A stretch of 64,000 nt of DNA from Mactromeris polynyma (Eukaryota > Mollusca > Bivalvia > Venerida > Mactridae), in the NCBI GenBank assembly GCA_032209605.1, contig JASFXZ010000003.1, positions 11,348,807 through 11,412,806 of the forward strand, in the 5' to 3' direction. Positions within the stretch are counted from its first letter, which is position 1. Each line of letters opens with the position of its first letter. The position numbers were made by a program, and so were the translations under genes. This document shows positions 1-64,000 of the stretch, piece after piece. The notes beneath the pieces are model-generated. The model had not been told where the DNA came from. It searched no databases and saw nothing but the letters and a program-made list of their open reading frames with translations.

Positions 1-39
1 TAAAAGCGAGCGAACATTAACAACATATTATTTGGTCGC

Positions 40-131
40 TTCGCCACAGCCGTAGACGGTCGGATCCGGGATCAAACCCGCGACCTTCGGACTCGAATTT
101 TAGTGCGTTACCGGCTGCGCTAGACGGGGAT
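40..131 (-). repeat. tRNA-derived SINE head fragment
   Basis: Read on the minus strand, this stretch has a tRNA-like A box (near TAGCGCAGCCGGTAACGC) and a B box (GGTTTGATCCC) about 30 bases apart. The acceptor stem does not close convincingly, so it is a SINE head or decayed tRNA, not a working tRNA gene. Confidence 0.55.
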
Positions 132-2173
132 TCGTGATAAATCACCATTATTATCTTAACAGATAACACCAATGTGCGTTAGCAATTTACATACTTTTGT
201 CGCAATAAATACAAATGTTTAAAAATGTGTTTAAACTTATTATTTCTGTGAGGTTTCTTTAAAATCCAAGTCATATATGTAGAAGGCGAAGCGCTGACAC
301 ACATAGATATGCCCAATATAATGCATTTGTACATTAAACGGTGATAACTCCTTCTACCGACAGTGGTTGAGGAACATTGATACATAAGTTTATCTCCATT
401 TCAAAATTAACTTTTTTGATAGTGTTATCTTATTCAAATACGCATTTTAAAAAACATATTTAAGAGAAGTGAGCTTAATGCGGAGTCGATGCACATGTCC
501 GCCGCATAACGCTAACGTGAACTATATGCGGCACGGAGTATATGTGGCACTACAGGGCATATTGTCGCGAAAAATGGAGTATTTTTTTAATCAGTAAGGG
601 TAGTCAGCAATCAAAAAACCACATGCACTTGTATTACCTTATTTGTTTCACAGTCAGACTTACGGCCTAGATAACGTTATTCTGATATTTTCTGAGATTG
701 TACGATTAGACATCAACTAGACGCTGTTTAACAGAAACAGTTATCAGAATACGAAATATGTTAAATATCGAGTCACATCTGAATTAATATGAGAAATTTA
801 AGTAAACCGCGAATATATTGAGGTAAAGAGATGTTTAAAATGACAGACATGATTTTAAATGCAAGTATTTTAAATATGCGGATTTTGGGAGCTGATAGGC
901 CTCTCCAACAGTATATTGTTAAATATTAGCGTCTTAAAATTTTTACTGTGAGATAAACGGAAAATTTCATGCAGATTATTGAAAATTACAGCTAACTTAA
1001 AAAGCACAAGTTAATTAGTATGAATATGAAATTACTTTGTATAGCATGGTTAATTGTTCCGCGTCCATCAATCAATATCCATTGACATACACAAAACTCT
1101 TTTAACACAATACGATTGTTTTTTAAATAAAAAATATCTCAAACATGTTTTTTTCTTATACCCATTTTATATACATTTGTATTTATATATAAAACTGATT
1201 TGCATGCAATGCAAAATACCATGTGTGTGTTGTAAAATGTTCTTTATATGATCAGTGGTTTATTAATTAAATTTGAGGGGCAATGTACACTCAAAGGCTT
1301 TTCTAATTGGTATCTTCTTATATTGTCATTTATTTCAAAATGAATGCAAGGGAATATAAACTTACATTTTTACTTCATTCTTACCCATACCTCAATCTTT
1401 TGAAGCCCAAAATTCACCCATGATTAAACAAAAAACACTTATAAAGAGTTTTGTCAATTTAATTTATAACAGCAGAAACTTATGGTGACCAATTAGAAAA
1501 GTTGTTCAGTGTTATTATGCACATATATACAGAATATCACGGACATATGATTTATATTTCCGTGAATATATATATAATGTAAATTTAATATATAATAAAT
1601 AAATAATTTCATGTAAATTCATGTTGTGCATTTGGTAGATACATCGCAAGTTGTTAGTTCGAGAGGTTTTGTTATTTATACTAATACATCGTTAAATGTG
1701 CAATTCATTTATTATCTTGATGCGCCGAAACGTTCGTTTGGCCAAAAGCTGGTGTGATTTTCCCATGTCGCACACATTTGTCGCGCGTAAGCCTGTTTGA
1801 GTGAAACGAATTGGTCCAGTGATGCCTACAGAGATATATTATGATATAAGAAACAAGTTCTCAGGGGTACTATTGAATCTTGATTGCCTCGCAAAAGCAT
1901 TCTCCGGCAAATGTATTGAGACAGTCGCGCGAGAATATATAAATCGCAAATATGGTTTTTAATTTTACCTAATTGTGTCAATACTACATTTTCAATTGCT
2001 TCATCATTTTTTCATAACGATAACATCTCTTAATACTTAAAAGGTGGTTTTCTGTAGTTTAGGAAGTTTATTAACGTCTCATCATATATATACATGTATA
2101 CAAAACATTATCAATTACATAGGATAAAATATGCCATTCTAGTAAGAATTATAAGAGACGGGCAATACATTGC
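132..2173. other. Intergenic, no gene seen
   Basis: AT-rich sequence with only short open frames that lack splice context or family similarity. I see no transposon ends or RNA gene here. Confidence 0.5.
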
Positions 2174-2875
2174 ACAATAAAACATCCATATCACTATATA
2201 TAAGATAATTAGAATCATAATATCAATATTATATATACATTGAAACATGTGATAAAACTACACGTGCATATAACAATAAAACATCCATATCACTATATAT
2301 AAGATAATTAGAATCATAATATCAATATTATATATACATTGAAACATTTGATAAAACTACACGTGTATATAACAATAAAACATCCATATCACTATATATA
2401 AGATAATTAGAATCATAATATCAATATTATATATACATTGAAACATGTGATAAAACTACACGTGTATATAACAATAAAACATCCATATCACTATATATAA
2501 GATAATTAGAATCATATTATCAATATTATATACATTGAAACATGTGATAAAACTACACGTGTATATAACAATAAAACATCCATATCACTATATATAAGAT
2601 AATTAGAATCATAATATCAATATTATACATGTATATACATTGAAACATGTGATAAAACTACACGTGTATATAACAATAAAACATCCATATCACTATATAT
2701 AAGATAATTAGAATCATAATATCAATATTATATATATTGAAACATGTGATAAAACTACACGTGTATATAACAATAAAACATCCATATCACTATATATAAG
2801 ATAATTAGAATCATATTATCAATATTATATACATTGAAACATGTGATAAAACTACACGTGTATATAACAATAAAA
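2174..2875. repeat. AT-rich tandem array, 99-bp unit, about 7 copies
   Basis: Units start with ACAATAAAACATCCATATC at about 2174, 2273, 2372, 2471, 2568, 2673 and 2770, with a final unit start at 2867. Spacings are 99, 99, 99, 97, 105, 97 and 97. Units are almost identical. The 105-bp unit has a small insertion (ATACATGT). The units starting at 2471 and 2770 share the same TA deletion and an A-to-T change, suggesting copying in blocks of three units. The unit contains ACACGTGT, a near-palindrome. Confidence 0.9.
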
Positions 2876-2886
2876 TTTCATCAACT

Positions 2887-3020
2887 GAGACATATTTGCT
2901 AATCCCTTAGTAGAAAATAAATAAATATATATAATGATAAAACAAGAAAAATTGATATTGTCTCGTATTGTTTATAAATGGATGTTTGAGATCAATAAAT
3001 GTGATTAGCAAATGTGTCTC
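2887..3020. repeat. Inverted repeat flanking 98 bp
   Basis: GAGACATATTTGCTAATC at 2887-2904 is matched by the reverse complement at 3003-3020 (GATTAGCAAATGTGTCTC), 17 of 18 positions. The spacer is AT-rich. It could be the ends of a tiny MITE or a hairpin just downstream of the 99-bp array. Confidence 0.6.
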
Positions 3021-3339
3021 TGTGGACATTCGTATACGTGGCATTTATGCTTTCTATCGTTTAATTTATGGATTGGCATATTAGACATATGTACATGTGC
3101 AAGTATGAATATACTTTTCATTGTAAGCATTACTAAGTTGGATTTTAATTTGTTCGCAGCTATAATCAGTGTTTTGTGGCGATCTAACCACTTCGTACTA
3201 TATATCTAAAATCGTTTCATAAACGAACGTTAGAGTGAAATTTAAATGAGTATGAAATAAATGTTGTTGGTATAAATATCATGTTAGTATATCAAAGATG
3301 GAATAGGGTTTAATAATGATTTTATTATGAGTGTGTTAT

Positions 3340-5120
3340 CATTATCATTATTATGACATTACACATTTTAGTTTGATGGGTGATGTTTATCTGATTGGTG
3401 ACCTAAATTGTAGAATAGGAAATTTATGTGATTATGTTGACAATATTGACCTGAACAGATATCTTACCTTGCCTGATAGAACTGGCAATTTAATCCCATG
3501 TAGAAAATCTAAGGATACGACGGTAAATCCTTTTGGCAAAAAATTAATTTCTCTATGTATGAAACATGAACTGTCTATTGTCAACGGAAGATTAGATGAA
3601 GGTAGCTGTACGTATTATTGTAAAAATAGAAATATAATGTGTTGTAGCATGGTCGATTATTTGATCACAAATTATTCAAATTTTGAGTATATCACCGATT
3701 TTATGATACATACTTTAATGGAATACTCTGATCATTGCCCAACTACTTTTAAAATCGGATCCCGTAGTGACGTATCTCAACAAAATATGAATAGCAAAAT
3801 GCCATTTGAACACGTCATATGGGATCAAAACAGAATGAATGACTTTCTAAATGACATAGAAAATGAACGCCAACATTTTGAAAACATTACCTCGAATATA
3901 GAAAATTAATGCGACACTATAGATTTCAATATAAAGAAGTTGTTAGAACTCATGTACAAATGTGCATATCATACATTCGGTAGAACTATATATCCTAAAA
4001 ACAAAAATAAATCAAATACAAACAAATGGTTTAACAACGAATGTAGATTGGCCAAAAAACTTTCTATAATGACAGAAGAGATTTTAAGAAAAAATCTACC
4101 AACGAAAATAAATTTAAGTTTCTCGAAAGTCGAAAACATTACAATATTGTAATGAAAAAAACTAAATCGCGGTACTATTTATCTGAAAAATCAAAATTGT
4201 CCGATATGAGCCGCAAAGCACCAAAACAATTCTTGATAAGGGTTAGTCATTTCAGAAATAAAAACAGAAACTCCATATTAGATATTGATACTGACCAATT
4301 TTCCACATATTTTAACGAACTACTAAACAATCGGATGAATAGTAATTCTGGCGAAGGAAATCCTTATGATATGCAATATGAAAACAATATTAATATTGAA
4401 TGTTTGGATAAACCGTTTGATGAAAATGAAATATGTAAGACCATCTCAAGCTTAACGAGAAACAAGGCTCCTGGTTGTGATAGGATAACCACTGACTTTT
4501 TTATTGACTCAAAACAATTTATAGCCCCCTATCTTGTAAGAATTTTTAATAAACTTTACGATTCTGGCGTGTACCCAGAATCATGGACGGAAAGTATTAT
4601 AATTCCCATTCACAAGAAGGGAGATAAATCTAATCCTTCAAATTAGAGAGGTATTTCATTAATCAATACAATGGCCAAGATATTTTCTCTAGCTCTTCGC
4701 AATAGACTTAATTCATGGTGTGAGGACAGTAATATTTTATGCGATGAACAATTTGGGTTCAGAAACAAAAAAAGTACAGCTGATTGCGTTTTTATCCTAC
4801 ACAGTATTGTTAATCAGGTAATTTCAAGCAATAAATCATTATATTGTGCATTTATAGACTATGAAAAGGCATTTGACACGATAGTTAGAGATTCCTTATG
4901 GTATAAATTAACGGAATACGGTGTGAGTTCTAAAATGGTAACTATGTTAAAATCTATATATAACAAAGTCTCAGCTTGTGTTAAAGTACATAAATCTCTG
5001 TCAGATTTCTTTGATATATCTCTTGGCGTAAAACAAGGGGAACCTTTGTCGCCTATTCTTTTTATATTATTTGTGAATGATGTTACAAGAAATATTGATT
5101 TTACCTCACTGAGTATGATA
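3340..5120 (+). mobile_element. Decayed non-LTR retrotransposon (LINE), 5' part: endonuclease and RT N-terminal half
   Basis: The translated pieces show the C-terminal half of an APE-type endonuclease (GDLNCRIGN near 3400, SMVDYLI near 3645, YSDHCPTTF near 3725). The reverse transcriptase fingers/palm follow: NKAPGCDRITTDFF, then motif A FIDYEKAFDT near 4855 and motif B GVKQGEPLSPILF near 5025. It is broken by an in-frame stop at 3907-3909, a frameshift between about 4110 and 4138, and an in-frame TAG at 4644-4646 where a Tyr is expected (N-Y-R-G-I). The coding frame stops abruptly after 5120, before the FADD motif. The missing part lies at 11271-12720 in the same orientation. The element is 5' truncated. 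The architecture suggests the CR1/Jockey/I side of the LINEs; the clade is not certain. Confidence 0.9.
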
Positions 5121-5429
5121 CAAGTAAAAAATTGCTGCCTGATGCAGCAAAGGTGGGTGCACGGCGTCAACAAAATGAAATAGAACAACTGCAATTTGAA
5201 GTAACAGTATGTGTTTATTATGCTTTAATGTGTAACTATATATTAATGTATAAAAAGTACATTTGTAGTTTTAGTAGTAGGAATTTATTAAGGAACAGAC
5301 TAGTTTTTGTATGGACAGTTAAACAGAAATAAAAATTGATAGTGCGGAAAACTTTCATGATAATGAACATCATGCATGTAAATTAAGACAACATTATACA
5401 TATCAAAATGCAAAACATTGATTGAAACA

Positions 5430-6180
5430 TATTAACATAAATCACAATCATTATCACGGTAGAAATAAATAATGAAATACCGACAAATTTACATAATTAG
5501 TATTTACTAAAAATTAAAAAAGAAGAACAATAATCACTAAATGATATTGCATATCATGTCAAAATGTGAGAGCACTACAGTTTAATTAACAACATGTCAG
5601 TGGACAAACAGACATCCAGCATCACACACTGAATTAATCAAGCAATGTGTGAATGTAAAATAAGGCAAAGAACATAGCTAAGAGAAATAAAACCGTATTT
5701 ACTTATATCTCAAACATATTTACAGTGGAAAGAAATAATGCAAAAGTGACCAAAATGCAACACAATAACTCAATACAAAAACATTAATCACTAAATGATA
5801 TAGCACCTTGTCAAAATATGATATCACTTCAGTATGTAACAACCGCATGCTAGAATCACACACTGGATAAGTTATCAAGCAGTGTGAATGTATAATGAGT
5901 ATAAACTTTGTGGAGGACTGGATAATGGTGAAATTGTATATGTAAATGAAAACTGTAAATGATACCTGAATCTACAAAAGTGATAGGAGGTGTACACAGA
6001 CGGATTTAGCAGACTTAGTATATTAATGACTAGAGAAGTAAACAAAAAGAACATAGCAAAGAGAAATATAAACGTATTTACATATATCACATACATATTA
6101 ACAGTAGAAAGAAATAATGCAATAATGACCAAAAAGCAAAAACGATTACTCAATACAATCAAAGCAAACAAATGGGGTGT
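5430..6180. repeat. Degenerate tandem repeat, 2-3 units of about 300 bp
   Basis: Stretches such as AATCACTAAATGATAT (5533 and 5787), AGAACATAGCTAAGAGAAAT versus AGAACATAGCAAAGAGAAAT (5670 and 6047) and GAAAGAAATAATGCAA (about 5728 and 6108) recur in the same order. This marks an old diverged tandem duplication. No coding potential is evident. Confidence 0.6.
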
Positions 6181-6249
6181 GGGACAGTACCACTTGTCTA
6201 TGTAGCCAAGCTGGCAAGTCGTTGCATATAAGTTTCTGTTTCATAACTA

Positions 6250-6440
6250 TAGTCAAACCTGTGTTAAAGACCACCTGAGAACAAAGACCACTATTGCAAA
6301 ACCTGTCTGCAAAGACCATCAATTTTATCTCCCATCAGACCATTTTAAATGATATTTAATATGTTAATAGAGACCACCTGTAAACAAAGACCACATTTTG
6401 CTGTTCCCATGGGTGGTCTTTACAGACAGGTTTGACTGTA
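6250..6440. mobile_element. MITE, variant of the AAACCT...AGGTTT family
   Basis: About 190 bp with inverted ends: TAGTCAAACCTGTGTTAAAG on the left and ACAGACAGGTTTGACTGTA on the right. GACCACC and AAAGACCAC motifs inside are shared with the MITE family found many times between 25 and 53 kb. It is non-coding and lies inside the segment that splits the LINE. Confidence 0.7.
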
Positions 6441-7974
6441 AACAGTTTTATAATATCAAAGTTTGTGTAACTAGGTAAGAAGGTTTGCATGGAATATGGA
6501 ATAAAACAAAAACATAAGACATAAATGTGAAAAAGAATAAAAAATTATTGAAGAAAGGATAAACCTTTTTTTCCAAGAGATTTTCAATCAGACTTGTATT
6601 AGAAATGCTAGATTTTCAATCCAAAATAAAGAAAAATGGTCAGTAATAATGGTAGAACCTTAAGACTGTAAAACAAGTGAAATGTTTGTCACAATTGTAA
6701 ATAAATGAAAAACAAAGATATTAGACCCTTTATGTAACGTTTGTGAATATTTAATTATGAAATGACATATTAAATTCTATCCTCGCTAAATTAGAGTAAA
6801 ATCAGTATGGCCAGGCATAAAGTTATGATAACACTAGCTTGCCATAGGTTATGAGTTATCTTGTTGCAGTGGGGTATTTTCCAATTAATTTTCAAAGCAC
6901 AACTTTGATGAAAATGTAACAGGTTTTTTTAGAGATGAACAGCAGACAAGGTTTTCAAGTTTCAGACACCTGTGACCTTGACTTTTAACATTATGACCCC
7001 AAATTACAATATGAACTACTAGACTTCATACTGATACTTCCCAGCAAGTTGATGAAAATCTATCACTGGATTTTGGAGATAAAGGGACAACAAGGCAGAC
7101 TGGACAGACAAACATACAACATGTGGAGACATAATGAATACAAGATGATGAACACATATGTATAAGCAATAACAAAGTTTATATAATTATACATTGTAGT
7201 TAAATATTAGTACTAAACTGTTTACTTCATATGCAGCTTAATTGCAAAAACATCATCTTTTATATAGTTTATACATGAATCCAGGTCAAATCATCCAAGC
7301 TTTGTTTTAAAGGAAACTACTTTGAGCTTAGTCAGTAACAAAAAGTATGTTAGACCAGTTGTATCAAAAGTTGAAAGTAGACTGCAGACACAGCATAGGG
7401 CTATTCAAGGAACATTTTTACCCGGTTTGGTTTAAACTGCTCTAGCAGCTTTAGATATAATATCCAAAATGTGTCAGCGAATCAGATGTTGGATGTAATT
7501 TTGGTACAGTACAATCATGTGCCATGTTCATAGCAAATCAGCCAAAGGGTAAATAGATTTTTTTAGAAAAAATGTCTGGCAATCAGAAGCCCAAGTGGCT
7601 ATTTTGGAATTCGAGTGGGGCTGAGTGGGGCTGTGTGACACAATATTTGAGGACAATCATGCAATGAACAAATCTCGAATGAGTTAAATAATTAAAAAAT
7701 ATCAAAGTGAAACAAACAGCAATAAAACACCTGAAGACTGAGGCAAGACATGAATATTGCAAAAGCACATTAATGTAAGAACTGTTACAAGTATCAAAGA
7801 CAAGCAAAGTCAACTATCAAAACACAGTACAATATATTCAAATGAGAGGCCCAAGCAAAAATTAAATCAAAATAAGGGAGGGCTTGGTTTTTTTAAAACT
7901 TTTGAGTGCTGACTGGGTTTTTTTACATGTGTTTTTTTGAAATACTTAACTTTTGCCATACAGTAAAAAGGTAT
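6441..7974. other. Non-coding stretch, nothing recognised
   Basis: AT-rich sequence with short open frames only. I see no splice-supported exon and no clear repeat ends. Confidence 0.45.
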
Positions 7975-8250
7975 GTATGTATAGTATTTATGAGGTCGCC
8001 CGTCGCTGCGCACATTTTATAATGCACATTATGGTAATTTGGTCGACCCGGTATGTCTGCCACACAACATAAATATACTTTTTTGATGCCAGTAGAGGAG
8101 TATAGGTCAAACAGACAATTTTTGAAGCCAAATACGGTCACTGCATAGTGCCAATGAGACCCATCGTACAGTTACCATTTTCCTGGCATCTAACCAGTAC
8201 TTTCCTGGAATCTACCCAGTACTTTCCTGGTTACATGCCAAGGCGTATGC
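7975..8250 (+). repeat. Dispersed repeat, inverted relative to copy at 16.9-17.2 kb
   Basis: It contains the short internal repeats TAACCAGTACTTTCCTGG and TACCCAGTACTTTCCTGG, the phrase AATGAGACC(C)ATCGTACAG, and GGTCGACCCGGTATGTC. The same order occurs in reverse complement at 16922-17215, so this is one interspersed family of at least 275 bp, not a local duplication. No coding capacity. Confidence 0.8.
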
Positions 8251-8910
8251 ACAAATATTATAAATATTGTCCCTGAAGTAAATTTCATTGCACTAACAAG
8301 CTGATTTTATACATTTAAGAATAAAGGGCCAGAAAATACTGCACTCCACAGGATGCAATATATCAACCCCATTACCTACAGAAATAAAGTTACTGCTAAT
8401 GGTAAATTTCAATTTTTAAAAGCCACCAATGAAGAAAATAATAAAGTGGTGGGTAAGAGGTTGTTGAGGGGAGTTTTTTTTCTCTCTCTGAAACAGTTGT
8501 AAATCAAGAATAAAATCCACATTTTTTGTTTCTAGGGTTCCCTCTGTCATTCGCCAATAACATCAAATGTGAAAAAGACAATAATTTGGCAACAGGTTTT
8601 CAATTTTGGCAACAAAAATATTCCAAAAGAAATTATACTTGTAAGCAATTGCATAATTTTTCATGCTTTTTATCAAAACTGGTGTGTACTTTGAATATGC
8701 CACAGGGAATCATGTCTTCAAATTAAAAAAATTTAGCACCTTCAATACCGGGATATGAATAAATACCGAATGATATCAGAAATGGAAGTATCTAGTTTTT
8801 CGCATAACTTTGATTGCAGTGTCAGTTGTTCCGAATAGATAAGGGATCACTGTCCTTGTAAGTGCAAGTGACACTTATTTACGGTTTACACAAGGCAACA
8901 ATATGAAGCT
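8251..8910. other. Non-coding, possible 3' UTR of the minus-strand gene
   Basis: No ORF with support. If the exon ending at 8911 is real, its 3' UTR runs into this region on the minus strand. I did not find a convincing AATAAA close to the stop. Confidence 0.35.
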
Positions 8911-10190
8911 CTAATGTTCATCTTGCATATCTGGGAACATCTGCTTCACCATTCCTACAGGTACCACAACTACTTTGTCATCTATTGTTAAGAAGGAGAA
9001 CTCATCTTCTTCCTGACAAACACTATCCACCTCATCAATTACGTCTTCTACTGGAAATTCTGTTTTCTGTTAAAATACAATAGTATAGGTATATTGTAAG
9101 GGTATTAATGAAACATATTTAAGAAATATCTGCACAATTTTTGCTATATTTAGGTGTTGAACCTTTCGCCTAGTGTTAAAGCTCTTTTTGATGGAGTGTG
9201 AGGATAAGTGACCCAATCATGTTTATGATAAAAAAAAATGTATTACTTTGATCTTGCTGCTGCATATAATCTTTGACGGTTTGTTGTTCTTTAATTGTGT
9301 ATTTCTTTACTTTTCTGCTTTAACAATGGATTTAGTTACATGTTTATTATAACCATGTCATATTAATGTCTCCATGGAAAATTTAATGGTATTAAAAAGT
9401 ATTAGCCAATAACAATATATTTCAAAAGTATCCGTTGACAGCTGCTAAAATTATTAAACTAAAACTATCTGAATGGACAAAAAAAACTTTATGCCTTTTT
9501 GATGATATAACTACTGTACTAAAGTACATTCAGAATTTTTTTGCAATATCTTATTTTAGCTTAAGGTAACAGGCGACAGGATTGCAATAATTTGAACTTG
9601 CTATTTAAATTTGTATAGCAGAATATCAATGTATCATTTCCTATAATTGCAATAATTAACCTCACAATTTGTCTGTTGTTCAAGACACAACACAAATCAG
9701 ATTTCCCACCCTTCCCAAAAAAAATTCAAGGACTCTTCAAAGGGTATTTTCACAAAATTCAAGGACCAAAACAGCATTTGTACTGCTATTTTATTCATTC
9801 AACATGTCTTTCAAATTAACTTTTTCCATGAACATTTAAGTATTAAACTTCAAATTATGAACTTATATACAAGGAAATGTTACACGCACTTCAATGCGAG
9901 TTTTCCAAGGCTTTCAAAGTCACTATTTTTTATCTGTTTAAAGTGAGTTTATTATACAGTAGGAGAACCATGTGACATACCGTGACTAAGGTCTGGGATG
10001 TTGTTGAAAGGGAAACTTCATTTCTGTAGGTATTTGTAACACTGTCTGTTATCACAAGTCTCCAGGTTGAAAGGTTTCATTCACACATTTGCACCATAAG
10101 GCCACCTAACATTTGTTTGTTGCATCTTCAAAATATATGTTCTTTATTTTGACATTCTCAGTACCTCACATACAGCTTCTTCGGAACTTC
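8911..10190 (-). CDS. Partial gene: two 3'-terminal coding exons of an unrecognised acidic protein
   Basis: The terminal exon 8911-9066 (156 nt, 52 codons with TAG) follows a good acceptor (TATTTTAACAG) and is open in the splice-compatible frame. It encodes an acidic C-terminus beginning KTEFPVEDVIDEVDSVCQEE and ending in MVKQMFPDMQDEH. A 26-nt exon at 10165-10190 (acceptor TTTATTGCAG, donor GAG|GTACTG) joins in phase and adds SSEEAVCE. Acidic residues dominate both. Upstream coding exons and the start codon were not found; a possible 5' untranslated exon is at about 10863-10965. I do not recognise the family. The gene lies entirely inside the segment that splits a LINE, so it may be a captured or relocated gene fragment instead of a resident gene. 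Confidence 0.4.
9067..10164. other. Putative intron / non-coding
   Basis: Sequence between the two candidate exons; no other coding exon or repeat end was recognised. A short region near 9700-9790 is rich in AAGG/TTCAAGGACC words but not clearly repetitive. Confidence 0.35.
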
Positions 10191-10862
10191 CTGCAATAAA
10201 AGGTAAATCAATAAAATACTGCATTAGACTTTCCAATGGATAATAATGCATTTTGCCTTTCATCTCAAATAATGTTTTAGAACAGCCATTCATTTGCTGA
10301 TCGTGTATCTGAAGACATCAATTTGAAGATGTCATCAGACAATTATCTTAATTGAGATTCTCCATCTATCATTGGCAGTGTTTTCCGTGGACTTTTAACA
10401 TTGAAAGTCATTGCAATTTCATATCCGAGGCCAGGGTCATTTCCAAGTATTGGAGGTCATACAGGAATATGCTAAATCGAGTCGACGCTTATGTACTTAG
10501 ACACATTCAGTCTGCATGTAATAATGAAATTGAAAGTTGAAACTGAAAGTACATTTTCGGAAAATTGCTGTAAGGTTAGAACATGTGATCAGTGTATTTA
10601 ATACAACCTGCGAGTTTAAACGTTTACATGTTAATTATGACGCATGTTTGAACGATACATGACTTATGAAAGAGGGAAAATACTGCAAAATAGTAAACAG
10701 AGCACAGAGACGAATGCTGGCTGCATCATAACAATAACAAATAAAATGTAGGTCAACCACGCGATGGGTCAACCACAATGTTGAAACGATAAAATTCAAT
10801 AATTATACAGTTGAAAATATTAGTTAATGACATCAATCATAATATACAACAAAATCACATAC

Positions 10863-10965
10863 CTTAATTTAGCTTTTGTAGCCTACAAAATCAATAATGA
10901 CGTTACAACGCACAATCGTTCGCTTCCCGACATATATTCCCGCCGGTCTGCGCAGGCGCACAATA
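10863..10965 (-). promoter_or_regulatory. Candidate minus-strand promoter / 5' exon with NRF1-like site
   Basis: TGCGCAGGCGCA at 10949-10960 matches the core pattern of NRF1 sites (GCGCAnGCGC) and stands out in AT-rich surroundings. On the minus strand it is followed by a GC-richer stretch, a short ORF (ATG then 16 codons to TAG) and a strong donor (TTAAG|GTATGTG, exon edge 10863). This fits a TATA-less promoter with an untranslated first exon for the gene ending at 8911. The link is inference. Confidence 0.4.
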
Positions 10966-11246
10966 GGCTCTGGGGTGGGACTGAAACCCGTTATCCGGGA
11001 TCCGTGATTCTCCGGGATCGATTTTTAAAAATTGTTCGAGTGGAACATATGTTAACTGAAGGGTGTGAACGAACGTTCCTCTATCCGGTATTGACCGTTG
11101 ATACCTACGATATAGTCCAAAATATCGATCCCGGATTTTCCCACCAAAGTCCCGGATTTTAGTCCCACCCTAGGCTCTGTTCGATTTTTCCCCAAATTTT
11201 GTTCTTAACCGAGTCCATTGCAAAACGACGCTAACAGAACTCAATA
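10966..11246. other. Non-coding
   Basis: Contains near-repeated words CCCGGATT / CCGGGAT and TAGTCCCACCC near 11120-11170, but no gene or clear element end before the hairpin at 11247. Confidence 0.35.
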
Positions 11247-11270
11247 TGCACGGCGTTGACACGCCGTGCA
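11247..11270. repeat. Perfect 10-bp stem hairpin at LINE junction
   Basis: TGCACGGCGT and ACGCCGTGCA are exact reverse complements separated by TGAC. The hairpin ends immediately before the ATA at which the LINE frame resumes. The 10-mer also occurs at 5158-5167 near the other junction. Confidence 0.85.
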
Positions 11271-12725
11271 ATAAACCAACTTTGTATACACATGCTGTTA
11301 ATTGCAGATGATATGGCAATTTTTACTACTGATGAGAAAAGCCTACATTCCCAGCTAGATAATCTATACGCATATTCATTAAAATGGGGCCTTAAGATAA
11401 ACATAAATAAAACTAAGATTTGTATTTTTAGCAAAAGAAAGAAAGCTATGTATCCAGTCTGGCTCATAAACATTGAACCTATTGAAATTGTTGATTCTTT
11501 TGTTTATCTTGGTATTAAGTTCAACTATAATGGTTCTATGAAAGAGGCAATTAGCACACTAGCTGATCAAGCATTAAAAGCAACAAACGGTCTATACTCT
11601 ATTTATTCTAGACTTAAATTTGACATTAGTACGAAATTATATATATTTGAACGTATGGTTGAACCTATTCTTTTGTGTTGCTCTGAAGTTCTCGGCATGT
11701 ATAATACCGACATTCTGGATAGAATACAAATGCAATACTATAAAAAGATTTTAGGCGTAAAATTATCTACCCCAAATATAGCAGTTTTAGGGGAACTAGG
11801 TAAATATCCAATATTAGTAGTTAGTAAGGAAAGAAGTTTAAATTTATGGTGTAAAATAAGAAACAATCCCGGAACTTTATTATATAACATTTGGCTTAAA
11901 CAACAAGAAAATGTCAAATTGTCCAAAAACTCTTGGTGTTTGAAAATAAATTCATACATCGATACAATTGGATTCTCCTATCTAAAACAAAATTTTGTAT
12001 CAAATTATAATTACCAGACTATGTTTAAAAACAGAATCAGAGACCAGTTCCAGCAGGAATGGAGAACTAAACTAGGACAAATGTCAAAAATGCAACAATA
12101 CTTGGGTTTTAAAAATACTTTTAAATTTGAAAAATATCTTGACAAAATCCAAAATGATTTTCTAAGGAAGCTATATACAAGATTCCGATTATCAGCACAC
12201 TGTCTAGCCATTGAAACTGGTCGGTACACTAATACTAACAGAGCAAATAGATTATGTACACATTGTAATAAAAACCTTGTGGAAAATGAATACCACTTCC
12301 TCATGACATGTGGAAAATATTATGATTTAAGACAAAAATATATGCCTTATGGCCTTCACTATCTATGTTTAATAATTTAATGAAAACTGAAAACGAAAAA
12401 ACTTTATATCAGATATGTTATTTTCTGAAACATTCTTTTAACATTAGAATCGTATAAAAGTCAATACTGATTGATGTAATGCCTATTATGTCTTCATCTT
12501 AAATATATACTTGTATTCGAATATATATTGCTCTCCCCCATATCGTTGAAACATGTTTATATACATACATTATATGTACATATATGTAAATACCTCCATA
12601 CGTGAATTGTGTCATTTTCACGATTGATAATTTTGTGATTATTTGTGTTGTATATATGTTCATGCTTTTCGTTGCCAAAGGCAAATCTGTTTGCCGATTT
12701 GCAATAAAGTTTGTTTGTTGTTGTT
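11271..12725 (+). mobile_element. Decayed LINE, 3' part: RT FADD motif to C-terminal zinc-knuckle and tail
   Basis: The reading frame begins NQLCIHMLLIADDMAIF, the motif C region of a reverse transcriptase (FADD has become IADD). It runs open to 12380 through the thumb and C-terminal domain. The end has the C-x2-C ... ENEYHFLMTC zinc-knuckle-like signature that is also present in the minus-strand LINE at 14-16 kb. The 3' UTR ends with a small hairpin (TTGCCAAAGGCAA), AATAAA and a (TTTG/TTG)n tail near 12700-12725. This is the missing half of the element at 3340-5120, same strand and contiguous in frame. Confidence 0.9.
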
Positions 12726-13639
12726 GTTTGTATTATAACTGGTCATATATTTTAAGCTTCATGTTTTTTCACCACACTTAAAACCTGCTTTGTTGTGCCC
12801 AAGGATGATACTGATGTTTTTTATGGGTTTCTTTCTCTGTCATTTTCGGTGAAATTAGAATCTGTCCTTATAATGTCCGAAAAATGGCCATGCAACGAAT
12901 AATAATCTCATTTTTTTAACATGTTAACAAAATGAGATGTAAGCATTATGATGGAATTTCAGTGTTAAGATATATGTGTACTCTTTTCATTTAGGTCTAA
13001 ACCTTGGAATTCGTTAAATGTATTAACAAGCTATCACAGTTTAAGTCAAAAGGGACTTCTGTACAAAGTACCTTTTAAAAAGGTACTAAATTAATAAAAA
13101 TGTTTGAAAAACTTGAAGGTCTACAACATGGTTTATTCCATTTGTTTATCTGAAAATATCCATTTGTTTGAGAAACAAACATAGCTTTATAGAAGTTATA
13201 TGAATAATGTGCGTGTTTTCAATTTTTAATTTATAGGGAATTTTCTCATTACATTAATATGAAACTGAAAGTTTAATACTAGTATTTAATACATTCAGTT
13301 AAATGTATAGTGTGTTTTGTACTTTTTTAAATGATAATTTAGTTAACATTCAATTAAAAAACAAGTTTTTTTCACAACACTTACTAGCCCCCCCCCCCCA
13401 TAATGATATATTGCCCCAAAGAAAAGGAAGTCGAAAACCAATACGCGGCCCCTTCAACTTCAAAGGAGCTTAATGACTCTCATTATGTCTCCTGTAGAAT
13501 TCAATAAAGTAAAAAAAATCTGTAAAAACATGAATTTTGGGAGGAGCTAATAAACACGAACGCAAAGCAATGCCCCATGTGAATTATTGGAGGAGCTAAT
13601 AAACACTAACGCAAAGTCAATGGCTATTTGTTCTTAATC
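12726..13639. other. Intergenic; poly-C tract and a short direct repeat
   Basis: No gene seen. There is a run of C at about 13388-13398. GGAGGAGCTAATAAACAC occurs twice about 45 bp apart (near 13541 and 13585), a small tandem duplication. Confidence 0.45.
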
Positions 13640-13815
13640 ATCAGCCATTTTGAAAGGCAAAACCGATAACCGCTTATAGTAGTAATTTAAAAATATGTGA
13701 TAATTGAGAAAATACCAATAGAATTTGCATGTGACAACTACTTTTTCTCTATAACTTACTGAGTCCATTACCCTCATGAGCATAATGAATCAGTTATATT
13801 TTTTTAATCTGATTA
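13640..13815 (+). repeat. Dispersed repeat related to the MITE at 24.7-25.0 kb
   Basis: CAGCCATTTTGA, ATATGTGATAATTGAGAAAA, TTTGCATGTGACAAC and ATGAGCATAATGAAT occur here in the same order as at 24750-24895. It appears to be a piece of the same non-autonomous element, joined to the 3' tail of the neighbouring LINE. Confidence 0.7.
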
Positions 13816-13817
13816 CT

Positions 13818-16078
13818 TAATCAATTTCAATTTCAATTTCAATAGTTTATTGCATTCAAAACATATTAACATGTTTTATAGCAATTATACAAAAATATTT
13901 CTGACAAACAAAAGGCATAGATTTTCTGAAGAGCACATGATGTTATAGTGCATGTATACATACAAAATATATCAAAATATGTCAAAATATGAGCATAAAA
14001 TTATTCAATTTCTAATTAGATTGGCGTAGAAAATATATTTGGCCAAATTGGTGACAATAATGTTTGATGTTGCTGTCATAAGATTAGACAATTTCTGTTT
14101 CGTGGGCCATGTGTAGTAGTATTTTTTTATATATTTTGATCTTAAATCAGAGAATTTTGTGCAAATTAATAGAAAATGATATTCGTTTTCTATTATTTCT
14201 GTATAACAGTTTTTACAAACTCTGTCGTTTCTATGTATATTTAAATATCGGCCACGTTCTACAGCTAAGTCATGAGATGATGTTCGAAATCTTGCGAGAG
14301 CAATTCTAAATTTAGATTCTTTGATTACGTCGAGATATCTTTCTAAATTAAATGAGTGTTTGAATAAACTGTATGTTTCTAGGCGAGTTGAATTATTAAT
14401 TGAAGAATACCAGCTTTGGTGAAAAATGTCTAATATTCGTTGTTTAACAGTGTTGTAATTAATAAGCATGTTAAATTGGTTGTTCCACATATTTGACAAT
14501 CCTATTTGTTCTAAAATGTTCTTTGTATTATATGCCCAATTACTCCCATTGTATGATAGGCCATTATCAGCATCATTCTTAAGCATTTTATAAGTTTTAA
14601 AAAGTTACTTTGTTCGTTAAGTGTTAATATTTTTATCCAATATTTAATCAATAATAATTTTCTGTGTACATACAAGGGTATACGACCTAACTCTCCATAC
14701 AGAGCGTTTAAATTTGTTGATCGTTTAACACATAATATCCTTCTACAAAATTTAGAGAAAATTGCTTCAATATTTGGGCTCGTATGATGACCCCAGACTT
14801 CAGCAGAATAGTTTAATGTTGGCAAAACAATAGAGTCGAATAGATTGATCCTCTGAGATATTGGAATATCTAATTGATTGTATACTATAAATAAATTATG
14901 TAATGAGAATGAGGCATGTTGGGCAATTCGTTTTTGAGTGCGGTTCCAACATCCATTTTTAAAAAGATGTATTCCTAAATATTTAAATGATTCAACAATG
15001 TCAATTCGTGTATTATAGATGAACAAATCATATGACGTATGTCTTCCTTTTTCAAAAATCATTATTTTAGTTTTTGCGACATTCAATCTTAAGTTCCATG
15101 TATTACAGTATTGTTCTATATCATTTAGTATAGATTGTAACGATACTGGATCATATGCAAATACGGCAGCGTCGTCAGCAAATAATAAAAGGAATAATTG
15201 TATATCATCAATGCTTACAATACCATTTATAGATTTATTTATATTATTTAATATGTCGTTAAGGAAAAAAAGACACAAAATGCTACTGGCAGGATCGCCC
15301 TGTTTTACACCGATTTTAGAGTTGATCGGATTAGATTTCATATGATTATATCGAACAGATGACGTAACGGTAGAATACATAGATTGTAGTGCATTTATGA
15401 ATTTAGTACTTATATTCTCCTTCAGTAATTTTCTCCATAAAAGCATTCTGTCAATTCTGTCAAACATTTTTTCCCAGCCTAAGAATGCTACGTATAATTT
15501 TTTTTTGGTTGATAAAGTTTTCGCAATTATAGCATAAAGTACAAAGATACAATCTGTGGTTGATTTATTTTTTTGAAAACCAAACTGATTATCGATAAAT
15601 TTATCATGTTTATCCGCCCATGTAGTAAGTCTATTAACTAACAACTTGGAGTATATTTTTGATAGAATATTGTTGAGTGTTATTCCTCGATAGTTTTTTG
15701 CTTCGTGAGACCCGCCTTTAAATATAGGTATAATAATACCCTCTTCCCAGCATTTCGGGAATACACCATCATTAAATATTTTATTGTAAAATCTAGTTAA
15801 AAATGGTGAAATTATATCAAAAGAATTCTTAAACACTTCCGCTATTAAATTATCTGTGCCAGGACTTTTTGAGTTATTCTGTGAAAAAACAGCATGTTTT
15901 ATTTCCGAAGTAGTAAATGCAATTTCTAAATCATTGTCATAGATATAGTTTTCATATGTCGCATCGTTACTTTGGTCATTATTATATGTAGGTACTGTTC
16001 CGTATAAATCATTAAAATGCGAAAATATGTCATTTAAAATCATTATATTCCCTATGAATTGTAAGAAAAGTTGCATAT
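13818..16078 (-). mobile_element. Decayed LINE (non-LTR retrotransposon), minus strand
   Basis: Minus-strand frames 16076-14511 and 14586-14005 give one reverse transcriptase plus C-terminal domain, joined by a single frameshift near 14580-14590. Visible motifs are NSKSPGTDNLIAEVF, NYRGITLNNILSKIYSKLL, motif B GVKQGDPASSILCLFF, motif C LLFADDAAVF, and the C-terminal C-x2-C...ENEYHFLLIC knuckle. Motif A reads AFLGWEKMFD, so the catalytic Asp is replaced by Gly: the enzyme would be inactive even without the frameshift. The 3' end has AATAAA and an (ATTGAA)n tail at about 13821-13843. The endonuclease is absent, so the element is 5' truncated. It is related to, but clearly diverged from, the split LINE at 3.3-12.7 kb. 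Confidence 0.92.
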
Positions 16079-16921
16079 CAATATCGCCGACAATTCAGAA
16101 AGAACACGGGAGGTAAATGTGGGAACTATCTATATATCGCAATATATACGGCAATATGTCAGTTATACGAAAGAAATATTAAAACATTGTATTGATCTAT
16201 GTATGATCTTTTGCAAAAACATATATAATTCAAATAAGGAGGTGAAAGTAATAAATTTGATCAACAAGATTACGCCATTGTATACGTATACGCCGTAATA
16301 AAAACATACATTGATGAGTAATTGCTTCAATCAAGTCTAGGTCGGAGACGATATTGCTGATGGCATTTTGATTTTCACTAGAACGTTTTAACAATTCTAG
16401 TATCTTATTTATTATTTACACAAATCACATCATTTAAACTTACATATTCCAGAAATTGTTCAAACAGTAATTAGACATCCATCATGGATATATCATATTA
16501 TACAGGTATGGATAAAAATCCAAGTCGTGAAGTTGTACAGACATCACCTATAAGTGAAAGTACTGACCTAGTGAAATACAGTAGTCGCTAAGGGACATCC
16601 TATAGAAGTGCAAACATTTAAATTTCTATTCTTATAGTGTTCACGTATGTCTGGCCCTTGTATAAAAGATGTTAAATCATATTAGGACATACAACTCTGG
16701 ATAATATGCTAAACTTGTTGATCGCCGAGTCCCCTCTGATTTCTCCCTAATCCCATTGATATTTGGCGACACTATGCGCGCATGTCACTTACTTCGGAAT
16801 GCGCATGTCTCATCGGCGTTAAACAGAATACGTCACCCCTCACCCCAAAATGGTTATGATGATTTTTCTAGGTACATCTTTCAATGACACACACTATAAA
16901 TACGCAGTACACCATGTAAGT
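16079..16921. other. Intergenic, one MITE end
   Basis: GGGAGGTAAATGTGGGAACTATC near 16107 matches the right end of the MITE at 24700-25036, so an element fragment borders the LINE. Otherwise nothing recognised. Confidence 0.45.
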
Positions 16922-17215
16922 ACCCTTATATAGTACTGGCATGTAACCAGGAAAGTACTGGGTAGATTCCAGGAAAGTACTGGTTAGGTGCCAGGAAAAT
17001 GGTAACTGTACGATAGGTCTCATTGGCACTGTGCAGTAACCGTCTTTGGCTTCAAAAATTGTCTGTTTGATCTATACTGCTATACTGGCAGCTAAATTTC
17101 CCTCTTCGGTTTCAAAAAGTATATTTATGGTGTGAGGGGGACATACCGGGTCGACCAAAATACCATAAAGTGCATTATAAAATATGCGCGGCGACGGACG
17201 ACATCATAAACAGTA
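16922..17215 (-). repeat. Dispersed repeat, inverted copy of 7975-8250
   Basis: In reverse complement this shares with 7975-8250 the order GTCGACCCGGTATGTC, GCACAGTGCCAATGAGACC, GGTAACTG/CAGTTACC and the doubled AAAGTACTGG words. The family copy here is somewhat longer on the outer side. Confidence 0.8.
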
Positions 17216-19260
17216 ATACCAAACCTACCACCACCAACCAAGTACCCTTATAACGCACCGACGAAAGTACGAATCTGCGCTATTCCGTAACATAAAAATT
17301 TTTCTCACTCAATGATTAGACAATGTTTTATGGATTTTAAACCGTTGATATGTGTGATGAATGTTTTAATATATTTTTACCTCTAGTTAGATTACTGTAA
17401 TAGCACCGATACTCATTTTATCTGTAAAAAATCCGAAAGAGGAATTGACTCGTATAGTTAGTCTGATAACCCCGCGTTTAAAATGTAAACATTTAAATTA
17501 TTAGAAATGAAAGAATGTATTATCTCCGTAATAATCCGGCAGTTAAATCTGCGCTAATACCCGTTTGTGTCCAGTACATGCATACTTTTTAAATGCTGAT
17601 ATAATTTTGCGTATATTTTGGCAAAACCCTTCGTATAATATAACTCCTGTATTATGAAGTTTTTTCTTTTAGTTTGCAATACTCTTATGCTTTGATGTAC
17701 CAATATTAGGGGTTATTATTTAAATACATAACTTATTACAGAAAAAGGAATTTAACTATTGTCATATACTTGTCACAAAATACATTTACCTAATACAAGT
17801 ATCTCTGACACGTCAGTAGTATGTACATGCCAAGTATTGTGTTTAATAAGTCACTTATATCCTGTTCAAATGTCATATACTATTCTGATTTTATATTTTT
17901 TAAATAAATGCTCGGAACGCGTTTTTCCCTCTCAAGCTATGTACCCAATACAGATATCATTACTGCCTCAATTGCACCGGAAATCATACAAAACTAATAT
18001 ATACATTTGAACCATGTGTGCAATTCATCACATTGATGTTCAGGTATCCCACGAAATGGTTTCATCCCCCAAAATTTTTTTATAATATACACATGGGTGG
18101 CAAAATCAAAATTAATATACAACATAGTAGCAAAATATATCAATACAATGTTATGCATATATCATTTTAAAAGCGAACAATACATCTCAAATTAAAGTAA
18201 TAGAATATGATCGAATGCTTCGTTTCATTTTTGTATATTAAGTTTTTGAAGAGACTAATGGTCTAAAACTGGAATGAAGACGGTGCTATGGGTTAGTTTC
18301 AACGGAGAAGGTAGGGTTAATGATTTAATATTTAATTATATTAAGAGCTATATAACTTAACAGGTGAATAATGACAGTTTCACTGGTATTCAAAACGAAA
18401 TATTCAACCATTGTAAAGAAAACGAATGTCTGAAGATAACAAAGAATCCGTCATATCCCAAGCAATCATATGTATATAATGATATACGCTGCCATCTGTG
18501 TTTGGATTGGATTTAGATATTTGAACATTGTAAGGTAAAACAATATATTAAGGGAACATAAAAATTATATGCGTAACAGTTCAATATTAATGTGTTTCAT
18601 GAAGAAACTGACTGGTTTAATAAAGACATACACACACATAAAGGAGAAGCAGACGTTTATATATACTGTACGTTGAATTTTATCGTGCTGGCTACATAAT
18701 GGCTTACCAATTTTAAAAATTAGCAAATGGGCAAATAGTTGGCGTATTTCGATAAATAACATTTAAAATTATGATTTACTTTAACATTAACACCTGAAAT
18801 GCCTTTTTGACGACACAAACAAAGTTTAAATGTCCAACAAACGAATGTGCAGACAATCGTTGTGCGTAAACAGCAATGGATGTTGTAAAACCCGTCCGAT
18901 CCGTACAGTTTCGACGGGTTTACATGTGCGCAGCGTTTACTTCATTATACTACGTATATTGATCGATTTTTCGTACACCAGTCTAAAACGGGATCGGATT
19001 CGTACTCAGTTTCGTTCGTATTTTCTTTATTTTCGTCCACAATCGATACGGTTGGAAACGAAAATTTTAAAAAGAGCTAAAATTCGATATTTATTTTTTT
19101 CCATTTTAGCAAAAAATACACTCGCCGGTTTTGTAATCCAATTAATAAAAAAGTAGTAGCCTAATCAAGCTGTATTTTTGTTATCATTTGAATCAGGGTC
19201 TGTGATTTTGGCGCTTATGGCTTGCATTTGAAATAAAGTCATGTTTGAGAAACACGAAAA
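17216..19260. other. Intergenic, no gene seen
   Basis: AT-rich. The 108-codon frame at 18830-19156 has no family signature, biased AT-driven composition and no splice support, so I do not call it a gene. Confidence 0.45.
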
Positions 19261-19261
19261 A

Positions 19262-19335
19262 TCGGTCACTGGCGCTACCGGGAATCGAACCCATGTCTAC
19301 GGATTGCCGGTCCGTTATGCTAACCACTGTTTAAA
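19262..19335 (-). repeat. tRNA-like sequence (SINE head or tRNA pseudogene)
   Basis: Minus strand: CAGTGGTTAGCATAACGG resembles a D-arm/A box, ACGGA...TCCGT forms an anticodon-like stem with loop CCGGCAA, and GGGTTCGATTCCCGG is a good T-arm/B box. The 5' acceptor half is missing, so it is not a functional tRNA. Confidence 0.55.
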
Positions 19336-19857
19336 GACACATATCCCCTGATCACAAAAATAACTTCCATTTCAAAATCTGACGTCTGAAAGTTGTTTTT
19401 GTTTTTGTGGCCAAGTTAAAAACATAAATTACAAAATAAACTGGAATAAGATACACTCTTGATCAATTACATTAAGATGAACTATTGAGCAAAACAATTA
19501 ATATAAAGAACTATGTGGAAATTATAGCAGTCATGTAACTGTACTCTCATATACATTTAAGTTAACAATATATAAGACAAACTAACCTATTTTCCTAAAT
19601 AAATATGTATATACAATTGCCCCTTTGAATTTAACATTCTGTTTCTATAGTAACAATGGCATATTTTGTTCTCAACATGGAAAATGAATCCATGTATGTG
19701 TATATTATACTTCAGGACAGGTAATGCTCTTCTTACAATCTCTCAGGTTCCGCTGAATGCTCTTGGCTAAGCCTTCCTCTCAGCCGAGTAAATGGCAAGA
19801 ATTGACTTCCACTTAGGCCACATACTCTTTAAACTCTTTATGGCCATTCACTATCCT

Positions 19858-22460
19858 TCACATATAGGACAACATCATTGCTTTGACCCGATATGTTAAT
19901 GACACACCCTGAAAATACAAAAATAACTTGGTAGTATTCTGTTAAAGTCCCAAGAAGGGTCGAACATACATTTTATTCCGAAGCATTTGTATTATAATTA
20001 CAGAATATTCCCATATTTAAGTATACCCTAAAACAAAGTTATTAACATACTTCTTAATAGTGCTCCATCAAATTTCAGATTATTCAATATCTTGTCAACC
20101 AGTTTATTTAATCTAGTTTCTTGAGTTTTTGTTTACACTTGCTGTAAGCCAATGTTCAAAATATGCAGATTATAGGTAACTGTTACTTTCAGATTATTTC
20201 ATACATTTGATAAAAGGTGGATAATTATGCATACCACTGCAGTTATCACGTATTTTACAGCCCTTTTAATGGCAAATTTGGGGCCCCATTCCCATCAGAA
20301 AACAGTATATATTTTTCCCTTTCAGTAACATTATTAAAACTTTTAGCCTTATAAATACCCACATTTTATGAATTATGATCACAAATTTCCCCTTTCAAAT
20401 GGACCCGCCATACATCCCCTAAAACTGAAAAAATGGCTGTTTTTATAAATGTAAGATACAGCAATCATAAGCATAGAGATATACAGAGTAAATTTTATTC
20501 ATTTTTTTATCATGTAGAATATGTACATTTAATTTGATAATTTTTTTTTTTCATTATTAATTGTTCAATACATTGATATAGGTTAACAATGTAATATTAT
20601 AACAATCCTGTTTTCTTGTAAGGATTTCTTATCTGGTAGACTATAGAGATACATGGTTTGTTCTGCAGTTTTATAGCCATTATTCATCTATACTGACACC
20701 AAAAAGAAACTGTGCACTGACTTAGTGGTGAAAAGTAAAAGTTGCACACTTTTCTTTTTATTCTAAATGTGTTTTTGCCCTCTGATATCAGTATCTGTTA
20801 TGTCCTCCTCTCCTACGAATCAACGCAAGTATTCTTGACCGCATTTACCTGACGTAACGTCTTTAACCACGTCGGCGGGGATGGCATTCCACTCGTGAAT
20901 TAAGGCAGCAGTCAGATCATTGATATTGTTGATGACGTGGTGCAACTTTTAGTTTTCACCCCTACGTCATTCTAGCGTTATTATTATACCGAGAATGACA
21001 TAAATTTAATTTAAGAATAATGCATCATGTAGCCAATAAAAGCTGTCACATTTTGCTACCAAATTTGCCTATATGTTTTATCTAAATGGTTACAAACTTT
21101 ATTTCTTAGTCAGTGCACAGTTTCTTCTTGGTGTCAGTATATATTCCCAATGCAAACATTGATTAAATACATCAGTATTTTTCACCTTTCTTATCAAAAT
21201 GAATATATGAGAACATTGAAAACAAACGGTATAAGAAGACAGAATAATTATTTCGATAACAAGTCATTAGATGTTTAAAGATATAAGTACAGTGTATACA
21301 ATTATTACGCATAGACATGTCAATTGGGAATAATAGATGGACAGTTGTATCTTAAGTTATACAGTAGAACAAATCATATCATTCATCCATGATTTAGTTT
21401 GCAATTGAATTTATATCCAATCAAAATTGGTTACGTATCCAACTACATTTTGTTATATTATGTAATCAAATAGCACGACAAAATACACTCATGTTTTCAT
21501 CACAATCGATGCAACTTATGCAGAATACGAGCATTTTGATCAGCCATATACATGTTTGTATGTAACTTTCTTAATCGGTGATCTACCTTTAACCTGGGTA
21601 TAATTATAAATTTAAAGTATATCCGACACATTTTTCTTGTTAAAAATCAAATGAGATAAAGAAAAGAGTATATTTTTTAAATATGAAATTATTGTCGAAA
21701 ATATATTTTTGCATATTCGTATTACTCGAATTAGAAAAGTACATTATGTTGTGCTATCATCTAAAAATATGCACCGATTTTTCACAATGCCCATGCATGG
21801 GTCTTTCGACAATATAAGTGTATAATGCATTTAAGTTTAACACAAAATCCCCGTTTAGTCCACTAAAAATTAATATATGTGTTTTTCAAACGCATCTGGA
21901 TGCACAAAGATGCCAATATATTTCTACATATTCATACTCTTGGACGTTTCTAGTTTACTTCAATAAAATGATAACATGAATATAAAAACATTAAGGAATG
22001 TTTACAAATAAATTAACATAGCGGCGATTCATATATATTATATACATACACTTATATCGCAATTTAGGTGTGCCGTTAGTGGTCAAATTCAAATTAAATG
22101 GGAAGCATGAAGATGTTCATGATACATTAGAATGCATTTTATTTGTTCTAATAGTTTTAGCCTGTTAGAACAGATATCTTGTGGCAGTGTTAAATACAGC
22201 TGCTGATCAGATTCAATGGAAATAATAGAGTGAACAACATTGTCGCTCACTTACAGCAATCAATCTAACCATGAACAAATCCCTTATTTCATCTAAATTT
22301 TAAATTGACCCATTTAAGTTCATTGAAACAAAACAAGTCATTCAACAATAAAATTATTAAAAGTTCTTACCAGAGTTTTTTCAGAATCCTTGTCCTTGGG
22401 ACCCTTGCTTTGCGTGCATCTCAGTGATGAAGCTATGAAAGTCTGACAACTGTCTGCCAT
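19858..22460 (-). CDS. Possible small-protein gene, two exons, 46 aa
   Basis: Exon 1 is 22371-22460: ATG at 22460, 30 codons starting MADSCQTFIASSLRCTQSKG, donor CTG|GTAAGAAC. Exon 2 is 19858-19908: acceptor TTTGTATTTTCAG, 16 codons ending VKAMMLSYM, then TGA. The phases agree (0/0) and both splice sites fit consensus. The start codon lies just downstream of a C-rich stretch (22591-22620) with a GCGC word that could be a promoter. The 2.46-kb intron contains a Tc1 remnant. The product is basic, with no signal peptide or membrane span. I do not recognise it, and a missing middle exon is possible. Treat it as a candidate only. Confidence 0.35.
20690..21143 (-). mobile_element. Internally deleted Tc1/mariner element with transposase C-terminal remnant
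   Basis: Inverted ends: TATACTGACACCAAAAAGAA near 20690-20709 and the matching TTCTTCTTGGTGTCAGTATA ending near 21143, with TA at both edges. Between them the minus strand encodes LTAALIHEWNAIPADVV (about 20870-20930), which resembles the C-terminal region of Tc1-family transposases (L-I-x-E-W-x-x-I-P). The catalytic part is deleted. It sits inside the intron of the candidate small gene. Confidence 0.75.
21144..22370. other. Non-coding (intron or intergenic)
   Basis: Very AT-rich with no exon, RNA gene or repeat end recognised. Confidence 0.4.
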
Positions 22461-22849
22461 CCACTGTCTCTCAAATCTATATTTACATTACATAATGTCT
22501 GCCAGTAAAAGAAAAAAATGTCTTCAAGCGTTGATTGGCTAATTAGCCTCTGGTCAGCCGAAAGAAAAGTCAGAAAATCATATCATTGATATGCCCCCCC
22601 CCCACTGCGCTTGCACAGAACCAGGACATTAATCAGTGTCTATATTTGCCGCAAAACTAGATCAAAGGATAGCGACAAGTTGTGGAGCGAGTCTTGGTTG
22701 AGCAGACGAATTAGTTATGTTACAGATGAAAGTTTTAGGTAGGTATAAATCTCAAGTAAGTAAAGCGTAAAGAACTTTCAGATTTCAACAATTTCAGTTT
22801 TATGGCTGAAGAACGTATTGTTCAACAATAATTTGGCCCATGAACATTT

Positions 22850-23160
22850 CAGATTTTTTCGGCGCAGCCGTACTAACATGGCTTTGCTATTTGCATAGCA
22901 GTGTTGCGTAAACAAATCAAATCTAACTTTAACCAATAAACAAACTTCTCTTCAACCGAACAACGTTTCTAACATTGACGCGGATTGATTAACCTTTCGA
23001 TAAGGGATACCTTACCGAAATTCACTGAATTCCGTTCAATTGATCGAATCCATTTTGGATCTTGAGTGACCAGCGATTGTAACATCTCGGCATTTTTTTA
23101 TGTTGCACAACAAACCGTAACCTTCAAATTGCGCCAACCATCTTTGTTCAAGATATTTCT
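22850..23160 (+). repeat. Dispersed repeat family R, full copy
   Basis: Starts with TTTTTTCGGCGCAGCCGTAC and runs through CATGGCTTTGCTATTTGCAT, ATTGACGCGGATTGATTAACC and CATCTCGGCATTTTTTTATG to AAGATATTTCTTGTT. The same order appears in reverse at 50505-50812, and deleted versions are at 25965-26095 and 28140-28240. Non-coding, about 310 bp; the end ATATCTT...AAGAT suggests a non-autonomous DNA transposon. Confidence 0.8.
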
Positions 23161-23778
23161 TGTTTATACATGCTTCCTACACTAAAATACAGGCAAATAT
23201 ATAAAATATAATTATGTCACTAAAAGAATATTAAGCCCGAATAAGATTCGAATACAGAGCACTAGGTAAACATAGAAAACTTTTATTATTTTTTTACAAT
23301 TTTCACTGATCATGTTTATACATCACTAGACAATTATTTCTGATATTTGTTATAACGATTTGTGTTGAGACGATGAAGGCCTACTGTATATATAAGTCTA
23401 AATGTAAGTCTGTTCTGTTCTCTTCTGTTCTGTGAACACTTTTCAGTTGTTTGTATGAATTATATATCAGCAGTGGAGCAAAGGGTGGAATATTAAAAGA
23501 ATTTGCCAGACCGGAGCCTGATTTCGGGCAAATATCAAAGAGCAGAATCTACAAAACAATCAAGCCGCTTCCCGATCAATTCATTATAAGATATAAAACT
23601 CTACAATTAAACACATGACATGTGACTTAACTCAAGGGCCACTACCCAGAAAAAAAATATTTAAAGCGTTTTTAACGCTGGAATCACGATTTACTACACT
23701 ATACAATAATTACTGAATTCTTATGAATAAGTTTAAAATACGATCAACAACCAAAATCAATCACATCTAAGTGTATTG
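23161..23778. other. Intergenic, nothing recognised
   Basis: AT-rich. A short pyrimidine-rich run with TCTGTTC repeats lies near 23410-23432. No gene. Confidence 0.4.
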
Positions 23779-24120
23779 TCCGTGGTTGTGCTACGATGTA
23801 CGACCCAGATCAACCATATGTAAGTTTTTTTCCGTGGTTGTGCTACGATGTACGACCCAGATCAACCATTTTTAAGTTTTTTTCCGTGGTTGTGCTACCA
23901 TGTACGACCCAGATCAACCATATTTAAGTTTTTTTCCGTGGTGGTGCTACGATGTACGACCCAGATCAACCATATTTAAGTTTTTTTCCGTGGTTGTGCT
24001 ACGATGTACGACCCAGATCAACCATATTTAAGTTTTTTTCCGTGGTTGTGCTACGATGTACGACCCAGATCAACCATATTTAAGTTTTTTTCCGTGGTCG
24101 AGCTGCGATGTACGACCCAT
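23779..24120. repeat. 52-bp tandem array, about 6.5 units
   Basis: Units begin TCCGTGGTTGTGCTACGATG at 23779, 23831, 23883, 23935, 23987, 24039 and 24091, exactly 52 bp apart. Inside each unit TGGTTG and CAACCA form a short inverted repeat around TACGATGTACGACCCAGAT, and a T-run ends the unit. The last unit is diverged (GGTCGAGCTGCGATG). The near identity implies recent amplification. Confidence 0.92.
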
Positions 24121-24699
24121 ATCGCCATTATATCGAGCTAACCTACAGTAAATTATATATGCTTTGATATATGGAGTAAAACTGTTCAAGTTCTATGGCA
24201 AAACGATTAAAATCGAGCAGTTGAAGGCGATGTTTTTCATTTTTTTCTATATGTCAAATTTAAACGGACGATACAAGCTTTGTTCCGCAAAGATATCGCT
24301 TTGTATTGTTTTAATAGTAAATTAAGACATTCACCGTCGTTCAGACGACAACAGATCCTGCAGAAACATCGAAATGACTTCATATGATTATTGAAAATCT
24401 AATACTTACCTTATTGCCAACAGTATTTATAGTGATATTATACATTGTTTTAATGTTTGTGCTGACGAATTCATCTTGATCAATGGGCGCTAGCGAATAA
24501 TATTTAAAATATGATGTACGATATGCGCCATTCATTCAAAGGTGTTTTACATTTTTACTTTTCATTTTCTCTTCGCATTCTGCATCAAAGATTTTGTTAG
24601 ACTATTGATATGTTGTTTATAGAGTATTATTCTAACGCATATCATTCTTGAAAACATTTCTGTTGCAATTATTTGAGGTTTAAATTAGATTGACTGGAC
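24121..24699. other. Intergenic, nothing recognised
   Basis: AT-rich, with no exon or element end. Confidence 0.4.
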
Positions 24700-25036
24700 T
24701 AAATTGATAGTTCCCACATCCACAATATTTACCTCCCTTGTTCTTAACAATCAGCCATTTTGATAAGCAAAACTGATAAGCTCTTATTGGAGTTATTCCC
24801 AAATATGTGATAATTGAGAAAATACCAAGATAATTTGCATGTGACAACCACTTTTTCTTCAACTTTCTCAGCCAACTGCTAACATGAGAATAATGAATAC
24901 TTTTTTTAATATCTGATTATTTTATCATCGTTTACATTATAGTCCCTATACACTTTAAGGGAATGTGCCTATCAATATGGCTGACTAATCAGAACAAGGG
25001 AGATAAATATTGTAAATGTGGGAACTATCAATTGGT
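24700..25036. mobile_element. MITE with about 60-bp terminal inverted repeats
   Basis: Left end ATTGATAGTTCCCACATCCA mirrors right end AAATGTGGGAACTATCAAT. The complementarity continues inward through ACAATATTTACCTCCCTTGTTCTTA and the AGCCATTTTGAT / ATCAATATGGCT words. Length is about 337 bp, with no coding capacity. Partial relatives are at 13640-13815 and 16107. Confidence 0.85.
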
Positions 25037-25129
25037 GTTATAGAAAGATTGTTGCTTACGAGAGGGGCGCTCCGGAGCGATTAATTTTAAACTTAGTTTA
25101 CATTGACTTTGAAACAGGTTCATACAACT

Positions 25130-25305
25130 TGTAAATGTTAATCCATCTCGATGGCTGTTTCCTGGTTTACTGACCAGTACTTGCGCCTAAATTAGGCATT
25201 GAGAAGGTCGTGATCAAACTCCGATGAGTGGGGTTCGAACTCGCGACCTTCGGATCAGGAGGCAGGCGTTCTACACCCCGATCACTACGACTCAGTAAAG
25301 GTTGC
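25130..25305 (-). repeat. tRNA-derived SINE
   Basis: Minus strand: A box TAGTGATCGGGGTGTAGAACG and B box GCGAGTTCGAACCCC, followed by a body containing AAGTACTGGTCAGTAAACCAGG and AACAGCCATCGAGATGG. A similar body (GTACTGGTTACT...AGCAGTCATC) occurs in the SINE copies at 30.4 and 34.4 kb, so they share a conserved central domain. Confidence 0.75.
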
Positions 25306-25422
25306 ACATTTGAGATGTTTTCCCCTTTTTAACAGCAATTTTCAAGCCGCATTATTTGTGATATGAACGTGTGTCAACAGAATATTAGGTGGGATAACGT
25401 TAGAGTTTGTGGTACATTGTAC

Positions 25423-25545
25423 AGTAAAACCTAGCTTAAAGATCACCTCAATAATAAGACCACATAAACATTAAGAACACAATTTTCAAGTCTATTTTCA
25501 CTTGTTTGCTCTTAATTCAATCTCAATAAGAAGACCATATTTTTT
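25423..25545. mobile_element. Half copy of the CAGTAAAACCT MITE family
   Basis: ACAGTAAAACCTAGCTTAAAGATCACCTCAATAATAAGACCAC-type left arm with AGTCTATTTTCACTTGTTTGCTCTT inside and AATAAGAAGACC at the end. The outer right end is missing. Confidence 0.65.
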
Positions 25546-25964
25546 GCTAGCATTGTGCATATAATTTCAGAAAGCATCTGTATTTTTAGTGCAATTCTCG
25601 ACTTCCCAGTTGACCATAATACATTGCGCTTGCATGACTTCCGGTGTATTTCCGCATTTTGCTGCGTTTGAAATCTTCAATGGACAATACTTGAGAAAAA
25701 AATGAAAAATGTACGATGTTCACATAAATATTCCAAGCGGTTGGAACGCGAAAGAAGTAATAAATTAATGCATTAGTTTTACGAGTATAATAGATTTTCT
25801 TTTGGCTGCCACTGTTTGTGCCATCTTTAAATTTTGTTTGTTTGTATTCAGTGTTGGGCTGTGTTGGTAGGTCGATTATTTTAGCTTTGTGTTAGAGATT
25901 TTTACATCAAAAGCACCAAAATAATTCTAGTTGAGGCCAATATCGGGTCGGTCAGGGTACCGAA

Positions 25965-26095
25965 AATAAATATTTTTTTCGGCGCAGCTGTACTGACATG
26001 GCTTTGCTATTTGCTTGTCAGCGCTGTGTAAACTTCAGATTGGAACAAATGTGCTATATTCAAGTTGCACCGACCATCTTTTTTAAAACATATTT
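25965..26095 (+). repeat. Dispersed repeat family R, deleted copy
   Basis: TTTTTTTCGGCGCAGCTGTA and ACATGGCTTTGCTATTTGC join directly to a right part (GTTGCACCGACCATCTTTTT...TTATTGTT). The middle of the family sequence is missing. Confidence 0.7.
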
Positions 26096-28139
26096 ATTGT
26101 TTAAATCTACCAAAGCCTCAAATTTGCACACGTCCTATATAATTAGTAATTACTTCTTAGAAAGTAAATATACGTGTGTGTTATACCTGGAACACACTAT
26201 ATACGGTCCCTGGTTATAAGCATGTACTTATGCTGGTAAACTTTAATACGAGTTCTTAGAACTTTGAAAATATGCACTGTAATCACCATTGGCGTGTTTT
26301 ATTTATTGTATTGTATATAATTATGTAGAATAATGGGCACATTGCCTTTTTCTGAATAAACTTATCTAATTATCTATAAAATCGCTAGAGCGTAAATCTC
26401 TATCAATGGTACTCAATAGTCCTCTCATCACATGGTCTTTGTATTCTTCACAGTCTGTTTGTCTTTTTGTTTTTCCTCGTCTTTCTTATAATGTCATAAC
26501 GATATCGCAGGTAACGAGACAGTCATATATAATGTTAGTTATATAAAAGGGTGTGAAAAGGATTGCGATAATACATAGCTACGAATCGTTTGCGTAGTAT
26601 GCCCCGGGGCTACTAACATTTACAAGGGGGAGATAAAATACAAACTTAGATATGATAGTTTTGCTTATATCTATTTCATTAAACTGTCATTTGTGATGAA
26701 ACTTTCAAAATAAGTTGATAAATTCACGCGGATGTCTTCCATTGAAATACATAGCAAACAATGCTAAACTGAAATTTCTGGACATGATATTCAGCTATGT
26801 ATTGGCGAGTCTATTCCTCAGTCAAAGTCGTTCACAAGTTATTTAGCAGTTGTATATAAGGTGTCAGTTTATGTTTCATTAAATGACTGTATAGTCCAGC
26901 GTAGAGCGCATACAGCTTAGCACTTGGCTTGGTCGACGGTTGTTTCCCTATACCCCTTCTTCCCTCCTAGATAAGAAGGGGTAGCCGTTGACCTTGTCAG
27001 GGTTTTGTTGTGTTGTCTTTATGCATTATTTTATGTTTGTCTCTTGTTAGAGACGAACAAACTGCATGATGCGTGTATGTGGTCGCACGGTCATGATACG
27101 CTCCTTGTCTGTTTTCCATAAGTATCGTTGCATTAATGAAATAAGTTTTCATATGATTAAATTATCGTCAAATACCTAAATACCATATTTAGGTATTTGT
27201 TAACGTTAATTTAACTGATTCACCCACATGGGTACTACAACTACACGACCGTTATTTGTTAAACTTTATACAGATTTATTACATTCTAAGTTATGTTATA
27301 TGTGTTTTCTACAAAGTACGTTTTATAAACAAAACGAAATAAGACAGGGAGCGTATCATGATTTGTATTCCATTCCGTATCATACTGTTATCAGAATAAA
27401 GAAGTTATACAAAAAGTTATTTTTCAACTATCAGGACGGAAGTTTTGCAATTGTAATGAATACACGGACTGCACCAGTATGTTGAATTACCTCCCTTTAA
27501 TATATGCAAATTTAAAAACCTGTTTGAATTAATTAAGGAAATTTATATATCAAATGCTAGCAAGGGAGGTGGTGGGTGACTGTTACAGTATACTAATATT
27601 TTAAAAGGAAATGTTGTTTGTTTATTTTTTGTATACGGAAATTCCCGAAAACGCACGAAGACTAAACCGAACATTGTCGGCTTTGACCGAATGCGATATC
27701 TACGATTTGACCCTCAACCAATGATCGTGAAGAATCAAAGTACTGGGAGTGCTAACATTGATCGTGTAGAATCAAAGTAATAGGGGCACCTTACGAATAA
27801 TGATTTGATATAGTTCGCTGTGTCGACTTTGCAGAATCAAATTGCTCAGGAGTACTATTTGAAATAGTTGTTTGATAGTTAAGGGGATAAAGGGAACCAC
27901 TGTATAAAACATGTCTCCACTTCTATTTTTAATATATATCAATATTAATAAAAATATTTTCAACAAAAAATTCAACCTTCATTTACAAGTTATCCAGTAC
28001 ATTAGACTTCACTTTCTTCAAAATCTACTTAACTTTTTACATAACTTTGTTATTAACTGTCAATAGGACATTTTCAGAAATGTATTTGATTCAGTTAGAT
28101 AAAACGAATGAACAGAAATGAACTTTGATAGTGTTGTAC
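26096..28139. other. Intergenic, no gene seen
   Basis: AT-rich with only short unsupported frames. There is a modest GC-richer stretch at about 26930-27010 (CCCCTTCTTCCC and its complement AAGAAGGGG form a small inverted repeat at 26956-26983). Confidence 0.4.
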
Positions 28140-28240
28140 AAAACATCTTCATTCAGATTCAGATTGCAACAGATTTGCTTGATTCAGATTGCGCCGACCA
28201 TCATCTTGAAAGATATTTCTTGTTAAGTGTGTCAATGTGT
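28140..28240 (+). repeat. Dispersed repeat family R, right-end fragment
   Basis: AGATTGCGCCGACCATC, then CTTGAAAGATATTTCTTGTT, matches the right end of the copy at 22850-23160. Confidence 0.55.
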
Positions 28241-28504
28241 TCTATATCTTCTCATTCGTTACTATTTACCGGAAATAAAGTGAATTTATTTATCAATATT
28301 TTTGTAACACTAGATAATATGACCGAAAAGTGGCGTTTATATAAGTTCACTTTGTCGTAGTATAACAAATTAGCTAATTTTCACAAAACTCCGAGTTCTT
28401 CTTTTACAAGTCGATGATCATATTCACGATTCTAGTCACAATAATCCATGTTATGTATACAACATCATTTGTCAGATAAACATGTTAACTGTACACGTAC
28501 ATGT

Positions 28505-28905
28505 ATACACTCAGCAAAATTTCTAAACGTCCATGTTATAAAATACAAATTTAAGAAAAAGGTATTATATGCCAAATTAAAATTTGGCATTCTAGTACTA
28601 TACACAATACTCTGTCGACTTTCACAAAGAAAATACCGATTAATTGTCATAGTTGACCACGTGTTACGGTGAGTACGATGTTCAACTTTTGGCACGAGAA
28701 TCACATGTACTGTGCAGTAAGCAGTAAATTTCATTTCAATGCAATCCATGTTGTATGTCCAACACGAAAAACAGAAAAGATGGCAGAATGAACACCGAAG
28801 AACGCGCCAGGGCCTTCGGTATGATTGATGCTCGTACTCCGATTCAACTTTATAAATTAAACAATCGATCAAGTAGAATAGAAATTTTGTTCGGTGTAGA
28901 GGATC
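28505..28905 (+). mobile_element. Decayed Tc1/mariner-like element with transposase N-terminus
   Basis: TACACTCAGCAAAATTTCTAA near 28505 resembles Tc1-type element ends (inference from general pattern). At 28788 an ATG opens MNTEERARAFGMIDARTPIQ, which resembles the first helix-turn-helix segment of Tc1-like transposases (T-x-E-E-R-A-R-x-x-G-M). The frame ends at TGA near 28911 and the rest of the transposase is not visible. The long minus-strand frame over 28465-28872 is a shadow. Confidence 0.5.
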
Positions 28906-29121
28906 TTACATGAGTGGCCATCATTTTTTTGGATTGATATGTTCTAAAAACAAGGCTTTGTCAAGTTTTAATCGGTTTTAGATGACCACAAATGTAAAAT
29001 TCTATTTATGACAAAACAACAGAAACAGCTGATTTCCGTCAAAACATACAAGAAAAATTCAAGAGTATAAAAGTCAACAAAAAAAACAAAAAAATACCAT
29101 AAATATCTGTTTCTTCAACAA

Positions 29122-29127
29122 TTTATT
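29122..29127 (-). terminator. HADH polyadenylation signal AATAAA
   Basis: AATAAA on the minus strand (TTTATT on plus), about 350 bases after the HADH stop codon. It is followed by AT-rich sequence. It implies a 3' UTR of about 370 bases. Confidence 0.6.
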
Positions 29128-29477
29128 TCATTCAAGCTTTTGGTACAAGTTAGATAAACAAAACATCATTATATGTCATGCATATTAGGGTAAGATAGAA
29201 CAAACTATCCCAATGTAATGACTTTGAAATATATGACCCGTGATGTAATGACATAGTATGGTAAAAAAAATTTGTTCTCCACATGAAACAATTCCTACAT
29301 ATCACATAAGACAAATATATACATTTGTAATTATATAAAAAATTGCGACAAAAACTTATTTTAATTTATATTAAGGACTATACATGTACACATATTTCAA
29401 CAATATTTCAAACTGTCATGAAACAACAAAGTTCTACACTATTGTATAATTAATATATATTAGTGTTAAGTTATAGT

Positions 29478-32400
29478 TTATTTCTTGCTCTTGTAAAATC
29501 CTTCTCCAACTTTGTTCCCTAATTTTCCTTCAGCAACATATTTGTTAAGTAAGGGACTTTGAGCAAATAAAGGATTATCTGGATATTTCTGGCTCCATCC
29601 TGTAAATAATGAAGATGTATGGTTGCTATAGTTACATAGAGTAGTAGTTTCAGTTTTCTCATATCAGTGCACAGTACATACAAACTAACATACCGTCATG
29701 TTATTTCCAGAACACTATAACTTGTTTTGCATCTTTTTGAGAAAAACAACTTTAAGGTTTTACCCTCTTGAGATATATTTTTACATACAGGTTTATGGAA
29801 TTGCATTTTATTTTAATTATGTGCAATGCAGAATAATATAGGTAGTACAGATAGAAAGAGCTTGAAAAGACGGTTTCAACGATACCAAATACTCAAAACC
29901 GCCAAAATTGACTTGCAGGGTTCTGGAAATAAGGCGACAAATTATGAACCCCTTATAATAAAACAGATGTTAATAAAGGCCATGTATATCATCCATCACA
30001 AGTGAGCATATTACATTATCAAGTATGCTGGTAAAAGCCTTTGATTTTATTGGTGCTTTGTTTTGTGATGGGATTTAGAGTCACATAAACAGCCAGGGTC
30101 ATGTGGTCAGGGTCATGTAGTGACCCGCAGCTAGAAGGTGGAGGAAGATCCCAGGTTACTCTTATTGCAGTATTTTCGGAATATGTCCCTCGGAGGAACC
30201 ACTAACCTTCTGCAAACTGGCTGGATAGCTTCGTAACTTAGAAATTCTACCTCCTGGGTGGTATTCGAACCCACTGGACTGAGAGGCAAGTAATTTGAAA
30301 TCAGGGACCATAACAACTTGACCATGGAGAGCCCCTTATTAGAACTGGCAAAGGAAACTTATCTGTTTCATGTACACATGAACTGAGCTTTATTAAATTA
30401 ACCAGGGAGGCATATTGGTCGAGGGAGTAGAGCACCTGCTTCAACATCAGAAGGTCCTGGGTCTGAATCCCACCATGGGTGAAATTCCTGTCAGGTCTTC
30501 ATAGCGGATCTGTAATCCCTGACTTAGCCGCGAGTATTGGCCAGTTACTGAGACAGCAGTCATTGTAAGTGATTAATATAAGTTTAATGTTAGGATTTTT
30601 TCACAATCAATGTAAAATGCATAAGTATAAACTAAACACTTGTTTTGTATGCCAATTTTTTTTAGATTAACAGGAAAGTATTATTATCATCAGTTTGCAG
30701 GGGCCTAGCTTAGCTGAAATGATGTATAGTAGTCAGTATAGGCCTAGTTTAAGGGGGGGGGGGGGTCCGGGAGGCAAGGTAGCTCAGAAAATAATTTGTA
30801 GCTAGATTGCCTGGATGGCATCATGCACGAAATGATCCAATACTAAGGAAAAGATTCAAGTACTATCACTTACCATCCATGATAAATTTACAGGTGTCTA
30901 ACCCAACATAGTCGGTAAGTTCAAATGGCCCCATGGGGTATCCTGCCCCTAACTTCATAGCAGTGTCAATATCTTGTGGAGTTGCCTCCCCTCTTTCTAC
31001 CATACGTACGGCCTCCATCATGTATGGTACTAATAATCTGTTGACAATAAACCCTGGTGTATCCTACAATACAATCGAAATTTAGTAAATTAAAACATTA
31101 CCAGCCATTTTTTTCAGTTTTAGGAGAAGTATGACAGGTCCTTTTTGAAAGGGGAAATTTGCATCATGAATCACCAATTTGGGTATTAGTAAGGCGAAAA
31201 TTTTAAATAATTTTACTGAAGGGGAATTTTCTTTCTGAGTAGGAGAAAATATATACTTTTTTCATTTGAAAACGGGGCCCAACATCAGCCCCAAATTTGC
31301 CATAAAAAAGGTCTGATTACAGACAGAAAATCAAGGTAATACACAGCTCACCCCCCTCCCTTTTGCAGCAAAGGAAATTTTGGGTTAGCAGTGAACATGT
31401 GTTTCAAAACCTTTCAAATACACTGATTAACAGGTTTTTAGCAAGTAAATAGTACTGACTGCTTATCTCTTCATATAATTTGTATTGAAAATTCCCAATG
31501 GTGTTCAGGTATAACAACTGATTAAATGTTTGTGATTAGATTAAGTATATTAAATTGTATACTTTTAATAACTTAAATTGTAAATTTTACAATGGTATAT
31601 TGTTTTAGAAAATCGAACAAGAAACGATGTCAGATGGACAAAACACCATTTTCTATTAATTTTTAGCCTAGCTATCAGTTTTCCTTTGCAATATAGGTTA
31701 GGTAACTCTTTGTTTTACTCAATACAGTTTTGATATTACATTGTACAGTGCTGATACTGTTAACAGGTGTAATGCTTCTTCATAAACCATCAAATATTTT
31801 AATCATAAGTCAGGGTCCCAGGAAATTAATTTGAAGTAAAACCTCAATAATAAGACCACCCTTGGGACCCTTGAAAACTGGTGTTATTGAGGTGGTTTTA
31901 ATGTTGAGGTTGAATAAAGAGCAAAACAGTGGAAATGGACTTGAAAATTGTGTTCTTAATTTTGAGGTGGTCTTATTATTGAGGTGGTCTTTTAAGTGAG
32001 ATTTAGCTGTATATCAATCAAGAAACAACAAGAGATCCTTACTTTACAATTTACTGTCACTTTTCCCATGGCTTTGCCGAAACTCAACAGTGAATTAAAT
32101 GTCTCATCACTCGTTTCTGGGATTCTTATAACCTGTCCGAAAGAAAATAGAAAGGTTTGAATATACAAATCTGCCAAGAAGATCTTGAATATAAGCAGAC
32201 CTCTAATAATACACTAGTCCGACGTCCTGGACTAGTCTAATGCTGAATCAACAGTTGAGTTGAAGTTAGTCCCGGACAAGTCTGTTTATAAAGCTAACTA
32301 ACATCAGCAATTGTTCAGTTGTAAATCAAACCTTAGAATCCCAAAAAAACATACATGTGATCATTAATTATAGATTGTGGAGCTATCATTGTGTATGTTT

Positions 32401-35400
32401 ATTTGTTTCTAAATTGACCAATATTCTCGGACAACTAGCTTCCTATGTCGGACAAGTCAAAGTTTACATTTCCATAAGTCCGGGACAAGTGCCTTTGAAA
32501 TAAAATTCTAGAGCCCTGATTAGTACGGACTGCATTAAATGTAAAGTCCACAGCCAATATTGGTATATTATCAACTTACAAACATTTTTCTATGTTGAAT
32601 AATTTAACTTGTCTGAGCGTTTTTTATCCATTTTAGTTTTTGTCACAACAAATAATTATATATGACTGCATTACTGTTGGACGTGTAGAGATTTTTACCT
32701 CAACTAGTTTCATCATAGGCACAGGGTTGAAATAATGAAGACCACCAAATCTATCCATTCTCGATGTAGCTACTGCTATCTCTTTGATTGGAATTGACGA
32801 GGTGTTGCTGGCAAAAATGGCACTCCTGAAGAACAAACATGAATTATCATTCATTTTCATAAATGTTAATATCACGATAAGATAACAGACTATGTGGCTC
32901 ATATGTGGGATAAACACCATGTGATATCTTTTAAACCTTGATTTTTTTGTTTCTATATAATGCTATACAAATATCGATAAATTGTTCATACCTCAGTATG
33001 TATACAGTAAAACTTCACTTAAAGACCACCTCAATAATTAGACCACCTCTGTATTAAGAATACCATTTTCAAGTCCAATTTCACTGATTTGCTCTTTTTT
33101 AACCTCAAATTAAGACCACCTCAATAAGAAGACCAGTTTTCAAGGGTTGCAATGGTGGCTTATTATTGAGGTTATACTGTATACAGATACATACTTGGTC
33201 ATCAATGACACCATAACCCCTCAGTGAATGAGGTTTCCTCAAAGTTTGGTTAAGTTCTGTACTAAAATATCATGTAGTGCTTAATTAGTTCTATACAAAC
33301 TTAAAGAAGCTACACAAAAACAAGACAATCCCATGCAAATCAGACCAAAAATGAAAGTTGTTCAGTTTCAAAATTGTGCCACTTTTATACACTAGCCAAA
33401 TTTTTTGACTATACAATGAAGAAAGAACCATGAAGGTCCATGGCTATATAACAGGTCAAGCTGCATTACACATTCCACAAAAACGGGTCTATAAGGAGTT
33501 GACTACCCGACACTTTCAGACAATCGGTATCACAATAATAAAAAAGCATTTCCATGCAGACGAAGACTTTGAGGGGTTACAGTAAAGCAAGTTTGGGTAT
33601 TCTGTTGAGTTTTTACAATATTTACCATATATTACAGAACTTTTTGAAGAACCCTCATATTCATATTTTAACATCAATGTTACTTACTGAGGGGCTGCTT
33701 TGTCCAATGAAGCAAACAATTGTTTCTTTATATCGAGGTTCTCTACAATGGCTTCAATAACAAGATCTGTTTGTTTTACAGCTTCCACTGCATCAGTCTG
33801 TGTCTGTAGACGACCCAGAACTTCGGACACAAACGCCTCACCTTCCTGTAAACATTGAGGAAAAGAACAATGCTTGGATAATTCCATTAACTACTTTACA
33901 AATTGTGAAGTTTGCAATGTCTAAAGTACATGACATTGGCTAATTCGAGAAATGTAGTGCATATTTCCTCCTTCACAGAAGAACATTGTTATATACTTCA
34001 CTATTAAACATTAACAATACTCATATCTGCTCGCAAATAGCCTGAAATTGATTTTGACTCTGTCAAAATATAAACTCAAACACTACATCAAGGCCAACAT
34101 TAAACAGTGTGTATTTGCTGTCTTAGATGACACACATGGCAAATGTTTTTTCCAGTCACGATCAAGACAAACATAGTTAAACAATTACTGACAAGTAGTG
34201 TTGATAATGTTCTCTTTTATTCCTTACTCAATGCAGTTTTGTGAGTGGGTTGTAATTAAAAATGTGACTTAGAACACTTATATATTTTTAAGAAACATTT
34301 ATTGACCACAGAGCAAACACCACACAACAACATTTGGGTCCCTGCTGTGGGAGAAATAGTGGTCCATGGTCGAGTGCCCGACTCCCTATATTGTCATGAG
34401 TTTAAATCCTGCTTTCGAGGAGGTTGAGCCGTGAACACCACAATCCCCTTTATCGGGTACCAGGTGTAAGTACTGGTTACTACCCCAGGAAGCAGTCATC
34501 AAGAGCATTTAATACAGGTAGTAAATGAATTTCAACAAACCTGTGGTTTCTCAGCATACTTTTTCTTCACAACTCTTTGAAGACTTTTTGCAATACTACC
34601 CTTGGATTTTGCAAGGATTTCTTCACTCTGATCTACCATAACAACATTGTGTCCAGTAGTGGCTGCGACCTGGAAGTAAATGCCGTGTCTTTACCATGTA
34701 ACATACATTTACAGTAAACCTCAATAATACGACCACCCTTGGGACCCTTGAAAACTAGTCTTATCATTGTGGTGGTCTTAATACTGAGGTTGAATAAAGA
34801 GCAAAATAGGGAAAATAGACTTCAGAATTGAGTTATTATTATTTAGGTGGTGTTATTATTGAGGTGGTCTTTAAGTGAGGTTTTACTGTATTTATCATGT
34901 TATGGAGAATTAGGTTACTAAGTTCATCTTTATGATCTATCGCTGATCAGTGAGATTGTCTCGTATAACTTTGAGTTTCATCACATTCATTAAGAGTTCT
35001 AACAGGCAGATATGGAGCAAACAGAACACCTTAATTTTTTGTCTGTCAATGAAAGTGATTGTCTGTGTATGAAAGTGATTGTCTGTGTATGAAAGTGATT
35101 GTCTGTGTATGAAAGTGATTGTCTGTGTATGAAAGTGATTGTCTGTGTATGAAAGTGATTGTCTGTGTATGAAAGTGATTGTCTGTGTATGAAAGTGATT
35201 GTCTGTGTATGAAAGTGATTGTCTGTGTATGAAAGTGATTGTCTGTGTATGAAAGTGATTGTCTGTGTATGAAAGTGATTGTCTGTGTATGAAAGTGATT
35301 GTCTGTGTATGAAAGTGATTGTCTGTGTATGAAAGTGATTGTATGTGCATGAAAGTGATTGTATGTGCATGAAAATAATTGTCTGCATATGAAAATGAGT

Positions 35401-38400
35401 GTCTGTGTATGAAAGTGATTGTCTGTGAATGATTGTCTGTGTATGAAATTGATTGTCTGTGAATGATTGTCTGTGTATGAAAGTGATTGTCTGTGAATGA
35501 TTGTCTGTGTATGAAAATGATAGTCTGTGCATGAAAATAATTGTCTGCATATGAAAATGATTGTCTATGTATGAAAGTGATTGTCTGTGTATGAAAGTGA
35601 TTGTCTGTGTATGAAAGTGATTGTCTGTGTATGAAAGTGACTATATGTGTATGAAAAAGACTATATGTGTATGAAAGTGACTATATGTGTATGAAAGTGA
35701 TTGTCTGCGTATGAAAGTGACTATATGTGTATGAAAGTGACTATATGTGTATGAAAGTGACTATATGTGTATGAAAGTGAGTGTCTATGTATGAATAAAC
35801 GGTGTATGAAAATGATTGTCTGTGTATGAAAATGATTGTCTGTGTATGAAAGTGATTGTATGTGTATGAAAATGATTGTATGTGTATGAAAATGATTGTC
35901 TATGTATGAAAATGATTGTCTGTGTATGAAAGTGATTGTCTGTGTATGAAAATGATTGTATGTGTATGAAAGTGATTGTATGTGTATGAAAATGATTGTC
36001 TATGTATGAAAATGATTGTCTGTGTATGAAAGTGATTGTCTGTGTATGAAAGTGATTGTATGTGTATGAAAGTGATTGTATGTGTATGAAAATGATTGTA
36101 TGTGTATGAAAATGATTGTCTGTGTATGAAAGTGATTGTCTGTGTATGAAAGTGATTGTATGTGTATGAAAATGATTGTCTGTGTATGAAAGTGATTGTC
36201 TATGTATGAAAATGATTGTCTGTGTATGAAAGTGATTGTATGTGTATGAAAATGATTGTCAATGTATGAAAATGATTGTCTGTGTATGAAAGTGATTGTC
36301 TGTGTATGAAAATGACTGTATGAAAGCGATAGTCCATGTTTGAAAATGATTTTCTGTTATGTATTGTAATTTAAATGATAAAGATACTTGGTTTTGAGAA
36401 ATGCAATGGATGTATTTTGATGTGCAATTATTATGGAAACATTTATGAAAGAAATCAACTGGAAATACCAGTTCCAATGGGAAACTCAAAATAATTGGGT
36501 ATAACTTTAACACTCATTTTTTGTCCTACATTTTCGTTCTGAAATGGAATATTTAAATCTTATTTTTGATCAAATTACTCAAATTTAGGAATACATTCAC
36601 TTAAATAGCAAAAGACTAAATGTAAAAAAAAAATATTATAAAAGATTCAAGTATTTTACTTTGGTACAAGTAATAGAAAAATAACATTAATTCAGTCTAT
36701 TCTAATATTATGTTTATTTCTTAATACATGTAATTTGGACTGAATTGTAAATATACATTAATTTTCCTAATACAGGTATAAAAGCTTTGTTAAACAAAGT
36801 TTATTGATAATGCCTAATGGGCCAATCAGAACAGTAATTATCATAAGTACAACAAACCACTTAAAATGAACTAATGATTGATTATAATTACAAACTTAAT
36901 TAGTTTTAAATGATGTTTGATTGGTAGTTTGTTTGTATACAATTCTGTTTGATGATCTTTTCATGTACACAACATCAAAGTCCTTTGTTTTATTGATTGT
37001 TTGGTGTAAACAAAAATATGTTCATCTAATTAAAACAAACTGGTACAACAATCACCACGCCATGCATATATATACTGAGAAAAGCCCAACCCAAGCCATC
37101 ACATTTGTGAATCAATCACTGAGATAAATTATTCCAAGCTAATAAACAGTAGCTATTATAGAGCAATATAGTAAACTACAAAAGTTTATATTAATATACC
37201 AAGCTAAGACATTAAACTTGAGTAATTTTCTACCCTTAACTATGGATATCCAATCAGCTGCCTCTACTCTATGTCATCAGCTGATAGCTTTACAACACAG
37301 TGATAGGACATTATCGTTACTTGGTAAGTAATATATTTATTAATGCATGATTTGAATAAATTTCTTTACCATGAAAGGTTCCAAGATGAGCTAATTTTTC
37401 TAGATTTAAATGACACTATTTCACATTTCTTTGATAAGATGCCGAAATTAAAACAGAACTGTCTGTAAAATAGGAAGGCATTAATAAGTGGTAACCAACT
37501 CATTAATTAACTAGTTAATGTTATCTTATACAGTTTCTGCTGAATTGTATACATTTCACATTCTACTGAGGTGAAATTTAAACATTATGTTCATTAAATT
37601 CAATACATATTATGTTCATGTAATGATACGTCATTTTGTCAATTAGTTTTTATCAATGCTTATGAAATGTTCTCATTATTTACAGAAAATGAAGTAGCAA
37701 GACTAGGTGAGCAGACATTGATGACAGCTATAGAAGAGAGGGAGTCCAAACATTTACGTCTGCTTCTCCGTCTCTCCATCACTGACGGAGTTCATCATAT
37801 GTATCAACAATACTCAACAAAGAAATGGGCTCAGGTATGTACATTTATTTTACAAAGAGTCATTGTGATCTATGGGGTAGATTATGTGATTATGTTTGTT
37901 GAACCTGACAATGGGCAAGATTTTTAGAACTGTGTTCCTCACAGAACCCCTAAATATGGTGGGGATCCGAAACCTAGGAAGAGGTCATATGATCATTAAT
38001 AGAATGTTAATGAAGTTGGATGAAACACTCTAGGAAGGGGTCATTTGATCATTAGTAAAATGTTAATGAAGTTGGATGAAACAGTCATCAAAATCTGAAT
38101 AAATTTATCATAGAAATATTGCAACATTATGTCACATGGACAGTTTAATTAGTACATCACCATACATCAACACTGCTCTTGTTATTTTAAACCAATTCAA
38201 CAATTAGGTGTTAATGGACTCCAGAAATAATTTCTTTGTACATTCAAGACATTGTTCTGGGTATAATGTAATTTTATATATTGTACTTTTTATTCATTTT
38301 AGGTTCAGAGTACAGCTAAATCCATCAAAACTATTCTGTCATCAGAAGAGATGGACGAATCATCTACATTTCTGATGTCTTCACCATCTTCATCACAAGT

Positions 38401-39254
38401 CAGAATACAACCAGATAAAGCTGTTGACCAATGGTCAAGTGTGTTCTGTGAACTTTCTAGAACTGACTGAGTCATGTGTGCTTGTTGTTGTTTGTTTGTT
38501 TGTTATGGGATTGTCAAAATATGAATAGAATAAACGAAAAAAAATAATATACTGTTATATATAATTGCTATGATATCCAAATGTTTGACAAAAAGGTCCT
38601 GAAACAATGGCCAGTGAAATACCGACATGACTTTTTGGCACATGGACATCCTGCCAGTGCTTCAAATTTTAAGAAAAACTTATTCTTGCTACTACATTTG
38701 AACATCACTACAGCTTCAATGATACTGCACTAGAAGTTGAAACACATGTATCATCTTTGAGATCTTTCAGTCATTTTGTTTATTTAATGGATCATTTTGG
38801 AGTACTTACCAAACCTTTTTTTTCACTTTTATTGCTGCTCAGTGATCATGTCTTACTACACGTTTCACATACATGTATACAGTGAATCAGGTATAGACTA
38901 GTCAACATGTCCCATCAGACATGCATTTTTTTATCACTCTTTAAAATAAGAGCGACAATAACGCTTCAGTCATCTGAAAAGCAATTGAATTAAATAGACC
39001 AATTTTGTATTTAAACGTTGAGATTCAATAAGACCTATGTAAAAAAGAAACGTTATTTCAATCTGAATGACCTCGTCCTTACGTTACAATTTTTGACCCC
39101 TGGATAAGCCGGCCTGTTGAAGAAGAAATACAAATACCTGAGCGATGCCAGCTCCCATCAGTCCACCACCAATAATTGTCACATTCTTTATGACATTTTG
39201 TCTGACAGCAGACGATGAGAAAGATCTTGCAATAACTCTAAAAGGCTGAGACAT
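29478..39254 (-). CDS. HADH: Hydroxyacyl-coenzyme A dehydrogenase, mitochondrial (7 exons, 310 aa)
   Basis: Exons in transcript order: 39138-39254, 34541-34669, 33688-33845, 32699-32825, 32043-32132, 30874-31063, 29478-29599. They total 933 nt (311 codons with TAA), and every junction has GT-AG signals and consistent phase. The product is about the family's usual length. Residues 1-20 ([20 protein letters not shown]) are Arg/Ser-rich without acids, as in a mitochondrial presequence. Then come the NAD-binding GGGLMGAG loop (29-36), the VDQ turn, FASNTSS, the catalytic-His region [16 protein letters not shown] with its His and partner Glu, and C-terminal [16 protein letters not shown]. The family oxidises L-3-hydroxyacyl-CoA to 3-ketoacyl-CoA with NAD+ in mitochondrial beta-oxidation, as a homodimer. 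Introns hold MITEs, SINEs, a minisatellite and an opposite-strand gene in intron 1. All key residues are intact. Confidence 0.97.
30100..30345 (-). repeat. tRNA-derived SINE in HADH intron 6-7
   Basis: Minus strand: GGGGCTCTCCATGGTCAAGTT opens an A-box-like region and GTGGGTTCGAATACC is the B box, followed by a body of about 150 bases. It lies in the same orientation as HADH, between exons 6 and 7. Confidence 0.6.
30400..30570 (+). repeat. tRNA-derived SINE in HADH intron 6-7
   Basis: A box TGGTCGAGGGAGTAGAGCACC, B box GGGTCTGAATCCC, and body GAGTATTGGCCAGTTACTGAGACAGCAGTCATTG. The central body matches that of the SINEs at 25.2 and 34.4 kb. It is opposite to HADH. A run of 13 G lies further on at 30753-30765. 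Confidence 0.65.
31840..32008. mobile_element. MITE (CAGTAAAACCT family) in HADH intron 5
   Basis: AGTAAAACCTCAATAATAAG on the left and TCTTTTAAGTGAGATTTAGC on the right, with the family's internal words GGGACCCTTGAAAACTGG and AAAGAGCAAAACAGTG. It ends just 34 bp from exon 5. Confidence 0.8.
33003..33183. mobile_element. MITE (CAGTAAAACCT family) in HADH intron 3
   Basis: Left ACAGTAAAACTTCACTTAAA, right TTATTGAGGTTATACTGT. Internal GACCACC words and TTGCTCTTTTTTAACCTC match the family. Confidence 0.85.
34330..34515 (+). repeat. tRNA-derived SINE in HADH intron 2
   Basis: TGGTCCATGGTCGAGTGCCC as A-box region, ATGAGTTTAAATCCTGC as a diverged B box, and body GTAAGTACTGGTTACTACCC with AGCAGTCATCAAGAG. 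It ends about 25 bp from HADH exon 2. Confidence 0.6.
34709..34893. mobile_element. MITE (CAGTAAAACCT family) in HADH intron 1
   Basis: Left ACAGTAAACCTCAATAATAC, right TTAAGTGAGGTTTTACTGTA, flanked by TA. Internal GGGACCCTTGAAAACTAG and AATAAAGAGCAAAATAG are family words. Confidence 0.85.
35041..36350. repeat. 20-bp minisatellite in HADH intron 1, about 65 units
   Basis: The unit GAAAGTGATTGTCTGTGTAT is repeated without change about 15 times from about 35050 to 35340. It then grades into variants (TATGTGCAT, AAAATGATTG, GACTATATGTGTATGAAAGT, and GTCTGTGAATGATT, which has lost about 6 bp) up to 36350. Because 20 is not a multiple of 3 and the minus strand lacks stops, long minus-strand frames (137 and 183 codons, repeating [20 protein letters not shown]) appear; they are by-products, not genes. 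One edge is pure and the other mixed, consistent with recent expansion at the 35-kb end. Confidence 0.95.
37242..38470 (+). CDS. Small unrecognised protein (132 aa), nested in HADH intron 1 on the opposite strand
   Basis: Exons: 37242-37323 (ATG, ends phase 1, donor CTTG|GTAAGT), 37686-37834 (acceptor TTATTTACAG, donor CAG|GTATGT), 38303-38470 (acceptor TTCATTTTAG, TGA stop). The sum is 399 nt, 133 codons with stop. The product starts [20 protein letters not shown]. It has a helical, heptad-like middle ([20 protein letters not shown]), then a Ser-rich segment ([12 protein letters not shown]) and a tail ending [12 protein letters not shown]. No signal peptide or membrane span is seen; it may be a small cytosolic or nuclear adaptor with helical structure. 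An AATAAA at 38529-38534 closes the transcript. Three in-phase exons with consensus splice sites make it a real gene in my view; the family is not recognised. Confidence 0.75.
38529..38534 (+). terminator. Polyadenylation signal of the nested gene
   Basis: AATAAA 59 bases after the TGA, followed by CGAAAAAAAATAATA. It fits a short 3' UTR. Confidence 0.65.
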
Positions 39255-39299
39255 TTTCAACAATCCGGTGGTCGTTCTGAAAGATTAGGACAAAGGGAG

Positions 39300-40486
39300 A
39301 TCACTCTCGAAACAGTGATGGATTTAAAACCCAAACCCTATTGAAACCGTATCTTATATCGAGTCCCTGTCAAACGAACGGTTCATACAACTCCACCATA
39401 AACTTGTGTACAATAATTATTAAGTAAAATACTTGTATAATTATTATCTTTTGGTTATGAATATAGATTCTAAAGCTTTTGGAAACAGTCCAAAGTGTAG
39501 ATGCGGTACATGTGCAGACAAAAAGTTCTACGCCGTAGAAACATTACAAAACGTTTGCATTTATTTGATATTTTTAACGGATAAAAAGTTACACTAATTT
39601 AAAGCTAAAATCCTTCATAGTTCTATATAGGCATTTTTGCGCGGTATCGATTATCGGATGATGAGAATTATGTCACATGGATGCGAGATATACGTGCAAA
39701 TTGATATGGCCAAGGGGTTAGACAAGATAAGATCATCTTTATTTCAAGTCGATTATGATAAACATAATAACACCAGCTACAAAAGCTATTTTCCGACATA
39801 ACATAGATTATCCAGTAACAAGCACATGAATGTGAATCAAAAACTATATAGTACGTGCTGAAACCCTTTTGGACGTCATTAAGTATCGAACACATGCAGG
39901 AACGTTCCATCTGAATTCTGGAAGACGCTAAACTTTGATGATGGGCAAAACTATATTACAATTCAAATTACGGGCCGTAATAGTACGGCTATCTTAGCAT
40001 GTAGCGCCTACCTTAATGAATTTCTCTTTTTTCCCGCAAGATCTAGTGGGATGTTTTCTCCTCAATGTTTGTCATATTATTTCAAAGTCATCTATTTATC
40101 AAACCAATCGTAAGAAATGTCTTGCCCAGTGTACGTTTACTGCTTAAAATATTAATGTCATTGTTTAGAGCCAACAAAGTTGTCCATCCACATAAAAAGG
40201 TGACAAGTTACGTCATAAACTCGTAACATGCTTCATCACGGTTCCTTCTACGTACATGTATATAGTGTCGTTAAAGACAGGAAACCGTTTTAATACGTCA
40301 ATCCAACACTCATCCAGCAAATTGATTTTCTATATTATACATTTGTATCTTTTAATTTACGTTTGTGAGAGTTTTTTTCGTACATGTATGTATGTATTTG
40401 TGTGTCTCGAAGGAACCACCACTTTGGATGGTAGCACCACAGTGACTCAGGCTTTTTGTAATGCGGCTTTGATTACTGACTTATTT
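39300..40486. other. Intergenic, HADH upstream region
   Basis: Upstream of the HADH start on the minus strand. No TATA box, CpG cluster or known element recognised. Short frames only. Confidence 0.4.
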
Positions 40487-40822
40487 GGCTTGTTCCCCGT
40501 GCTGTATTCCATCCACTGTTCAATCTTCCCATCTTGTTCTTTGGCTTGTTCCCCGTGCTGTATTCCATCCACTGTTCAATCTGCCCATCTTGTTCTTTGG
40601 CTTGTTCCCCGTGCTGTATTCCATCCACTGTTCAATCTTCCCATCTTGTTCTTTGGCTTGTTCCCCGTGCTGTATTCCATCCACTGTTCAATCTGCCCAT
40701 CTTGTTCTTTGGCTTGTTCCCCGTGCTGTATTCCATCCACTGTTCAATCTGCCCATCTTGTTCTTTGGCTTGTTCCCCGTGCTGTATTCCATCCACTGTT
40801 CAATCTTCCCATCTTGTTCTTC
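40487..40822. repeat. 56-bp tandem array, 6 units
   Basis: The unit starts GGCTTGTTCCCCGTGCTGTA and ends ATCTTGTTCTTT, at 40487, 40543, 40599, 40655, 40711 and 40767, exactly 56 bp apart. Units differ only at one site (TTCCC or TGCCC before ATCTTG) in the order T, G, T, G, G, T. The array is GC-richer than its surroundings. Since 56 is not a multiple of 3, three overlapping plus-strand frames (210, 121 and 110 codons) stay open and spell the same motif cyclically; I regard them as non-coding. Confidence 0.95.
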
Positions 40823-41189
40823 CCCTTCGAAGTCAAGACCACTTCACTGAACAAGATCAACAATGAATTTTACGACATACTATTTTGATTACCTACGGTC
40901 CGCCGTTGTACTGAAGTTTTTGTTTACCAAAGACCGAATTACACACACCAATACTTTGCATGCATATACTAGGAGGTCGTGGTAAGGGTTTGTCGAAAGT
41001 CGGCTATTTCTGCTGTTATATCATAGCTTCTTATATACACTCATGGATATCTTTATTGAATTCATTTCACACGTCATGCATTTATAACCGTTTTTATCGG
41101 TTTGATAAATTCAATAAAAATGACCACTAATGTAAGAGCCTCTATATTTATATCATAGCATCCGATTATTCTCTTTTGCTTACTGTCCA
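40823..41189. other. Intergenic
   Basis: No gene or repeat end seen between the 56-bp array and the start of the large duplication. Confidence 0.4.
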
Positions 41190-41671
41190 GATTACGTCTT
41201 ACGTGGCGTCATGACGATGTGACAGGTAATTCGACATTCATAGGAGGGATGATCATAAAGTTTCAAAAGCAAGCTTCATATCGGCGCAATTTTTGTGTGT
41301 TTTTCTTTAAAACTCACAATGAAAAGTAACGAAACATTCTTCGTACACATTGATGTTTACAGTAACAACATTCAATGTTATTTCTATGAGTTATACAAGA
41401 CCAATGTGAAATGTCTCGAAACTTTTCGACCACCCCTCGAAAATAAGTTATCTATAAGCAAGCTGCTGGTTTACTGTCTTAGCAAATATCAGTGACTGCA
41501 ACCAGTCATTGTGTACTGTGAAAATCTACACATTATGATATAAGTCAAGTGACATATAACGATAAATATAACTTTGATAATTTATATCGACATTGTCGAT
41601 AGTTCAGTTTACGTTACAACATACTCCAACCGTACTCAACACAAGATGTATCCGGTAGTTTTAATTAAAAA

Positions 41672-41856
41672 ATACGGTAAAACCTCACTTAAAGACCACC
41701 TCAATAATAATACATCCTCAATAATAAAACCACTCTTTTCAAGTCCATTTTCACAGTTCCGCTCTTTATTTAACCTCAATATTAAGACCACCTCTATATA
41801 AAATCCAGTTTTCAAGTGTCCAAATGGTGGTCTTATTTTTGAGGTTTTACTGTATG
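41672..41856. mobile_element. MITE (CAGTAAAACCT family), shared by both duplicates
   Basis: Left GGTAAAACCTCACTTAAAGA, right TTTTGAGGTTTTACTGTA. It has a counterpart at the same place in copy B (52068-52252), so it predates the duplication. Confidence 0.85.
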
Positions 41857-41948
41857 TGAAATATAAACATAGTAAATTATAACAAACTAAACAAGGCAAC
41901 ACTCCAAACAGACTAAAATACAACAACTCAATATGTGGTATCGCATGA

Positions 41949-41954
41949 TTTATT
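41949..41954 (-). terminator. Polyadenylation signal, protease homologue copy A
   Basis: AATAAA on the minus strand, 84 bases after the stop codon. The equivalent site exists in copy B at 52364-52369. Confidence 0.7.
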
Positions 41955-42037
41955 TCCATAGCAGGCAAGGAAATCTAATCTGTAATGAACACCAATTGAA
42001 TTTTTTTTCTAATTCATGTTCTAACTGGAATGACCTT

Positions 42038-45000
42038 CTAATACTGGTATGGGTAACCAGCTTGTTCCATAGTGTTCTTGATCCAGTCTGAGTACTTGGT
42101 CACATCTTCGAATACACTGGGTTGATCAGCCTTGACACAGTCACCACCCGATGAAGCCAAACCTAACAACACAAAGGATCAGTTAAAACCAAGTACATGT
42201 ATATATCAATAGACAACATTTAAAGCCATTTAGTAATCTTCGCCTCTCTCTTCGTCGCACAAGCACCGTTCTATTCGAGCAGCTTCGTGTAATTTACGAA
42301 TACAACACACATTGTTTACCGCAATAATCGACTAAATGAATTGTAACACAATGGTGTTTGTCACGAGTTATTTCCCTTTATTCATTCTAGAGTTCCCAAT
42401 CTCTTTTGTGATAAAGGGAAATAACTCGTGACAAGTTTTCCTCTCTTTAGGGATAATTGGTTTTGTTAAGCATGGTATAATACTTGCCTTGAATGTACCA
42501 TGCTCCGCTTTGGTCTTTGCACATCAATGGACCTCCGATATCATCCTGTAAATAATACACATACTCTGAATGTACAAGGCAACCCCACCAGAGCAACACG
42601 TACCCTTCTGAGAGTTGCAAATCACAACTGTTATAGAGGAGTCGTTGCTCCAGAGAGGTTAGATTAGTACTGAATGTTAACAACGGGAAAATTGACAGCG
42701 TTGAAGAGAGGTTGTTACTCAAGAAATGGCCATTCTGGAGAGTTTGAAATATATACTGATTTTACCCATGTTATTCTTAATTCAAAGAGCAAAATAACGC
42801 AGACTGAATATATAATTAAAACAGACAAAGCATTGATAGAAGCATGGTTAAGACGTTTTACATGACGAATCAACTCGTATAATGGGAGATTTGTATTCCG
42901 TTGAAACATGGATATTTGATTTTTGACACCAGGCTGTCCAAAGATTTTGCTGAGTATTCAAAAATGATTTGCAGCAAGTTTTGAAAACATGTCCAAGAAA
43001 CAAGTGCGGCGTTTGAAGATTTGTTAAGCGTTAAAGTTTTAAAAATCTGAAGTGGAACTCGAACAAACAATAACATTACCCCACACCAATCCTTTCCTTG
43101 GTTCTTGTAGCCAACACAGACCTCGGTGGCCGTAAGGAACACTGGGAATTCATTCGTGCAAACACTATCGTCCAAGATAGGTAGATCTACTTGGTTCAAT
43201 ACTTCTTCGTTTCCAGTGGCTAAAAATGACAGAATTGCATTGTGAATACAGTAAAAAAAGCACTCAAAGAATCCTTAAATGGTGACCATCTCATAAATAA
43301 ATCCGTAATTTCACGGGCTGGTTTTCAATTTGTCCTCCATATTCCCCCAGTAATCAGACCACCTCATTATTCAGACTGACTTTGACTTCAGAAACGATGG
43401 AGGTCTTATTACAGAGGTTTCATTGTACTTAGACTAATCTTTAATTCTGCTAGCCATAGAGAACAAATACATTAACATTCTTATATTTTTGGTTCACTAA
43501 ATAAACAATGAAACTACGTTATTTTCAAGAACGAATTTTGAATTTCCAAATCATTCAACAACCAATCACAAACATCGTAATTCAACTTAAATGAACATTA
43601 AACAGCCAATCAGGTCAATGGAAGTTCCATGTTGCGGTTGGCTTACGACAACTAATTACTTAATTCAAATGTTGCTTGATACCAAATTTAATGCTTTACT
43701 TTCAGCAATTCTCATGTTATTATTTGATTTATTCATGTTTTAAGATGCTTGCTGTTTATTTGCAAGCTCTTAAAGACACGTGACTTTTGGGGTGCGTAAA
43801 TAGTACAGGAGTGGCGTATGGAGTTGAAGCTTTGTTAATTTGACTCAATATTTTTAAGTTATACCTTATTATGGCAGTCAGTTGACCTTACCAGTTTTCA
43901 TGGACTTACTTATCACCCAGTACTAACTTGCTCTTCCACAAACAGCTGACAAACTCTCAAAAATGTATCAGAGCTAAAGGACAAATGACCGTGGCTAAAT
44001 ATTACGGAAGGACATGACCTGCCCTGCCCGGGAACTGAACACCGTGTCAGCCCAGCGCTCCATCACATGAGCAAACCGGACGGGTTCGAAACGAGTACCA
44101 GAGCCTAAGAATGGTACTGCGAAATCCTTGGATCCAAACTTTCGCCTAACACACCACCTCTGAACCAGGATTTCGCTCAACCCTTGACCCCTACGCATGA
44201 ACGCATTATTATGAACACTATTTGAGACTTTTGAGGTTCACTCACTGGAAGTGCTTCCCCATCCAGGCAAATAGCAAACTTCTCCAACAGTGTATGTATG
44301 TGAGGCATCTGGAATACAGGCGGGAAGGGTGTGGTCATTGAACCTGAAATCATACAACATAAGTATCGGCAGTTTCAAATTATTGGCCGACCCGACCAAA
44401 GGCTGTTTATGCTCGTGTGAACGTGCTTCAATTATATATACCGTTGGAGAATAGTACTTCTTACAAGACTGCATGATTGGCTGTCATGTAATAAAAAGTC
44501 TTACGTGATTGGCTGTGTTGTTTAAACCAATCGTACGTGATTGGCCGTGTCGTATGAACAATTTTACATGATTGACTGTGTTGTAATAACACATTTACAT
44601 GATTGACTGTGTTGTAATAACACTTAACATGATTGACTGTTTTGTAATAACACTTTAACATGATTGGTTGGGTTGTAATAACACTTTTACATGATTGACT
44701 GTGTTGTAATAACACTTTTACATGATTGGCTGGGTTGTAATAACACTTTTACATGATTGACTGTGTTGTAATAACACTTTTACATGATTGACTGTGTTGT
44801 AATAACACTTTTACATGATTGACTGTGTTGTAATAACACTTTTACATGATTGGCTGGGTTGTAATAACACTTTTACATGATTGGCTGGGTTGTAATAAGA
44901 AGTCTTACTGGATTGGCTGTGTTGTTATAACAAGAGCAATGTCGTTCTCCAAAGAAGTGGAGTTGTATGCTGGGTGTAAAACAACTCTCTTCACGTGATA

Positions 45001-48000
45001 GTATTGCTCATGTGGATCAGTGACTGAAATGTTGTATTCTCCAGCATATGCTCTCCAACGGTGAAGGTCAAGATCGTAGAGGGAGTAGCCAGGGCTGTAA
45101 TGTAGAGAATATACGTTGGTTTAACAATCCAATGATTTGCTATATATTTCATAGAAACAACAGGCACCATGTCGGCTTTCAGCATCAGGACAAAGATTAA
45201 ATATACATCTCAATATAAGCGCATTTTTAGTGAGCCCTTTTCGAGAGATCGCACCAGATTTACATTGTGACCGTACGTTGATTTCCAGTTAACCCTGTTA
45301 TTCGAATGATCGCATTTCGAATGGCCCCTATTGAACCGTAGTTTCTCACAAACTATGAAAGAAATGTTATGTAGTGCTTCAGCTTAAACTTTGCGTTATT
45401 ACATAATGTGGTCAATATGAACATGTTGCCAATTTCTCAATACTAATTCAGACTAATTATTCATTACAAAAGATGGTCATTAATACGTTAAGTCCGATTC
45501 TTGACAAACGATGCTGATCGTTTCTAAATGAGTTTCAGTGTTAATTATTATCAATTAAGTTATCAACAAAAGGGTGAAATTCTTAATGTTTTCACAGCGC
45601 TTGACAGTACAGTATATTTAGGTTTTTGTGTTCGTTTATGCGTTAGTTTATTTCTCAATACATTAGACTTTACAGTCCATGAGCATGCACTATTTACAAT
45701 AATAGAACATTTACCACATATGGTCACTGGCAACATAAATTCATACATAAATAGTATCAGAATATATTTATATAGTAATACCAGTTCTGGTAAATTTGAA
45801 TACAAAATGCGAGACAAATCTAAATAGCAGAAAGTTGACATACATAAATCACATCAGATCTATAAACACATATACGTATGAATGACTGAAAAAGCAGTGT
45901 ATACATGCAAGGAACTGTAATTTATCTATAAATGGATGTATATGTAGTATGATATAAGTAACGTGGAGTACTTTAAAAATCACATATCATTACGAAATGT
46001 TTACGATATATTTCTTGATCAAGACTCATCCCTAATGTTGGTTAAGGCATTTTTGAAGTGCATCACGTTTTGCGGTTAGACACGGTGACAGCAAACCAGT
46101 TGTTCTAGGCATTGATAGTACGGTTGTTATTGATTCAAATTGTAGCATATCGGCGATACTGATATATCGAAAGTTGATATATTGATATATCAATTATATT
46201 TCAATTTAATTCCTTTAATAGACTATTCCTATGTTTCTGTGTGTTTATGTGTGTATGCGCTACATATTTAAATATTCAACTTGTATTTTTATGATAACAA
46301 GATACTGTTTAAGCCATTAATCTACATTTTGACGTCATGTATTTTATTATATACGGTCGACATTTGGAATACACTAATCACTCGAGCATTATTTAATAAG
46401 GTGCCGAATATAAAGCGGAATTACGTAAATTTGGCACATTTTTAGAGTGTACCCATTTTCTTGTATTTTCCCGTCATAATATCGATATTTCTAAGTGTGT
46501 ATCGACTATCGATTGACCGAAAAAACGTTGATATATCGATATTGATTGTCTCAATGACAGCCATAAATGACATAGACATTGACGTCCAGTCTAGATCTAG
46601 TACAGTGTATTGTGTTACTGTATCTGAACAGTCTTATCTTCGTACCATAACTGAACAGTCTTATCTTCGTACCATAACTAAAAGTTCCAAATTTTGAAAT
46701 AAGCTAGATCTCAAATCTGTGTAATTATTTTGATCACAAGTCAGAATACGGGACACGTTTTATCAAACAACTGATAAGACAGCGAGTTTGAATTCTCTTA
46801 AACCGCAATTCGTGACATGCCCGCATAGTTTTGTATAATAGAACCGATTTAGACATATAAAAAGAATTCTACAAAAATACCTCTGAAACCTGTTGCTCTG
46901 AAGCGGGTAAATTGACAGGGAATGTTTACTGCTGGGAGATTTTATTATACTTTTGAATAGAGGTTTTTGCTCTGAATAGGGTAAATTCACAGGGAATGTT
47001 TACTGCGGGGAATGTTATTATACTGTTGAATAGATGTTGTTGCTCTGAAGAGGGTAAATTGACAGGGAATGTTTACTGCGGGGAATGTTATTATACTGTT
47101 GAATAGAGGTTGTTGCTCTAAAGAGGGTAAATAGACAGGGAATTGCTTAAGAGAGAACCACTCTGTTGTGGATACATAGTTAAGGTATACAGTAAAACCT
47201 CAATAATAAGACCATCCTTGAGACCCTGAAGACTGGTTTTCTTATTGAGGTGGGCTAAACGTGAGATTTTACTGTAGTGTACGCCGCCGTCAGAATATTA
47301 AACTTATAAATGTCCAGAACATCTAGCGCTGCTTTGTAAAAATACTTTCATGGAAAGACAGAACAATTTGAACTAACCCTTCGAAATGTTGAGCGGAAGT
47401 GAGGATCACGTGTTGATCAATCAGAGCAGCACTTCCGGCAATGAAACCAAGATCGTCAACCAACATTACCTGTAAAATACAAACGTTAGTTCTGAAGTAT
47501 CTTTTAGCGAACCATAATACATGATACCGTTGGGACACTGTATTTTAATACGTCATAAATGTTCCAAACAACAAGTGGTCAGAAGATATCTATACATAGC
47601 AAAGTTAGGCCCCGCGATTAGTTTTTTTCTCAAATAAAAATGTTATTTGAAACTATCCATGTTTATATGTTTTTTAGTTGCGAGTTTGCTAGTATTTTGT
47701 TTCTGTTTAGACGAAACACATAATATAAGAGCCGTAATATTGACTTGTATAATTCCCTAGCGATAATATGTTATTTACAAACATGCTTATAAATACTCTT
47801 GGACGAGTCAATAAATAACTTAGGGTGCGCAAGATTTCCTTAAGATATGTATCCATATAAACCGAAATAGTTCTACTCTTTCCTTTCGAGCAGGCATAAT
47901 GCAATTCTGAGCTATCTCGTTTTACGCGGGAACCCTTACCACCATGTTTATTAGTCAATTGAAACACGTGATGTAAAGTGCTGTTCAGACGGGCGAGTCC

Positions 48001-49109
48001 AACTGTTTGCGCGGGAATTAAGTTAGTGTTGGGGCAATTTATATAAAATGAATAAGTTTGTTTACCATCCATGGCCAGGAACCAGGGGTAGCCACTTGAC
48101 CTCCAACAATACGGTTTGTGATTGGCTGGACATTTGGGACACCACATGGTTGGGCTGTAAATATAACATAAACAACTCAAATATAAAACAAACAAGCATA
48201 AATATAAAACAAACAAGCATAAATATAACATAAAAAATCGCAGATATAACACAAACAAGCGTACATTTAACATAAACAACAACATAAAACACGAACAATA
48301 GTATAATAGCACAAATTATCGTAAAACTTATACACATATGTACAGTAAGACCTCAATAATAAGACCACTAACTGGTTTTCTTATTTAGGTGGTCTTAATA
48401 TAATATAATATAAGGTTGAATAAAAAGCAAACAGTGAAAATTATGTTCTCAATTTTGAGGTGAGATTTTACTGCATATACGCAAAAATTCGATGAAAGAA
48501 GGCCTCGAACATTCACCCGAAGTAACGTGCAGATTACAGAACAACCTCTCTATTACTGCAAATCTCTTTTTCAGAAACATTTTTTGGCGCAACAACTCAA
48601 ATGTATGTCACACAATGCCGCGAAGTTTGTCAACTTGATAATTGAATGGCTACCTTTATTCTTTCGACTCCCGTGGCCGAGTGGTTAAGGCATCCGCCTT
48701 GGAATCGCGGGAGGTCGAATGTTCGAATCCCGGTAGGGGTCCCTGATATGGCCGGTTGGTGAGCCGCCAGATAAGATAAATAATGGTTACCGTGCGCCTA
48801 CCTGTCTGGTGCCTGACATTAAAGGATAGGAATTGGGAGGTAAATGTGGTGTCTCGTAAGTTAGAAATGACTGGCTCTTAAAGAAGAGGTGACACTATAA
48901 TTAATAAACACTTTTTTCTTTCGACTTCTGTAGGACAATGATTTCAGCTAATTGACGGTTTCCATGATTCCATCGACTAGTTCAAATCAATTTAAGCGGC
49001 CTGGCACTTTATAGTAACACTTTCAACAGCAATTCCAATAATAAGAACTCTACTTACTCTGTCCGAAAGCCGCGTTTACTAAACCTAACACACAAATAGC
49101 GAACAGCAT
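42038..49109 (-). CDS. Secreted trypsin-fold serine protease homologue, copy A (8 exons, 279 aa, catalytically dead)
   Basis: Exons in order: 49058-49109, 48066-48154, 47378-47469, 44909-45094, 44246-44343, 43080-43219, 42488-42545, 42038-42162 (840 nt with TAG, all phases fit). Residues 1-16 (MLFAICVLGLVNAAFG) are a signal peptide. The pro-segment has PCGVP (Cys1), then the activation site R|IVGGQVATPGSWPW. The His57 motif reads LTSAQHF instead of LTAAHC: His is Gln, Cys58 is His, and its partner Cys42 is Ala (FIAGSAALI). Asp102 is kept (ENDIALV). Further motifs are CIPD (Cys122) and CYLPGWGST. The Ser195 motif is CGDDIGGPLMC: Ser is Ile. Asp189 is kept in KDWC. Such homologues act as cofactors, binders or regulators, not as proteases; the role here is unknown. 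The exon 7 donor is GC (CAAG|GCAAGT). The paralogue at 52451-62068 has the same structure. Confidence 0.93.
43249..43432. mobile_element. Old degenerate MITE copy, intron 5 of copy A
   Basis: TACAGTAAAAAAAGCACTCA at the left, GAGGTTTCATTGTACTTA at the right, with ATCAGACCACCTCATTATTCAG inside. The counterpart in copy B (53707-53880) shows it predates the duplication. Confidence 0.55.
43990..44095 (-). repeat. tRNA-derived SINE head
   Basis: Minus strand: TTGCTCATGTGATGGAGCGC resembles an A box and GTGTTCAGTTCCCGG a B box, correctly spaced. It lies in copy A intron 5 and seems missing from copy B, where the intron is about 290 bp shorter. Confidence 0.5.
44462..44908. repeat. Intronic minisatellite (31-bp unit), copy A, abutting exon 4
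   Basis: About 14 units of CATGATTGACTGTGTTGTAA + TAACACTTTTA (31 bp). The array runs directly into the end of exon 4: the coding bases for TTQPIQ plus the splice donor (ACAACACAGCCAATCCA|GTAAGA, read on the minus strand) are themselves one repeat unit. Units have been homogenised towards GATTGACTG in this copy, unlike copy B. Most units carry AGCCAATCA or AGTCAATCA (CCAAT-box-like) on the minus strand. Confidence 0.9.
45097..46140. other. Copy A intron 3, non-coding, contains the transposon empty site
   Basis: No exon seen. ACATCAGATCTATAAAC at 45851-45867 is the unoccupied version of the site where copy B holds a 3,458-bp transposon. The overlapping 99- and 92-codon frames on opposite strands (45528-45841) recur in copy B but show no splice support or family signature. 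Confidence 0.5.
46140..46570. repeat. ATCGATAT-rich inverted sequence block
   Basis: ATATCGGCGATACTGATATATC near 46147 and TATCGATATTTCTAAGTG...ATATATCGATATTGATTG near 46480-46547 form partial inverted repeats at the two ends of a roughly 400-bp block. It is also present in copy B (59774-60170). Possibly an old non-autonomous transposon; the ends are not certain. Confidence 0.4.
46890..47150. repeat. 73-bp tandem repeat expanded in copy A
   Basis: TTGCTCTGAAG(A/C)GGGTAAATT starts units near 46892, 46968, 47041 and 47114 (spacings 76, 73, 73). Each continues through GACAGGGAATGTTTACTGCG and GTTATTATACTGTTGAATAG. Copy B has only about 1.5 units at 60525-60600, so the array grew in A (or shrank in B) after duplication. 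Confidence 0.85.
47198..47275. mobile_element. Short MITE inserted in copy A only, flanked by TA
   Basis: TA-CAGTAAAACCTCAATAATA ... GTGAGATTTTACTG-TA. Copy B has the empty site (AAAGGTTTAGTGTACGCC near 60635) where copy A reads GGTATA[element]TAGTGTACGCC. This gives a TA target duplication, as in Tc1/mariner-type elements. The copy is internally deleted (about 78 bp). Confidence 0.85.
48341..48476. mobile_element. MITE (CAGTAAAACCT family) in copy A intron 1
   Basis: Left ACAGTAAGACCTCAATAATA, right TTTTGAGGTGAGATTTTACTG. It lies in a 400-bp stretch (about 48180-48594) that copy B lacks; that stretch also has an AAATATAAAACAAACAAGCAT short tandem repeat at 48175-48290. Confidence 0.75.
48666..48912 (+). 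repeat. tRNA-derived SINE, copy A intron 1
   Basis: A box GTGGCCGAGTGGTTAAGGCA, B box ATGTTCGAATCCCGG, body GATATGGCCGGTTGGTGAGC and TACCTGTCTGGTGCCTGACA, and tail CACTATAATTAATAAACA. The counterpart in copy B (61619-61880) shows insertion before the duplication. The tRNA-like head lacks a closed acceptor stem and is not a tRNA gene. Confidence 0.8.
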
Positions 49110-49253
49110 TTTGATCTGAAAACAAAAATAACAATATTTAGAAAATTATGAAAATAAATGCTTAAAAAGAAAGAACGAAACTCAGTTAATTTAAGGTAAC
49201 ATCACACTACCAGAAAAAAGAAAATTGTTCTAATAAAATTATCGAACATTCTG

Positions 49254-49261
49254 TTTAAATA
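49254..49261 (-). promoter_or_regulatory. TATA-like box, protease homologue copy A
   Basis: TATTTAAA on the minus strand, 145 bases upstream of the ATG. Copy B has a perfect TATATAAA at exactly the same distance, supporting this as the core promoter. The two-base difference could weaken copy A. Confidence 0.55.
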
Positions 49262-49320
49262 GTTACCAGCTTGTAAAAATGTTTCGCAAGAATAGACTAC
49301 AGTCCGGTTTTCAGGACGGC

Positions 49321-49332
49321 CCTTATCTTATC
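49321..49332 (-). promoter_or_regulatory. Paired GATA-factor motifs upstream of copy A
   Basis: GATAAGATAAGG on the minus strand, two overlapping WGATAR words 60 bases upstream of the TATA-like box. It is perfectly conserved in copy B (62280-62291). GATA factors drive many invertebrate gut genes; gut or digestive-gland expression is inference. Confidence 0.4.
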
Positions 49333-50504
49333 GCAACCCCTTTCACACCACAGGACATGTAACGCGACTTCATCAGAAAGTAAGAAGAAAATATATTCCG
49401 TTTACAATCTGACGAATTAATGTTTTGAAGACATAAACCTTGTGTGTAAATTCAAACGTAAATACAGCCGCAAAGTTTGCTGCTTTAAACACAGATGCAG
49501 TTTAATTGCAAGAATATTTTTATTTCTAATTATATAAATTGAGAAACATGGACGAGAAATGTTTGTTTAGTACTAGATAGCGAATGAAAACACGAGGATG
49601 TCTGATTGGGTCGAGGGTGCGTAACTTTTTGTATTATATTCCAATGAAAATGAAAAGGTGTATGTTCAAACAGACGTTTCTCTATGTCATGTGACGTCAG
49701 TGACGTATGCTAATAAGCAGACATGACATGCTCCATGATTGTGAAATTGAAAACCCCAAACGTTTAACCAATCAAATAAACTAACATGCACCGTGATTAT
49801 GAATCCTGTGACGTAGAACCAATCCTGGTAAAACACTATGTTATAAGGTCGCTTTTGTCAACAGTGCGGTAACTTATGTTCAATGCGGGTATCTAATTAG
49901 CAATTAGTCATTTTCGAGGAGCCATAACCCAGTCAGACATTGGTAGATTTAGCTGGTTTTCTAAAGAAACCGAGCTCTCATAGATATGTGACTACTGCTT
50001 AAGTTTAATAAACATCGGATAATAAATGAAGGCGCTAGTGTGTTCACTAGGTCAATTTTAGGAATCTCCTATTTCAAGGGCCATATTCCAATCATGCATG
50101 AGAGGATCTGGCTGATTTTCTAAAGGACCCGATCTCTCAAAGATAACTAACAACTGTATGTGTTTGTTTGAGATACAATCAAAACTGACGAATTTATCGC
50201 GTTCAAAACAAGTGTTTACGGACGCACGGACGACGGACAGCACGCCATTGCATAAGCTGAAGCCCTTGGCCAGAACAGCTAAAATCACACTTTCATGATT
50301 TATACTATAAAACACAACAGCTTAGACTAAACTGACAACTGACATCGTCCTAATAGCCGGGCCTCCATTTCAATCGGATATATCGTATAGACAACACCCG
50401 TAAGGTTTACATGGTATAAGTAGGATGGACAATCTCGTGGCATTGTCTATCTTATACATATAAGAAACATGCATGCACGTCTGACACAATCAATAACTAG
50501 AACT
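49333..50504. other. Upstream flank of copy A, conserved in copy B
   Basis: Aligns with 62292-63200 in copy B with indels (copy B lacks about 250 bp around 49985-50220). No gene recognised. Confidence 0.5.
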
Positions 50505-50812
50505 ATCTTGAAAAAAGATGATCGGTGACATTTGTTTGTTGAGATTTGTTGTGCAACATAAAAACTGCCGAGATGTTACGATTGCTGGTCACTCCAGATC
50601 CAAAATGAATTTGGTAAATTAACCAAAATTCAGTGGATTTCAGTAAGGTAACGCACCCCTTATGGATAGGTTAACCAATCCGCGTCAAGGTTACAAACGT
50701 TGTTCGGTTGAAGAGAAGTTGGCTTAGTGGTTAACATAAGATTTGATTGGTTTACACAATACTGATATGCAAATAGCAAAGCCATGTTAGTACGACTACG
50801 CCGAAAAAAACA
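50505..50812 (-). repeat. Dispersed repeat family R, full copy in duplicate A
   Basis: Reverse complement of the family at 22850-23160, from AACTATCTTGAAAAAAGATG to GTACGACTACGCCGAAAAAA. Copy B keeps only its first about 35 bp (63200-63240, AAATATCTTGAAAAAAGATA...TTTGGCGCAAT), so copy B has lost most of it. Confidence 0.8.
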
Positions 50813-50814
50813 GT

Positions 50815-50895
50815 GCAAGTTGACTTTAAACTTGTGTTCTTAATTTTAAGTGGTCTTATCATTGAGGTGGTATTTAAGAGAGGTTTTACTGTAAT
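50815..50895. mobile_element. Half MITE (CAGTAAAACCT family)
   Basis: TTGTGTTCTTAATTTTAAGTGG and the right end AAGAGAGGTTTTACTGTA; the left arm is missing. It is absent from copy B. Confidence 0.65.
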
Positions 50896-52067
50896 GCTAA
50901 TATATGTACTGGAGTACGTCAGTCATTTCGATAAAAAACGGGCAGATGTTAATGGAAAGGATTATCGGAAAATATATAAAAACAGTCGAAAGGATTTTAT
51001 TCAAATCCGAGGCCCATGAACAAAATGAAAAAGGAATAAAAATAGAGTTTGTAATGCTGCATGTAATTGTGTGTGTTATGATATCAAAATGAAATGTTGT
51101 TTATGACTTCATAAAATGTAATGCCGGCGCTCTTCATTGTACTTTGAACGCCTCCTCCATTCCATACAGTGAATTAATACAGCTGTTTGTTCACATTGGG
51201 AAAAAATGACGAATATTTATAAATGACAGGCAGACGTTAGTAAATCGTGTCAAACTTAAACAATCACGAGTTCACAATTACAATGTTCGTGAAGATATGC
51301 AGATAAAGTGCTATATACATTGCAAGCATAGATGTTCATAATATGGAATGAGAATCGAGCAGAAAATGTCAAATACAAAGTGCACCTTTATGGAACGCCA
51401 AATCTGCATAAACTCAAATATTTGAAGAGCTCTTTAGTTATTTGTTAGAATTTGAGCTGTCTACAGATCATTTGTTGCCCTCATTAATTCAAGGATATGC
51501 AAACACAAATAATTCTCCAGCGTCCAGTCAATCCATGCGGACAAAAAATCGACTGAAAGTTAATGTTAAGTCATCGGATAATACACGGAATACACTCGTT
51601 CAGATAATGTCTTACGTTACGTCGTAGGTTACTACCAGACGTAGGTTTTTGTTCATTAAGTTTCGGAACAAGCTTCGTATCGGCGCAAATTGTTTGTGTT
51701 TTTCTTTAAAACTCACAATGAAAAGTAACGAAACATTCTTTGTACACATAGATGTTTACAGTAAAAATGTTCCATGTTATTTCTATGAGTAATACAAGAC
51801 CAATGTGAAATGTCTCGAAACTTTTCGACCACCCCTCAAAAATAAGTCATCTATAAGCAAGCTGCTGGATTACTGTCTTAGCAAATATCAGTGACTGCAA
51901 CCAGTCATTGTGTACTGTGAAAATCTACACATTATGATATAATTTAAGTGACCTATAACGAAAATATGACTCTGATAACTTATATGGACATTATCGATAG
52001 TTCAGTTTACGTTACAACATACTCCATATTCAGCACAATATGTATCCAGTAGTTTTATTAAAAATAC

Positions 52068-52252
52068 AGTAAAACCTCACTTAAAGACCACTTCAATAAT
52101 AATACCTCCTCAATAATAAAACCACAATTTTCAAGTCCATTTTGCCTGTTCCGCTCTTTATTCAACTTCAATATTAAGACCACTTCAATATAAAGACCAA
52201 CTTTCAAGGGTTCCAAGGGTGGTCTTAGTTTTGATGTTTTACTGTATGTGAA
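52068..52252. mobile_element. MITE (CAGTAAAACCT family), copy B counterpart of 41672-41856
   Basis: Left ACAGTAAAACCTCACTTAAA, right TTTTGATGTTTTACTGTA, with TA at the edges. Confidence 0.85.
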
Positions 52253-52363
52253 ATACCAGTAGTACCGAAGGGTTAGCACTTTTGACCAGTATATAACGAA
52301 CTAAACAAGGCAACACACCAAAAAGACTAAAATACAACAACTCAATATGTGGTATATCATGAT

Positions 52364-52369
52364 TTATTC
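52364..52369 (-). terminator. Polyadenylation signal, protease homologue copy B
   Basis: AATAAA on the minus strand, 82 bases after the stop. Confidence 0.7.
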
Positions 52370-52450
52370 CATAGCTGGCAAGGAAATATAATCTGTAATG
52401 AATACCAATTGAAACAATTTTCTAATTAATGTTCTAACTGGAATGACCTT

Positions 52451-55400
52451 CTAATACTGGTATGGGTAACCAGCTTGTTCCATGGTGTTCTTGATCCAGT
52501 CTGAGTACTGGGTCACATCTTCGAATACACTGGGTTGATCAGCCTTGCTACAGTCACCACCCGATGAAGCCAAACCTAAAAACACAAAGGATCAGTTAAA
52601 ACCAAGTATATATCAATAGACAACATTTAATGCCATTCAGTAATTTTCGCCTCTCTTTTCGTGCATAATCGCTGTTCTCTTCGAGCAGTTACGTGCAAAT
52701 AATTTACGAATACAAACACATAGCTTTAATTTTTCATTGTTTACCGCAATAATCGACTAAATGAATTGTAACACCATGGAGTTTGTCACGAGCTCTTTCC
52801 CTGTATTCATTCTAGATAGTGTTCTCTATCTCTTTTGTGATAAAGGGAAATAGCTCATGACAAGTTTTCCTCTCTTTACGGAAAAAGGGAGAGCACTCTA
52901 GAAAGGACAAGGGAAATAACTCGTGACAATCTCTTGTGGTGTAACATATGAAACGTCACAATATACATGTACGTGTAATTGGTTTTGTTAAGCATGGTAT
53001 AATACTTGCCTTGAATGTACCATGCTCCGCTTTGGTCTTTGCACATCAATGGACTTCCGATATCATCCTGTAAATAATACACATACTCTGAATGTACAAG
53101 GCAACCCCACCAGAGCAACACGTACCCTTCTGAGAGTTGCAAATCACAACTGTTGTAGAGGAGTCGTTGCTCCAGAGAGGTTAGATTAGTACTGAATGTT
53201 AACAACGGGAAAATTGACAGCGTTGAAGAGAGGTTGTTACTCAAGAAATGGCCATTCTGGAGAGTTTGAAATATATACTGATTTTACCCATGTTATTCTT
53301 AATTCAAGGGGCAAAATAACGCAGACTGAATATATAATTAAAACAGACAAAGCATTGAAATAAGCAAGGTCAAGAACTTTACATAATGTCGTAAAACGAA
53401 TTAATTCGCATAATGGGAGATGATGATTCAGCTGAAATATTGATAATTCATTTTCGAAACATTGTCCAAAGATGTTGCTGAATGTTCAAAAATTATGTTT
53501 CAGCAAGGTTTCAAAAATCTCAAGTGGAACTCAAACAAACAATAACTTTACCCCACACCAATCCTTTCCTTGGTTCTTGTAACCAGCACAGACCTCAGTG
53601 GCAGCAAGGAACACTGGGAATTCGCTTTGGCAAACACTATCGTCCAAGATAGGTAGATCTACTTGGTTCAATACTTCTTCGTTTCCGGTGGCTGAAGAGG
53701 AAAGAATACAGTAAATAAATCACTCAAATAATCCATCTCACGAATAAACCCATATTTTCACGGCCCTATTTAAAAAAAAATCTTCCATGAATATTTCCCC
53801 CTCCCCCAGTAATCAGACCACCTCCCTATTTAGACTGACTTTTACTTTAGAAACGCTGGTGGTCTAATTATAGAATATTATTCGTCTATCCAAACGATGC
53901 TTTCATCTTCTTATTTTACATCGACAGAAACTCAAGGTCTTACACCATACATATAAGTTATAGTAAGTCGTTGCCTATTTTGGTATGTGAGAGCTGTGCT
54001 ACGATAAAACTTGTCTTCATTTAATACCAAAAGTAGTAAAATCGGACTTCTACTTTTCTTTTTATAGCAATTCCAATATTTAGAATTAGATACAAAAGTA
54101 TGCTACATAATGATGACGTTGCGTCAGAATGTACATAATTCTTCAAAAAAATTTACTGCTCTTCAAATTATAAAAACAACAAATTATGCATTACTTAAAA
54201 ATATTTCCTCGTAAGTTTCATACTATAAATCACAATTAAGCCTCAAAAACTTCTTCGGACAAAACGCTTAGTTGGTGACGGAAAAGCCTAAGAATGGGAC
54301 TGCGAAGTCCTTGGAACTCGAATTACATCTAACACACCACCTCTGAACAAGGAATTCGATCTACCCTAGACCCGTACGCCTAAACGCATTATTATGAACG
54401 ATATTTGAGACTTTTGAGGTTCACTCACTGGCAGTGTCTCCCCATCCAGGCAAATAGCAAACTTCTCCAACAGTGTATGTGTGTGAGGCATCTGGAATAC
54501 AGGCGGGAAGGGTGTGGACATTGAACCTGAAATCATACAACATAAGTATCAGCTGTTTCAAATTATTGGCCGACCCGACCAAAGGCTGTTAATGCTCGTG
54601 TGAACGTGCTTCAATTATATATACCGTTGAAGAATAGTACTTCTTACAAGACTGTGGGATTGGATGTGATGTAATAAAAAGTATTACGTCATTGGTTATG
54701 ATGTAAGAACACATCGTACATTATTGGCTGTGTTGTAAAAACAAATAGTACGTGATTGGCTCTGTTGTATGAACAAATAGTACGTGATTGGCTGTGTTGT
54801 AAAAACAAATAGTACGTGATTGGCTCTGTTGTATGAACAAATAGTACGTGATTGGCTGTGTTGTAAAAACAAATAGTACGTGATTGGCTATGTTGTATGA
54901 ACAAATAGTACGTGATTGGCTGTGTTGTAAAAACAAATAGTACGTGATTGGCTATGTTGTATGAACAAATAGTACGTGATTGGCTGTGTTGTAAAAACAA
55001 ATAGTACGTGATTGGCTGTGTTGTAAAAACAAATAGTACGTGATTGGCTCTGTTGTAAGAACAAATCGTACGTGATTGGCTGTGTTTATGAACAATTGGT
55101 ACGTGATTGGCTGTGTTGTAAGAACAATTTTACATGACTGGCTGTGTTGTAATAACAATTTGACATATTGGCTGGGGTTGCAATAACACTTTTACATGAT
55201 TGGCTGGGTTGTAATAAGAAGTCTTACTGGATTGGCTGGGTTGTAATAACACTTTTACATGATTGGCTGGGTTGTAATAAGAAGTCTTACTGGATTGGCT
55301 GGGTTGTAATAACACTTTTACATGATTGGCCGGGTTATAATAAGAAGTCTTACTGGATTGGCTGTGTTAATATAACAAGAGCAACGTCATTCTCCAAAGA

Positions 55401-58400
55401 AGTGGAGTTGTATCCTGGGTGTAAAACAACTCTCTTCACGTGATAATATTTCTCATGTGGATCAGTGACGGAAATGTTGTATTCTCCAGCATATGCTCTC
55501 CAAAGGTGAAGGTCAAGATCGTAGAGGGAGTAGCCAGGGCTGTAATGTAGAAAATATACGTTGGTTTAACAATCCAATGATTTGCTATATATTTCATAGA
55601 AACAACAGGCACCATGTCGGCTTTCAGCATCAGGACAAAGATTAGATATACATCTCAATATAAGCGCACTTTTTAATTAATACGTTAAGTCCGATTCTTG
55701 ACAAACGATGCTGATCGTTTCTAAATGAGTTTCAGTCTTAATTATTATCAATTAAGTTATCAACAAAAGGGTGAATTTCTTAATGTTTTCACAGTGCTTG
55801 ACAGTACAGTATATTTAGGTTTTTGTGTTCGTTTATGCGTTAGTTTATTTCTCAATACATTAGACTTTACAGTCCATGAGCATACACTATTTACAATAAT
55901 TGAACATTTACCACATATGGTCAATGGCAACATAAATTCATACATAAATAGTATCAGAATATATTTATATAGTAATACCAGTTCTGGTAAATTTGAATAC
56001 AAAATGCGAGACAAATCTAAATAGCAGAAATTTGACATACATAAATCACATCAGGGCCCGTATTACAGAAGCTTCTTATCCTTAAAATTTTCCTTAAATG
56101 ACGAAACAATCTTAAGTTTTACAGTTTTGTCCTTAAGATTTTAGAAAATTCTTAAGTAGTATTACAGAATGTTCTTATCTTATTTTTTCACTTAAGGTAA
56201 GCGATTTTCTCCTTAGATTTTAAGGAAAGCTAGACCTCCCTTATCTTGTATACAAAATCTTAAGTTATAGAATCGCCTTCATTTTCTGAACCAGTGAACG
56301 GCACAATTATCTAACATCTACGAATTCAACACAACGTTCGTGTCACGTTGCGTTCAGATATAAATTTACATAAAGTAGGCCAACCGGTGTTCAGTAAATT
56401 CCGTAGAATTATCAAATTTCGCTCTTGAAATTGTGTCAACGCTGTGAGCAAAATCAACAATATTTACCTCATAAAATGCTGTTTTTAGTGTTAATTATAC
56501 ATACAACAAACTATGTAATAATTCAGGGACGTGATGTAGACATACAGTGAATATATGTGAAGCTTAGAATGTACTGATCAGCCCTCTTTGATAGCAATTC
56601 TTGAGAGATCTATTACCAGGGAACAAGCTAGGATCGAATTTTAGGGAGAAGTGGGTGAAATTGGGGAGAAGTGGACACGGCGCGCCAATATCATTGAATT
56701 TGTTCCTTGTAATACCAAAGTTTTCTTAATACCTGTTGTTTGACTAGTTGTTGAACTATTAAATTTCATACAATAATTTTACAAGCTTGATCCCTGTCGA
56801 TAAATATGTGTTTCTGCAAATAGCTAAAAACGTTCTTAAGTATCTATAAGAACGGAATGATAGAAATTGCACTGTGAATCGGAAATTTCAAAAGTGTGAA
56901 CTTCGGATAGGTTAATTTTCGGATGTAAGGACTTTTAAGACATTTACTGTGATAGCATCAATATGATACACCTATTGTATTGTCTGCCATGTGATTATTG
57001 TACAGTCAGCATTTCCTTGTATGATCGTGAAGTTTTCATTGTTAACTGTCAATGGGGTGTGAATGTGCTATTTGTAACTGACAGTTATAAACAAACATGC
57101 GATGGTTAATATGCACTGCAGTAGGTTGTACAATAGGGGTAAAAAGAACAGTGTGATAATATTTCACATTTCTGATGGTGCACGGCGCCAGTGATGGATG
57201 CAGGCGGTGAAGAGAATGAGTCTTGATGACCCGTCTAAGACATGGGAACCAAAACCGCATGATAGGATTTGTTCACAAAACTTTATTGGAGGTAAGTTAT
57301 TACAAAAATATCATTTTATTCAATACATATCAATAAATTAATTGTCCTATGGTGATATGATTTTGTATTGACGGTAGAGTCATTGCCACACATGAGTGTC
57401 ATTGGCATCCCATATAAATTGACATAATTATAATTCACCATAGATATAGATGAACATGTTATGCCTATCCAGTAAGATCATATCATAATGAAAGTATAAA
57501 TAATGGTACTGGCTACCTTGTATGAATTTATATTAAAACCTTACACATTGAATTAATGCATCGAATTGATCTACTTCAGGACATCCGCCTGATGACATAT
57601 GATAGAGGACCCCAGATACATCCCATCCATATTTACTGAATACTCCACTGTCGAGGGCGACCAAAGATGACCAGAGGTTGGAGGCAACTGATGTGCCTGT
57701 AGGTCGGATTTGTTCAGATGACCGGCTATTGTTTGTATTAATGAAACTTCGACTGAATCTAACAGACTTGGCAATCAAAATCAACATTATATTATGTCCA
57801 ATACAAATATCAAAGATATATAACAGATGTGTAACAGTGCTTGCCAGAAAGCTTAAATTCCTCATTAAATGGCCTGACAATATGGGGCTTGAACCAAAGA
57901 CCTCCTAAATTATAGTATGGCGCTCTACCGACTGAGCTTACCAGGTGGTCGCCTAACCCCACTTCACTTAAACACTCCCCACTCGTCCGGCATCCGAGAC
58001 TCAACCGTCAAACAATGCTGTCACATATAAATAATTCTATGGGAAAATGTGCACCCAATGTGGGGCTCGAAAAGTTTTTACACACATCAATTACATAATA
58101 AAAATGTAATAACTCTTTTTGGTCATATCATTTTAACCTGAAATTGTTTTTATGTTTCGGATAAGGTAATCATGATGTTTGACAAGGAAGCATAAGTGAA
58201 TCGAAACTGGTCCTGTGTCATGCTATTAGTTGACCGATATGTTAAACTTGGATCATGACTGAGAATACGTTTTACTATTTTTTTATATCTCTCTTTATAT
58301 GCTTATTTTAAGATTATAATATTGTTTTTCTCTGAATCTGTGTGTTTAATTTGATAATTGAAATAATATTTTCATAGATTGTATGTATCATTGATAGCAT

Positions 58401-61400
58401 ATGTATGTTTATTTCTTTGTATCAGTTGTAGATATGTTATGCTCTCCAGTTATTGGAGGTAATAAAAGTTTATATTACTTTTTAAATAGTAGTTTTCAAT
58501 CATGATTTGAATATTATGCTTTGAAATACACAGTTCTATAGAAATAAAATTGTAATGACTGTTATATAGTGTGTGAATTTCTTTTTCAACTTAGTTATCT
58601 ATATACGGCGCTATATCTGCTCTAGACTAGTTTTATACTAATCACAAGTGCTAAGCTCTTGTTTCATCTAGGTTCGTATGTGCATGCTTTTGAGCAAAAT
58701 TTATCAGGGGAAAAGTACTATCTGTGGAGACGTATGATTTTTCGCAACAAGCTTTGTAATACTACAGTTAAAAATATAAAACATGCATCTAACCAAAGGA
58801 TTGATAATAGTGGTTGCTTATTATATCACAGACAGCTGCAAATGTTGGGTTGAAATTCATACAACATGTCTGTTCTCAGTACACAACTCATGACAGGACA
58901 TTATAAGAAGTGCAAGCATATTGTATCTATATTATTATTGGTATAGATGGACCGGGTGTGTGTTGTGTTTGTGCCATGTCCAAGGACATATGCTGGTTAT
59001 ATTCAATCTGAATTACTGGTACTAATTAGCCTCAACAACTAGATCACGACTTACCGACTGCATTATTCATGTTATATCATACAAATTTACTGAGCAAAAC
59101 TTCTCACACAACATACAGTCAATTTCCATCTGTTATAATGCAAAATGTTCAAATATAATGCAGCAAAAACAAAGATTTATATGAAATGACAGTTGTACGT
59201 GCTACAACGTAGCTAGGTAAATTCATTTATTTGCTTGGAGTTAGAGTAAAGTCTGCTACATTCTGCGCACGCATTATTTTTTCAATTTCCGGTTCTATTT
59301 TTGGAACGGGAAAAACCGATTTACGTTAGCAACAGTCTTAAGAATTTGCTTAAGATGAAAAATAAGGATAAGGAAATTTTAGTTAAAATTCTCTTAAGTT
59401 GGATCTGTAATAGTACTTAAGATTTTCCTGAACCTTATCCTTACCGAAGTACAAATCTTAAGATTTCTGTATTTCTTAAGTTATATCTTAAGAAGCTTCT
59501 GTAATACGGGCCCAGATCTATAAACATACATACGCAGTGTATACATGCAAGGTAACTGTAATTTATCTATAAATGAATGTAAAGGTAGTATGATATAAGA
59601 AACGTGGAGTACTTTAAAAATCACATTTCATTACGAAATGTTTGATCAAGACTCGTCCCTAATGTTGGTTAAGGCATTTTTGAAGTGCATCACGTTTTGC
59701 GGTTAGACACGGTGACAGCAATCTAGCTGTTCTAGGCATTGACAGTAGGATTGTCACTGATTCAAATTGTAGCATATCGGCGATACTGATATATCGAAAG
59801 TTGATATATCAATTATATTTTATAATTCCTTTAATAGACTATTCCTGTTTTTCCGTATGTTTGTGTATGTATCCGTATACCCTACATATTTAAATGTTCA
59901 ACTTGTATGTTTATGGTAACAAGATACCGTTTAAGAAATTAATCTACACTTTTAACGTCATGTATTATATTATATAATGCCGACATTTGGAATGCACTAT
60001 GCACTAGAGCTCTGTTTAACAAGATGCCCACTGCAAAGCGACATTAAGTAAGTTTGGCACTTTCTTAAACTGTACCCATTTTCTTGTATCCCCCCATAAT
60101 ATCGATATTTGTAAGTGTGTATCGAATATCGATCGTCAGAAAAAATCGTTCGTATATCGATATCAATTGTATCAATGACAGCCCTAATTGGCATAGAGAT
60201 TGACGTCCAGTCTATATCTAGTACAGTGTATAGTGTTACTAAATCTGAATAGCCTTACCATAACCAAAAGTTCCAATTTTGAAATAGGCTAGATCTCAAA
60301 CTTCTATAATTCGGTGAAATTATTTGGTCAGAATATAGGGCACGTTTTATCAAACAACTGATAAGACAGCGAGTTTGAATTATCTTAATCCGCAATTCGT
60401 GACATATCCCGCATAGTTTTGTATAATAGAACCGATTTAGACATATAGAAATAATTCTACAAAAAGACCTCTGCAACCTCTCTTTAGCAACACCCGCAGC
60501 GCTTGGAGAAATAAATTGTTGTTGAGAGATTGTTGCTCTGAAGAGGGTACTAGGGAATGTTGGCTGCGGGAATGTTATTATATTGTTGACTATGATATGG
60601 GTTGTTCCTCAAGAGAGAACCGCTCTTGGGTGGTTACAAAGGTTTAGTGTACGCCACCATTAGAATATCAAAATTATCAATGTCCAGAACATCTAGCGCT
60701 GCCTTGTAAAATGAGTTTCATGGAAAGACAGAACAATTTGAACTTACCCTTCGAAATGTTGAGCGGAAGTGAGGATCACGTGTTGATCAATCACAGCACC
60801 ACTTCCGGCGATGAAACCAAGATCGTCAACCAACATTACCTGTAAAATACAAGCGTAAGTTATTAAGTATCAATGAGCGAACCATAGTACATGAAATCGA
60901 CGGGACACTGAATTTGTATACGTCATAAATGTTCAAAACAACAAGTGGTTACAAGATATCTATACATAGCAATAAATCAAAGTTAGTCCACGCGGTTAGT
61001 TTATTTCTCAAATAAAAATAATATTTGAAACTGTCCATGTTTATATTATATGTTAATTTGCTGGATTTTGTTTCAGTTTAGATCAAACACATAATATCAG
61101 AGCCGTAATGTTGACTTGTATAATTCCCTAGTGATAATATGTTATTATAAGAAGCTTTTGGACGAGTCAATAAATAACTTAGGGTGTGCAAGATTTCCTT
61201 CAGATATGTATCCATATAAACCGAAACATTAATACTGTTTCCTTTCGAGAAGGCATTGTGCAATTCTGAGCTATGTCGTTTTACGCGGGAAACCTTTCCA
61301 CCATGTTTATTGGACAAATGAAACACGTGATGTAAAGTGCTGTTCAGACGGGCGAGTCCAACTGTTTGCGCGGGAATTAAGTTATTGTTGGGGCAATTTA

Positions 61401-62068
61401 TATAACAATGAATGAGTTTGTTTACCATCCATGGCCAGGAACCAGGGGTAGCAACTTGACCTCCAACAATACGGTTTGTGATTGGCTGGACATTTGGGAC
61501 ACCACATGGTTGGACTGTAATATAACACAAACAACTCAAATGTATGTCACAAAATGCCAAGAAGTTTATCAACTTGTCAACTTGATAATTGAAAATTATG
61601 GTGGCTACCTTTATCCTTTCGACTCCAGTGGCCGAGTGGTTAAGGCATCCACCTTGAGAGCGGGAGGTCGAATGTTGGAATCCCGGTAGGGGTCCGTGAT
61701 ATGGCCGGTTGGTGAGGCGCCAGCTAGTTAAATATTGGTTACCGTACGCCTACTTGCATGGTGCCTGGCATAAAAGTATAGGAATCGGGAAGTAAATGTG
61801 CTCAGAAAGTTGATGTCTCATAAGTCAGAAATGACTGGCTCTTTAAGTAGCGGTGACACTATAATTAATAAACACTTTTTCCTTTTGACTTCTACTAATG
61901 ATTTCAGCTAATTGACGGTTCCATGATTCCACCGACTAGTTCAAATATATTTAAGCGGCCTGGGATTTTATAGTAATACTTTAAACATCAATTTCAATAA
62001 TAAGAATTCTACTCACTCTGTCCGAAAGCAGCGTTTACCAAGCCTAACACACAAATAGCGAACAGCAT
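52451..62068 (-). CDS. Secreted trypsin-fold serine protease homologue, copy B (8 exons, 279 aa, catalytically dead)
   Basis: Exons in order: 62017-62068, 61426-61514, 60748-60839, 55354-55539, 54429-54526, 53552-53691, 53010-53067, 52451-52575. Lengths are 52, 89, 92, 186, 98, 140, 58 and 125, identical to copy A, with no stop or frameshift. It has the same signal peptide and R|IVGGQ activation site, and the same loss of catalytic His (LTSAQHF) and Ser (GDDIGSP, with Gly197 also Ser here). Asp102 (ENDIALV) and Asp189 are kept. Differences from copy A are scattered substitutions, e.g. GSGAVID for GSAALID, VCQSEF for VCTNEF, GWGDTA for GWGSTS. Intact frames in both copies suggest that the non-catalytic protein is under selection. 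The exon 7 donor is again GC. Intron 3 is enlarged to 5.2 kb by a transposon. Confidence 0.93.
53707..53880. mobile_element. Old degenerate MITE copy, copy B intron 5
   Basis: Counterpart of 43249-43432: TACAGTAAATAAATCACTCA and ATCAGACCACCTCCCTATTTAG are recognisable; the right end is lost. Confidence 0.5.
53881..54428. other. Copy B intron 5, non-coding
   Basis: No exon or new element seen. The region near 54290-54400 still aligns with copy A. Confidence 0.45.
54640..55353. repeat. Intronic minisatellite, copy B, abutting exon 4, with decoy splice donors
   Basis: About 22 units. The outer part is a 32-bp unit (CGTGATTGGCTGTGTTGTAA + AAACAAATAGTA), alternating with a TGTATGAACAAATAG variant. 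The part next to exon 4 is a 63-bp compound unit that repeats the exon end and 5' splice site: TCTTACTGG (minus-strand CCA|GTAAGA) occurs at 55222-55230, 55285-55293 and at the real donor 55348-55356. Minus-strand units carry AGCCAATCA (CCAAT-box-like). The dominant variant differs from copy A, so the two arrays have turned over independently. Confidence 0.92.
55540..56051. other. Copy B intron 3, non-coding
   Basis: Aligns with copy A 45095-45854. A segment of copy A near 45225-45470 is shortened here. Confidence 0.5.
57102..57291 (+). pseudogene. Broken THAP zinc-finger exon within the transposon
   Basis: Translation from ATG 57102 gives MVNMHCSRLYNRGKKNSVII, then a region with WMQAVKRMSLDD and KPHDRICSQNFIGG, ending at a donor GGAG|GTAAGT (57291). 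This follows the THAP layout (Cys pair, FH/FP, W...AVKR, P, ICSxHF). An in-frame TGA at 57192-57194 splits it. The second zinc Cys is Tyr and the final zinc His is Asn, so it is non-functional. THAP domains occur in P, Kolobok and some Harbinger-related transposases and in host proteins derived from them. Confidence 0.7.
57292..57870. other. Transposon interior, no intact ORF
   Basis: Contains three overlapping short frames (57533-57908). None resembles a DDE transposase to my eye. Confidence 0.4.
57880..58030 (-). repeat. tRNA-derived SINE nested in the transposon
   Basis: Minus strand: A box TAAGCTCAGTCGGTAGAGCG and B box TTTGGTTCAAGCCCC, about 33 bases apart. The 5' leader includes GGTTAGGCGACCACCTGG. 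It is a different tRNA-type head from the SINE in intron 1. Confidence 0.7.
58031..59320. other. Transposon interior, non-coding
   Basis: AT-rich, no ORF with support. The subterminal CTTAAG-rich block starts near 59330. Confidence 0.4.
60525..60600. repeat. Residual unit of the 73-bp repeat in copy B
   Basis: TTGCTCTGAAGAGGGTACTAGGGAATGTTG-type sequence equals about one unit of the array expanded at 46890-47150 in copy A. Confidence 0.6.
61619..61880 (+). repeat. tRNA-derived SINE, copy B intron 1
   Basis: Counterpart of 48666-48912: GTGGCCGAGTGGTTAAGGCA, ATGTTGGAATCCCGG (B box now mutated), GATATGGCCGGTTGGTGAGG, and tail CACTATAATTAATAAACAC. Confidence 0.8.
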
Positions 62069-62212
62069 TTTGATCTGAAAACAAAAATAACAATATTTAG
62101 AAAATTATGAAAATGAATGCTTAAAAAGAAAAGACGAAACTCAGTTAATTTAAGGTAACATCACACTACCAGAAGAAAGAAAATTGTTCTAATAAAATTA
62201 TCGAACATTCTG

Positions 62213-62220
62213 TTTATATA
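62213..62220 (-). promoter_or_regulatory. TATA box, protease homologue copy B
   Basis: TATATAAA on the minus strand, 145 bases upstream of the ATG; copy A has TATTTAAA at the same spacing. An acceptor-like TTTTCAG lies just before ATCAAAATG in both copies, so a short 5' UTR intron cannot be excluded. Confidence 0.65.
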
Positions 62221-62279
62221 GTCACCAGCTTGTAAAAATGTTTCGCAAGAATAGACTACAGTCCGGTTTTCAGGACGGC

Positions 62280-62291
62280 CCTTATCTTATC
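62280..62291 (-). promoter_or_regulatory. Paired GATA-factor motifs upstream of copy B
   Basis: GATAAGATAAGG on the minus strand, 60 bases upstream of the TATA box, identical in copy A. Confidence 0.4.
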
Positions 62292-64000
62292 GCAACCCCT
62301 TTCACACCACAGGACATGTGACCCGACTTCATCAGAAAGTAAGAAGACAATATATTCCGTTTCAATCTGACGAATTAATGTTTTGAAGACATAAACCTTG
62401 TTTGTAAATTCAAACGTAAATACAGCCGCAAAGTTTGCTGCTTTAAACACAGATACAGTTTAATTGCAAGAGTATTTTTACTTTTTTTATTATATAAAAT
62501 GAGAAATATGGACGAGAAATGTTTGTAATAATAGATAGCGAATGAAAACACGAGGATGTCTGATTGAGTCGAGGGGCGTAACTTTGTGTAGTATAGACCA
62601 ATGAAAAATGTGTATGTTCAAACAGACGTTTCTCTTTATGATGTGACGACGTATGCTAATAAGCAGACATGCCATGCTCCATGATTGTGAAATTGACAAC
62701 CCCATACGTTTAACCAATCAAATAAACGTAACATGCACCGTGATTGTGAATCCTGTGACGTAGAACCAATCCTGGTAAAACACTGTGTTATAAGGTCGCT
62801 TTTGTCAACAGTGTGTTAACTTATGTTCAATGCGAGTATCTAATTAGCAATTAGTCATTTTCAAGGAGCCATAATCCAGTCAGGCATAGGTAGATCTAGC
62901 TGGTTTTCAAAAATAACCGAGCTCTCATATATATGTATCGTGTTCACAAGCAATTGTTTACGGACGACGGACACCTCGCTATTGCATAAGCTCAAAACAC
63001 ACTTTTATGATTTAAATTATGAAAAACGACTGCTTAGACTACTCTTTAACAGATCTCGTTCTAGTGGCCGGGCCTCCATTTCAATTGGATACATCGTATA
63101 GACAACATCCATAAGGTTTATATGGTATAAGTAGGATGGACAATCTCGTGGCATTGTCTATCCTATACATATAAGAAACATGCATGCACGTCTGACACAA
63201 TCAATAACACGAAATATCTTGAAAAAAGATATTTGGCGCAATGTGTACCCTTTATCAATACAACACTAGTATTAGTTGAATTATCGTTTATCCGCAATAT
63301 TAACGCATGCGCAAACCGGCAGATGTTAATGGAAAGGATTATCGGAAAGATATAAAAACTGTCGAAAGGATATTATTCAAACCCGAGCCCCATGAACACA
63401 ATGAAAAAGAAATAAAAATAGAGTTTGTAATGCTGCATGTTATTGTGTGTGTGATATGATATCAAAATGAAATGTTGTTTATGACTGCATAATTGCCGGC
63501 GCTCTTCATTGTACTTTAAACGCAACCTCCATTCCATACAGTGAATTAGTGCAGCTGTTAGTTCACATTGGAATAAAATGACGATTATTTATAAATGGCA
63601 GCAGACGTAAGTAAATCGTGTCAGACTTAAATCACGAGTTCATAATTGCAAGGATCGTGAAGATATCCAGATAAAGTGTTATACATTGCAAGCATAGATG
63701 TTCATAATATGGAATGAGAATCGAGCAGTCAATGTCAAATACAAAGTGCACCGTTATGGAACGCCAAATCAACATATTTTGATATTTAAAGAGCTCTTCA
63801 GTTATTTGTTAGAATAGGAGCTGTCTACAAAACATTTGTTGCCCTCGTTAATTTAATTAGAGCTCTCTTCAATTGATCTGCAGCGTGATTGTATCATAGT
63901 GCTGAATGCTTCGGGGGCATCAGTTTGATTGTATTAATATCTCCCTAGGCATATATTCTTCTTGTATTAGGGCTACAGCACATAGTCTTGAAAATGTGAA
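62292..64000. other. Upstream flank of copy B and window end, no gene seen
   Basis: Up to about 63860 this aligns with the copy A flank, including a remnant of repeat family R at 63200-63240. The last 140 bases are unique and empty. Confidence 0.5.

What the first reader, a model, noticed from the sequence alone, without database searches (positions are those of the whole stretch)
44462..45094. Intronic minisatellite apparently seeded from an exon end and its 5' splice site (both paralogues)
In both protease-homologue genes the minisatellite in intron 4 runs without a gap into exon 4. The bases coding for TTQPIQ plus the donor (AGCCAATCCA|GTAAGA) match the repeat unit. The Q-P-x-x-F-N-D stretch is normal family sequence at this place in trypsin-fold proteins, so the exon is the likely source and the array the derivative. 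An exon-intron boundary that seeded its own tandem array is unusual.
Basis: partly seen in the sequence, partly recalled or inferred. Interest (0 to 1): 0.75.

Follow-up and report, generated by a model that had tools for sequence, protein, structure and literature searches.

The report
Minisatellite born from an exon's end
In two sister genes of what is probably a bivalve mollusc, the last coding bases of an exon and the start of the next intron appear to have been copied head to tail many times inside that intron, a kind of repeat already known from lancelets as a 'mirage'.

Summary
In both protease-homologue genes the intron-4 array (31/32-bp units) runs unbroken into exon 4; the first unit is the exon end with its 5' splice site. 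The exon is the likely source. Eight close paralogues have the same boundary and phase without the array. Read in the exon's frame, 26 of 36 intronic units score like family members against 18 non-array exon ends; 0 of 19,587 random 24-mers do. The exon end has not diverged clearly faster than the rest of exon 4. All 18 perfect matches found for a unit 20-mer lie in these two introns. The array probably predates the A/B duplication (dS 0.08) and then turned over separately. Gene B holds two more exact copies of exon end plus donor; 33 of 36 intronic units lack GTAAG. An in-frame stop behind the true donor should make decoy use unproductive (inferred). Not a new kind: lancelet 'mirages' are the same structure, and repeats at human exon-intron boundaries are reported (PMC3087553, PMC3902484, PMC2812944; passages). 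New here are the probable host and paralogue evidence for direction.

The parts
44909..45094 (-). Gene A exon 4 (186 nt), ending ..VITTQPI + CA, phase 2; likely source of the array
   Evidence: Splice sites cattacag|..CCA|gtaagact; the joined frame is open over exons 2-8; collinear with 8 paralogues and cross-species homologues
44900..44931 (-). Gene A unit 0: 23 exonic bases + 9 bases of intron including donor GTAAGACTT (the repeat unit that is the real exon end)
44462..44908 (-). Gene A intronic array, 14 further units of about 31 bp (TRF call: 44472-44932, period 31)
44496..44527 (-). Gene A second-last unit A13, which keeps the donor-like GTAAGACTT (28/32 to exon unit)
44344..44908 (-). 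Gene A intron 4 (565 nt)
44246..44343 (-). Gene A exon 5 (FNDHTLPACIPD..)
55354..55539 (-). Gene B exon 4 (186 nt), ending ..VILTQPI + CA, phase 2
55345..55376 (-). Gene B unit 0: exon end + donor
54640..55353 (-). Gene B intronic array, 22 further units of mostly 31/32 bp (TRF call: 54658-55368)
55282..55313 (-). Gene B unit B02: exact copy of AGCCAATCCA|GTAAGACTT inside the intron (possible decoy 5' splice site)
55219..55250 (-). Gene B unit B04: second exact copy of AGCCAATCCA|GTAAGACTT inside the intron
54527..55353 (-). Gene B intron 4 (827 nt)

Best explanation
This is a 'mirage'-type minisatellite. In the common ancestor of genes A and B, about 32 bp spanning the end of exon 4 and its 5' splice site (22-23 coding bases, 9-10 intron bases) was duplicated in tandem. 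The extra copies fell downstream of the real donor, became intronic, and multiplied by slippage or unequal exchange (mechanism inferred). Splicing presumably continues from the first, exon-joined donor, so the array is removed with the intron. An in-frame stop (CAG TAA) lies directly behind that donor, so decoy use would truncate the protein (inferred from sequence). After the A/B duplication the arrays diverged: A amplified a 31-bp ATGTAAAAGT form, B amplified a 32-bp CACGTACTATTT form, and in B a stretch of about 63 bp that includes the exon end stands three times in tandem. Most intronic units have lost the donor's +5 G. Supported by data: anatomy, direction of descent, restriction to two introns at the tested sensitivity, array age relative to the A/B split. 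Inferred: copying mechanism, splice choice, lack of function.
For: The register runs from exon into array without a gap, far above chance. Eight of 8 close paralogues with exon 4 have the same boundary and phase, no such array in the stretch scanned by TRF (about 1.5 kb behind the donor), and an exon-end versus own-downstream score of 8-10 against 24 in A and B. In-frame unit translations score 15 or more against 18 non-array exon ends in 26 of 36 intronic units (family members against the rest: mean 16.9, minimum 10.1); 0 of 19,587 random 24-mers do (maximum 11.3). For 6 of 6 unit forms the best ungapped match in paralogue L063 (1672 positions) is its exon-4 boundary in register, 17-19/29. 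All 18 perfect matches to a unit 20-mer in 793 Mb lie in these two introns. A and B units interleave, and the last units A14 and B22 are sisters, support 98/93. GTAAGACTT stands in the first and second-last units of A (A00, A13). Only A13, B02 and B04 of 36 intronic units keep a donor as strong as the real one by U1 pairing energy.
Against: No orthologous intron DNA from another species and no transcript of this species were available, so splice choice is inferred. Against the second paralogue group (L059, L062) the register match is weaker: 13-16/29, rank 3 to 94 of 2172. Ten of 36 units score under 15 on the family test, two of them under 7.7. In gene B the last 22 nt match the paralogues at 12-14/22, a little below the rest of the exon (91-97/143). 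Synonymous sites are saturated between A/B and the paralogues, so an array lost from those genes cannot be strictly excluded. Stretches on both sides of the array are 90-99% identical between A and B, against about 80% in other introns, though 97-100% stretches occur elsewhere too; gene conversion may have copied an array between the genes. The unit tree has 32 columns and one firm fork.
Confidence: 0.86

Rival explanations
1. The array came first (inserted satellite or element) and its sequence then overwrote or was captured as the exon end.
For: Exon ends of A and B share Q (CAG) with most units, where 17 of the 18 distinct non-array exon ends used have another residue (E in most). In gene B the last 22 nt are slightly more diverged from the paralogues than the rest of exon 4 (12-14/22 against 91-97/143).
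Against: Exon 4 ends at the same residue in 8 paralogues and, as far as predicted frames show, in the cross-species homologues. In gene A the last 22 nt are as similar to the paralogues (14-16/22) as the rest of the exon (88-94/143). The other residues encoded by the units (V-I-T-.-.-P-I) are family-typical. Homologue P0019 also has Q there, and three B units read E.
Confidence: 0.06
2. The unit belongs to a dispersed satellite or transposable element of this genome that happens to abut exon 4 in both genes.
For: The genome is rich in tandem arrays (30 TRF rows, some overlapping, in 64 kb).
Against: All 16 matches of a 92-bp probe and all 18 perfect matches of a 20-mer pattern lie in the two exon-4/intron-4 regions. 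Six one-mismatch sites lie elsewhere, against 3 for the reversed control pattern. The DNA search skips very common words, and a probe of the B-type unit did not complete.
Confidence: 0.03
3. The retained units are functional: decoy donors in the array tune exon-4 splicing or nonsense-mediated decay of these transcripts.
For: Two exact decoy donors in B and one strong one in A; a stop directly behind the real donor would make decoy use unproductive.
Against: 33 of 36 intronic units lack GTAAG. Lancelet mirages are reported not to disturb splicing (PMC3087553, PMC3902484, passages). No array was seen in the eight other paralogues.
Confidence: 0.05

Closest known systems
Lancelet 'mirages' (Adh3, globin BflGb6/BflGb9, troponin C, PGBD5)
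   Same: Minisatellite-like tandem copies of an exon-intron boundary inside a gene; many but not all units keep a splice signal; boundary units escape homogenisation; the 10-72 bp unit range quoted for Adh3 covers 31/32 bp (PMC3087553 passages; PMC3902484 passage).
   Different: Here the host is probably a bivalve and not a lancelet, the array lies at a 5' splice site in two paralogues, and eight array-less paralogues polarise the change. Length polymorphism and transcripts are untested here.
Variable internal tandem repeats in human segmental-duplication genes (PMC2812944, passages)
   Same: Minisatellite units of about 30 bp in recent paralogues; when they lie at an exon-intron boundary they may alter splicing or form introns.
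   Different: Those are described as expansions within exons that may become intronic; here the array sits in an intron that the array-less paralogues already have. Individual human cases were not compared.
Intron gain by tandem duplication of AG/GT-bearing sequence (Rogers 1989; Zhuo et al. 2007; Gao and Lynch 2009: cited in PMC3087553, not read)
   Same: A tandem duplication that includes a splice signal inside a gene.
   Different: No new intron arose: the intron is at the same place in eight array-less paralogues.
Ordinary intronic minisatellite
   Same: Tandem units with local turnover.
   Different: The unit is derived from adjoining coding sequence and its splice site.

Membership tests
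Mirage (tandemly repeated exon-intron boundary) | Tandem units span an exon-intron boundary and are continuous with the real exon | tested here: met
Mirage (tandemly repeated exon-intron boundary) | Units derive from the exon boundary (array-less relatives keep the single boundary) | tested here: met
   8 of 8 close paralogues with an exon-4 hit; 26 of 36 in-frame unit translations family-like
Mirage (tandemly repeated exon-intron boundary) | Many but not all units keep splice signals | tested here: met
   GT kept in donor register in 34 of 36 intronic units (my reading of the sites), GTAAG in 3 of 36
Mirage (tandemly repeated exon-intron boundary) | Array does not disturb normal splicing | not testable with these tools
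   No RNA of this species. Homologous proteins P0001 and P0002 from other sources run exon 4 into exon 5 without insert, which says nothing on array-bearing genes
Mirage (tandemly repeated exon-intron boundary) | Length instability between alleles | not tested
   One assembly only; the two paralogues differ in unit number and form
Intron gain by tandem duplication | The duplication created a new intron | tested here: not met
   Same intron, same phase in 8 array-less paralogues
Trypsin-fold (S1) protease homologue (host gene) | Trypsin domain | tested here: met
   PF00089, E 3.4e-48, residues 15-248 of the gene-A product
Trypsin-fold (S1) protease homologue (host gene) | Catalytic His and Ser replaced | tested here: inconclusive
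   LTSAQHF where LTAAHC and DDIGGPL where GDSGGPL are expected; compared only by eye with recalled motifs

The most novel reading that the evidence does not exclude
Boundary-seeded minisatellites are a general animal mutation mode, not a lancelet oddity, and here the process is recursive: the live exon end was copied again into its own intron (B00 against B02 and B04), so that a gene keeps producing decoy donors that later decay, mostly by losing +5 G.
Probability: 0.3. Interest if true: 0.52.

Novelty: new member of a known kind. Interest (0 to 1): 0.38.

Why it matters
It carries the mirage structure, which the papers seen here describe under that name only from lancelets, to what looks like a mollusc. 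It adds array-less paralogues that fix the direction of change. Such loci are natural tests of how the spliceosome chooses between a real donor and near-identical copies, and of how coding sequence turns into satellite DNA.

Tried and rejected
Chance similarity: rejected. Dispersed satellite: not found at the sensitivity. Array overwriting the exon: not favoured. Homology between the non-array remainder of intron 4 in A/B and the regions of array-less paralogues: only 14-bp hits at E 0.71-0.76, so the seeding site within the old intron cannot be traced. DNA hairpin as a driver of expansion: z -1.58 for an A-type dimer, -0.10 and 0.15 for the other two, not convincing. Naming the species by assembly size or a guessed name in the literature gave nothing. 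An 11-mer shared with exon 2 of both genes (CCAGCCAATCA) is at chance level (E 5.2). More distant trypsin-like hits (for example on C231, C232, C235) were not examined for arrays.

Papers: PMC3087553, PMC3902484 and PMC2812944, passages only; others in search listings only; PMC1783408 not held.

Full report
What is there. The window lies in a 793-Mb assembly, on a 38-Mb contig. Two neighbouring minus-strand genes, A (exons 2-8 at 48154..42038) and B (61514..52451), encode trypsin-fold proteins (PF00089, E 3.4e-48 for A) with open joined frames over exons 2-8 (A, B). They are 0.08 apart in dS and 0.035 in dN. Intron 4 of each holds a 31/32-bp minisatellite that runs unbroken into exon 4. Unit 0 is the end of the exon: about 22-23 coding bases and 9-10 intron bases including the donor GTAAGACTT.

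More than chance. The exon-end 32-mer scores 24 against its array. Other window 32-mers reached at most 18 (4000 sampled) and 17 (31,296 tested against truncated arrays).

Source and derivative. Searching the assembly with the exon 4-6 peptide found eight more close genes with exon 4 (68-73% identity), 3.4 Mb away; more distant trypsin-like hits were not followed. All eight end exon 4 at the same residue and phase with a single donor. TRF finds no array of this kind in about 1.5 kb behind the donor, although other short arrays occur there. Their exon end scores 8-10 against their own downstream sequence. Cross-species homologues, seen only as predicted frames, end at the same place. Two of them, P0007 and P0020 (the latter named Dreissena polymorpha, a bivalve), appear to read some codons into the intron and show no repeat of the exon end there. 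Scored against 18 distinct non-array exon ends, the in-frame translations of 26 of 36 intronic units reach 15 or more; true family members average 16.9 (minimum 10.1), and none of 19,587 random 24-mers reaches 15. Ten units fall short, two of them below 7.7 (B06, B09). Against the paralogues the last 22 nt of exon 4 match at 14-16/22 in A and 12-14/22 in B, the rest of the exon at 88-94/143 and 91-97/143: equal in A, slightly lower in B, with no clear burst of change. Together these make the exon the likely source and the array the derivative.

Not a satellite from elsewhere. A 92-bp probe matched 16 places, all in the two exon-4/intron-4 regions. A unit pattern gave 18 perfect matches, all there, and 16 with one mismatch, of which 10 are there (the exon-A end included) and 6 elsewhere; the reversed control pattern gave 3. 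The tool scores only the best candidates and its DNA search skips very common words, and a probe of the B-type unit did not complete.

History. A and B units interleave in a unit tree, A01 equals B03, and the last units A14 and B22 are sisters with 98/93 support, the only firm fork. So the array probably existed before the A/B split, unless gene conversion carried it over; identity on both sides of the array is 90-99%, but such stretches also occur elsewhere. Later, A multiplied a 31-bp form and B a 32-bp form. In B a stretch of about 63 bp that includes the exon end stands three times, so that B02 and B04 carry exact donors. The first and second-last units of A keep GTAAGACTT (A00, A13), as expected if the donor sequence is ancestral to the unit; the second-last unit of B reads GTAATACTT.

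Splicing. GT survives in the donor register in 34 of 36 intronic units but GTAAG in only 3; U1 pairing energy is -4.5 kcal/mol at the real donor and -1.7 or weaker in the other 33. Reading past the true donor meets TAA at once, so decoy use should truncate the product. Use of the first donor is inferred; there is no RNA evidence from this species.

What is known. Tandem repeats spanning exon-intron boundaries are described in lancelet Adh3, globin, troponin C and PGBD5 genes, under the name mirages, and reported not to disturb splicing (PMC3087553 and PMC3902484, passages). Minisatellites of about 30 bp in human paralogues, some at exon-intron boundaries, are reported to alter gene structure and may form introns (PMC2812944, passages). 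Searches of the held library listed no molluscan case; most subscription papers are not held, so this is not a claim of priority. The intron-gain model does not apply here, because the intron is present in the array-less paralogues.

Verdict. Real, well supported, and a new member of a known kind in what is probably a new phylum for it. The host is called a bivalve only on one named homologue (67% identity) and is not otherwise shown.

Noticed in passing
window 42488 / 53010 (end of exon 7, genes A and B): Intron 7 of both genes has a GC donor (CAAG|GCAAGT), so it looks like a GC-AG intron.
   Followed up: partly
L015, intron offset 348-484: A 17-bp array (CTAGAGCAACAACCTCT, 8 copies) stands in intron 4 of one paralogue and was not found by TRF in three near-identical ones (L016-L018): a young array, by eye not related to the exon end.
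   Followed up: no
window 45479-45857 and 55676-56054: Patch of 98% identity between genes A and B in intron 3, among stretches of about 80%: possible gene conversion near the array-bearing boundary.
   Followed up: partly
G000:C223 7.87-7.98 Mb: Cluster of at least eight more protease-homologue genes in both orientations; 13 exon-6 hits against 8 exon-4 hits there.
   Followed up: partly
window 35039-36319: A 20-bp array of 65 copies; part of it is open over 183 codons on the minus strand (34999-35550).
   Followed up: no
window 3331-5183, 11256-12380, 14005-16076: Open frames that look, by eye, like pieces of non-LTR retrotransposon reverse transcriptase.
   Followed up: no
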